A stretch of DNA of 45,296 bases from the NCBI GenBank assembly GCA_021298995.1, contig JAJTGB010000004.1, positions 1 to 45,296 on the forward strand. Direction: 5' to 3'. This DNA is from Comamonadaceae bacterium (GTDB lineage Bacteria > Pseudomonadota > Gammaproteobacteria > Burkholderiales > Burkholderiaceae_C). Shown piece after piece: positions 1 through 45,296 of the stretch. A program made the position numbers and the translations under genes. The notes under the pieces are model-generated. The model was not told the origin of the DNA and searched no databases. It was given only the letters and a program-made list of their open reading frames with translations. How positions within the stretch are numbered: the stretch's first letter is position 1; each line of letters starts with the position of its first letter.

Positions 1-1
1 C

Positions 2-1282
2 GCGCTGGTCAGTACTGTTGCTACCGCACAAACCAAAGAGCAATTCTTCCCCGTGCTGGTGTACAGAACGGGTGCTTATGCGCCCAATGGCGTGCCATTT
101 GCCAATGGTTACGTTGATTATCTCAAGCTCGTCAATGCGCGTGGCGGCATCAACGGCGTGAAAGTCAGTTTCGAAGAATGCGAAACAGGCTATGCCACAG
201 ACCGTGGTGTTGAGTGCTATGAGCGCCTGAAAGGCAAAAATGGCGGCGCCACTGTGTTCCAGCCACTGTCCACAGGTATTACCTTCGCCTTGACTGAAAA
301 AGCCCCTGGCGACAAGATTCCTTTGATCACTGCTGGCTACGGCCGCAGCGAATCTGCTGACGGTGGTGTCTTCAAATGGAACTTCCCATTGGCCGGCACT
401 TACTGGGTGGCGGGTGACGTGATCATCCAAGACATTGCCAAAAAAGCAGGCGGCGCTGACAAACTCAAAGGCAAGCACATTGCTTTGGTTTATCACGACA
501 GCCCCTTTGGCAAAGAAGCCATCCCTATTTTGCAAGAGCGCGCAGCCATGCACGGCTTCAAGCTGAGCTTGTTGCCTGTGACACACCCTGGCGTTGAGCA
601 AAAATCGACTTGGCTGCAAATTCGCCGTGATCGTCCAGATTACGTTGTTAACTGGGGTTGGGGTGTGATGAACTCCACCTTGGTCAAAGAGGCACAGGCC
701 ACAGGCTATCCCCGTGAGCAGATTTATGGTGTGTGGTGGGCTGGTGCTGAACCCGATGTCAAAGACATCGGCATGGGCGCTAAAGGTTACAACGCCATCA
801 CGATGCAACATGGCGCCGAAAAAGGCTCTGCGGTTGTGAAAGAAGTTTTGGAAAAATTGCACGCCAAAAACCAGGGTACGGGTCCTAAGGACGAAGTCGG
901 TGAAGTGCTTTACATGCGCGGCTTGTTCAGCGCCATGTTTGCCATTGAAGGCGTTCGCCAAGCCCAAGAAAAATACGGCAAAGGCAAAGTCATGACTGGC
1001 GAGCAAGCTCGTTGGGGTTATGAAAACTTGAACCTGACACAAGCCAAATTGGATGCCTTGGGCTTCAAGGGCGTGTTGCGTCCTATCTCCACTTCTTGTG
1101 CCGATCACATGGGCGCCAACTGGGCCCGTATTCACACATGGAACGGCACCAAGTGGGAGTTCTCTAGCGACTGGTACCAGGCCGATGAGCAAATCATCAA
1201 GCCGATGGTGAAAGCCGCTGCCGACAAATACGCGGCAGAAAAGAAACTGACACGCCGTACACCGGCTGACTGCCAGTCTTAA
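2..1282 (+). CDS. ABC transporter periplasmic substrate-binding protein, partial (N-terminus off window)
   Basis: The reading frame is open from the first bases (ALVSTVATAQTKEQFF...), so the gene begins before the window. The visible start is the end of a signal peptide, with a plausible cleavage after the Ala-Thr-Ala. The GTG at 53 is internal and not the true start. The protein has the type I periplasmic-binding fold of LivJ-like proteins (Peripla_BP_6): an N-terminal lobe with a 'NARGGINGVKV' turn, followed by a hinge and a long second lobe, about 425 residues visible. It would bind a small ligand in the periplasm, an amino acid or an aromatic or carboxylic acid, and deliver it to a Liv-type permease. 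The following LivF-like ATPase and PaaK-like CoA ligase suggest an aromatic or other organic acid ligand; this is inference. The LivG/H/M partners would lie upstream, outside the window. Confidence 0.88.
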   Translation, partial: ALVSTVATAQTKEQFFPVLVYRTGAYAPNGVPFANGYVDYLKLVNARGGINGVKVSFEECETGYATDRGVECYERLKGKNGGATVFQPLSTGITFALTEKAPGDKIPLITAGYGRSESADGGVFKWNFPLAGTYWVAGDVIIQDIAKKAGGADKLKGKHIALVYHDSPFGKEAIPILQERAAMHGFKLSLLPVTHPGVEQKSTWLQIRRDRPDYVVNWGWGVMNSTLVKEAQATGYPREQIYGVWWAGAEPDVKDIGMGAKGYNAITMQHGAEKGSAVVKEVLEKLHAKNQGTGPKDEVGEVLYMRGLFSAMFAIEGVRQAQEKYGKGKVMTGEQARWGYENLNLTQAKLDALGFKGVLRPISTSCADHMGANWARIHTWNGTKWEFSSDWYQADEQIIKPMVKAAADKYAAEKKLTRRTPADCQS

Positions 1283-1291
1283 AAAACTGGA

Positions 1292-1310
1292 GGCCGCACT
1301 GAGTGCGGCC
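1292..1310 (+). promoter_or_regulatory. Hairpin 1 downstream of the binding-protein gene
   Basis: GGCCGCAC (1292-1299) and GTGCGGCC (1303-1310) form a perfect 8-bp stem with a TGA loop, ten bases after the stop codon. Only a short GTTT follows, so it is a weak terminator or an mRNA-stabilising stem. It may set the higher binding-protein dose usual for ABC operons. Confidence 0.6.
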
Positions 1311-1311
1311 G

Positions 1312-1371
1312 TTTGGTAACTGCGAAAGCAGTTGCCAAATGAAAGTCTCAGAGCTTGAGATTTTCATTTGG
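1312..1371 (+). promoter_or_regulatory. Two mutually exclusive hairpins in the livF-like leader
   Basis: Hairpin 2 pairs 1312-1323 with 1328-1339, a 12-bp stem closed by a GAAA tetraloop. Hairpin 3 pairs 1335-1350 with 1356-1371, a 16-bp stem with one G-U wobble and a 5-base loop. They share 1335-1339 (CCAAA), so they cannot both form fully. Hairpin 3 ends five bases before the AAAGG ribosome-binding site of the next gene. The arrangement resembles an attenuator, but there is no U-tract. Confidence 0.55.
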
Positions 1372-1388
1372 TCATAAAGGCAGAGTCC

Positions 1389-2198
1389 ATGAGCGATAAA
1401 AAAATTGTATTGAATGTCAATGGCATTGAAGTGATTTATAACCACGTCATCTTGGTTCTGAAGGGTGTGTCCCTGCAAGTTCCAGAGCAAGGCATTGTGG
1501 CTATTTTGGGTGGCAATGGCGCAGGCAAAACCACCACCTTGCGGGCCATTTCCAATCTGCTCAAAGGTGAGCGCGGCGATGTCACCAAGGGCAGCATTGA
1601 GTTGCGTGGTGAACGCATTGAAAACCTCACCCCGGCCGACTTGGTCAATCGCGGTGTGGTGCAAGTGATGGAAGGACGCCATTGCTTTGCCCACCTCACC
1701 ATTGAAGAAAATCTCATGACCGGCAGCTACACACGCAAAGACAAAGGCGAAATTGCAGCCAACCTCGAGAAGGTCTACACCTACTTCCCTCGCTTGAAAA
1801 CACGTCGCACTTCCCAAGCTGCCTACACCTCAGGTGGCGAACAGCAAATGTGTGCCATTGGCCGCGCGCTCATGACCAATCCCAGTGTCATGCTTTTGGA
1901 TGAGCCCTCCATGGGCTTGGCGCCTCAGATTGTGGAGGAGGTGTTCAACATCGTCAAAGATTTGAACGAGAAAGAAAAAGTCACCTTCTTGATTGCAGAG
2001 CAAAACACCAACATGGCGCTCAAGTACTCCGACTACGGTTACATCATGGAGTCGGGTCGCATTGTGATGGATGGCTTGGCCGAAGACCTGCGAACCAACG
2101 AAGACGTGAAAGAGTTTTACCTCGGCATGGGTGGTGGTGAACGCAAGAGCTTCAAAGATGTGAAGAGCTACAAACGCCGCAAGCGTTGGTTGGCTTAA
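1389..2198 (+). CDS. LivF-like ABC transporter ATP-binding protein
   Basis: Cytoplasmic ATPase of a branched-chain amino acid type (HAAT) importer. Walker A is GGNGAGKTT near residues 41-49, the signature is TSGGEQQM, and Walker B is VMLLDEPSMGL with the 'PQIVEEVF' run typical of LivF. The ATG at 1389 is chosen because AAAGG lies nine bases upstream and the protein then begins MSDKKIVLNVNGIEV. The open frame extends only to a TTG at 1368. At 269 residues it is slightly longer than classical LivF (about 235), with a basic C-terminal tail (KSYKRRKRWLA). It is co-directional with the binding protein upstream and is followed by a CoA ligase 29 bases downstream. Hairpins in its leader may tune its expression. 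Confidence 0.9.
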   Translation: MSDKKIVLNVNGIEVIYNHVILVLKGVSLQVPEQGIVAILGGNGAGKTTTLRAISNLLKGERGDVTKGSIELRGERIENLTPADLVNRGVVQVMEGRHCFAHLTIEENLMTGSYTRKDKGEIAANLEKVYTYFPRLKTRRTSQAAYTSGGEQQMCAIGRALMTNPSVMLLDEPSMGLAPQIVEEVFNIVKDLNEKEKVTFLIAEQNTNMALKYSDYGYIMESGRIVMDGLAEDLRTNEDVKEFYLGMGGGERKSFKDVKSYKRRKRWLA

Positions 2199-2227
2199 TT
2201 TTCTCCAGTCACCTTCAAAGGAAGTAT

Positions 2228-3487
2228 ATGAAGACGCACATGGATGCATTGGAAACGCGCGCCCCAGAACAGCGCGAAGCGGCCTTGTTGGCCGCCCTCC
2301 CTGTGCAAATTGCACACGCTCAAAAAAATACCTCGGCATTTGCAGAGTCTTTGAAGGGCATCAACCCAGCAGACATCACATCGCGCAGCGCCTTGGCCAA
2401 ACTGCCCGTGATTCGCAAGCATGAGTTGCAGGAACAGCAAAAAGCTTCACGCGCCAAGGGTGGTAGTGTGTTTGGTGGCTTCAGTGCCGTGGCCTATGGC
2501 AAACACATGCCGCGTCTGTTTTCAAGCCCTGGCCCCATTTATGAACCGGAAGGTGCTCGCGCCGACTATTGGCGCATGGCGCGCGCTATTTCTGCAGCAG
2601 GTTTCAAGTCTGGCGAACTCATCCACAACTGCTTCAGTTATCACTTCACACCGGCTGGCTCCATGATGGAAACGGGCGCACACGCTTTGGGCTGCACGGT
2701 ATTTGCGGGCGGCATTGGCCAAACCGAACAACAAGTGCAAGCCATGGCCGAGCTACAGCCGGCGGGCTACATTGGCACACCCAGCTTCTTGAAAATCATT
2801 CTTGAAAAAGCGGCCGAAATGGGTGTGGCTTTGCCTTCCGTGAAAAAAGCCTTGGTCTCAGGCGAAGCCTTTCCACCCAGCCTGCGCGACTGGATGACTG
2901 CCCAAGGTGTTCATGCCTACCAGTGCTACGCCACTGCCGATGTGGGCCTCATTGCTTACGAAACCAGTGCACGCCAAGGTTTGGTGCTGGATGAAGGCGT
3001 CATTGTGGAAATTGTGAGGCCTGGTACCGGTGACCCTGTTGCTGAAGGAGAAGTGGGCGAGCTGGTCATTACCAGTTTGAACCCCGACTATCCCTTGATT
3101 CGCTTTGGCACCGGTGACTTGTCGGCCATCTTGGCGGGGAGCTGCCCCACAGGCCGCACCAACCAGCGCATCAAAGGCTGGATGGGCCGGGCCGACCAAA
3201 CCACCAAAGTGCGCGGCATGTTTGTGCACCCGGGCCAAGTGGCTGAAGTGGTGAAGCGTTTTCCAGCGGTGCTCAAAGCCCGCTTGGTGGTTCAGGGAGA
3301 AATGGCCAATGACAGCATGACTTTGCATGCCGAGACCGCTTCCAACAGCGGTACGGAGGCACTCAAGGCTCAAATTGCCGAAGCCATTCGCGATATCACC
3401 AAGTTGCGCAGTGAGGTGCTGTTGGTGGCGCCGGGCTCTTTGACCAACGATGGCAAGGTCATTGAAGACGCCCGCAGCTACCAATGA
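2228..3487 (+). CDS. Phenylacetate-CoA ligase (PaaK-like) family protein
   Basis: ANL-superfamily acyl/aryl-CoA ligase that would activate a carboxylic acid through an acyl-adenylate to a CoA thioester in the cytoplasm. Visible landmarks are GEAFPPSLRDWM, YATADVGLIAYE (acyl-adenylate binding region), PLIRFGTGDLS (conserved Asp of motif A7) and IKGWMGRADQTTKVRGMFV, the hinge into the small C-terminal domain, which is the PaaK_C type. Length is 419 residues, typical of PaaK relatives. The ATG at 2228 has AAAGGAAG just upstream; the open frame starts earlier but overlaps the previous gene. Context, directly after a Liv-type ATPase, suggests it activates the imported acid on entry. The substrate cannot be named from sequence. 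Confidence 0.85.
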   Translation: MKTHMDALETRAPEQREAALLAALPVQIAHAQKNTSAFAESLKGINPADITSRSALAKLPVIRKHELQEQQKASRAKGGSVFGGFSAVAYGKHMPRLFSSPGPIYEPEGARADYWRMARAISAAGFKSGELIHNCFSYHFTPAGSMMETGAHALGCTVFAGGIGQTEQQVQAMAELQPAGYIGTPSFLKIILEKAAEMGVALPSVKKALVSGEAFPPSLRDWMTAQGVHAYQCYATADVGLIAYETSARQGLVLDEGVIVEIVRPGTGDPVAEGEVGELVITSLNPDYPLIRFGTGDLSAILAGSCPTGRTNQRIKGWMGRADQTTKVRGMFVHPGQVAEVVKRFPAVLKARLVVQGEMANDSMTLHAETASNSGTEALKAQIAEAIRDITKLRSEVLLVAPGSLTNDGKVIEDARSYQ

Positions 3488-3497
3488 AAAATTGATT

Positions 3498-3519
3498 TTG
3501 CACAGAAAATGTGCAATTT
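3498..3519 (+). terminator. Possible rho-independent terminator after the CoA-ligase gene
   Basis: TTGCACA (3498-3504), GAAAA loop, TGTGCAA (3510-3516), then TTT. The stem is AT-containing and the T-run is short, so termination would be moderate. It separates the ABC/ligase cluster from the next gene, whose start is about 100 bases further on. Confidence 0.45.
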
Positions 3520-3619
3520 GGGGTCTCAATGACCTTAAACTTTGTATTGGAAGTGTTTTTTTCAGTAGCTTTGGGGCCAATGTCCCACTACACTTCGCGT
3601 TCCAAATTAGGAGATAAAA

Positions 3620-4603
3620 ATGAAACGTTTGCTAGTGATTGCAGCCGCTGCCTTGACAATGGTTGCGCATGCTCAAAATTTCCCAGGCACCAAGCCTGTT
3701 TCAATTGTGGTTCCCTTTGCTGCGGGTGGCCCCACCGACAAAGTTGCTCGTGACCTGGCCGTGGCCATGGCTAAAACCATGCCCGGCGGCAATTTTGTGG
3801 TCGAAAACGTTGCTGGCGCTGGCGGCACCATTGGCGCAACCAAGGTGGCACGTGCCAACCCCGATGGCCATACATTGCTGTTGTTCCACATTGGCATGGC
3901 CGCAACGCCAGCGCTGTACCGCAAACTCGCCTACAAGCCTTTGGAAGACTTTGAGTTCTTGGGCATGGTCAATGATGTGCCCATGACCTTGGTTGGCAAA
4001 CCACAACTGCCCGCCAACACCTATCGCGATTTTGAAAACTACATCCGTGCCAACGCAGGTAAGTTGAACATTGCCCATGCAGGCTTGGGTTCGGCCTCAC
4101 ACATTTGCGGCATGTTGTGGCAAGCACAATTGCAGTCCAAAGAAGCCATGACCACCATTCCTTTTGGCGGTACAGCACCCGCTATGAATGCCTTGGTTGG
4201 CGGTCAGGTTGACGTCATGTGCGATCAAACCACCAACACCACGGCGCAAATTGAGTCTGGCCGTATCAAAGCCTTTGCAGTGACTACCGCCAAGCCTTTG
4301 TCGGATCACAAATCGTTGAAGTACTACCCATCATTGCAAGAAATGGGCTTGAAGAATTTCGACCTCACCATTTGGCACGGTCTGTATGCGCCAAAGGGTA
4401 CACCAGCGGCCATTACCACTGCGTTGAACGACGCCATGAAAAAGGCCTTGAAGGACCCTGAGTTCATCAAGAAGCAAGAAGGCTTGGGCGCTTTGGTGGT
4501 GACTGACAAACGCGTTGAACCCGCAGAACACAAAAAGTTTGTGGCCGCAGAAATTCAGAAGATCAAAGTGGCAGTGGATGCCAGCGGCAAGTACGCTGAT
4601 TAA
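3620..4603 (+). CDS. Bug-family tripartite tricarboxylate transporter substrate-binding protein
   Basis: Periplasmic binding protein of the TctC/Bug family (327 residues), a family greatly expanded in Burkholderiales. The signal peptide is MKRLLVIAAAALTMVAHAQ, with cleavage after AHA. The mature protein opens with the family pattern KPVSIVVPFAAGGPTDKVARDLA and later has ENVAGAGGTIGA and VGGQVDVMCDQ, all typical Bug segments. AGGAG at 3609-3613 supports the ATG at 3620. No TctA/TctB membrane genes are nearby, which is common for orphan Bug proteins; the ligand is likely a carboxylate but unknown. It is convergent with the esterase gene that follows. Confidence 0.9.
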   Translation: MKRLLVIAAAALTMVAHAQNFPGTKPVSIVVPFAAGGPTDKVARDLAVAMAKTMPGGNFVVENVAGAGGTIGATKVARANPDGHTLLLFHIGMAATPALYRKLAYKPLEDFEFLGMVNDVPMTLVGKPQLPANTYRDFENYIRANAGKLNIAHAGLGSASHICGMLWQAQLQSKEAMTTIPFGGTAPAMNALVGGQVDVMCDQTTNTTAQIESGRIKAFAVTTAKPLSDHKSLKYYPSLQEMGLKNFDLTIWHGLYAPKGTPAAITTALNDAMKKALKDPEFIKKQEGLGALVVTDKRVEPAEHKKFVAAEIQKIKVAVDASGKYAD

Positions 4604-4626
4604 TTCTTCAATCGTTTGAGCATGGG

Positions 4627-4648
4627 GCTCACCCCGGGGGTGGTGAGC
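4627..4648. other. Hairpin in the convergent intergenic gap
   Basis: GCTCACC (4627-4633) and GGTGAGC (4642-4648) form a 7-bp stem between two convergent genes. Neither side has a T-run, so a rho-independent terminator is not supported; it may stop transcripts from 3' degradation. Confidence 0.3.
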
Positions 4649-4702
4649 ACCGTGCTGACATTTCAGGGCCAAGGCGCGACAGTAGCTTTGCTTACAGTCA
4701 TG

Positions 4703-5680
4703 TCATTTACCCAATAGAAACAACACGGGAATCTCAAGTCGAGCGGCCCATGCTTTTTCATTGTGGCCAGTGCCCTCAAACACGCGAGTCATGAAATTCG
4801 CCTGAACGCCATGCTCTTTGTAGCCTTTGTCTCGAACGATTTGGTTGACAAAGATTTGATAGGGCGCATACAGAGCGTCAAGCTCTGTGGTGCCGTGGTC
4901 TTGGTAGATCTTGTGGCCTTGGGGTGGCGCCAAGTGATCGCGCAGGTAAACATAGGCAGCCAGTGGAATGTGCGAATTGGCTTCGTGACCACCGATCCAG
5001 TGCGTTGAGAGTCCTGCAGCACCGCCAAAAATGTGCGGATACTCGTTCATGGCATAGACAGAAATGAGGCCGCCCATGCTCGAGCCCATCAACACGGTAT
5101 TGGCGGGGCCAGCCAAGGTGGGGTAACGTTGGTCGATGGCGGGCTTGAGTTCTTGCACCAAAAAGCGCAAATAGGCATCCGCTTGTGGCTTGTTTTGCAA
5201 AGCCTTCTCCAAAAGCAACTGGCGCGGGCCTGGCAGCAGATGTTGCAAGTGCTTTTGAGGAAAGTACTCGCTGTGCCGATACTTGCCATTGTTCCAAACG
5301 CCCACCACCAAGGTGGGTGCAATTTGCCCAGACTGCATCAGTCTTGTGATGGTTTTGTCAACCCACCAAGCCTGTTTGTTCCAAGTGGTTTGCGCATCAA
5401 AAAGCATTTGCCCATCGTGCATGTAAATCACATTGAAGCGCTGCCCTGCAGCTTTGAGAGACTCAAAATTGTCGGGCAACCAAACATCCACATGCCGCGC
5501 ATCCACATGCTGAGATGGGAAGTTGGCCATTCTTTCGATGCGTCCTGATTCAGGTTTTGGTAACACTTGCGCGCTCGGTTTCTCACTCAGTTGCGCATGA
5601 CCACTCAAGTGGATGAGTGCACTGACAAGAAGCGTCAACAAAGAAGCGAAGCATGACATGAACGAGTGGGCGTTGCGCAT
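4703..5680 (-). CDS. Secreted alpha/beta-hydrolase esterase (Esterase D / Fes-like family)
   Basis: 325-residue exported hydrolase. The N-terminus (MRNAHSFMSCFASLLTLLVS...GHAQ) is a signal peptide. The nucleophile elbow is GSSMGG in VLMGSSMGGLISVYAM, YMHDGQMLFD is the conserved oxyanion-side segment of this family (PF00756), and the likely catalytic His is in GTGHNEKAW near the C-terminus. The family cleaves carboxylic esters, including acylated sugars; the actual substrate is unknown. It lies nine bases downstream of glucokinase and is the last gene of the tonB-exbBDD-glk run, so it is probably co-expressed with the starch locus. A role in removing ester decorations from polysaccharide is possible but only inferred. 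Confidence 0.8.
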   Translation of the reverse strand: MRNAHSFMSCFASLLTLLVSALIHLSGHAQLSEKPSAQVLPKPESGRIERMANFPSQHVDARHVDVWLPDNFESLKAAGQRFNVIYMHDGQMLFDAQTTWNKQAWWVDKTITRLMQSGQIAPTLVVGVWNNGKYRHSEYFPQKHLQHLLPGPRQLLLEKALQNKPQADAYLRFLVQELKPAIDQRYPTLAGPANTVLMGSSMGGLISVYAMNEYPHIFGGAAGLSTHWIGGHEANSHIPLAAYVYLRDHLAPPQGHKIYQDHGTTELDALYAPYQIFVNQIVRDKGYKEHGVQANFMTRVFEGTGHNEKAWAARLEIPVLFLLGK

Positions 5681-5689
5681 GAGGCTTGC

Positions 5690-6658
5690 TCAGTTCAAAG
5701 ATCTAGAAGCACCTAATAAAGCAGGGGACTCAGCCGCATTGATCACGTAAACCGGAATGTCTTTGAGGTACTCGCGAAATCGGCCCTTGGCTTCAAAACG
5801 CTCTCTAAACACGGAGGATTCAAACCAACCCAACCACCGCGGTACCACGCCGCCGCCCAAATAAACGCCACCCAAGGCACCCAATGTGAGGGCTAAGTCG
5901 CCTGCGACCGAACCTAAAAACCCCGCAAACATCTCTAGACTTTGCAAGGCCAATGGATCCTTTTTTTTCAAGGCCCAATGGGTGATGTCGGCAGCACTTG
6001 TCACTTCGATGGGCGCATGTTGTTGAAGTTGCCGCTGCGCCAAGTACAGGTCCACCAAACCCTGGCCAGACAGCACTCGTTCTGCAGACACATGCCCATA
6101 GCGTTGCCTGATCAATTCAATGACGCGGTATTCATTCTCAGTGTGTGCTGCCAGCGTAGCGTGGCCGCCTTCGCCTGCAATGGCCACCCATTGGTCAAGA
6201 CTTGCTTTGACGGGGAACAAACCAGAAACGCCCAGCCCCGTCCCCGCGCCAATGATGGCCTTGGGGCCCAAGCTACGGGAATCTTTGCCACCAATTTGAA
6301 CCAGATGATCTTGCGAAATGGAAGGGATGGCCAAGGCCAAGGCCGTGAAGTCATTGATGACATTCAATTTGGACACGCCTAAAGTGCGCGCCATTTCAGA
6401 AATTGAAAATGTCCAATGGTGATTGGTCATGCGAATGGTGTCACCCGTGATGGGGTTGGCAATGCCCAGTGCGCATGCCCGAGGCGCGGACAAATTCTGT
6501 TGCTTCAAATAAGTCTGAATGGCCACTTCCAGTGAAGGGTAGTCAGCGCAAGGCAAAACCTGCACATGCTGCACACCACTCGTGTGTGATGCTTGCCACC
6601 CCAATCTCGCATTGGTGCCGCCCACATCCCCCAAAAGGCGTGGAAACGTATCGCTCAT
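5690..6658 (-). CDS. glk: Glucokinase (stand-alone)
   Basis: ROK-independent bacterial glucokinase of the E. coli Glk family (PF02685), 322 residues, cytoplasmic; it phosphorylates glucose with ATP. The phosphate-1 motif is intact: GDVGGTNARL near residues 10-19. The catalytic Asp lies in NDFTALALAIP, and GAGTGLGVSGLFP and GEGGHATLA supply the adenosine and sugar loops. It sits 19 bases after the second exbD and nine before the esterase, so it belongs to the tonB operon. Its product would use glucose set free by the intracellular alpha-glucosidases encoded at 15543-19903. A second glucokinase-like domain is fused to an RpiR regulator at 9337-11208, but there the phosphate motif is altered. 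Confidence 0.93.
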   Translation of the reverse strand: MSDTFPRLLGDVGGTNARLGWQASHTSGVQHVQVLPCADYPSLEVAIQTYLKQQNLSAPRACALGIANPITGDTIRMTNHHWTFSISEMARTLGVSKLNVINDFTALALAIPSISQDHLVQIGGKDSRSLGPKAIIGAGTGLGVSGLFPVKASLDQWVAIAGEGGHATLAAHTENEYRVIELIRQRYGHVSAERVLSGQGLVDLYLAQRQLQQHAPIEVTSAADITHWALKKKDPLALQSLEMFAGFLGSVAGDLALTLGALGGVYLGGGVVPRWLGWFESSVFRERFEAKGRFREYLKDIPVYVINAAESPALLGASRSLN

Positions 6659-6677
6659 AAATTAATTCTTCAATCAA

Positions 6678-7109
6678 TCAATTCACAAACTGCTCAGATC
6701 CCACAATGCCCAGCTTGGTCAAGCCGAGGCGTTGCGCACTGGCCATGACCTGCGCCACAGATTCGTACTTGGCCTTGGCGTGTGAGCGAATGTGCAGCTC
6801 AGGTTGTGGCTGAGTGGCCGCAGCTTCTACCAGTTTGGCCTCGAGGTCTGCGCGGCCTGCTATGGGTTTGCCGTTCCAATTGATCACGCTGCTGGCATCC
6901 ACATCAATCTTGATGACCACAGGATCCACTTTTTTGGTGGGTGGCTGGGAGATGGGCATGTCCAAATTCACCGAGTGAAGTTGCGCCGGAATGGTGATGA
7001 TCAACATGATCAAGAGCACCAACATCACGTCAATGAGTGGCGTGGTGTTGATGTCCATCATCACTTCTGGCTCGTCACTGCCCGAGCCCGAGCCTACGTT
7101 CATTCCCAT
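6678..7109 (-). CDS. exbD: ExbD/TolR-family biopolymer transport protein (second copy)
   Basis: One of two adjacent ExbD paralogues that complete the proton-driven TonB-ExbB-ExbD motor in the inner membrane. The protein (143 residues from the chosen start) has a Gly/Ser-rich cytoplasmic N-terminus, one membrane segment carrying the essential Asp in TTPLIDVMLVLLIMLIITIP, and a periplasmic domain. The ATG at 7109 (MGMNVGSGSGS) has an AAAGGA site upstream; the longer open frame from 7175 would overlap the preceding exbD. A pair of different ExbD proteins is typical of dedicated TonB systems in Xanthomonas and Burkholderiales. It is in an operon with tonB, exbB and the other exbD. Confidence 0.9.
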   Translation of the reverse strand: MGMNVGSGSGSDEPEVMMDINTTPLIDVMLVLLIMLIITIPAQLHSVNLDMPISQPPTKKVDPVVIKIDVDASSVINWNGKPIAGRADLEAKLVEAAATQPQPELHIRSHAKAKYESVAQVMASAQRLGLTKLGIVGSEQFVN

Positions 7110-7119
7110 GATTTTTCCT

Positions 7120-7533
7120 TTACTGTGGTTCAGTGATGAACCCGACCTTGGTGATGCCGGCGCGCTGCACCGCATACATCACGCGGCCTACCGACTCAAA
7201 GTCGCTCTTGCCATCGCCCCGAATCTGCACTTCGGGTTGGGGCTTCATCACCGCAAACTTCTTCATGCGCTGCAACAAGTCGTCTGAATTTTTGATGGGT
7301 GTGTCGTACAAGAAGATCTTGCCCTTCACGTCCACCGAGATGATCACGTTCTCTGGTTTGGTCTCCCGCACCGCGTTCTTCTCCTTGGGCAAGTCCACCT
7401 TGATGGACGTTGTCACCACCGGAATGGTGATCAAGAAGATGATCAACAGCACCAACATCACATCCACCAGGGGTGTGGTGTTGATCTCGCTCATGATCTC
7501 ATCGTCTTTTTCTGAACCGACGTTCATTGACAT
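7120..7533 (-). CDS. exbD: ExbD/TolR-family biopolymer transport protein (first copy)
   Basis: 137-residue inner-membrane protein with the pattern MSEINTTPLVDVMLVLLIIFLITIP, a single membrane helix with the proton-relay Asp, then a periplasmic domain ending in a QRAGITKVGFITEP segment. The start at 7533 (MSMNVGSEKDD) has AGAGG about nine bases upstream. It is 23 bases downstream of exbB and ten upstream of the second exbD. The two ExbDs share the core helix but differ in the periplasmic part, so a heteromeric ExbD pair is likely. Confidence 0.9.
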   Translation of the reverse strand: MSMNVGSEKDDEIMSEINTTPLVDVMLVLLIIFLITIPVVTTSIKVDLPKEKNAVRETKPENVIISVDVKGKIFLYDTPIKNSDDLLQRMKKFAVMKPQPEVQIRGDGKSDFESVGRVMYAVQRAGITKVGFITEPQ

Positions 7534-7556
7534 GATTGGCCTCTTAGTATTTAGAG

Positions 7557-8405
7557 TTATTTGTTGCTTGAAGCCAGTAACACAGAGTGCAAGTCAGAAC
7601 CAAATCCGTTCACGTCTTCCATCACCGCCTTGTTGCGGCGCACCAACCAGTTGTAACCCAACACGGCAGGCACCGCCACAGCCAAACCAATGGCCGTCAT
7701 GATCAATGACTCGCCCACGGGGCCAGCCACTTTGTCAATCGACGCTTGGCCCGACATACCAATTTTCACCAGCGCGTTGTAAATGCCCCAAACCGTACCG
7801 AACAAACCGACGAAGGGTGATGTAGAACCCACAGTGGCCAGCACAGCCAAGCCGTCTTGCATGCGGCTTTGAACGTTGCCAATGGCGCGCTGAATGCTTC
7901 TGGCGGTCCAGGTGTCAAAGTCCACCCCGCCCAGCAAACCAGTGTGTTTGTTGGCGCTTTCAAGACCTTTTTCAGCAATGAAGCGGAAGGGGCTGTCTTC
8001 GGCCAAGCCATCTGCGCCTTGACGCAATGAAGAAGCACTCCAGAAACTTTCTTTGGCAGCAGCTGCAAATTTGGCAGCCTTCGATTGCTCAAAGTACTTG
8101 GTGATGAGCACATACCAAGAACCCATGGACATCAGCACCAAGATGAGCAAGGTGCCTTTGGCCACCACGTCGCCTTGGGCCCACAGTGCGCCAAGACCAT
8201 AAGGATTCTCTTCGTGCGCTGAGGCGGCAGGTTCTGTTGCAGCAACAGGCGCTGCTGGTGCGGCAGGTGCTGCCTCGGCGGCTGGCGCAGGTGCCGCTGC
8301 CGCAGGGGCAGCCTCTTTGGGCTTGGCCGCAAAGCTGGTACTGGCCAGGCCCATGCCTGCCACCAAACCGATGGCCAGGACGAGAGTTTTGAGTTGCTTG
8401 ATCAT
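7557..8405 (-). CDS. exbB: ExbB/MotA/TolQ-family proton channel
   Basis: 282-residue inner-membrane component of the TonB motor. From the ATG at 8405, which has AGAGGAG upstream, it begins with a cleavable-looking signal (MIKQLKTLVLAIGLVAGMGLAS), then an Ala/Pro-rich linker at about residues 30-68, then the usual three membrane spans: one near LLILVLMSMGSWYVLITKYF and two around the conserved GLFGTVWGIYNALV and GESLIMTAIGLAVAVPAVLGYNWL segments. The long N-terminal periplasmic extension is absent in E. coli ExbB but known in several alpha-, beta- and gammaproteobacterial ExbBs. An alternative start at 8432 lacks a ribosome-binding site. Order is tonB-exbB-exbD-exbD. Confidence 0.92.
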   Translation of the reverse strand: MIKQLKTLVLAIGLVAGMGLASTSFAAKPKEAAPAAAAPAPAAEAAPAAPAAPVAATEPAASAHEENPYGLGALWAQGDVVAKGTLLILVLMSMGSWYVLITKYFEQSKAAKFAAAAKESFWSASSLRQGADGLAEDSPFRFIAEKGLESANKHTGLLGGVDFDTWTARSIQRAIGNVQSRMQDGLAVLATVGSTSPFVGLFGTVWGIYNALVKIGMSGQASIDKVAGPVGESLIMTAIGLAVAVPAVLGYNWLVRRNKAVMEDVNGFGSDLHSVLLASSNK

Positions 8406-8509
8406 GGAAAGACTCCTCTGAAACGAATTCAATTAAATTTAAAAATGTTCAACAAAAAGTGTTGGGTTCTGATGTGGTGTCTGATGCGCTTTGGTGCGAG
8501 CTTTTCGCT

Positions 8510-9175
8510 TTACTCAATGCGCCAAGTGAATAACATGCTGGCCCAGCTTTGCTGAGGCTTGCCATCTAGCGTGCCAGGCTTGAACTGACACTTGGATAAA
8601 CCGGCTCTGGCCGCTTCATCCAAACGCCTGAAACCCGAAGACTTCTCAATGGCTGATTCAATGACTTTGCCATCGACGCCCACCAAGAACTTCAGCTGCA
8701 CAGTGCCTTCTTCCTCCAAGCGCTTGGAAGCGCTGGGGTATTCGGGCTTTTCGCAAGCTGACGCATTGATCACCGCGGCTGTTCGAACAGGCGGTGCTGG
8801 CGGCGCAGGTGGTGCGGGCGGTGCATTCATTTGCACTGGCAAAGGCGATGGCGGCGCCACGGGTTGCGGTGTATTGGACACAGCCGCAATGGCATTCACC
8901 GGAGGTGGCGCAGCCACGGGCACTTCAACCGGCGGCACGTAGGCTGGCGGCGGAGGTGGCAAATTCTTGGGCGGTGGTGGCGGTGGGGGTGGCGGAATTT
9001 CAGGCTTGGTCTCTTCCAAAAGAACGGCTTCCACCGGTCCTTTGATGACTTTCACAAACTTGCGCGCAAGTCCGGAGTTGATGGCCCAAAACAGCAGCCC
9101 GTGCAACACCACCACAACGGTCAACCCGATCAAATGCTTGCGGGGGGTACGCTGCCGGCTGGCGTAATCAATCAT
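8510..9175 (-). CDS. tonB: TonB energy transducer
   Basis: 221 residues: a short basic cytoplasmic start, one membrane helix (about residues 16-33, VVVVLHGLLFWAI), a Pro-rich periplasmic rod (about 58-130, including nine consecutive prolines) and a C-terminal TonB domain (about 140-221) ending with GKPQQSWASMLFTWRIE. It spans the periplasm and passes the force made by ExbB/ExbD to outer-membrane receptors, here presumably the receptor encoded at 33206-35968. AAGGAG about ten bases upstream of the ATG supports the start. It heads a six-gene minus-strand run ending with the esterase. Two HexR-like palindromes lie 90-135 bases upstream, so the motor is likely regulated with carbohydrate supply rather than iron. 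Confidence 0.93.
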   Translation of the reverse strand: MIDYASRQRTPRKHLIGLTVVVVLHGLLFWAINSGLARKFVKVIKGPVEAVLLEETKPEIPPPPPPPPPKNLPPPPPAYVPPVEVPVAAPPPVNAIAAVSNTPQPVAPPSPLPVQMNAPPAPPAPPAPPVRTAAVINASACEKPEYPSASKRLEEEGTVQLKFLVGVDGKVIESAIEKSSGFRRLDEAARAGLSKCQFKPGTLDGKPQQSWASMLFTWRIE

Positions 9176-9262
9176 GTAACAAGTGCTCCTTCACAGCGAG
9201 ATCAATCTATGAGCATCACAGATTTACAATATTTTGTTCGATTATTCTAAATGGCAGGCTAT

Positions 9263-9277
9263 TGTAATTAAGTTACA
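9263..9277. promoter_or_regulatory. HexR/RpiR-like operator upstream of tonB (site A)
   Basis: TGTAATTAAGTTACA matches the known HexR (RpiR family) consensus TGTAATTAAATTACA at 14 of 15 positions. It lies 88 bases before the tonB start, in the gap after the glucokinase-RpiR gene. Confidence 0.65.
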
Positions 9278-9294
9278 GCGCCTATTAAGTTCTT

Positions 9295-9309
9295 GGTAGA
9301 AAAATTACA
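9295..9309. promoter_or_regulatory. Second HexR/RpiR-like operator upstream of tonB (site B)
   Basis: GGTAGAAAAATTACA keeps the GTAR-N5-TTACA core, 11 of 15 to the HexR consensus, 32 bases (about three helical turns) from site A. The spacing would place two bound dimers on one DNA face. Confidence 0.5.
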
Positions 9310-9336
9310 TGGGGTTATCCCTTGATTTTCTCGGTA

Positions 9337-11208
9337 TTATTGGCTGTGAGATGTGTAGGGTTTGAGGGGAAAAGGCGGGCTGACAGCCGGCGTACCTTTT
9401 GGCTCGCGAGGTTTGTCAAGATGCTCTTGTTGAATTGGATAAGCCAATGTATGGCGCATTTCCAAGCCCACGATCAAAATGTCAATTAGCAACAAATGCA
9501 AAACACGGCTCACCATGGGCAGGTGAGTGGCGGCATTTTCATTATGCTCGGCAACCAAAGCGGCATCTGCTTTGCGCGCCAAAGGCGATTGGTTGGCTGT
9601 GATGGCAATCAAGGCAGCTCCGCGCTGCTGAATCTTTTCTTGCAAGGCCATTAGCTGAGGCAATTTGCCACCGCTGCTAATAATCACCGCCACGGTGCCA
9701 GGCTGAATAGACGCTGCGGTGAGCTCTTGCAAATGAGGCTCGGTGTGGGCGCCACACGGAAGCCCCAGACGCAAAAACTTGGTTTGAGCATCTTGGGCCA
9801 CTGCCGAGTAGTTACCCACGGCAAAGAGTTCAACTCGGTCTGCGCCAGCAACCAAATCAATGGCACGGTCAATAGAATCACGTTGCAGTTCGTTACGCAG
9901 TTGCAAAATAGCATTAGCCGTATTGCCCAGCACCTTGGCGCCCAATTCCAGCATGGAATCATCGTTTGTCACTTTGGAGTGAGTGATCGGTACCGACATG
10001 CTTAAGCCCGATGCCAAACGCAGCTTGAGATCAGACAAACCTTTGCAACCCACAGACCTACAAAACCGAATCACGGTAGGTTGGCTAACCTGAGCTGTCA
10101 AGGCGATATCGTGAATAGGATCGCTCAGGACAGATCGCGGTTTGGCCAATACCAAATCGGCAACACGCTGTTCTGCCGGTGATAGCTCAGCCCGAGAGCG
10201 CCTAATTTGAGTCAGGATGGCTGAGCCTGGGCTGCTCATCATGGCGCGCAATTGCGTGTCCAAAATGGCAGATGCGCCCAAGAAAGTGGCCTGGGGTGCC
10301 GTGATTACAAAGGTTGGAATTTGACCTACATAGTTGGCAAATCGACCCTTTTGCTCAAAGCGACTTCGAAAGCCTGAGCGATCAAAAAAATCACCCAATC
10401 GCGGCACAATGCTGCCCCCAATATAGATGCCGCCCGTGGCTCCTAAGGTGAGCGCCAAATTACTAGCGGCCGTGCCGAGAATGTTGCAAAACAAATCCAA
10501 TGATTGCGTGCACAAGGGGTCTTTTTCGTCCAAGGCGCAGCGAGCAATGTCTGGCGCGGCGAGTCCTTTGACTTGCATTTGGTTCAGCTCTGCGAGCGCC
10601 AAATAGGTCAACTCAAGGCCTGTTCCAGACAGCAAACGTTCAAACGAAACGTGGTCGAAATGACGCCACATATAGGCCAACACAGCGGCCTCGCGGGCAT
10701 CAGAAGGCGCAAAGCTGGTGTGCCCCCCCTCGGACCCTAACGAAGTCCAACCATCTCCCGAAGGAATCAGGCCAGAAACACCCAAGCCGGAGCCTGAACC
10801 AATTAAGCCAATGACACTGTTTTTGACGGCTTGGCCAGAACCCACTTGGCGGAAATCTTGTGGAGTTAAACGCGGCAAAGCCATGGCCAAGGAAGTGAAA
10901 TCGTTCACCACCACCAGCGTATCGAGGCCTAAATTGAGTCGTGTTTCTTCAATGGAAAATTGCCAGTGGTAGTTGGTCATGCGAACACGGTCACCATCTA
11001 CAGGGTTCGCAATGGCCACGGCAGCATGGGCCACAGAGGCTGATTTCAAGCTGGCCAGGTAGGCTGCCACAGCTGCTTCAAAGCTGGGAAAGTCAGCACA
11101 TCGCAAGCTGCGTTGTTGGGTAAATTCGCCGTAGCTGGTTTCGATGGCAAAGCGCGCATACAGGCCACCGATATCAGCGATCAAACGGGGAGAGTCAAAT
11201 GCGATCAT
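9337..11208 (-). CDS. Fused glucokinase-RpiR family transcriptional regulator
   Basis: 623 residues from the ATG at 11208. Residues 1-320 are a glucokinase domain; about 335-400 an RpiR-type helix-turn-helix (AELSPAEQRVADLVL...VSQPTVIRFCRSVGC); about 445-565 a SIS sugar-isomerase fold (VELFAVGNYSAVAQDA, VAVIISSGGKLPQL) that binds phosphosugars. Such Glk-HexR/RpiR fusions are known in Burkholderiales. Catalytic Asp103 (NDFTSLAMALP) and the EGGH loop remain, but the phosphate-1 motif is DIGGLYAR at 12-19, with Leu-Tyr replacing Thr-Asn, so kinase activity is doubtful. The open frame reaches back to 11346, but that start would run through operator C; 11208 aligns with family N-termini. It is probably the regulator of the palindromes listed here, responding to a hexose-phosphate or Entner-Doudoroff intermediate. 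Confidence 0.88.
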   Translation of the reverse strand: MIAFDSPRLIADIGGLYARFAIETSYGEFTQQRSLRCADFPSFEAAVAAYLASLKSASVAHAAVAIANPVDGDRVRMTNYHWQFSIEETRLNLGLDTLVVVNDFTSLAMALPRLTPQDFRQVGSGQAVKNSVIGLIGSGSGLGVSGLIPSGDGWTSLGSEGGHTSFAPSDAREAAVLAYMWRHFDHVSFERLLSGTGLELTYLALAELNQMQVKGLAAPDIARCALDEKDPLCTQSLDLFCNILGTAASNLALTLGATGGIYIGGSIVPRLGDFFDRSGFRSRFEQKGRFANYVGQIPTFVITAPQATFLGASAILDTQLRAMMSSPGSAILTQIRRSRAELSPAEQRVADLVLAKPRSVLSDPIHDIALTAQVSQPTVIRFCRSVGCKGLSDLKLRLASGLSMSVPITHSKVTNDDSMLELGAKVLGNTANAILQLRNELQRDSIDRAIDLVAGADRVELFAVGNYSAVAQDAQTKFLRLGLPCGAHTEPHLQELTAASIQPGTVAVIISSGGKLPQLMALQEKIQQRGAALIAITANQSPLARKADAALVAEHNENAATHLPMVSRVLHLLLIDILIVGLEMRHTLAYPIQQEHLDKPREPKGTPAVSPPFPLKPYTSHSQ

Positions 11209-11304
11209 GGACAAATCTGGGGCAATGGTGTGCAATATTGAGTGAGGGCTGTCGAATTTCAGGCTGTTTGCGAAGCACTCAAAGGTCTGACGATTGACTG
11301 AATT

Positions 11305-11319
11305 TGTAATGTAACTACG
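11305..11319. promoter_or_regulatory. HexR/RpiR-like operator in the glkR-amylase divergent promoter (site C)
   Basis: TGTAATGTAACTACG, 11 of 15 to the HexR consensus, with both half-sites recognisable. It lies 97 bases before the fusion regulator start and 121 before the amylase start, suggesting autoregulation and joint control. A further inverted repeat GTAAC-N6-GTTAC follows at 11337-11352. Confidence 0.5.
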
Positions 11320-11440
11320 AGCAAGCAAGTTGAAATGTAACCTCATTGTTACTTTTATTTCAAGCCCAATGTCCGTGAAAATTGCAAGATATTAGAGGAA
11401 AATAGGCCATCTCTCATCGAAAATCAAGAGCGTTTCACTC

Positions 11441-14167
11441 ATGTTACTTTCTTACGCGCGTAGTAAAGCTACAGTTTTCGGGGCTTCAATTTCTGTATCT
11501 GTTTTGGTATGGGCCCTGAGCATGGCACTTTCAGCAGAAGCCGCAGCGCCCAAATTAAAGCTTCATGTGCCGTCACCCGATTGGCGCGACCAAATCATTT
11601 ACTTTCTCATGACTGACCGTTTTGAGGATGGAAACCCTCAAAACAACGATCAAGGTGCGGGTGAGTTTGATCCCAAGCAAGGCGCGCGCTACAGCGGTGG
11701 CGATTTGGCAGGTGTGCAAAAACGGCTGAACTACATCCAAGGGCTGGGCGCCACGGCGGTGTGGATCACGCCCCCGGTGGCCAACCAGTGGTGGAACGGC
11801 AACTACGGTGGCTACCACGGCTACTGGGCATCCGACTTCAAGCGGGTTGACGCCCACGTGGGCACCTTGAAAGACTACCAAAAACTCTCTGATGCACTGC
11901 ACCGCCGAGGGATGTACCTCGTTCAAGACATTGTGCTGAACCACATGGGCGATTTTTTTCGCTATAAAAATGTAGCGCCTGGAAGCACAGAGAAAGATCC
12001 GACACAAGGCTATGAGTTCAACGCGCAATCGGTCCCAATGAAGGCACCTTTGCAAAAGCCCTTTAACCAGAACGACCCACTCAACTCTCAACATCGTACA
12101 GCAGGCATCTATCACTGGACGCCCGATGTGGTCAATTACAACGATCGCCATCAAGAGTTGAATTACCAGATGGCTGGCTTGGACGATTTGAATTCTGAAA
12201 ACCCGGTGGTCAGACGTGCACTGCGCGACAGCTATGGGTATTGGATTCGAGAAGTGGGTGTCGATGCTTTCAGGTTGGACACGGCCTTTTATGTACCGCC
12301 CGAGGCCATTCAAGATTTTCTCTATGCCAAAGATCCCAAGCACCCCGGCATGCGCTTGGTTGCCCAACAAACGGGCCGCAAAAATTTCCTGACCTTTGGC
12401 GAAGGCTTTGGCATCGACAAGGCAGGTGAGACCCAGCAAATGAAAAAAATTGAGGCCTACGTGCGAGACGCCAAGGGTGCGCCCGTCATGCAAGGCATGC
12501 TCAATTTTCCGTTGTATGGCAGTGTGAGTGATGTCATGGCGCGGGGGCGTCCCACGCAAGAGTTGGCAGAGCGAATTCGACAGAACATGCAAATTCACAG
12601 CGATCCGCACCGCATGCCCAGTTTCTTAGACAACCACGATGTTGATCGGTTTTTAAAGGGTGGCAGTGAATTGGCCTTGCGTCAAAGCTTGGCCTTGATG
12701 ATGACCTTGCCTGGCATTCCAACTTTGTATTACGGCACTGAGCAAGGTTTCAAAGAACAACGTGCCGCCATGTTTGGCAAGGGCTATGGCTCTGGGGGAG
12801 TGGATCATTTCAACCAACAGGCACCTTTGTACACCTACACCCGAAGCTTGACGACCTTGCGCAAGCAGCACAAAGTTTTCTCTAGAGGGGTGCCAACGAT
12901 ATTGCGCGAAGATTCAGCCGGTCCTGGCGTGTTGGCTTACCGCATGGACCATGGCAATCAGTCTGCGTGGGTGGTTTTCAATACGGCAGATCACGCGGTG
13001 ATGTTGGATCGATTAGAACTTTTTAAAGGCCGTAAAAACGCAGCAAGGCCCGCTTCCCTCAAAGGCGTTTGGGGTGTTGAGGGAGCACAGTTCAAGCTGC
13101 CCACAGAAATTCGAATGGCAGACACAGCCTCTGACGACCATGCTGTGAATTTGCAAATGCCACCGCGCAGCACTCAAATTTGGATGGACGAGGGACAATC
13201 TAACAAGCGTTCAATGCATGTTGCAAATAACGCAGCAAAAACCAAAACTGTATTGCCTCAATGGCCCAGCAACATGCCGGAAAAAATGGCGCAAGACTTT
13301 GAGCTCAAAGGGGAGTGGTCTTTGCCTCAAGCCGCCACAACTGAGTTGGTCCTGGTGGTGAATGGCCAGTTGAACAATGCCAAAGTGGTTGAGTGGCTGT
13401 CACCCAAGCAATGGCGGTTGAGAGTAGACACCTCGGCTTGGGCAGATGCTTCTGATCAACGCTTGAGCTTGGTGGTCAGAGACACAAAGACACAAAGTGT
13501 GCTGACAGTCAGTGAACCCAGATTTTTGCGTTTTGAAAAACAATGGGCCTTGGTCTCAGAAGTGCTGGACCCCAAAGGCGACGATCGGGGCCCGCTTGGA
13601 ACTTACGTTTACCCCACAGACCCCGGCTATTTTCCTGGGATCTTTGACATTGAATCAATGCAAGTGTGGCGCGCGCAGAAGTCCATCCGCTTGAAACTTA
13701 AGATGGGTGCACTGAGCCAATCGTGGAACCCCGCCAACGGATTTGACCATGTGGTTTTCACGGTGTTCATAGGTCTGCCGAATGCTACCAACAGCCTTCA
13801 AGTGATGCCAATGCAGCAAGACCAACTTCCGCCCGGCACACATTGGCACTTTCGCTTGAGAACCCATGGCTGGTCGAATGCCATGTTTTCCACACAAGGT
13901 GCCTCAGCGGGCTCTGAAGGACAAACCTTGCTGGAGACTGCCAAGCTCAAAGTAGACGCGCAAGCTCAAACCATTCAATTTGATTTTCCAGCCTCTTTGT
14001 TGTCTCAACTCCCTGATTTGAAGGGCGTTCAAATCTTGGTCAACACATGGGATTACGACAGCGGTTATCGCAAACTCTCGCAACAAGGGGGCACGCACAA
14101 TGTGGGCGGAGGCAATGCCGATCAGCCGTTGTGGATGGACAGCATCAAGATTGAACTGAACCCATGA
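11441..14167 (+). CDS. Secreted GH13 alpha-amylase-type enzyme with glucodextranase-like C-terminal domain
   Basis: 908 residues. A signal peptide (about 1-36, ending SAEAAA) precedes a GH13 barrel starting DWRDQIIYFLMTDRFEDG. The catalytic set is intact: nucleophile Asp280 (GVDAFRLDTAFY), acid/base Glu321 (LTFGEGFG) and Asp400 (FLDNHDVDRF). A beta-domain follows, and the last 220 residues (VLDPKGDDRGPLGTYVYP ... VLVNTWDYDSGYR-like) resemble the C-terminal domain of glucodextranase and archaeal pullulanases, probably for substrate or surface contact. It should hydrolyse alpha-glucans outside the cytoplasm. It is divergent from the glucokinase-RpiR regulator across a 232-base promoter region, and its stop overlaps the start of the MATE gene by four bases (ATGA), so the two are translationally coupled. 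Confidence 0.9.
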   Translation: MLLSYARSKATVFGASISVSVLVWALSMALSAEAAAPKLKLHVPSPDWRDQIIYFLMTDRFEDGNPQNNDQGAGEFDPKQGARYSGGDLAGVQKRLNYIQGLGATAVWITPPVANQWWNGNYGGYHGYWASDFKRVDAHVGTLKDYQKLSDALHRRGMYLVQDIVLNHMGDFFRYKNVAPGSTEKDPTQGYEFNAQSVPMKAPLQKPFNQNDPLNSQHRTAGIYHWTPDVVNYNDRHQELNYQMAGLDDLNSENPVVRRALRDSYGYWIREVGVDAFRLDTAFYVPPEAIQDFLYAKDPKHPGMRLVAQQTGRKNFLTFGEGFGIDKAGETQQMKKIEAYVRDAKGAPVMQGMLNFPLYGSVSDVMARGRPTQELAERIRQNMQIHSDPHRMPSFLDNHDVDRFLKGGSELALRQSLALMMTLPGIPTLYYGTEQGFKEQRAAMFGKGYGSGGVDHFNQQAPLYTYTRSLTTLRKQHKVFSRGVPTILREDSAGPGVLAYRMDHGNQSAWVVFNTADHAVMLDRLELFKGRKNAARPASLKGVWGVEGAQFKLPTEIRMADTASDDHAVNLQMPPRSTQIWMDEGQSNKRSMHVANNAAKTKTVLPQWPSNMPEKMAQDFELKGEWSLPQAATTELVLVVNGQLNNAKVVEWLSPKQWRLRVDTSAWADASDQRLSLVVRDTKTQSVLTVSEPRFLRFEKQWALVSEVLDPKGDDRGPLGTYVYPTDPGYFPGIFDIESMQVWRAQKSIRLKLKMGALSQSWNPANGFDHVVFTVFIGLPNATNSLQVMPMQQDQLPPGTHWHFRLRTHGWSNAMFSTQGASAGSEGQTLLETAKLKVDAQAQTIQFDFPASLLSQLPDLKGVQILVNTWDYDSGYRKLSQQGGTHNVGGGNADQPLWMDSIKIELNP

Positions 14168-15558
14168 AGATGCGTTTTGGCGCTATTGCGGCGCCCTTGT
14201 TTTTAGAGCTGAGCATTGGCATGGCCGTGGGCATGCTGGGTACCAGTTTTGCCGCACACATTTCAGACGCAGCAGGCGGTGCATTTGCCCTCACCAACCA
14301 TTTGTTTGGTTTGCTGTTCATGGTGTTTCGCTTGGTGGGGGCGGGTATAGGGGTGGTGGTCAGCCAAAACTTGGGCGCGCAACACCGCCATGAAGCAGAC
14401 CGCGTAGCGCGCGCTGCATTGGCCGCTGGAACCTGGATGGGTGGCAGCATGGCCGTGGTGGCCTTGGTGTTTGCCACGCCACTTTTGCGCTTGCTGAATG
14501 CACCAGCCGATGTGTTGGTGTTGGCCACGCCCTTGCTTCAAGCCTTGTCATTGGCTTTGCTGTTAGATGCTTGGAATGCCTGCATGGCCAGTGTCATGCG
14601 TGCGCATTTGCGAACGCGAGAAACACTGGGCGTCATGTTGGTCATGCACGCGGTCCATGTGGGTTTGGCTTGGCCTTTGATGCATGGTGTGAGCTTCGTG
14701 CCAGGCCTTGAAAATTGGCCAGGCTTTGGTTTGCCAGGCTTTGCCCTTGCCTTGGTCATCAGCCGCTTGGTGGGTCTGTGGCTGCATTGGATTTTGTGGC
14801 AAAGCCGATTGAAGTTGGTGCCAGATGTAGCCGATTTTTGGCGCTTTCGCAAAACACAAATCAAACACATACTGCACATTGGCTTACCCGGTGCAGCTGA
14901 AAACCTATCTTGGGAATTGGCCTTTTTAGTCAGCGTGGCGGCTGTGGGCCTCATGGGCACCCAAGCCTTGGCTACGCAGGCTTATGTCTTGCAATTCAAC
15001 ATGTGGATCTTGATCAGCGGTGCGGCCATCGGCATCGCCGTTGAAATGGTGGTCGGTCATTTGGTGGGCGCCAGAAAATTGCGCGAAGCGCATGTGCTGG
15101 TGAAGCGCGCACAGACCATCGGCTTTGCAGTGACCCTGGTTGTGGCGGTGCTCATGGCTTGGCAAGGTGCTAGCTTGCTGCGGTGGTTTACAGACGATCC
15201 CGCTATTTTGGCTGAAGGTCAGCGTTTGCTGTGGTGGTCCATTCTGTTGGAAACAGGCCGCACCTTCAACCTGATTGTGATTTCAGCATTGCGCGCCACA
15301 GGCGACTCTAAGTACCCGTTTTATGCCGGTGCAGGCTCGATGGCCGTGGTCTTGGCTGGCGGCAGTTGGTTGCTGGGCGTGCACTGGGGCTGGGGTCTCA
15401 CGGGTATCTGGATTGCCTATGCCGCCGACGAGTGGATTCGCGGACTGTTAATGTGGCATCGCTGGGTGTCTAGAGGATGGATTCCCCATGCCAGAGCAAC
15501 GCATGCCCGCATGCGACATCAAACGCCATCGCCTGGGATCCCTCAAGCTAGCACGTAA
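14164..15558 (+). CDS. MATE family efflux transporter
   Basis: 464-residue polytopic inner-membrane protein with about 12 helices in two homologous halves: AAPLFLELSIGMAVGMLGTSF opens the first, GLPGAAENLSWELAFLVSVAAVGLMGTQALA the second. MATE proteins export cationic or other organic compounds using Na+ or H+ gradients. Start and coupling: the ATG lies within the ATGA overlap with the amylase stop. Its substrate is unknown, and pairing with an amylase is unusual. It could export an inhibitor or oligosaccharide-linked compound, but multidrug-type export is the default expectation. Its 3' end overlaps the end of the opposite-strand GH13 gene by 16 bases. Confidence 0.85.
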   Translation: MKMRFGAIAAPLFLELSIGMAVGMLGTSFAAHISDAAGGAFALTNHLFGLLFMVFRLVGAGIGVVVSQNLGAQHRHEADRVARAALAAGTWMGGSMAVVALVFATPLLRLLNAPADVLVLATPLLQALSLALLLDAWNACMASVMRAHLRTRETLGVMLVMHAVHVGLAWPLMHGVSFVPGLENWPGFGLPGFALALVISRLVGLWLHWILWQSRLKLVPDVADFWRFRKTQIKHILHIGLPGAAENLSWELAFLVSVAAVGLMGTQALATQAYVLQFNMWILISGAAIGIAVEMVVGHLVGARKLREAHVLVKRAQTIGFAVTLVVAVLMAWQGASLLRWFTDDPAILAEGQRLLWWSILLETGRTFNLIVISALRATGDSKYPFYAGAGSMAVVLAGGSWLLGVHWGWGLTGIWIAYAADEWIRGLLMWHRWVSRGWIPHARATHARMRHQTPSPGIPQAST

Positions 15559-17264
15559 ACGCGTGCTTCCCAGGCCGCCAAGGTGTCGGGTGCCATCGCC
15601 CATTCACTGCTTGGAAGGTTGCCAATCAGGGGTGTGGCTGCGGAAAAGTCGGGCAATTGTTTCAAAGGCAAGCCCTGAAACTGCGCACTGAAATTGCACA
15701 AGACCAACAATTGCACGTCATGCAAGCGGCGTGTAAAGGCAAACAACGCGGTGTGTTTGGGCAACAACAATTCAAAATCGCCATCCACCAGAACGGGCCA
15801 ATTTTTTCGCAGCGCAATCAGTTGGCGGTAATGGTGAAACACCGAATCAGCGTCTGCACGCGCTTGGGCCGCATTCACTTGGCTGAAGTTGTCGTTCAAA
15901 GCCAACCAAGGCGTGCCTTGTGTAAACCCCGCATGCTGCGACGCAGACCATTGCATGGGTGTGCGGGCATTGTCTCGACCCTTGGCATGAATCGATGCCA
16001 TGACATCTTGGTGCGGACGGCCCTGCTGCAAGACAGCCTGTGCATACATGTTGCGTGTTTCAATGTCTTGGTAGGCTTTGATGTTGAACCATTTCACATT
16101 GGTCATACCCAACTCTTCACCTTGGTAAATGAAGGGAGTGCCTTGCATCATGTGCAAACACGTGGCCAGCATTTTGGCCGAGCGCACGCGGTGCAGGCCT
16201 GCATCGCCAAACCGAGAAACAGCGCGGGGTTGATCGTGGTTGCACCAATACAAACTGTTCCAGCCCTTGCCATGCAAACCTGTTTGCCAGCGGCTAAGGC
16301 TGGCTTTCAGGTCGGGCAGGTGCAATGCCTTCAAAGCCCACTTGCCTTTGCCCGCTTGGCTGTCCACATCCATGTGTTCAAACTGAAAAACCATGTCCAA
16401 GGCGCCGGTCTCTGGGTTGGTAATTTCTTGGGCTTGTTCAAGCGTGGCGCAAGGGGCTTCGCCCACAGAGATGCAGTCGTAATGGTCTAGCACTTCCTGC
16501 TTCATCTCGCGCATGAAGGCCATGAAGCGAGGGCCGTGAGTGACCATCTCAAAGGCCGGCTGTAAAAACCCATCTTGAACTTTGGGTGCATTGGGCAAGC
16601 GGGCTTCTGACTTGGAAAAAGTGCCAGCTTCAAGCCAAGGCTTGGAGATCATGTTGATCACATCCATCCTAAAACCGCCCACGCCCTTCTTCAACCAGAA
16701 GTGCATCAGTTCATACACCTCTTGCCGCACCTTGGGGTTCTCCCAATTCAGGTCGGGTTGCTTCTTTGAGAACATGTGCAGGTAGTACTCACCGGTGGCC
16801 TCGTTGAAGGTCCAAGCCGAGCCACTGAACGCGGCTTCCCAGTTGGTGGGCTCGCGCCCGTCTACCGGGTCGTGCCAAATGTAGTAGTCGTGATACGGAT
16901 TGGTCTTGGCGCTGCGGGCTTGCTTGAACCATGCGTGTTCATCAGAGGTGTGGTTGACCACCAAGTCCATCATCAGGCGAATGCCGCGCTGTTGCATACC
17001 CGCCAGCATGGCGTCAAAGTCGGCCATGCTGCCAAACTCTTGCATGATGCTGCGGTAGTCACGAATGTCGTAGCCGTTATCGTCGTTGGGCGAGTCATAC
17101 ACGGGCGACAACCAGACAATGCCAACACCCAATGCGTCTAAGTGATCAAGCTTGGCGGTGATACCTGGCAAATCGCCGATGCCATCGCCGTTGCTGTCTG
17201 CAAAAGAGCGAGGGTAGATTTGATAGGCGACCTGTTGGCGCCAATCTTTTTTCCGAGAAAGCAT
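15543..17264 (-). CDS. Cytoplasmic GH13 glucosidase, oligo-1,6-glucosidase type
   Basis: 573 residues with no signal peptide. GH13 markers run in order: YQIYPRSFADSNGDGIGDLPG, DLVVNHTSDEH, nucleophile Asp201 in GGFRMDVINMIS, acid/base Glu269 in SVGEAPC, and Asp344 in CNHDQPRAV. In GH13 alpha-glucosidases a Val right after the nucleophile (RMDV) marks alpha-1,6-acting enzymes, while Thr or Ala marks alpha-1,4; the Val here predicts isomaltose, panose or dextrin branch-point cleavage. It is the last gene of the pullulanase-ABC operon, 27 bases after the MalK-type gene, and would finish breakdown of imported branched oligosaccharides to glucose. Trehalose-6-phosphate hydrolase is less likely because no PTS or trehalose genes are present. 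Confidence 0.9.
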   Translation of the reverse strand: MLSRKKDWRQQVAYQIYPRSFADSNGDGIGDLPGITAKLDHLDALGVGIVWLSPVYDSPNDDNGYDIRDYRSIMQEFGSMADFDAMLAGMQQRGIRLMMDLVVNHTSDEHAWFKQARSAKTNPYHDYYIWHDPVDGREPTNWEAAFSGSAWTFNEATGEYYLHMFSKKQPDLNWENPKVRQEVYELMHFWLKKGVGGFRMDVINMISKPWLEAGTFSKSEARLPNAPKVQDGFLQPAFEMVTHGPRFMAFMREMKQEVLDHYDCISVGEAPCATLEQAQEITNPETGALDMVFQFEHMDVDSQAGKGKWALKALHLPDLKASLSRWQTGLHGKGWNSLYWCNHDQPRAVSRFGDAGLHRVRSAKMLATCLHMMQGTPFIYQGEELGMTNVKWFNIKAYQDIETRNMYAQAVLQQGRPHQDVMASIHAKGRDNARTPMQWSASQHAGFTQGTPWLALNDNFSQVNAAQARADADSVFHHYRQLIALRKNWPVLVDGDFELLLPKHTALFAFTRRLHDVQLLVLCNFSAQFQGLPLKQLPDFSAATPLIGNLPSSEWAMAPDTLAAWEARVYVLA

Positions 17265-17291
17265 TTCAGAAAAAAATCAGTTCAGAAAGAA

Positions 17292-18251
17292 TCAGTTGGG
17301 CAGCTCAACAGTGCGCTGGCAAGCCGCCCCCTTGCTGTCAAACAAATGCATTTGGTCTGGCAGCATGCACAAATTGAGCGAGGTGCCTGCGCTGGTGGTA
17401 GCGCTGCCCTCCACCTTGACGGTGCTCACTGCCTGGCCTTCTCCCATTTGCACATAAAGCAAAGACGAATCGCCCAAGCGCTCTATGTGTTGCACATGGC
17501 CTGCCACGTTGCTGCCAGCGCCAGAAGAAGTCAAGGGAATGTGCTCGGGGCGAATACCCACCTGCACTTTTTCACCAGCTTTCAAATGGCGTGCATCCAC
17601 AGCCGCTTTGAGCACTTGATTGCCCACCTTCACGGTGGCGTAGCTTTCTTGTGCATCCACCAAGTAGCCGTGCAACAAATTCATTTTGGGTGAGCCAATG
17701 AACTCTGCCACAAACAAACTCACGGGGCGGTGGTACAAGTTCATGGGTGAGCCCACTTGCGCCACGCTGCCGCGTTCTTGAATCAGATCGCCGGTGTGCA
17801 AGAGCACAATTTTGTTGGCCAAGGTCATGGCCTCGACCTGATCGTGCGTGACATAAATCATGCTGGCCGAATTCATGTCTCTGTGCAGTTTGGCAATTTC
17901 CAAACGCGTTTGAACGCGCAGTGCAGCATCCAAATTTGACAAAGGCTCGTCAAACAAAAACAACTTGGGCTCTTTCACAATGGCACGGCCAATGGCCACG
18001 CGCTGGCGCTGACCGCCAGACAAGGCTTTGGGCAGACGATCTAGCAAAGGGGTGAGTTGCAAGATGTCGGCGGCAGCTTTCACTTTGCGATCAATGTCGG
18101 CTTTGTTGGCGCCCAGCACACGCAAGCCAAAGGCCATGTTTTCTGCCACGGTCATGTGCGGATACAGCGCATAACTTTGAAACACCATGGCCACACCGCG
18201 CTTGGCGGGTGAATAGCGCTTACAGACGTTTTGGAAATCAATGCGTGACAT
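17292..18251 (-). CDS. MalK/UgpC-type ABC ATPase lacking the Walker A region (likely defective)
   Basis: 319 residues against about 360-370 for MalK. The protein begins MSRIDFQNVCKRYS and jumps straight to PAKRGVAMVFQSYALYPHMT; in the family about 55-60 residues carrying the first strands and the P-loop GPSGCGKST lie between these segments. Everything after the junction (near 18209) is normal: Q-loop Gln25, LSGGQ 77-81, Walker B LFLFDE 97-102, H-loop His136, and a C-terminal TOBE domain. The frame is kept, so this is an in-frame deletion. Without Walker A it should not bind ATP. ATG 18251 has GGAGAC upstream; the TTG at 18269 is less likely. It lies between two glucosidase genes in the operon. 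The change may be a real mutation, a cell-level variant, or an assembly error; a functional MalK elsewhere could serve the permeases. Confidence 0.85.
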   Translation of the reverse strand: MSRIDFQNVCKRYSPAKRGVAMVFQSYALYPHMTVAENMAFGLRVLGANKADIDRKVKAAADILQLTPLLDRLPKALSGGQRQRVAIGRAIVKEPKLFLFDEPLSNLDAALRVQTRLEIAKLHRDMNSASMIYVTHDQVEAMTLANKIVLLHTGDLIQERGSVAQVGSPMNLYHRPVSLFVAEFIGSPKMNLLHGYLVDAQESYATVKVGNQVLKAAVDARHLKAGEKVQVGIRPEHIPLTSSGAGSNVAGHVQHIERLGDSSLLYVQMGEGQAVSTVKVEGSATTSAGTSLNLCMLPDQMHLFDSKGAACQRTVELPN

Positions 18252-18265
18252 GCTTGTCTCCGATG

Positions 18266-19903
18266 TCAAATGGCCAACAGCAAGGCGCCGTAGGCTTCAA
18301 ACTTCATGTGATTGCCAGCGATATTGCCTCCGTTCAAACCTGGCACAGGCAATACCGATGCAGACTTGAAGTGGGCAGGCAAGTCCATGCTGGCGGCGCT
18401 GTCGCTGAAGTTGAATGCGCACAAAACTTGGTGGCCTTCGTGTACGCGCACAAATGCCATCACTTGCTGGTGCACGGGCAGCAATGCTTGATCGCCATGC
18501 AACAACACCGCTTGGCCTTTGCGCCAGGTTAGCAAAGCGCGGTAGAAGTTGAGCAATGAAGCGGGGTCATTGTCTTGCTCAGACACAGCCAAGCTTCGAT
18601 AGGCTTCTGTCAAAGGCAGCCAAGGTTTTTGAGCGCCACTGCCAAAGCCCATGTCAGCGGCTTTGGCATCCCAAGGCATGGGCGTGCGGCAACCGTCGCG
18701 GCCTTTGAACTCGGGCCACATGGTGATGCCATAAGGGTCTTGCAAATCTTCATAAGCCACTTGCGCTTCGGGCAAGCCTAATTCATCACCTTGGTACAAG
18801 CAAGGCGAGCCGCGCAGGCACATTTGGAAAGCCGCCGCCACGCGCAGTTTGCGCACATCGGCCGACTCGCCGCCCCAACGCGAACCCACACGCACCACAT
18901 CGTGATTGGACAATGCCCATGAGGGCCAGCCGGTGGCGTTCTTCTCTGCAAAGCGCGTCATCAGGTCGTGCAAATAGGTGCTGCTGCTGTCGGGGCCCAG
19001 CAAGTCAAAGCTATAGGCCATGTGCAGTTTGTCGGTGCCGCTGGTGTATTCAGCCATGATGGCCAGGCCATCGTCATCGCCAATTTCGCCCACCATGGTG
19101 GTGTTGGGGTACTGGTCTAGCAACGCGCGCAATTGTCTTAAGAAGCCCAAATTCTCGGGCTGTGTTTTGTCAAACTTGTGATACTGCCAACCATAAGGAT
19201 TGACGTCGTTCACAGCAGGGTCGTTGCCCTTGGGTTGACCACGGCCTGGGTTGTCACGCAATTGTTTGTCGTGGAAGTAATAGTTGGCGGTGTCTAAGCG
19301 GTAGCCATCAACACCCAGCTCCAACCAGAACTTCACGGTGCCCAAAATGGCTGCCACCACATCGGGGTTGTGGAAGTTCAAGTCGGGTTGGCTGCTTAAG
19401 AAGTTGTGCAGGTAATACTGACGTCGGCGAGTGTCCCATTGCCAAGCGCTGCCACCGAAAATAGACAGCCAGTTGTTGGGTGGGTTGCCATCGTCTTTGG
19501 CGTCGGCCCAAACATACCAATCGGCTTTGGGGTTGTTGCGTGAGGCGCGGCTTTCTGCAAACCATGCGTGTTGGTCTGAGGTGTGCGACAGCACTTGGTC
19601 AATCATCACTCGCAGGCCCAAATCGTGGGCTTTGTTCACCATGGCCCGAAAATCGTCTAGCGTGCCAAACAAGGGATCAACGTCGCAATAGTCGCTCACG
19701 TCGTAACCAAAGTCTTTCATGGGGCTTTTGAAAATAGGCGACAACCACACGGCATCGGCACCCAGCTTGGCCACATAGTCCAAGTGTTGTGTGATGCCGG
19801 GTAAATCGCCCACACCGTCGCCATTGCTGTCGGCAAACGAGCGAGGGTAGATTTGATAAATGACGCCACCGCGCCACCAATTGTTGTTAGGTGCTTTGCT
19901 CAT
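18266..19903 (-). CDS. Cytoplasmic GH13 alpha-1,4-glucosidase type enzyme
   Basis: 545 residues from the ATG at 19903 (MSKAPNNNWWRGGVIYQ); no signal peptide. Motifs: YQIYPRSFADSNGDGVGDLPG, DQVLSHTSDQH, nucleophile Asp204 in GVDGYRLDTANYYFHD, acid/base Glu273 in TMVGEIGDDDG, and Asp335 in LSNHDVVR. The Thr after the nucleophile and the YFHD segment match GH13_23 alpha-glucosidases such as the Halomonas maltase, which act on short alpha-1,4 substrates. It is placed after the malG-like permease and before the ATPase; the weak ribosome-binding site may lower its output. Together with the 15543-17264 enzyme it covers both alpha-1,4 and alpha-1,6 bonds of imported maltodextrins. Confidence 0.9.
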   Translation of the reverse strand: MSKAPNNNWWRGGVIYQIYPRSFADSNGDGVGDLPGITQHLDYVAKLGADAVWLSPIFKSPMKDFGYDVSDYCDVDPLFGTLDDFRAMVNKAHDLGLRVMIDQVLSHTSDQHAWFAESRASRNNPKADWYVWADAKDDGNPPNNWLSIFGGSAWQWDTRRRQYYLHNFLSSQPDLNFHNPDVVAAILGTVKFWLELGVDGYRLDTANYYFHDKQLRDNPGRGQPKGNDPAVNDVNPYGWQYHKFDKTQPENLGFLRQLRALLDQYPNTTMVGEIGDDDGLAIMAEYTSGTDKLHMAYSFDLLGPDSSSTYLHDLMTRFAEKNATGWPSWALSNHDVVRVGSRWGGESADVRKLRVAAAFQMCLRGSPCLYQGDELGLPEAQVAYEDLQDPYGITMWPEFKGRDGCRTPMPWDAKAADMGFGSGAQKPWLPLTEAYRSLAVSEQDNDPASLLNFYRALLTWRKGQAVLLHGDQALLPVHQQVMAFVRVHEGHQVLCAFNFSDSAASMDLPAHFKSASVLPVPGLNGGNIAGNHMKFEAYGALLLAI

Positions 19904-19936
19904 AGTTTCAAAATACAAATTAAACAGAGAAAAAAA

Positions 19937-20773
19937 TTAACCTTTGACCGCGCCAGCCGTGAGGCCAGAGACGATGCGTTTTTGGAAGAAGAACACCAAC
20001 AGCAGCAATGGCACAGTGACAATCACTGAGCCTGCCATGATGGTGCCCCATGGAATTTCGAATGCGGTTGCGCCCGCAATCAGTGAGATGGCCACAGGCA
20101 CAGTGCGCTCGCTGTCATTGATCACAAAGGTCAAGGCAAACATGAATTCATTCCATGCGCCAATAAACGCGAGCAAACCAGTAGACACCAGCGCCGGCCA
20201 CAAGAGTGGCAAAAAGACTTGAAAAATAATGCGCAGGGGGCCACAACCGTCCATGATGGCGGCTTCTTCCAACTCAACAGGTAACTCACGCATGAAGGTG
20301 GTCAAAATCCAAACTGTGAAGGGCAGCGTGAAGATGGTGTAGGGCAGAACCAAGCCCCAAGCCTTGTTGTAAATGCCCAGCCACTGAATGAGTTCAAACA
20401 TGCCCGACAACACCGCCACTTGCGGAAACATCGACACGCCCAAAATGCAAATGAGCAACAGGCCTTTGCCTTTGAAGCGAATGCGGCCCAGTGCGTAAGC
20501 CGCAGTGACACCCATCAGCATGGCAAAGCCCACGGTGAGCACCGCCACCATGACCGAGTTGACCAAACTTTTGCCAAAGGGTTGCACGCCTTCAAACAAA
20601 GCGTAGTAATTGCGCAGGTCGGCTTGGTCTGGAATGATTTGCGTATTGAAGAGCGCTGTACCAGTTTTCAAAGACGTGGAGATGGCATACACAAACGGAT
20701 ACACCGAGAGCACGACCACCACCGTAGATGCAAAATAAATGAACGCCGTGGTCCAAGATGAACGGGTTTTCAT
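19937..20773 (-). CDS. Carbohydrate ABC transporter permease, MalG-like
   Basis: 278-residue inner-membrane permease of the CUT1 sugar-import family with six membrane spans. The cytoplasmic EAA loop, which docks on the ATPase, is EEAAIMDGCGPLRIIFQVFLPLL at about residues 178-200. GGAGG upstream of the ATG supports the start, which overlaps the preceding permease stop by four bases (ATGA), indicating coupled translation. With the MalF-like partner it forms the channel for maltodextrins delivered by the binding protein at 21703-22947. Confidence 0.92.
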   Translation of the reverse strand: MKTRSSWTTAFIYFASTVVVVLSVYPFVYAISTSLKTGTALFNTQIIPDQADLRNYYALFEGVQPFGKSLVNSVMVAVLTVGFAMLMGVTAAYALGRIRFKGKGLLLICILGVSMFPQVAVLSGMFELIQWLGIYNKAWGLVLPYTIFTLPFTVWILTTFMRELPVELEEAAIMDGCGPLRIIFQVFLPLLWPALVSTGLLAFIGAWNEFMFALTFVINDSERTVPVAISLIAGATAFEIPWGTIMAGSVIVTVPLLLLVFFFQKRIVSGLTAGAVKG

Positions 20774-21684
20774 TTGGCATCCTCCGACAATTTGACGCGG
20801 GCCAGCTTGATAAAGATGATTGCGGTGATCAAGATGATCACGAACAATGAGGTGGACGCTGCAGAGCCATAACCCATGTTGCCGTACTCCACCATTTCAC
20901 GGCGCACAAAGCCCGACATGCTGATGGTGGTACTGCCGTTGGCAGTTAACACATAAATCAAATCAAACACGCGCAGCGAGTCGAGCAAACGGAACACCAC
21001 AGCCACCAGCAAAGGTTGGCGAATGAGCGGCAATGTGATTTTCCAAAACACACGCAAGGGATGTACGCCATCCACGCGTGCAGCTTCATAACAATCCTTG
21101 GGCACGGTCTGCAGGGCCGCCAAAATAAGCAAGGCCATGAAGGGGGTGGTTTTCCAAACGTCCACTAACACCACGGTCCAAAGGGCATAGGCAGGCTCAG
21201 CTGTCCATGCTATTTTTTGAGAGATCAAACCCAAGTCCATCAGGTAAGTGTTGATCACACCAAACTGATCGTTCAGCATCCAACCCCACATCTTGGCCGA
21301 CACAATGGTGGGAATAGCCCATGGCACCAACACGGCAGTCCGTACAAAAGCACAGCCCTTAAACTCTTGATTCAAAAGCAAGGCTACGCCCAAACCAGTG
21401 AGTGTTTCCAAGATGACCGACACCACCGCAAAGGTAAAGGTGTTGCGAATGGAGATGCCCCAATCGCCCGCCCAAAAACCACCTTCTTCATTGGGGTTGA
21501 AGAACAAGCCGTATTCGCCAAAGTAGTTTTCCAAGCCTACAAATTTGGCGGCAGAAATATCGTTGATATTCATGTCTGTGAAGCTGAACCAAATGGACCG
21601 CGCCAAAGGCCAAACAGCCACCACCAACATCAGCAGCAGCATCGGCGCTAAAAACAACCAAGCGGTTTTAACTCTTGAATTCAT
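20770..21684 (-). CDS. Carbohydrate ABC transporter permease, MalF-like
   Basis: 304-residue CUT1 permease with six predicted helices, the first at TAWLFLAPMLLLMLVVAVWPL. The EAA loop is YEAARVDGVHPLRVFWKITLPLI. It lacks the large periplasmic P2 domain of enterobacterial MalF, as is usual outside enteric bacteria. It lies 18 bases after the binding-protein gene and overlaps the MalG-like gene by four bases. It forms a heterodimeric pore with that protein for oligosaccharide uptake. Confidence 0.92.
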   Translation of the reverse strand: MNSRVKTAWLFLAPMLLLMLVVAVWPLARSIWFSFTDMNINDISAAKFVGLENYFGEYGLFFNPNEEGGFWAGDWGISIRNTFTFAVVSVILETLTGLGVALLLNQEFKGCAFVRTAVLVPWAIPTIVSAKMWGWMLNDQFGVINTYLMDLGLISQKIAWTAEPAYALWTVVLVDVWKTTPFMALLILAALQTVPKDCYEAARVDGVHPLRVFWKITLPLIRQPLLVAVVFRLLDSLRVFDLIYVLTANGSTTISMSGFVRREMVEYGNMGYGSAASTSLFVIILITAIIFIKLARVKLSEDAK

Positions 21685-21702
21685 AGTGAGTTCTCTTCGG
21701 CT

Positions 21703-22947
21703 TTACCAGTGCTTGCGTCTGATTTGTTTCAAACGCGATTCGAGTTTGGTCACGGCTTCTTCGCCGGTGGCACGTTTGGACATCACCTCGTGTGCAGCAT
21801 TCCAAAAGCTTTGGCTCACCTGCGGGTATTTCAAACCTGTGGCCGTGGTGGGCCGGGCCACGCTGTTGGCAAAAACTTCCTCAAGTGCACCCATGAACTC
21901 ATTGGCCTCCAACACTTGCTTGTCTTTGTAGAGCGCGGGCAATGTGGGGTTGTAGGAGCCATGGATGGCACGCGTTTTTTGCACGGCGGCACTGGTCATG
22001 TACATCACCAAATCGGCGGCAATGGCTTGGTGTTTGGAGTATTTGGACACCCCCAATTGCCAGCCGCCCAAAGCCGCAGCGCTGGGCTTGCCTGGCAATT
22101 TGGCAACGCCTACTTTGCCTTTGACCAGGCTGTCATTTTTCTGCAGCAAGGACCATGCATAGGGCCAGTTGCGCATGAAGAGGGCATTGGCGTTTTGAAA
22201 CACACCTCGCGCTTCCTCTTCTTCGTAACTCAGCACACCAGTGGGGCTGATGGTGCCAATCCAGGAGGCCGCCAAGTTCAAAGCCTTGACTGCTTGGGCA
22301 TTGCGAATGGTGATTTCACCGTCGGGGTTGACCACCGTGCCACCGCCTTGCCCACCGACCCACTCAAGCGCATTGCAAGTGAGGCCTTCATAGGCCTTGG
22401 CCTGAAACACATAGCCATGAAAATCTGCCGCACCTTTGGCCCGCTCGCCAGCTTGAACCTTGGCGGCACTTTCGGTCAACTCCTCCCAAGTTTGGGGTAC
22501 GCGCAAGCCATACTTTTTCAAGAGGTCTGCACGGTAGTACAGCAAGCCTGCATCGGTGTACCAAGGCATGCCCAGCAGCTTGCCGTTGACCGTGTTGTTG
22601 GCAACGATGGCCGGAAAGTGCTCGGCTTCGGCCCCTTTGCTGTAAGGCTTCAGGTCCGTCAAGTGATCTTTCAGAAGGCCCGGCCACACCGTGTCAATTT
22701 GCACCACATCAATGTCGCCCGATTTGGCGGCAAACAATTGACGGTACAGCGCTAGTTTTTCGGTAGCACTGGTAGGCGGGGAAAAATTCTTGATGGTGTT
22801 GCCTGTTTTGGCGGCCCAAGCTTGTGCATGTTTTAAGCAAAACTCCACATCGCTGCCACTGGGCCCGCAAGTAATGGTGATCTCAACCGCTTTGGCGTTC
22901 AAGCAGGCCAACAAACCACTGATCAGCAACAGAGGCAAGAATTTCAT
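21703..22947 (-). CDS. Periplasmic sugar-binding protein of the maltodextrin ABC importer (MalE-like)
   Basis: 414-residue family 1 extracellular solute-binding protein. Signal peptide [20 protein letters not shown], with likely cleavage before VEITITCG. Family segments include DIDVVQIDTVWPGLLKDHL, the mid-protein GGQGGGTVVNPDG and LFMRNWPYAWSLL, followed by KLPGKPSAAALGGWQLGV; the last two patterns match trehalose/maltose-type (ThuE/AglE-like) binding proteins. The ATG overlaps the pullulanase stop (ATGA). It should capture malto-oligosaccharides or branched dextrins produced by pullulanase and amylases in the periplasm and hand them to the MalF/MalG-like pore. Confidence 0.9.
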   Translation of the reverse strand: MKFLPLLLISGLLACLNAKAVEITITCGPSGSDVEFCLKHAQAWAAKTGNTIKNFSPPTSATEKLALYRQLFAAKSGDIDVVQIDTVWPGLLKDHLTDLKPYSKGAEAEHFPAIVANNTVNGKLLGMPWYTDAGLLYYRADLLKKYGLRVPQTWEELTESAAKVQAGERAKGAADFHGYVFQAKAYEGLTCNALEWVGGQGGGTVVNPDGEITIRNAQAVKALNLAASWIGTISPTGVLSYEEEEARGVFQNANALFMRNWPYAWSLLQKNDSLVKGKVGVAKLPGKPSAAALGGWQLGVSKYSKHQAIAADLVMYMTSAAVQKTRAIHGSYNPTLPALYKDKQVLEANEFMGALEEVFANSVARPTTATGLKYPQVSQSFWNAAHEVMSKRATGEEAVTKLESRLKQIRRKHW

Positions 22948-25619
22948 TGTTTTGATCCTTTGACCACAAACACCACAGCACTGCGCGCGGGAATGTCAAA
23001 CGTGCCCGTTGTTTTGTCATACTTGGCGCTGTCGCGTGGTCTGGCATCTGCGGCTTGCGCAGACGCTTGAACAGGGTGAAGTTCAAACGCTTTTTGTGCC
23101 AGCTTAGGAATGATTAATTGTTGCGCTTTCTCGGAAGCGTTGACGAAGTAAATCAATTCGGCAAAGTCATTCAGGTCGCGGCCTTGCAAATGGCCTGCAA
23201 TCAAACGCGGGTCGGCTTGCGAGTCGGTGTTGAAGAAGCTGAGGCGCGTTTGCACGTCTTGTGCTGTTTCTAGTCTGAACAACTTTGAGCTTTTGCGAAT
23301 TTTCAGCAAATCCAAATGCGCATTGCGTGTCCACACAATGTCGGCAGCAGAAGGTTTGAGCTTGGCATCCTGCAGCAATGCGCGGCTGATGGCATTGGCC
23401 TCTGGGCTGCCTTGCAAGTCGGGTACAGACTCGCCAAAACGATTGCTTTGGTATGACCAGTCCAAGACGTTGAACAAATCGCCAGAGTCGTAGCTGTTGC
23501 CGTCCAAAGACTTGGAACGCAAAATTTCTTGACCTGCATGGAAGTAAGCCACACCTTGGCTGAAGGCCACCAAGGCGCCCGCCAGCATTTGGGCGCGTGC
23601 GCGCTCTGCGCTCGAAGTGTCACGCGGCAACTTGTAGGCCAAGCTGTCAAACAAGGTGAGGTTGTCGTGGTTCTCGGCATAGTTCACCACCTCACTGGGT
23701 TGGCTCACGTAGCCCGTGGGTTGGTCGCCATAGGGAATGTCTTGTAGCGCTTTGACCGTGCCATCTGCCGTGGCCATGCGGTAGTTTCTAAGAGACCCCG
23801 CCAGGCCCGCACGAATTTGATCGGACACCCGCGCAGAGCTTTCGCGGCCACTCACAAAGCCGGGTACCTTCATCAAGTTTTCAACGGCATCACCAGCACC
23901 ACCACCGCGAATGGCATCTCGCAGCCGGTCGTTGAAGGTGCCAATGCCTGTGCCGTTCAAAGACAGTTGCGAGGCTTGCACAAAGCGCGCGCCATTGGCC
24001 ACTTCGCCAAAGTTCCAGCCTTCACCCACAAAATCAATGCGCCTCTTCAGCGTTTTCTGCAAACGGTTTTGCATGTCCAACATCACTTGTTTGGGCTGAT
24101 GGCCCATCAAGTCAAATCGAAATGAATCTAGCTTGTAGTGTTGGGTCCAAAGCAAGACCGAGTCCGACATCAGTTTGGCCATCATGAGGTTTTCTGTGGC
24201 CGTGTTGTCGCAACACGTCGAGCGCTCAACCTCACCTTTTGCATTCAAGCGTTGATAGTAGCCAGGCACGATGCGATCGAGCACCGATTGCAAATGCTGA
24301 CCCGAGGCCGAGGTGTGGTTGTAAACCATGTCCATGCCCACGCGCCATCCAGCTTCGTGCAATGATTTCACCATGCGGCGAAACTCCACAATGCGTTTGG
24401 CACCGTCATCTGCATCGCTGGCATAGCTGCCCTCAGGCGCATTGAAATGCAGAGGGTCGTAGCCCCAGTTAAAGCAGTCGTTGGCGCGAGTGGTTTTGTC
24501 CGATCGCGGATCGCTTTGGCAGTTTTTCTCGGGCACGGTGGCCAAGTCAAAAACGGGCAACAGGTGCAAATCGGTCATGCCCGCATGGGCTAGCGCCTTC
24601 AAATGCTTCATGCCTTGCGAGGCAGTTTGTGTGAAGGCCAAATACTTGCCTCGTTGGTCTGCAGGCACCGTCTCATCGTTGATCGAAAAGTCGCGAACAT
24701 GCAATTCATAAATGACCATGTCCGCTGGATGCTTCACGCTTTGGGGGATGGGATGCGTGTCCCAATTGGCAGGTTTTAATTGGGCGGCATTCAAATCGGC
24801 CACATAGCTGCGAAGAGAGTTGGCGCTCAAACTCACAGCATAGGGGTCGTTCACAAGGTTGGTCACCATGCCGACGCCTGGTACAAAAACGTCAACGGCA
24901 TAACGGTAATAACTGCCTTGCTTGGCTTGGCGCGATTGAACTCGCCAAACCCCTGTGATGTCGTCACGTTTCAGTGCGACATGTGCCAAGGCAGGCGAAT
25001 TTGCGTCTGCATAAATGCAAGCGCTGACGGCCTGCGCTGTAGGTGCCCACAAACGAAATTCTGTGACCAGTGTCTTGGCTGATGTCGATGGGCTTGAAAA
25101 TGTCACGCCCAAGAGGCGTTCATTGACTGCTTTGCCAAACAAGTCATCTAAAGCCTTGGCCAATTGCACGCGTGTGGCCATGACAACGTGGCCATTGGCA
25201 TTTTCTTGCACCAAGACCAATTGGGTGGTGTGAAGTTTTCTAAGCGCAGCATCACTCAAGGCGGGCATGTCTAAGGTCTGAGGGGCACCGACTTTCAAGT
25301 CAAACGCCTGATCGGTACCCTTGGGAGCATGACCCACTTCCACTTGCAACTTGCCAGCTGCAGAACTGAGCAGCCGCCAAACTTGACCAGGCTCCATGGT
25401 TGCACCCGGCATCAAGATCTGGGAACGGTTTTGCCAAATGGCCAATGCAGGCAATGACAAACTGTTGGCATGAGCTACCAGTGTGCCCAAGGGTGCGTTG
25501 CACAAGTTGTTGCCAACTTCAGTCAAGCGTGTTTTTCCCGCAGCCACGCCCATGCCCAACATGTTGATGACAAGGCAGGGCAGTACAGCCCAACGCGAAA
25601 TGCGAGAGAGGTGAAGCAT
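22944..25619 (-). CDS. pulA: Exported pullulanase (GH13, alpha-1,6 debranching)
   Basis: 891 residues from the ATG at 25619 ([15 protein letters not shown]). A signal peptide of about 26 residues precedes an N-terminal domain, a CBM48-like domain (around residues 170-280, [18 protein letters not shown]) and the barrel. Residues 384-389 are NWGYDP, the pullulanase signature. Catalytic residues: Asp503 ([11 protein letters not shown]), Glu533 ([11 protein letters not shown]), Asp652 ([10 protein letters not shown]). It hydrolyses alpha-1,6 bonds in pullulan and branched starch outside the cytoplasm. The signal lacks a clear lipobox, although Cys15 sits within the hydrophobic stretch. It is the first gene of the seven-gene minus-strand operon, coupled to the binding protein by an ATGA overlap. 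Promoter-region operators D, E and a LacI-type site lie upstream. Confidence 0.93.
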
Positions 25620-25653
25620 TAGAAACTCATGCAATGAAAAGAATCAGAATTAT

Positions 25654-25668
25654 CGTAATAAAACTACA
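25654..25668. promoter_or_regulatory. HexR/RpiR-like operator in the pullulanase-amylase divergent promoter (site D)
   Basis: CGTAATAAAACTACA, 12 of 15 to the HexR consensus, 35 bases before the pullulanase ATG, where a bound regulator would sit on or just after the promoter. Confidence 0.55.
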
Positions 25669-25679
25669 AAAAATCATCA

Positions 25680-25693
25680 TGTAATCGATTGAA
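25680..25693. promoter_or_regulatory. LacI-type operator, pullulanase promoter
   Basis: TGTAATCGATTGAA fits TGNAANCGNTTNCA, with the central CG step typical of LacI-family sites, apart from one end base. It matches 12 of 14 positions of the site upstream of the TonB receptor (36024-36037). The likely binder is the LacI-family protein at 37583-38593. Confidence 0.55.
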
Positions 25694-25738
25694 TTAGGGT
25701 AAATACCGAATATTGCAAATTTCAATGGCCTCAAAATC

Positions 25739-25753
25739 TGTAGCTTTTCTACA
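25739..25753. promoter_or_regulatory. Perfect TGTAG-N5-CTACA palindrome before the lipoprotein amylase (site E)
   Basis: TGTAGCTTTTCTACA is symmetrical in both half-sites and fits TGTAR-N5-YTACA. It ends 24 bases before the ATG at 25778, a position that suits repression of the plus-strand GH13 operon. Confidence 0.55.
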
Positions 25754-25777
25754 TTTCGGGCTCATTTGGGTGTGCGC

Positions 25778-27457
25778 ATGCTAGATCAAGTTCAGTTGAA
25801 TACCAAAGAATGCTTTTTTGGCTTTGCCAGGAACGCAAGCGCGCAGGCATTGAGATCCCTGTTGCTCTGTGTGAGTGTTTGCCTTGGTGCATGTGGTGGT
25901 GCTTCCGTGATCACCCTTGAAGCAGGTGCCGGCAGTGAAACCCAAGTGCTCGACATGGGGTCAGTGCCCCAAGGCACAACAACGAGTGCTTTGGCGTCCG
26001 ATTGGTGGCGAGGTGCGTTCATGCAAATTTATGTACGCGCCTATCAAGACAGTGATGGCGATGGCAAAGGCGACCTGAAAGGCTTGATTCAACGCTTGGA
26101 TTATTTGCAGGGCCTCGGTGTTCAAGGTTTGTGGCTGTTGCCGATCACAGAAAGTTCAGACCGTGACCATGGCTACGCGGTCAAAAATTACCGCTCCATC
26201 GAAGCCGATTATGGAACCCTGGCAGACTTTGATTTGTTGCTGTCTGAAGCGCACAAGCGAGGCATGGGTGTGATCCTTGACTTTGTGATCAACCACAGCA
26301 GCAACCAGCACCCGTTGTTTCTCAACTCAGCATCTTCCAGCAAGAACACCCAAAGAAATTATTTTGTCTGGCAAAACCCCAAGCCCGCTGGTTGGCAGGT
26401 GTATGGGCAAGACCCTTGGTACGCCAGCAATTGGGCCAATGGTTTTTATTTCGCAGGCTTCTCACCGACCATGCCCGATTTCAACTTGCGTTCAAGTGAG
26501 GTTGAAACTTTTCACCACGACAATTTGCGATTTTGGCTGAACAAGGGTGTAGACGGTTTTCGCTTTGATGCCGTTGGCAACCTTGTGGAAAATGGGCCCA
26601 GTGCTTGGGAAGTTCAAGCAGAAAATCATGTGGTGATGAGCAAGGTTCGCCAAACCATCCAGCAGTACAGCCAACGTTTCATGGTGTGCGAGGCGCCTGC
26701 CAATTCAAATGCCTTTGCACAAGCAGACTCGTGTGGCAGTGCGTTTGCGTTTGACTTGTCTGGCTCGGTGGTTGGAGCGGCCAAGGGCGATGCCGCAGCG
26801 ATTCAAAAATTGGCCGACTATTACAAAACAAGGTCGGCCAATCTGGCCCCCTTTGTCTCTAACCACGACCGTTTTGCGGGCGACCGTTTGTGGAACCAGG
26901 TGCAAGGCAATCTGGCGCAATACAAACTGGCTGCAGCCAGCTATTTGTTGCTACCCGGCACGCCCTTCATTTATTACGGTGAAGAAATTGGCATGGCCTC
27001 GGCCAGCACCTTGTCTGGCGATGCCGCCCTTCGAACGCCAATGAGTTGGACCACCGATGCCAAAGGGTTTAGCACCGCAACCCCATTCAGAAGCTTATCG
27101 GCCAACGTGAGTTCACAGAACGTAGCGCAGCAACTGAGCGACAGCACTTCGCTCTATCAACATTACAAACAATTGTTGGCTTTGAGAAACTCCCACACAG
27201 CGCTGCGCAGCGGTACCTATGAAGCCGCATGGGCGCTGCAAAAGACCATGGGTTTTCAGCGTGTGGCCGGTACCGAAAAAATCATGGTGCTGTTCAACTA
27301 CGACACCCAGGGTAGCACGCTCAATGTGACTAACTTAACGCCTGGTGATGCTTGGGCGCCTTTGATGGGCGCAACGGCCACAGCCACTGTTTCAAGCGCT
27401 GGCGTGCTGCAACTGAATTTGCCCGCACAGTCATTGGCTGTTTTCAAGAAAAACTAA
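25778..27457 (+). CDS. Lipoprotein GH13 amylase/alpha-glucosidase-type enzyme
   Basis: 559 residues from the ATG at 25778. After a long n-region, a hydrophobic stretch ends in the lipobox LGAC at 36-39 followed by GG, so Cys39 is probably lipidated and the enzyme anchored in a membrane, possibly outside-facing. The GH13 barrel (WWRGAFMQIYVRAYQDSDGDGKGDL) has nucleophile Asp264 (GFRFDAVGN), acid/base Glu305 (MVCEAPA) and Asp364 (SNHDRFAG). It is a close paralogue of the next gene and could degrade starch or maltodextrin next to the receptor. It heads a three-gene GH13 operon divergent from pullulanase. The start could also be the TTG at 25766, adding four residues. Confidence 0.88.
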   Translation: MLDQVQLNTKECFFGFARNASAQALRSLLLCVSVCLGACGGASVITLEAGAGSETQVLDMGSVPQGTTTSALASDWWRGAFMQIYVRAYQDSDGDGKGDLKGLIQRLDYLQGLGVQGLWLLPITESSDRDHGYAVKNYRSIEADYGTLADFDLLLSEAHKRGMGVILDFVINHSSNQHPLFLNSASSSKNTQRNYFVWQNPKPAGWQVYGQDPWYASNWANGFYFAGFSPTMPDFNLRSSEVETFHHDNLRFWLNKGVDGFRFDAVGNLVENGPSAWEVQAENHVVMSKVRQTIQQYSQRFMVCEAPANSNAFAQADSCGSAFAFDLSGSVVGAAKGDAAAIQKLADYYKTRSANLAPFVSNHDRFAGDRLWNQVQGNLAQYKLAAASYLLLPGTPFIYYGEEIGMASASTLSGDAALRTPMSWTTDAKGFSTATPFRSLSANVSSQNVAQQLSDSTSLYQHYKQLLALRNSHTALRSGTYEAAWALQKTMGFQRVAGTEKIMVLFNYDTQGSTLNVTNLTPGDAWAPLMGATATATVSSAGVLQLNLPAQSLAVFKKN

Positions 27458-27479
27458 AGCACCATATTCAAAATCAAAA

Positions 27480-29054
27480 ATGGCATCTTTCTTCAAACAT
27501 AGGCGCGCCATGATCTGGCCTCAAATCACTGGCATTGCCCTGTTGCTGGCAGCGCTCATTGCCAGCACACAATTGGCACGCAAGCCGCCAAGTTTGCCAG
27601 AGGACTGGCACCACGGTGCTTTCATGGAAATCTTTGTTCGCAGTTACAAAGACAGCAACGGCGATGGCATCGGAGACTTGAAGGGCTTGACGCAGTCGCT
27701 CGATCACTTGAAAGACTTGGGCATCAAAGGCATTTGGCTTATGCCCATTACCACCAGTGCCGACAAGGACCATGGCTACGCCACCACCAACTTTCGCGAC
27801 ATCGACCCTGACTATGGCAGCTTGGCCGACTTTGATGAACTGATCAAACAGGCTCACGCCAGAGGCATTGGCGTGATCATGGATTATGTTTTGAATCACA
27901 GCGCCAAAGAGCACCCCTACTTTGATGACAGTTTGAAAAATCCGCAAAGCCCTTACCGCGCTTGGTTTGAGTGGCGACAAGTGAAACCGCAAGGCTGGGA
28001 CATTTGGGGCAAAGACCCCTGGGTGCTGACAAGCAAGGGCAGTTATTTGGCCACCTTTGGCCCTCACATGCCCGACTTCAACATGCGCAACCCCGATGTG
28101 GTGAAGTACCACGAAGAGAGCTTGAAGTTTTGGTTAGACCGCGGCATTGATGGTTTTCGTTTGGACGCAGTGCCGCACCTCATTGAGAACAGCTCCAAGG
28201 ACTGGAACGACCAACCAGAAAGCCGAAAACTCACGGGCCACTTCACACGCCTGATCAAGACTTACCCCAATCGCTATGTGGTTTGTGAAGCCACAGCAGA
28301 GCCCAAGGTGTATGCACGCGAAGAGATTTGTGGTGGCGCGTTTGCATTTGGTTTGGAAAATCAAATTGCCAAAGCAGCGCAAGGCGAGACAGAGTCCATT
28401 CTAAAAGTCGCGCAGTACTACACGCAAGCGCCCCACAGCTTGGCCAGTTTTGCGTCCAACCACGACCAGTTTGCAGGCAAGCGCTTGTGGGATCAGGTGA
28501 ATGGCAACGAGCTGCACTACAAATTGGCCGCGGCCACTTACTTGCTGTTGCCGGGTACCCCGTTCATTTATTACGGTGAAGAAATTGGCATGGCGGGCGC
28601 CAAAGGTTTAAGCGATGACCCGTTCATCAGGGGCCCCTACAGCTGGCAAGCCAACGAAGAAACGGCAGGCTTCACCACAGGCAAGCCTTACCGAGCTATT
28701 TCGGGCAACAACAGCACCCACCATGTGCAAGTGCAAAAGGCAACGCCAAACAGCCTTTGGTCTTTCTACAAAGATTTGCTGGCATTGCGCAATTCTCGCC
28801 AGTCGCTTGCCAAGGGAAGCTACGAGTTCGCCAAAGCGCAAGGGCAAACTTTGAGTTACCAACGAAAGGCTGGCTCAGAACACAGTGTGGTTGTGATCAA
28901 TTATGGTTTGCAGCCAATGCAAATCGAACTTGACGGAATCACAAGCCCATCGAAGTTGAGTGCGGTTTATACCTCAACAGGCATTGCCAGTCTCAAAGGG
29001 AATGCGCTGAACGTTCCTGCTCAATCCGTCCATGTGTTTGCAGTGAACAAGTGA
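27480..29054 (+). CDS. Exported or membrane-anchored GH13 enzyme, paralogue of the preceding gene
   Basis: 524 residues. A basic start (KHRR) and helix 12-32 (MIWPQITGIALLLAALIAS) act as signal anchor or signal peptide; no lipobox. The GH13 barrel runs HGAFMEIFVRSYKDSNGDGIGDL, with Asp229 (GFRLDAVPH), Glu270 (VVCEATAEP) and Asp329 (SNHDQFAG). It aligns closely over the whole barrel with the 25778-27457 protein, including the YGEEIGMA segment, so the pair arose by tandem duplication. It lies 22 bases downstream of it. Start is uncertain: ATG 27480 or ATG 27510. The different membrane targeting (lipid versus helix) suggests the two copies work in different places. Confidence 0.87.
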   Translation: MASFFKHRRAMIWPQITGIALLLAALIASTQLARKPPSLPEDWHHGAFMEIFVRSYKDSNGDGIGDLKGLTQSLDHLKDLGIKGIWLMPITTSADKDHGYATTNFRDIDPDYGSLADFDELIKQAHARGIGVIMDYVLNHSAKEHPYFDDSLKNPQSPYRAWFEWRQVKPQGWDIWGKDPWVLTSKGSYLATFGPHMPDFNMRNPDVVKYHEESLKFWLDRGIDGFRLDAVPHLIENSSKDWNDQPESRKLTGHFTRLIKTYPNRYVVCEATAEPKVYAREEICGGAFAFGLENQIAKAAQGETESILKVAQYYTQAPHSLASFASNHDQFAGKRLWDQVNGNELHYKLAAATYLLLPGTPFIYYGEEIGMAGAKGLSDDPFIRGPYSWQANEETAGFTTGKPYRAISGNNSTHHVQVQKATPNSLWSFYKDLLALRNSRQSLAKGSYEFAKAQGQTLSYQRKAGSEHSVVVINYGLQPMQIELDGITSPSKLSAVYTSTGIASLKGNALNVPAQSVHVFAVNK

Positions 29055-31564
29055 TGAAAAGTTTGATTTTAAAAACATCGGCGGTTGGCGCCTTCTTGGC
29101 TTTGTGTGCTTCGGTGTTTGCACAGAGCTCCACGCAGAGCACCCCCCAAAGCACCCCCCAAAGCACATCCCCCATCAGCAACCTGGCGCAGGGCACCAAT
29201 GTCACCTGCCAAGCCGCGCCCTCCCAAGTGCCACCTCTTTTTTTGCGCGGCGGCATGAATGGTTGGACGGCGCAAGATGATTTTGAATTTGTGTGGGATT
29301 GCAATGCGTTTTATTTGAACGTCAACTTGCAAGGCGAGCATGAATTTAAATTGGCCGATGCCAAATGGCAGGCCGGCAGCAGCTGGGCGATGCCAGATCG
29401 GCAATGGCCCAATGTAGCCAACACCATGGCACTGCTGCCCGATAAACCGGGCGGGCCTGCTGCAAAACTCACTTTTTCTGGCGCGCACACCTTGCGTCTC
29501 AGTCTCAAAGCCAGTCATGCCCTGCTTGAATTGCTGCCTCAAACCTTTGTCGACCCACGCCAAGTGGCCGTCACAAATCCAATTGCGCAAAGTTTGCATC
29601 ACGACTCGCGTGATTTGCGCTATCGCAAACCCTTTGGCGCAGTGCCGCAGCATCAAGCCGTGCAATGGTCATTGAAAGCCTTACCCGGTGTTGAGCGTGC
29701 CACCTTGGTGCTCGATGTTCGAAACCTAGAGGGCAATCAAGAAATTTTGACCTACCGCAATGTGAAGCGCATCGACATGCAACGCACAAAGTTGCAAGGC
29801 CACGAGCTTTTCAAAGCCAGCCACCGTTTCAAAGACAAGGCCATTTATGGTTATTGGTTTGAGGTCCTGATCGGCGGTGTGAAATATGTGTACCACAACA
29901 ACGCTGAGCCTATTTATTGGACCCAAGAAAAAGGCAGCGGGGGCGTCGGCCAAGTCAGTGCACCCATGGAACATGAGCGGCGCCTCAGGCGTTTTCGAGT
30001 GACTGTTTATGACCCTGCATTCAAAGTGCCCACTTGGGCACAAGATGCGGTGTATTACTTTATTTTTCCAGAGCGCTATCGCAATGGCAATGTGGCCAAC
30101 GACCCCCAAGTGGGCCAGCGCAAGTACCAAAGCCACAACATTGAAGTGCATTCGCGTTGGTTAGACAAACCCTACAAACCTGGCACTGGCGATGGCTCGG
30201 ACGCGCACTACAACAATGATTTTTTTGGAGGCGACTTAGAAGGCATCATTCAAAAATTGGATGACATTCGCGATTTAGGCGCCAATGCCATTTACATGAC
30301 GCCCGTGTTCAAAGCGGCCAGCAACCACAAATACGACACCGCTGATTTCCATGAAATAGACCCTGCCTTTGGCAGCAATGCAGACTTCACGCGCCTTACC
30401 CAAGAGGCCGCCAAGCGAGGCATCCGAGTCATTCCCGATGCCTCTCTGAACCACGTGGGCGCCGATTCAAGGTACTTCGATCGCTTTGGCAATTTCCAGT
30501 CGCAAGACAAAGGTGCTTTCGCCAACAACCGCATTCAAGCAGATTCACCCTATGCCAGTTGGTTCACATTGGATGCCACGCAATCAGACCCCGACAAGCA
30601 ATTCAAAGGTTGGGTGGGCGTGAGTGATTTGCCAGAACTGAATAAAAATTCGCCAAGCTGGCGGCGCTTTGCTTATGGCGACAAAGACTCGGTCACGCGC
30701 AAGTGGTTGCAAATGGGAGCATCGGGTTGGCGCATGGATGTAGCACCTTGGGTGCCCGATGATTTTTGGCGGGAATGGCGCAAAGCCGTGAAGCAAACCC
30801 AACCCGATGCCGTGACCATTGCCGAGACATGGTTTGATGCGTCCAAATACTTTTTAGGTGACACCTTCGATGCCACCATGAACTACGTCATGCGCAATGC
30901 CATTTTGGATTTTGCCAATGGCAGCGACGCCAGAAAACTGATAGCCAACTTAGAGCACCTGCGTGAGGCCTATCCCCCTCAAGCCTTTCATGCCCTCATG
31001 AACTTGTTGTCAAGCCATGATCAAGCGCGGGCTTTGCATGTTTTAGGTGGCCCCCTTGATGCCGCACCCGAGGTCATGCAAAAAGCCAAACAGCGCTTGC
31101 AGTTGGCCACACTGGTGCAGATGGCCTTGCCGGGTTCGCCCACCATCTACTACGGCGACGAGGTGGGCATGACGGGCGGTGATGACCCCTACAACCGCAT
31201 GACCTATCCGTGGGCAGATTTAGGTGGCCAGCCCGATAGGGCTTTGCGAAGTGAATTCAAAGCCTTGCTCCAATTGAGAAAAGACAAGGCGGTTTTGCGC
31301 AGAGGGGTGCTCAGTGCCCCCTTGGCCAGCACGTCTAGCAGCGCTGTGCTGGCGCGGCATTGGGGCAAAGACACGGTGCTCATTGCTTTTAACAACAGTG
31401 CGCAAACACAAACCTTGACTTTCAAGATACCCAGTGCTTTGAAGGGTCAACAAGGCAAGCTGTGGTGGGGCACTGGCAAGGTGCAAACCAGGGGCCAAGA
31501 AATGACAGTGAGCATTGAGCCCTTGAGTGCTTGGATTTGGGGAACAAGTCCTCAAACCAGATAG
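29054..31564 (+). CDS. Secreted GH13 neopullulanase/cyclomaltodextrinase-like enzyme with N-terminal starch-binding modules
   Basis: 836 residues from the ATG at 29054, which overlaps the previous stop by one base (TGATG). Signal peptide about 1-23 (MKSLILKTSAVGAFLALCASVFAQ), a Ser/Thr/Pro/Gln linker, then a starch-binding-like domain at about 60-160 (FLRGGMNGWTAQDDFEFVWD), a CBM34-like domain at about 180-320 (LHHDSRDLRYRKPFGAVP), and the barrel with HYNNDFFGGDLEGIIQKLDD. Catalytic residues: Asp562 (GWRMDVAPW), Glu591 (TIAETWFD), Asp656 (LSSHDQAR). The domain order is that of neopullulanases and cyclomaltodextrinases, but exported. It would cut maltodextrins or pullulan in the periplasm. It is the last gene of the operon, convergent with the halogenase gene. 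Confidence 0.9.
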   Translation: MKSLILKTSAVGAFLALCASVFAQSSTQSTPQSTPQSTSPISNLAQGTNVTCQAAPSQVPPLFLRGGMNGWTAQDDFEFVWDCNAFYLNVNLQGEHEFKLADAKWQAGSSWAMPDRQWPNVANTMALLPDKPGGPAAKLTFSGAHTLRLSLKASHALLELLPQTFVDPRQVAVTNPIAQSLHHDSRDLRYRKPFGAVPQHQAVQWSLKALPGVERATLVLDVRNLEGNQEILTYRNVKRIDMQRTKLQGHELFKASHRFKDKAIYGYWFEVLIGGVKYVYHNNAEPIYWTQEKGSGGVGQVSAPMEHERRLRRFRVTVYDPAFKVPTWAQDAVYYFIFPERYRNGNVANDPQVGQRKYQSHNIEVHSRWLDKPYKPGTGDGSDAHYNNDFFGGDLEGIIQKLDDIRDLGANAIYMTPVFKAASNHKYDTADFHEIDPAFGSNADFTRLTQEAAKRGIRVIPDASLNHVGADSRYFDRFGNFQSQDKGAFANNRIQADSPYASWFTLDATQSDPDKQFKGWVGVSDLPELNKNSPSWRRFAYGDKDSVTRKWLQMGASGWRMDVAPWVPDDFWREWRKAVKQTQPDAVTIAETWFDASKYFLGDTFDATMNYVMRNAILDFANGSDARKLIANLEHLREAYPPQAFHALMNLLSSHDQARALHVLGGPLDAAPEVMQKAKQRLQLATLVQMALPGSPTIYYGDEVGMTGGDDPYNRMTYPWADLGGQPDRALRSEFKALLQLRKDKAVLRRGVLSAPLASTSSSAVLARHWGKDTVLIAFNNSAQTQTLTFKIPSALKGQQGKLWWGTGKVQTRGQEMTVSIEPLSAWIWGTSPQTR
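29138..29161 (+). repeat. In-frame 12-base tandem repeat in the signal-peptide linker
   Basis: AGCACCCCCCAA occurs twice in a row and is followed by a partial third copy (AGCACATCC). Each unit codes Ser-Thr-Pro-Gln. Slipped-strand changes here would lengthen or shorten the linker by four residues without a frameshift. Confidence 0.8.
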
Positions 31565-31591
31565 GCATTGCAAGTAGAGCGTGCCAACAAA

Positions 31592-33103
31592 TCACATGGC
31601 TTGTGCAGCGCAGTTCTTGGCAATGTAATCTGCGTGGTCGGGCATGAAGTCAACACACTTGGTGATCACGTTGCGCACACTTTCCAAGTACTCTTGAATG
31701 CTGGCCTCTTCTTGCAAGTCGACCAAGGGGTTGTAGCGCGCTGGTTTTAAGTTTTGTCCTTCCATGACTTGCAACCATCCCACCTGCGAGAACAACTCCT
31801 CGTTGAATCTGAAGATGCGGCCATGTGTTTGATACAAGGCAATTTTTTCTTGCAGTGAGTCGGGCACTTTCATGTGGGCACAGGCTTTCCAAAACTCTGA
31901 GTCAGTGCGTTGGTTAACGTGGTAGTGCAAGATGATGAAGTCGCGAATGCGTTCAAATTGAAAGCGGCTTTGTGCGTTGTACGTGTCAATGTCAAGTTGA
32001 CTGAAGCCCTGGTCGGGGAAGAAATCAATCAATTGGGCCACAGCTGATTGAATCAAATGAATGCTGGTGGACTCGAGGGGCTCTAGGAAACCGCTTGAGA
32101 GTCCAATGGCAATGACGTTTTTGTTCCAAGCCTTTTTGCGCATGCCCGTGTTGAACTTAATCAAGCGTGGATCGGCCAAAGGCTTGCCGTCTAAGTTGGA
32201 CAGAAGGGTGTTTGCAGCTTCATCTTCGCTGATAAATTGGCTGCAAAACACATGGCCGTTGCCAATGCGATGTTGCAATGGAATGCGCCATTGCCATCCT
32301 GCGCGATGCGCTGTAGATCTTGTGTAGGGCAACAATTGGGGCGCCGATTCGCATGGCACCGCCAATGCACGATCGCACGGCAACCAGTGCGTCCAATCTT
32401 CATAACCCGTCTTCAAAGTTTCTTCAATCAGAAGACCTCTAAAGCCAGAACAGTCGATGAACAGATCACCTTCAACTCGCTCGCCACTTTGCAAAACGAC
32501 AGCATCGACGTGACCATCGATAGGACGCTGTGACACTTGCGTAATTTTGCCTTCGGTGCGAACCACGCCGCGCGCCTCACACAGTTTGCGCAAATACTTG
32601 GCGTACAAATTGGCGTCAAAATGATAGGCGTATGTAATTTCGCCCAAGGGCGAGTTGGGCACCGACAAATCGGGCCGCATGAATTTGTTGGCCCGCGCTG
32701 CAGCGCGCGTGATGGAGTAGCTGCCCAAATCTGCAGCTTTGCCAGCAGCGCGCATTTTGTGCCAATACTGCTCGAAAGGCACAGTCCACAAGTCTTGACC
32801 AATGGTGCCAAAACCATGCATGTAACGGTCACCCACCTGCCCCCAATTCACAAACTCAATGGCCAGTTTGTAGGTGCCATAAGTGGCTTTTAGGAATTCG
32901 TTTTCATCGATGCCAGCAATTTTGTTAAAGCGCTGAATCATGGGAATGGTGGCCTCGCCCACGCCCACAATGCCAATTTCATCCGACTCCACCAAGCGGA
33001 TGTTGTACTTCCCGCGCAGCACACTGGCCAAAGCGGTGGCTGTCATCCATCCCGACGTACCGCCGCCCACAATGACAATGTTTTGAATTAAAGGGTTTTG
33101 CAT
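31592..33103 (-). CDS. Flavin-dependent tryptophan halogenase family protein
   Basis: 503 residues from ATG 33103 (an ATG at 33115 adds four). It has the FAD-binding GGGTSG at 13-18 (IVIVGGGTSGWMTA), the lysine at 79 in TYGTYKLAIEF at the position of catalytic Lys79 in PrnA-type enzymes, the halogenase motif WQWRIP at 270-275, and EPLESTS near 341-347, which matches the conserved Glu region. PF04820 proteins with these residues chlorinate or brominate aromatic rings using reduced FAD. Many Xanthomonas, Caulobacter and Alteromonas carbohydrate loci place such a gene beside a TonB receptor, with unknown function. Here it follows the receptor on the same strand. No flavin reductase gene is adjacent. 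The terminator just upstream implies low or readthrough expression. Confidence 0.87.
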   Translation of the reverse strand: MQNPLIQNIVIVGGGTSGWMTATALASVLRGKYNIRLVESDEIGIVGVGEATIPMIQRFNKIAGIDENEFLKATYGTYKLAIEFVNWGQVGDRYMHGFGTIGQDLWTVPFEQYWHKMRAAGKAADLGSYSITRAAARANKFMRPDLSVPNSPLGEITYAYHFDANLYAKYLRKLCEARGVVRTEGKITQVSQRPIDGHVDAVVLQSGERVEGDLFIDCSGFRGLLIEETLKTGYEDWTHWLPCDRALAVPCESAPQLLPYTRSTAHRAGWQWRIPLQHRIGNGHVFCSQFISEDEAANTLLSNLDGKPLADPRLIKFNTGMRKKAWNKNVIAIGLSSGFLEPLESTSIHLIQSAVAQLIDFFPDQGFSQLDIDTYNAQSRFQFERIRDFIILHYHVNQRTDSEFWKACAHMKVPDSLQEKIALYQTHGRIFRFNEELFSQVGWLQVMEGQNLKPARYNPLVDLQEEASIQEYLESVRNVITKCVDFMPDHADYIAKNCAAQAM

Positions 33104-33119
33104 CTTCAACACCATGAAT

Positions 33120-33147
33120 GAAAAAAAGGGGAGGACCAGTCCTCCCC
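33120..33147 (-). terminator. Strong rho-independent terminator between TonB receptor and halogenase genes
   Basis: On the minus strand a GC-rich stem (33128-33147, nine pairs, two-base centre) is followed by seven T (33127-33121). It is placed 60 bases after the receptor stop and directly before the halogenase start, so the T-run touches the halogenase ribosome-binding region. Confidence 0.85.
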
Positions 33148-33205
33148 TTCACTTTAACTTCTCTCAAATCAGGCGACTTGAGGAAGGTTAAATGACAAGT
33201 TCAAA

Positions 33206-35968
33206 TTAGAACTTGTAAGTGGCGCCCATCAAGTAGATCTTGCCGTACTTGACTGTTTCTACGATGTTGTCTGGCGTGTTGCTGTAACGCTGGAACTTCG
33301 CATTGCTGGCATTGTTCACTTGGAACAAAACGGACAAGCCTTTGGCTGGGCCTTTTTGGAACTCGTAACCTGCTTGCAAGTCAACCACTGTTTCGCCTTT
33401 GATGAAGGTCAACTGGCGGTTGTCTTGGAAGTCGCTGATTTCGCCCAAGAAGTCGGAACGCTGACGACCTGCCACGGCCACTTGGAAGCCACTCTTCTCG
33501 TAGTACAAGCGCAAGTTGGTCACATTTTTAGACAAACCAGGCAATGGAATTTTGTCCTTGCCAATGTCATTCGTGCTGAATGCGCTGGTAGGCAAGCTCA
33601 CATTGCTAGACGTGCTAGACACGTTGGCCATCACACCGAAACCATCCAAAGTGGGCGTCAACATGGAGAATGGAACGTTGACAGCCAACTCAACGCCGCT
33701 GATGTCGCCACCTTGACCATTCATCGGACGGGTCAACATGCCCACGGTGGGGTATGTCAGACCAGCAGGTGTGAGGCCTTTGTAGTCAAACGGTGTCGCT
33801 GTTTTGAGGATGTAAGTGTCGAGGTTTTTGTAGAAACCAGCGATGCTGACATAACCCTTTTTGCCGAAGTATTTTTCGTATGAAACGTCAAATGACTTTG
33901 CGCGGAAAGGCTCCAAACCTGGGTTGCCACCGTCGCCGGTGTACATGCCCTTGCTGGTGTCGTAGCTCATGTTCATGCTTGCGCGCATGTCAGACATGTT
34001 GGGGCGAGCCAAAACTTTGGCAACACCCACACGCAACACTTGATCGTTGCCTACATCAAAATTCAGGTTCAAGCTGGGGTTGAAGTCAGTGTAAGTCTTG
34101 CCGTTGGCAATCGTGGCTGTTGGGCAAGTTGCAACAGAATTGCAATTTGGAACGTTGATGTTGAAGCCAGTAGAGCTCTGATCGGTGTTCACCAATTGAG
34201 CGCCCACATTGCCGCGATAGGGCATGCCCATGAAATTGCCGTCTAAGTCACCTTTGACATAAGAAGTGGTGACTTTTTCATTCACAGACCAGTCTTTGTT
34301 CAAGATGGCGCTGTTGACTGTTCTGGCAACGTCATAGATGGTGCCCAAAGAGCCACGGGGGTCCCATGAAACAACTTTAATGCCTGACGTGCCAGCCACA
34401 TTGATCGCTGTACCAGGTACATCTACCCCTGCAAATGGGTCGGTGCCTTTAAGGAACAGGGTACCTTCAAGCGTCGTACGTACTTTTTTGCGCTCAGAAA
34501 AGTTTGCGCCAATTTCAACCGAAGAAATGGGACCGTAGTCAACACTTCTGCGTCCTGAGAATCTGACGTTATCTACTTGATCGGTCACAGTTGGGATGGC
34601 TGTGTAACCAGCTTGCGGGAAGCTTGGACCACCGCCCCAGCCGTTGACGTCTGTTAACTTCATCAAACTTCTGTCAGCATAGTTCAGACCAGGTGTGAGA
34701 ACTGTACTGGCCAAGTTGGTGCCGTTGTAGCCAGTCCATGACAATGTGTCTGTTCTGCCTGTGGTGTTGCCATTGCCAGGCAAGCCAGCAGTGGTCTCAT
34801 AGCGAGAGCTTTGGCGGAAGACTTTTGACTGTGCAACGTCTGCAGCTGCACGCCATTCGCCAAGCTTCATTTTGGTATTCCAACCAAAAGAATCCAGCGA
34901 GTCTTCGCCTGCTTCCATATGGTTGCGAATGACGCCCTTGAACTTATCAATCGTACCGCTGGTTGCAAAGCCGTCTGAGTTGATCACAGCATTTGTCAAA
35001 GTGCCAGCGGGGTCATATTTACCTTGGTCACCGGTTGCGCCTTCAATACCCGTTTTCTTAAGACCAAACTTTCCCTTGGAGGAGAAGACATCCAAGACTG
35101 TTTCAAAGTCTTTGTTGGGTTTGTACTGAATAACAGCCATCAAACCTTCGCGATCTGATGTGCTTTGTTCAGTGTCTGCGCCAAAGCCGCCAAAAATCTT
35201 GACGTTCCTACCTTGGTAAGGAACATCGATATTCCATCCACCCCAAGTGTTGAACTTGAGTTGCTCTGCACCCGCATCTTTCAACTTGGTGAAGCCCAAA
35301 GCGATACCCAAAGTGCGGTCTGCAAATTGGTCTACGTAGGAGAATGATTGGCGATCGCCTTTGCCTTCGCCTGCGCCAGAGTCAATGCCTGAACGCTGTG
35401 AACGAACGTTGACAGAGAGTGTGCGCTTGTTAAAGTCCAATGGGCGCACTGTGCGCAGATCTATGGTTGAGGCCAGACCTTGGCCAACCAATGAAGCCTC
35501 TGGCGTCTTGTGAATCACGATGGAGCCGAGCAATTCTGCGGGGAATTGGTCAAACTCAACGCCACGGCTGTCACCTGTAGAGGCTTGCTCGCGACCGTTC
35601 AACAAAGCGCCGTTGAAGTCGGGCGACATGCCGCGAACGCTCACAGATTGCGCACGACCGGTTGACTTGTTACGTTGTGCCGTGACACCAGGCAAACGCG
35701 CTACAGATTCAGCCACTGTGGTATCGGGCAACTTACCGATGTCTTCGGCATTCAGTGCCTCAACTATGCCATCGGCATTGCGTTTGGTTGCAATGGCGCT
35801 TTCAATGGAGGCCCTGATACCGGTCACGACCACTTCGGTACTGGCTTGCTGAGCATGCGCAGCACCAGCAACGCTGATCAACAAGACTGCGCAGCCAGCC
35901 GCTACGGGGCTCACTGCGAATCCGCTTTGTCTCTCCACCTTGCGAGATTTTTGGTTTGTTTGTGTCAT
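33206..35968 (-). CDS. TonB-dependent outer-membrane receptor, probably for maltodextrins (TonB-Xanth-Caul type)
   Basis: 920 residues. Signal peptide 1-39 (ends GAAHA), TonB-box region STEVVVTGIR at 43-52, plug domain at about 60-175 (NAEDIGKLPDTTVAESVARLPGV, VSVRGMSPDFNGALLNG), then a 22-stranded-type barrel ending in the C-terminal aromatic YLMGATYKF. The N-terminal patterns are those of the large Xanthomonas/Caulobacter receptor family (TIGR01782 type), which includes the Caulobacter maltodextrin receptor MalA. Energy would come from the TonB-ExbBD proteins at 7120-9175. It is divergent from the repeat protein at 36266, and the shared 297-base region carries LacI-type and HexR-like operators. 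AAGG nine bases upstream supports the ATG. Ligand assignment rests on the surrounding starch genes. Confidence 0.9.
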   Translation of the reverse strand: MTQTNQKSRKVERQSGFAVSPVAAGCAVLLISVAGAAHAQQASTEVVVTGIRASIESAIATKRNADGIVEALNAEDIGKLPDTTVAESVARLPGVTAQRNKSTGRAQSVSVRGMSPDFNGALLNGREQASTGDSRGVEFDQFPAELLGSIVIHKTPEASLVGQGLASTIDLRTVRPLDFNKRTLSVNVRSQRSGIDSGAGEGKGDRQSFSYVDQFADRTLGIALGFTKLKDAGAEQLKFNTWGGWNIDVPYQGRNVKIFGGFGADTEQSTSDREGLMAVIQYKPNKDFETVLDVFSSKGKFGLKKTGIEGATGDQGKYDPAGTLTNAVINSDGFATSGTIDKFKGVIRNHMEAGEDSLDSFGWNTKMKLGEWRAAADVAQSKVFRQSSRYETTAGLPGNGNTTGRTDTLSWTGYNGTNLASTVLTPGLNYADRSLMKLTDVNGWGGGPSFPQAGYTAIPTVTDQVDNVRFSGRRSVDYGPISSVEIGANFSERKKVRTTLEGTLFLKGTDPFAGVDVPGTAINVAGTSGIKVVSWDPRGSLGTIYDVARTVNSAILNKDWSVNEKVTTSYVKGDLDGNFMGMPYRGNVGAQLVNTDQSSTGFNINVPNCNSVATCPTATIANGKTYTDFNPSLNLNFDVGNDQVLRVGVAKVLARPNMSDMRASMNMSYDTSKGMYTGDGGNPGLEPFRAKSFDVSYEKYFGKKGYVSIAGFYKNLDTYILKTATPFDYKGLTPAGLTYPTVGMLTRPMNGQGGDISGVELAVNVPFSMLTPTLDGFGVMANVSSTSSNVSLPTSAFSTNDIGKDKIPLPGLSKNVTNLRLYYEKSGFQVAVAGRQRSDFLGEISDFQDNRQLTFIKGETVVDLQAGYEFQKGPAKGLSVLFQVNNASNAKFQRYSNTPDNIVETVKYGKIYLMGATYKF

Positions 35969-36023
35969 TCTTTTGACCTTAAATTGAGAAAATAAATGAG
36001 GTGTGCTACCCTTGAGAACTTCA

Positions 36024-36037
36024 TGTAAACGATTGCA
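36024..36037. promoter_or_regulatory. LacI-type operator upstream of the TonB receptor
   Basis: TGTAAACGATTGCA fits TGNAANCGNTTNCA fully, with a central CG, the form recognised by many LacI-family sugar regulators. It lies 56 bases before the receptor start; a related site is at 25680-25693. Confidence 0.6.
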
Positions 36038-36048
36038 CAGAGCTATTG

Positions 36049-36063
36049 TGTAGTAAAACTAGA
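36049..36063. promoter_or_regulatory. HexR/RpiR-like operator upstream of the TonB receptor (site F)
   Basis: TGTAGTAAAACTAGA differs from TGTAR-N5-YTACA at one core base. It is 11 bases beyond the LacI-type operator on the receptor side of the divergent promoter. Confidence 0.45.
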
Positions 36064-36193
36064 TATCTATTCACTTCGGAAATACCCTATGTGTTGCAGA
36101 AAATAAACCGTTTAAAAGTGAATTCTTTTTAATTAATTATTGACCAGTTGAAGTTTTGAAATCTCGATCAAATAGACGAAAATCTTTCTCGTC
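36064..36193. other. AT-rich divergent promoter spacer with inverted repeats
   Basis: Non-coding part of the receptor/repeat-protein gap. It holds an 11-base palindrome TAAACCGTTTA (36104-36114) and a hairpin of AGACGA (36174-36179) with TCGTCT (36189-36194). No convincing -35/-10 pair was identified on either strand. Confidence 0.4.
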
Positions 36194-36208
36194 TGTACCA
36201 AAATTACA
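36194..36208. promoter_or_regulatory. HexR/RpiR-like operator upstream of the periplasmic repeat protein (site G)
   Basis: TGTACCAAAATTACA, 12 of 15 to the HexR consensus, 58 bases before the start at 36266, so the plus-strand gene of this divergent pair is probably under the same control. Confidence 0.5.
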
Positions 36209-36265
36209 GCAAAACAGTTCTTTGGGTTCTTTATAGTTCTCTTCCAGCGTTTTTCAGCTTAAACC

Positions 36266-37528
36266 ATGCCCACTCGTTTTCTATTTTTCCCAATTTCATC
36301 CCAAGGTTCAATCTCTCAAAAGATGTTGCCTTTAGTTTGTCTCAGTGCCTTGCTGGTTTTTGGGCTTACTTTTGGAGCCAGTGCCCAGGTGGTTGAGCGT
36401 ACCGAGGTTGCCAAATCATTACAGGCTGCCCAAGAAGCGCTCAAAGCTGGTGAATTTGAAAGCGCCATCGCGATGGCTCAGCAAGGCTTGTCCACACCCG
36501 GTATCACGGCGATTGAAAAACCCTTCATTCAACGAACGCTGGCCATTGCAGCTATGCAAGCCAAACAATTTCCTTTGGCTGTGAGCACCCTTGAGGCCCT
36601 GCTTCAAGAGTTACCCGAGGATGCACCTCCGGCCCATAAGCTGACCCTCATTGAATCTTTGTTAAGTGCCAGCCAACAAGCAAAAGATTTAGCAAGGGTG
36701 GTCAGTTGGGGCCGCACATATTTAAAGTTAGAAGGCAGCAACCCATCAGTGTGGCCTGTGGTCGTTCAAACACTGTCGGTCTTGAATAGACATGAAGAAG
36801 TGGTTCAAGAAGTCAAAGAAAAAATCCGTTTGGATGAAGCGGCCAAGCTCAAGACGCCAGAAAGTGACTACCGCCTCATGGCTTTCAGTCAGCGCCAATT
36901 GAAAGACGACGAGGCATACAACAATACGCTCAAAACCTTGCTCCAAAAGTATCCAAGTAAGGCCTATTGGTCAGAAATCATTGCGCGCGTGGCGAGAAAA
37001 GCCAACTTCAATGCGCGCTTCGATTTAGACCTGTACCGTTTGCTTGAAATAACAGGCAACATGGAAGACACGGTTGAATATGTCGTCATGGCCAACTTGG
37101 CACTCAATGCGGGTTTGCCTGCAGAAGCCGCCCGCATCGTAGAGCTTGCCTATGCAGCTGGCAACATGGGTAAAGGCAGCGATGCTGCCAATCATCAAAA
37201 GTTGCGTCTCCAAGTTCAACAGCGTCTGAACGAAGATGAAAAAGCTTTACCCGCCATAGAAAAGTCAGCCAAAGACGCCAACACATTGGCCAGTTTGGCC
37301 GATGTGTATGCCTCTAAACAAAAATGGAATCAATCGAATGATTTCTACAACAAAGCATTGGCCATGGGCGGCTTAAGGCGTGAGGCAGAAACAAGATTGC
37401 ACGCGGGTCTCGTGTTGTCCAAAATGGGTCAAAAATTGGAGGCTGTCAAAATGTGGGACAGTGTTCAAGGCGATGCCACCGCAGTCGAATTGGCTCAGTT
37501 GTGGAAAATTTGGCAGGCGAACAATTGA
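36266..37528 (+). CDS. Periplasmic alpha-helical repeat (TPR-like) protein of unknown function
   Basis: 420 residues. The N-terminus has a hydrophobic signal (MLPLVCLSALLVFGLTFGASAQ, cut after SA), which begins at an internal ATG at 36323; 36266 gives an extra 19 residues, and neither start has a strong ribosome-binding site. The mature part is a run of helical hairpins resembling tetratricopeptide repeats, for example LQAAQEALKAGEFESAIAMA and LADVYASKQKWNQSNDFYNKAL. Such solenoids bind proteins rather than catalyse. Being divergent from the TonB receptor and sharing its operators, it may assist the receptor or TonB system; similar genes accompany TonB receptors in related bacteria. It is followed 54 bases later by the LacI-family gene. 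Confidence 0.75.
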   Translation: MPTRFLFFPISSQGSISQKMLPLVCLSALLVFGLTFGASAQVVERTEVAKSLQAAQEALKAGEFESAIAMAQQGLSTPGITAIEKPFIQRTLAIAAMQAKQFPLAVSTLEALLQELPEDAPPAHKLTLIESLLSASQQAKDLARVVSWGRTYLKLEGSNPSVWPVVVQTLSVLNRHEEVVQEVKEKIRLDEAAKLKTPESDYRLMAFSQRQLKDDEAYNNTLKTLLQKYPSKAYWSEIIARVARKANFNARFDLDLYRLLEITGNMEDTVEYVVMANLALNAGLPAEAARIVELAYAAGNMGKGSDAANHQKLRLQVQQRLNEDEKALPAIEKSAKDANTLASLADVYASKQKWNQSNDFYNKALAMGGLRREAETRLHAGLVLSKMGQKLEAVKMWDSVQGDATAVELAQLWKIWQANN

Positions 37529-37582
37529 ATATTCAAAAGTTCTCTGTGGCGCATCTGTGTCAAATCAGGTCTTGAAGCATAC

Positions 37583-38593
37583 ATGCTCGACAAACGCAAA
37601 ATTCAAATGGCCGACATTGCCAAATTGGCAGGCGTATCTACTGCCACTGTTTCCCGCGCCCTCAACGGCAGCGAGGCCATACGTCCCGAAACGCGCGAAC
37701 GCATTCAAGCGTTAGCGCAAGCGCACCAATACACCGTTCACGCTGGCGCCAAAAATTTGCGTAGCGGGGAAAATCGCACCTTGGGCTTGGTCATTCCCTA
37801 CCGTGCCCATTTGCCCATGCAACTGACCGACCCCTTCTTTTTGGCCATGATGGGTCAATTGGCTGATGCCATGACAGCAGCCCAATACGATTTGCTTTTG
37901 TCGCGTGTTGATGCCGATCACTTGGACGAATGTGCTGCCCTTTACGACTCTGGCCGCGTAGCCGGCATGGTCATGGTCGGTCAGTGGGATCACCACGATC
38001 AACTCAATGCCTTGGCGATGCGGCGTGTTCCCTTGGTCGTTTGGGGTGCCATGCTGCCAGATCAGCTGTATTGCAGTGTTGGTAGCGACAATTTCAGCGG
38101 AGGCTTTCAAGCGACTTCCCATTTGATCCACAAAGGCTGTCGTCAAATCGCATTTTTAGGTGACTTTAAATCTGGTGAAGCCAAGTTTCGCTTTGATGGC
38201 TATTGCCAAGCCCTTCAAACAAATTCCTTGGCACTGCGTCCAGAGTTGTACATTCAATCTCCCTATACCCCCTTAGAAGCGCAGCAAGCCATGCATGCGT
38301 TTTGTGACAAAGGCATTCAGATTGATGGTTTGTTTGCAGCCAGTGATTTGATCGCCATCAATGCTATGGGCGTGCTCAACGCGCGGGGCTTGAAAGTGCC
38401 CGACGACATTGCTGTCATTGGTTATGACGACGTCGATGCATCGCGTCACAGCTTCCCACCTCTAAGCACAATACGGCAACCTTTGGATATTGCAGCAAAA
38501 GCTCTTTTAGAGTCACTTCAAGAAGTGATGCGGGGTGGCCAACCTGCCTCGCGCCAGTTGGGCAGCGAGTTGGTGGTCCGGGAATCAGCTTAG
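37583..38593 (+). CDS. LacI-family transcriptional regulator
   Basis: 336 residues. Helix-turn-helix at about 9-30 (MADIAKLAGVSTATVSRALNG), hinge region AKNLRSG near 56-62, then a periplasmic-binding-like effector domain (TLGLVIPYRAHLPMQLTDPFF ... GYDDVDASRHSFPPLSTIRQP) that also forms the dimer. It is the only LacI-type protein in the window and sits next to the locus, so it is the natural candidate to bind the sites at 25680 and 36024; the inducer is probably maltose or a maltodextrin. It likely forms an operon with the repeat protein. Its stop codon overlaps the opposite-strand rep stop (shared TTAG). A shorter start at the Met of MADIAK is possible. Confidence 0.9.
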   Translation: MLDKRKIQMADIAKLAGVSTATVSRALNGSEAIRPETRERIQALAQAHQYTVHAGAKNLRSGENRTLGLVIPYRAHLPMQLTDPFFLAMMGQLADAMTAAQYDLLLSRVDADHLDECAALYDSGRVAGMVMVGQWDHHDQLNALAMRRVPLVVWGAMLPDQLYCSVGSDNFSGGFQATSHLIHKGCRQIAFLGDFKSGEAKFRFDGYCQALQTNSLALRPELYIQSPYTPLEAQQAMHAFCDKGIQIDGLFAASDLIAINAMGVLNARGLKVPDDIAVIGYDDVDASRHSFPPLSTIRQPLDIAAKALLESLQEVMRGGQPASRQLGSELVVRESA

Positions 38594-40695
38594 TCTTTTG
38601 GGTTGGCCGCAGAAGCCGCCGCTTTAAGCGCAAATTCTGCACGCAATGCGCGCAACTTCTCACGCGGATCTTCTTTGATGGTGTTTTTGTCGAGCGCCAT
38701 TTCTTGAATAAACCGGCTCGGCAGGGCAGCGATGGTTTCCCGGCCTTTTTTGCGGCGCCGAGTCCAGCTCACAGCCAAAGTTCTTTGTGCGCGTGTAATG
38801 CCCACATACATCAAGCGCCGCTCTTCTTGAAGCCTTGACAGCTGGCCCTCTGCATGCAATGTAGCGTCGACTGACTCTTTGTTGTCCTCGTCCATTTTGA
38901 ATGGCAGCAAACCTTCGTTCACGCCAACGAGCATCACATGTGGCCATTCCAATCCTTTGGCGGCATGCAGCGTCGACAAGGTCACCACATTGGGGTCTTG
39001 TTCGCGTTCATTCAAGGTGGACAACAAAGAAATGGTTTGCGCCACTTCCAGCAAGGATTTGGTTTCAGAGGCCATGCTCACCCCTGCGGCATCGTCGATA
39101 GTCCCGCCGCAACGCCCCGACATCCAATCGACAAATTCCAGCACGTTGGTCCAACGCGCTGCGGCCACTTTCTCGTTGTCTTCACCGTCGTACAAATGTT
39201 TTTCGTAACCAATTTCTTTAAGCCACAGCAACAAAAAAGCTTTGGCATCCTCGGCGCCATGGGTACGTTTGGCGCGGTATTCCAAGTCATTCATGTAGCG
39301 GCCAAACTCATGCAAGCTGCCCACCGCACGGGCTGACAAACGGCTGCCCAAGCTGTTGGAAAACAAAGCCTCAAACAAGCTTAGTTTGTATTGGCTGGCC
39401 AGCGTGCCCAGGCCTGCCAATGTTTGGTGTCCAATACCGCGCTTGGGGCTGGTCACGGCGCGCAAGAAAGCGGGGTCATCGTTGTTGTTGACCCACAAGC
39501 GAAACCAAGCGCACAAGTCTTTGATTTCTGCGCGGTCAAAAAAACTTTGACCGCCCGACACCTTGTAAGGAATTTGCGCACGCCGCAGAGCTTTTTCAAA
39601 CGGCTTGGCCATGTGATTGGCGCGGTACAAAACGGCAAATTCTTTGTAGTCTCGGTATTGAATGCCGCCCGCTGTAGTGGCCGTACCTGCGCGCAAAGAT
39701 TGAATGCGTGCAACCACCCGATCGGCTTCATGCTCTTCGTGATCGGCATCGATCACACGCACCGGTTCGCCCTCTCCCAGTTCAGAGAAAAGCGTTTTGG
39801 GGTAGAGCTTGGGGTTGGGCTCAATCACGTTGTTGGCTGCGCGCAAGATGGCACTGGTGGAGCGATAGTTTTGCTCTAACTTCACCACTTTCAATTGCGG
39901 AAAATCTTGCGGCAGCCGTTTCAAGTTGTCTAAGGTGGCGCCGCGCCAGCCGTAAATCGATTGGTCATCGTCGCCCACAGCGGTGAAGCGCGCGCGCTCG
40001 CCCACCAAGTGTTTTAGTACTTCGTATTGGGTGGCATTGGTGTCTTGGTATTCATCGACCAAGACATGGCCCATGGCGGCTTGCCAGCGTTCGCGCACTT
40101 CAGGAAACTGCCCCAAGAGCTTCAAAGGCAAACCAATCAGGTCGTCAAAATCGACGCTTTGATACGCGCTCAGCCGCTCTTCGTAGCGGCCCATGATGCG
40201 CGCGGCCACCCGCTCGTTTTCATTCTTGGCCGCAAGCTCAGCTTGGGCGCCCGTCAGGCCTGCATTTTTCCAAGCGCTGATGGTCCATTGCCATTGGCGT
40301 GCGGTGTTGGCATCGGTGGTGCCGCCGCAGTCTTTCAAAATGCTCACCACATCGTCGGCATCCAAAATACTGAACTGCGGCTTCAAGCCCAGCACATGGC
40401 CATCTTGTCGCATGATGCGCACACCCAAGGCATGAAAGGTGCAAATCATGACCTCTTGCGCGCCTTTGCCAATGAGCTTGCGCGCACGTTCGCGCATTTC
40501 ACTGGCGGCTTTGTTGGTGAATGTGATGGCCGCAATGCGCTGCGGCGCTAGCCCTAGTTCTATGAGCCGTGCAATTTTTTGTGTGATCACGCGCGTCTTG
40601 CCCGAGCCCGCGCCCGCCAACACAAGGCAAGGGCCTTTGACGTAATTGACGGCTTCTAATTGAGCCGGATTCAAACCAGTGGTGGGGGTCGACAT
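38590..40695 (-). CDS. rep: ATP-dependent DNA helicase Rep (UvrD/Rep family)
   Basis: 701 residues from ATG 40695 (MSTPTTGLNPAQLEAVNYV), superfamily 1A 3'-5' helicase. Motif I AGAGSGKTRVIT, motif Ia TFTNKAASEMRERA, motif II VDEYQDTNATQYE, motif III GDDDQSIYGWRGA, motif VI LMYVGITRAQRTL. The opening LNPAQLEAVNYVKGPCLVLAGAGSGKT follows E. coli Rep more closely than UvrD. It clears proteins ahead of replication forks. The frame extends to a TTG at 40779 but family alignment favours 40695. It is a housekeeping gene, convergent with the LacI gene and divergent from the AEC transporter, marking the end of the starch locus. Confidence 0.94.
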   Translation of the reverse strand: MSTPTTGLNPAQLEAVNYVKGPCLVLAGAGSGKTRVITQKIARLIELGLAPQRIAAITFTNKAASEMRERARKLIGKGAQEVMICTFHALGVRIMRQDGHVLGLKPQFSILDADDVVSILKDCGGTTDANTARQWQWTISAWKNAGLTGAQAELAAKNENERVAARIMGRYEERLSAYQSVDFDDLIGLPLKLLGQFPEVRERWQAAMGHVLVDEYQDTNATQYEVLKHLVGERARFTAVGDDDQSIYGWRGATLDNLKRLPQDFPQLKVVKLEQNYRSTSAILRAANNVIEPNPKLYPKTLFSELGEGEPVRVIDADHEEHEADRVVARIQSLRAGTATTAGGIQYRDYKEFAVLYRANHMAKPFEKALRRAQIPYKVSGGQSFFDRAEIKDLCAWFRLWVNNNDDPAFLRAVTSPKRGIGHQTLAGLGTLASQYKLSLFEALFSNSLGSRLSARAVGSLHEFGRYMNDLEYRAKRTHGAEDAKAFLLLWLKEIGYEKHLYDGEDNEKVAAARWTNVLEFVDWMSGRCGGTIDDAAGVSMASETKSLLEVAQTISLLSTLNEREQDPNVVTLSTLHAAKGLEWPHVMLVGVNEGLLPFKMDEDNKESVDATLHAEGQLSRLQEERRLMYVGITRAQRTLAVSWTRRRKKGRETIAALPSRFIQEMALDKNTIKEDPREKLRALRAEFALKAAASAANPKD

Positions 40696-40800
40696 GCGTA
40701 AAAATGGAGAAGGCCAAATCAAATGCCCAAATGCGCATTCGGCCAACCGATCGATCATAGCGGGCAATTGAGGCGCCAATTACAAGGCACAATGTGAACC

Positions 40801-41766
40801 ATGCTTGATGTTTTGCGCGTCACCTTTCCCTTCTTTGCATTGGTCCTTTGCGGCTACTGGGCGGCGCGCCGACAAATGTTGCCCTTTGAGGCCATTCCAG
40901 GGCTCAACGGCTTTGTGCTGTTCTTTGCCTTGCCTTGCATGCTGTTTCGTTTTGGTGCCAACACACCCATTGCGCAGCTGCTCGATGCCGGCGCTTTCTT
41001 CATGTACTTGTTTTGCGCCTTGGTCATGGTGGCCTTCGTGGTGGCCATCTCATTGAACAAGCGATTTGGTTGGAACGATGCCGCATTTGGTGCTTTGGTG
41101 GGCGCATTTCCCAACACCGGTTTCATGGGCGTGCCTTTGCTGGTGGCCTTGCTGGGCTCTGCCGCTGCGGGGCCTGCCATTGTCACCATCGTCATCGACA
41201 TGGTCATCACCACCTCCTTGTGCATTGCCCTGTCGCGTTTAGATGGCGCAGGCCAACAAGGCGTGAGTCAAGCGGCTAAAAACGCATTGCTGGGCGTGGT
41301 CAAAAATCCGATGCCTTGGGCCATTTTGTTGGGTACTGTGTTTTCTGCATTTCAAATTGACTTGCCTGGCCCGGTCGACAAAACCGTGGCCTTGCTGGGC
41401 GATGCTGCGTCGCCAGTGGCGCTGTTCACCATTGGTGCGGTGTTGGCACGCTCACAAAAAATTGCGCACCATGCGCAGCACGGACCCCTAACTTGGCAAG
41501 ACTATGTGCCTGTGGCACTGATCAAATTGTTATTGCACCCGGTCTTGGTGTTGGTTGTGGGCTTGGCCGCCATTTCAATGGGTGTGCCCATCGATGCGTT
41601 TGCGCTCAAAGTCATGGTGTTGGTGGCTGCCTTGCCCAGTGCCAGCAATGTGGCCATGCTGTCTGAGCGCTTTGGTGCCGACAATGGCCGCATTGCCCGA
41701 ATTATTTTGGTCTCAACGGCTGCCGCATTTCTCACCTTCTCGGGTGCGGTGGCCTTGCTCCAATAA
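40801..41766 (+). CDS. AEC family (auxin efflux carrier-like) transporter
   Basis: 321-residue inner-membrane protein of PF03547 with about ten helices. It begins MLDVLRVTFPFFALVLCGYWAARRQMLPFEAIPGLNGFVLFFALPCMLF, the typical family start, and has FGALVGAFPNTGFMGVPLLVALLG, the conserved crossing region. Bacterial members move organic acids such as malonate or malate. No neighbouring gene suggests the substrate. It lies 105 bases from the divergent rep start, and its stop is five bases from the convergent priA stop. Confidence 0.88.
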   Translation: MLDVLRVTFPFFALVLCGYWAARRQMLPFEAIPGLNGFVLFFALPCMLFRFGANTPIAQLLDAGAFFMYLFCALVMVAFVVAISLNKRFGWNDAAFGALVGAFPNTGFMGVPLLVALLGSAAAGPAIVTIVIDMVITTSLCIALSRLDGAGQQGVSQAAKNALLGVVKNPMPWAILLGTVFSAFQIDLPGPVDKTVALLGDAASPVALFTIGAVLARSQKIAHHAQHGPLTWQDYVPVALIKLLLHPVLVLVVGLAAISMGVPIDAFALKVMVLVAALPSASNVAMLSERFGADNGRIARIILVSTAAAFLTFSGAVALLQ

Positions 41767-41771
41767 AGACT

Positions 41772-43871
41772 TTAAATGGCCAGTGGATCGACATCCACCA
41801 ACCAGCGAATCAAGCCCTTGTGTTCTGGCAAAGAGCGCGATGCGTGCAATTGCTCTAGCAACAATTCAAGCACCCTGTGAAGCGCTTTTCGAGAGGGGCT
41901 TTCAATCAGCATTTGAGCGCGCTCCACATTGGCCACGCGCTGAATACTCATGGGCACGGCCGGATACACACTCACTTCGGCCAATGCCGCAGCATCGTTG
42001 GCACTGATGTTGTGCGCAGATTGCAACTGCGCATTGGCATGATTTAAAAATGCTTGTGCCACTGACTGCATGCGGGCATCACTTCGAATCAAAGCTTGGA
42101 ACGTGCTGGGCGGCAGCCCTGCTTCCAAACGCTCCTTCAATTGTTGTTCTGCAAAGGCAGGGTAGTCGTGTTTTTTAAGCGCTTCAAACAAGGGGTGAGA
42201 CGGGTGAAAAGTTTGCACCCACATTTCACTGCTGGCACTTTGTGCGGCATCACGACCTGCGCGCCCGCCCGCTTGCATGAGCAAGGCAAACAAGCGCTCT
42301 GGCGCCCTGAAGTCGCTAGAGAACAAAGCACCATCCGGATTGACCGCGGCCACCAAAGTGATGCGCCGAAAGTCGTGCCCTTTGGCAATCATTTGCGTAC
42401 CCACCAGCACATCCACTTCGCCGCTGTGCACCCCTGCCAGCTGAGCTTCTAGCGAGCCTTTTAATTTGGTGCTGTCTGCATCGATGCGCATCACCTTCAC
42501 GGGCTGGCCATCAGGCCGCTTCACATCGACCAACAGCTCGGCCAAGTGTTCTTCAAGTTGCTCGGTGCCGCGTCCCATGGGGGCAATGTCGGCATTGCCG
42601 CACGCGGGGCAGACGCGGGGCACCCGTTCGGTGAAGCCGCAGTGGTGGCAGCGCAGAGTGCGGTCAATTTTGTGAAACACCCGAAACGCACTGCAATGCG
42701 AACATTCACTTTTCCAGTCGCAATCTGCGCAATGCAGCACAGGGGCATAGCCGCGCCGGTTAAGCAGCAGCATGCTTTGCTCGCCCTTGGCCACACGCTC
42801 TTGAATGGCGGCCATCAAAGGGGCTGACAAAACTGTTTTGCGCGGCTGATGGTTCATGTCAACCCGGCGTACAAAAGGCAGCTGACCCGCCCCAATGCGC
42901 GCAGGCATGGGCAAGCGCACATAGCGGCCGCCTTCTGCCGCGGGCCTGCTGTGATGCCAGCTTTCTAAAGAGGGGGTGGCCGAACCCAAAATCACTTTCG
43001 CGCCTTCAAGGCGCGCTCGGTAAATGGCCAAATCTCGAGCGGAGTAACGCGCACCTTCTTGCTGTTTGTAACTGGCATCGTGCTCTTCATCCACCACAAT
43101 CCATTTCAGGTGGGGCATGGAGGCAAAGATGGCCATCCGCGTGCCCAACACAATTCGGGCACTGCCTTGGTGGGCTGCCAACCAGCTCTTCAATCTTTGG
43201 GGGCCAGTCATGCCGCTGTGCATCGAGACCACACCTTCATCGCCAAATCTGGCTTTCACGCGCGCTTCCAGTTGCGGCGTGAGGTTGATCTCGGGCACCA
43301 TCATGAGGGCTTGCCCTTTGGGGTTGTCCGCCAAGCACCTGGCCACCGCTTGCAGGTAGACCTCTGTTTTGCCGCTGCCTGTGGCGCCGTGCAGCAGGAA
43401 GGGACCGGTTGCCGCCGCCATTTGAGCCAACACTTCAGATTGCTGAGCCGACAAAGGCCAAGGAGACTGAAGTGCGGCAGCCAAGCTTTCAGTGCTTGCG
43501 GGCTGTTTTTTCAAGCGCCTTGCCATTTGCACCGGCGTGAGGTCTCTGAGTTGCGGCGGCAAGGCGGCCATGGCCACTTCGCCCAATGCACGTTGGTAGT
43601 ACTGAGCGCTGAACTGAACCAACTGTCGCCAGTTGGCACTCAAGGGCTCGATGCCATCCAACACCGCTGTGACTTGACGCAAAGTGTGCGTGCTCAGACT
43701 GGCGGGGGGGCTGGTGTGAACGCCCCACACCACGCCCAACACTTCTCTGCTGCCAAATGGCACTCTGACCAATTGACCTTCCAATGCGGGCAATTCGGTG
43801 ACATAGGTCAGCAAACCGCCCACTTGACTGTGTGCGGGCGCTGAAACTGCAATGTCAAGCCACTTTTGCAT
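41772..43871 (-). CDS. priA: Primosomal protein N' (replication restart helicase PriA)
   Basis: 699 residues from ATG 43871 (MQKWLDIAVSAPAHSQV); the frame extends to TTG 43889. The N-terminal fork-binding domain (YVTELPALEGQLVRVPFGSREVLGVVWG) is followed by helicase motif I GATGSGKTEVYL, motif II VDEEHDASYKQ, the paired-cysteine zinc module (CADCDWKSECSHC ... CHHCGF ... CPACG) and late motifs VLVGTQMIAKGHDF and MQAGGRAGRD. PriA reloads the replisome at stalled forks. The order hemE-priA on one strand occurs in other Burkholderiales. Confidence 0.95.
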   Translation of the reverse strand: MQKWLDIAVSAPAHSQVGGLLTYVTELPALEGQLVRVPFGSREVLGVVWGVHTSPPASLSTHTLRQVTAVLDGIEPLSANWRQLVQFSAQYYQRALGEVAMAALPPQLRDLTPVQMARRLKKQPASTESLAAALQSPWPLSAQQSEVLAQMAAATGPFLLHGATGSGKTEVYLQAVARCLADNPKGQALMMVPEINLTPQLEARVKARFGDEGVVSMHSGMTGPQRLKSWLAAHQGSARIVLGTRMAIFASMPHLKWIVVDEEHDASYKQQEGARYSARDLAIYRARLEGAKVILGSATPSLESWHHSRPAAEGGRYVRLPMPARIGAGQLPFVRRVDMNHQPRKTVLSAPLMAAIQERVAKGEQSMLLLNRRGYAPVLHCADCDWKSECSHCSAFRVFHKIDRTLRCHHCGFTERVPRVCPACGNADIAPMGRGTEQLEEHLAELLVDVKRPDGQPVKVMRIDADSTKLKGSLEAQLAGVHSGEVDVLVGTQMIAKGHDFRRITLVAAVNPDGALFSSDFRAPERLFALLMQAGGRAGRDAAQSASSEMWVQTFHPSHPLFEALKKHDYPAFAEQQLKERLEAGLPPSTFQALIRSDARMQSVAQAFLNHANAQLQSAHNISANDAAALAEVSVYPAVPMSIQRVANVERAQMLIESPSRKALHRVLELLLEQLHASRSLPEHKGLIRWLVDVDPLAI

Positions 43872-44205
43872 GCAAAACCCTGTGCGCAACCCTTAACGCA
43901 AGGGCAACACTGCATTCTGTCATTTTCTTGCTCATAAATATTCTTGAAATATCGGGTAAGTTGTTGTTTTTCAAGGTCTTTAAAGACAGTCCCAATAAAC
44001 TGTGGATAACTTTGTTGAAAACTCAGTCTGATGACCCGCAAACCCTTGAAAAATAAGGCTTTGCTTGGATTGCTCGCGAACTGAGCAAATTCATTAAACC
44101 TATTTAAAACAACAACTTACGATACATCGGGTGTTGCGTCTCAGCTTGTAATTGAGATGAGAATTTTAAATTCCATGAAAAGAAGTTTTGTGCATAAGTC
44201 AATAG
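43872..44205. other. priA upstream gap with long inverted repeat and a DnaA-like box
   Basis: No credible gene. TATCG plus TAAGTTGTTGTTTT (43950-43970) is matched in inverted orientation by 44106-44124, a 14-bp perfect stem plus a 5-bp extension with a two-base bulge, 135 bases apart. Inside are a 12-base palindrome GTCTTTAAAGAC (43976-43987) and one DnaA-box match TGTGGATAA (44001-44009). The heptamer ATCGGGT occurs at 43951-43957 and 44126-44132. The priA promoter should be here, but no confident -35/-10 was found. Confidence 0.5.
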
Positions 44206-44241
44206 AAAAAACCCAAATATTTAAATATTTTTGGGTCTTTT
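44206..44241. terminator. Bidirectional rho-independent terminator after hemE
   Basis: ACCCAAA (44211-44217) pairs with TTTGGGT (44230-44236) around an AT palindrome. Minus-strand transcripts from hemE would end in the T-run opposite 44211-44206; the plus strand also has CTTTTT after the stem. Confidence 0.65.
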
Positions 44242-44311
44242 TGGACCAGAAGTGCGCTAGAGAAAGCGCGGCGCCTATTCAGCACAATCTCGGCACAAGT
44301 TCAGCACAAGT

Positions 44312-45295
44312 TCAGCGTCTCAGCAGTTTGGAGTGGGCATGAACCGCCTCCACCAAGGCCGACACATGCTCGGGGGGTGTGAATTGGCTAATGCCGTGTC
44401 CCAAGTTGAAGATGTGGGTTGGCCCCGTGGTGTTTTTGTCGGTGTGCGGTTTGCCAAAACTGTCTAGCACCCGAACCACTTCTTTTTGAATTTGCGCAGG
44501 CGGCGCAAACAACACATTGGGATCGATGTTGCCCTGTAGTGCTTTGCCCGGGCCATTCACGGCGCCACCCACCATTTGGCGGGCTCGGCCCAAGTTCATG
44601 GTCCAGTCAAGGCCCAAAACTTCACAGTCCAATGAGCCCATTTGGTCGAGCCACAAGCCACCACCCTTGGTAAACACAATGCGCGGAATGGTCACGCCTT
44701 GGTGTTCTTTCTTCACCAGCGCCAAAACTTGGGCGGTGTAGGCCAAGCTGAACTCTTGGAAGGCGGCATCGGCCAAAACGCCGCCCCAGCTGTCAAAAAT
44801 CATCACGGCCTGAGCCCCGGCTTCAATTTGAGTATTCAAATAAAGCGCCACAGCTTGTGCGTTGACTTCCAAAATGCGGTGCATCAAATCGGGTCGGCTG
44901 TAGAGCATCGATTTGACCAAGCGGTAATCGTCAGAGCCTTTGCCCTCCACCATGTAGCAGGCCAAGGTCCAGGGGCTGCCCGAAAAGCCAATCAAGGGCA
45001 CGCGGCCATTCAAGGCTTTGCGAATGGAGGTGACCGCATCAAAGACATAGCGCAACTTGGCCATGTCAGGCACTTGCAGCTCGGCCACGGCAGCTTCATC
45101 GCGCACAGATTTGGCAAAACGAGGACCCTCGCCCAATGCAAAGCTCAAGCCCAGGCCCATGGCGTCAGGCACGGTCAGGATGTCGCTGAACAAAATGGCC
45201 GCATCCAAGGGGTAGCGTTCTAGGGGTTGAAGCGTCACTTCGGTGGCAAAGTCAACGTTGGTGGCCAAGCCCATGAAGCTGCCCGCTTTGGCGCG
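44312..45295 (-). CDS. hemE: Uroporphyrinogen decarboxylase, partial (N-terminus off window)
   Basis: The frame is open to the window edge ([13 protein letters not shown] at the edge), so the Met at 45274 is internal; 327 of about 360-370 residues are visible. Typical segments: [28 protein letters not shown], where the Asp is the key catalytic residue region, [23 protein letters not shown], and [22 protein letters not shown] near the end. It removes four carboxyl groups from uroporphyrinogen III to give coproporphyrinogen III in haem synthesis. Housekeeping; upstream of priA on the same strand but separated by 440 bases and a terminator. Confidence 0.94.
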
Positions 45296-45296
45296 C

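Follow-up and report, generated by a model that had tools for sequence, protein, structure and literature searches.

The closest described relatives of the protein considered here are the MalK- and UgpC-type ATPases of CUT1 sugar ABC importers, E. coli MalK (PDB 1q12, 2r6g and 9bcr) among them. A MalFGK2 complex in which one subunit carries a mutated Walker A is nearly inactive. One ATPase can also be common to several importers, as is reported for MsmK and MsmX (PMC4519317, PMC7658222). The gene that we describe here resembles the MalK/UgpC group in its Q-loop, LSGGQ, Walker B, D-loop and H-loop motifs and in its OB and TOBE domains, but differs in lacking 59 residues that include Walker A, and its 319-aa frame scores below both NCBIfam cut-offs (362.6 bits against 568 for MalK, and 349 against 432 for UgpC). 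The match in sequence to E. coli MalK extends over residues 14-316 of this frame, and in structural alignments the three PDB entries are 47-49% identical to the shortened protein.

The gene lies in a window of 45,296 nucleotides, the whole stretch of DNA that was analysed, from a draft genome (GCA_021298995.1; 163 contigs, 78.84% completeness) of a Comamonadaceae bacterium. All the genes of the surrounding cluster named here are on the minus strand. They encode a solute-binding protein of the importer (21703..22947; SBP_bac_1, E 1.8e-31), a malF-type permease (20770..21684; BPD_transp_1, E 7.4e-17), a malG-type permease (19937..20773; BPD_transp_1, E 6.2e-16), a GH13 (alpha-amylase family) enzyme upstream of malK (18266..19918; Pfam Alpha-amylase, E 4.3e-128) and a second GH13 enzyme downstream of it (15543..17264; E 1.5e-163), the domain being full-length in both (profile positions 1-446 of 446). 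A LacI-type regulator is found farther along the window, and a single long frame at 9337-11346 resembles what we take to be a fusion of a glucokinase and an RpiR-type regulator. By its predicted products, the combination of GH13 enzymes, binding protein, two permeases and MalK-type ATPase looks like a maltodextrin-use cluster.

The malK-type gene (17292..18251, minus strand) is an open frame of 319 aa that begins MSRIDFQNVCKRYSPAKRGVAMVFQS... and runs from 18251 to 17292. The strings FQSY, LSGGQRQR, LFLFDEP, SNLD and VTHDQ are all found in it, and we take these to be the Q-loop, LSGGQ, Walker B, D-loop and H-loop, respectively; in a 29-row alignment the corresponding columns are mostly invariant or nearly so. 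Pfam matches to OB_MalK (E 7.2e-11) and TOBE_2 (E 2e-12) show that the OB/TOBE regulatory domain is present. The ABC_tran match covers only profile positions 53-136 of 137, and the Walker A pattern GxxxxGK[ST] is absent from the 319-aa frame. The predicted product is of the MalK type as judged from the Q-loop onward and from its OB/TOBE domain, without Walker A.

Compared with the closest orthologue (locus L013 of genome G039, 96% protein identity), exactly 177 bp, or 59 residues, are missing. The missing segment runs from ELPLTINNANLTIEQGEFCVFVGPSGCGKST... to ...NELQP and includes the Walker A sequence GPSGCGKST. Blastn blocks between the window and G039 abut at the deletion junction (18206..18209, minus strand), where, as in the orthologue alignment, they have CCCG on the coding strand in common, a microhomology of 4 bp. 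With random breakpoints, at least 4 bp of microhomology would be expected with a probability of about 0.016 (a hand calculation that assumes equal base frequencies and uses G039 as a proxy for the ancestor). The frame stays open over the junction, passing from CKRYSP to AKRGVAMVFQS. Apart from malK, comparison of positions 7782-40964 of the window with G039 revealed no gap of more than 9 bp in the draft. A mismatch-free run against G039, from 18151 to 18397, covers the malK junction, and positions 11250-16750, 19600-21500 and 34500-35500 are about 99-100% identical to G039 in a more divergent background; these tracts perhaps reflect recombination between relatives, or strain mixing in the assembly.

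A sequence-only reading of this DNA had described a MalK-type ATPase without its Walker A region, with an open frame and all motifs from the Q-loop to TOBE intact, and it was right in both anatomy and coordinates. It had also called the change a clean in-frame loss, not random decay. The loss is indeed clean and in frame, and no decay was seen, but cleanness does not carry the functional reading that was attached to it, since a deletion is in frame by chance in one case out of three and fresh or artefactual deletions have clean flanks.

Comparison with relatives, which the same reading had proposed, gave no sign that the missing segment varies within the family. We fetched 109 homologues (L013-L121), comprising the best 29 other loci of the genus search (L013-L041) and the best 80 of 593 further matches (L042-L121); the query itself is without Walker A. 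Among these best rows of longer lists, 107 of the 109 loci contain Walker A, and contig ends truncate the remaining two (the short malK frames of genus loci L020 and L033 start at contig ends). In each of the 107 homologues in which both are readable, Walker A stands 43 residues ahead of MVFQ, and a spacing so constant argues against family variation as the origin of the loss. In a wider sample of the family, 24 of 399 genomes matched at E 1e-110; G000 (the source draft), G004 and G048 had already been counted, which leaves 21 further orthologues, all with Walker A. The exact junction, allowing up to 3 mismatches, occurs in one of 90 genus genomes (each species being represented once), namely the source draft, so that within the genomes searched the putative deletion is private to one draft. 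In another genus member, G075, the malK frame at L020 (contig C60) starts where its contig does and opens with N-terminal sequence that looks foreign (IAGLETTDGGTLHVDG...), while an orthologous N-terminal part lies on a different contig (C72, 5-379); the L020 frame may be a chimera made in assembling G075.

In the source draft, malK is not the only gene with a missing block. As a control, 62 pieces of the source draft (733,844 of 2,265,653 bases) were compared with 1,236,001 bases of a single-contig relative, G010; alignment blocks of at least 300 bp summed to 251,425 bp, and losses between blocks were scored at 30-1500 bp. Seven clean losses between blocks were found in the draft and one unclean loss in G010, while gaps of at least 30 bp within blocks were even, at three and two. 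The seven comprise malK, two in trpE, one in clpB, one in a permease, one where a purK-like frame begins, and the removal of a whole gene; the names trpE, clpB, EamA-like permease and purK-like are presumptive. TrpE (L164, contig C19) is short of 136 bp including the start region and of 105 bp, in frame, near the end, with junctions at 4299-4303 and 5663-5665. The clpB loss (L313, contig C52, 2536-2537) amounts to 234 bp in frame and leaves 788 aa, compared with 866 in G010. Relative to G010, the EamA-like permease is short of 95 bp, out of frame (L312, contig C51, 1466-1467), the purK-like frame is short of 60 bp at its start, in frame (L312, 7840), and a whole gene is missing between two others at L173. 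These last three losses are measured against G010 alone, and the change may have occurred on either side; the whole-gene and purK-like differences may be natural, and we do not count them as proof.

The trpE and clpB losses could be placed in the genus. For trpE, 73 of 81 matching genus genomes cover residues 1 to 498 or 499 and seven others are partial, the draft covering 6-461; the 3' block of 105 bp is present in all 30 fetched orthologues. For clpB, 74 of 84 matching genomes extend from residue 1 to at least 861 and nine others are partial, among which the G039 match spans only 531-865; the best block of the draft is 397-865, with 791 as the length of its open frame. Partial matches aside, both losses thus appear to be private to the draft in the genus search. 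Four losses fall entirely within a coding frame, and of these malK, the 3' part of trpE and clpB keep the reading frame, whereas the permease does not; the excess over the one in three expected is slight (probability of at least three of four about 0.11, by hand calculation). At the protein level, 209 ORF pairs showed no internal gap of at least 15 aa in the draft, in a test that is blind near frame ends, did not include the clpB contig and overlooked the known malK and trpE losses.

We also considered whether the missing block survives elsewhere in the draft. No second copy was found: the best protein match, 62% identical, belongs to another MalK-type gene, and in this draft of 78.84% completeness the DNA matches that extend into the missing part are at most 71% identical. 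Collapse between paralogues was likewise considered and rejected, given that exact identity with the nearest two (L002, L003) extends over no more than 17 bp at a stretch, too little for a simple repeat collapse to explain the gap. The search for a second MalK-type ATPase, another proposal of the sequence-only reading, identified one complete UgpC/MalK-type ATPase on contig C31 and another on C15; each contains Walker A and scores above the UgpC subfamily cut-off. The C31 ATPase adjoins a GH1 beta-glucosidase, which is a confirmed neighbour; other neighbours of the two genes resemble permeases and binding proteins, as judged by eye. Either ATPase could, in principle, serve the maltodextrin importer.

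Substitutions in the remainder of the gene bear on how old a loss could be. Over the 304 codons after the junction, the window branch has 9 synonymous and 5 nonsynonymous changes and the G039 branch 10 and 4, with 18 and 2 unplaceable. Relaxed selection is not seen in these small counts, and malE, malF and malG show no signs of decay. The malK, GH13_15.5 and GH13_29 rows were left out of the 15-row comparison of genes, the first on account of a misplaced G039 start and the GH13 rows for a high dN that is probably due to a mispicked paralogue; malK was counted anew separately, giving the figures above. The lack of relaxation in the rest of malK, small as the counts are, indicates that the loss is either recent or not real.

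Because the gap is private to this draft and the same draft is without blocks in other genes, an assembly error is favoured. We consider it likely that the 177-bp gap is a local deletion error of the assembly, or a low-frequency variant that was carried into the consensus, and that the putative maltodextrin-use cluster of the organism probably contains a normal, full-length malK. That an assembly should have dropped blocks is, in our judgement, much likelier than that a cell should have freshly lost parts of trpE, clpB and malK, and we infer that the blocks would have gone missing in the assembly and not in the cell. An assembly deletion was one of three options that the sequence-only reading had offered, and the private gap together with the further losses in the draft makes it the best supported of them. 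As a candidate route, the assembler may have joined the ends over a few shared bases, dropping the 177-bp block; alternatively, it may have followed a chimeric or variant path through a bubble. De Bruijn assemblers do not normally connect ends with only 4 bp in common, so an error of this kind would call for a gap-closing step or for one or more reads that span the junction. The slight excess of in-frame losses (three of four) speaks against an assembly error and may reflect real deletions that passed selection; the even counts of gaps within blocks, the result for the 209 ORF pairs, with its limits, and the lack of any other gap above 9 bp against G039 weigh on the same side. The main rival is a real and very recent deletion, arising at the 4-bp repeat through slippage or end joining, that would have inactivated MalK and its importer unless another ATPase serves it. 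The microhomology at the junction is what such an event would leave, two further complete UgpC/MalK-type ATPases are at hand in the genome, and sharing of an ATPase between importers is reported for MsmK and MsmX (PMC4519317, PMC7658222). We nevertheless hold a real deletion to be rather unlikely, as the clpB and trpE losses of the same draft would need to be real too, and malK, malE, malF and malG are without signs of decay.

The other two options of the sequence-only reading, a dead or asymmetric ATPase and a protein reduced to a regulatory partner, found no support in our analysis: the deletion is private in the genomes searched, relaxed selection is not seen, and blocks of clpB, trpE and the permease are missing as well. 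A functional subunit without a P-loop, which would pair with another MalK and lend it LSGGQ and docking surfaces, or act as a regulatory partner, seems to us highly improbable. The motifs are intact from the Q-loop on, and in an AlphaFold2 model of the shortened protein, based on the 29-row alignment (mean pLDDT 88.0), the predicted MalK fold is recognisable from about residue 20 onward, with MalK 9bcr_D as the best Foldseek match (E 6.1e-37, TM 0.87 by query); the folding of the real shortened protein is a separate matter. Against such a subunit, the start of the model is of low confidence (pLDDT 47 over the first ten residues, and below 50 at residues 4-6 and 8-12), the stretch with the ATP-binding loop is gone, and the form occurs in no other genome searched. 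The more specific arrangement in which a P-loop-less MalK would dock on MalFG and complete, in trans, the ATP site of another MalK, giving an importer with a single working site, is more improbable still.

In summary, clean in-frame losses in fragmented drafts can mimic new protein architectures, and it helps to check, as with clpB and trpE here, if further genes of the draft in question show comparable losses. Were the deletion real, it would provide a natural test of a type I importer running on an ATPase from another operon. The likeness to the MsmK and MsmX systems is that an importer could run without an ATPase of its own, two other MalK-type ATPases being encoded in this genome; the difference is that service of this importer by the C31 or C15 ATPase is a possibility only. 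Compared with the deletion errors generally known from draft and metagenome assemblies, the present case differs in being drawn from the assembled sequence alone, and it resembles them in combining a clean, private loss with further losses in unrelated genes.
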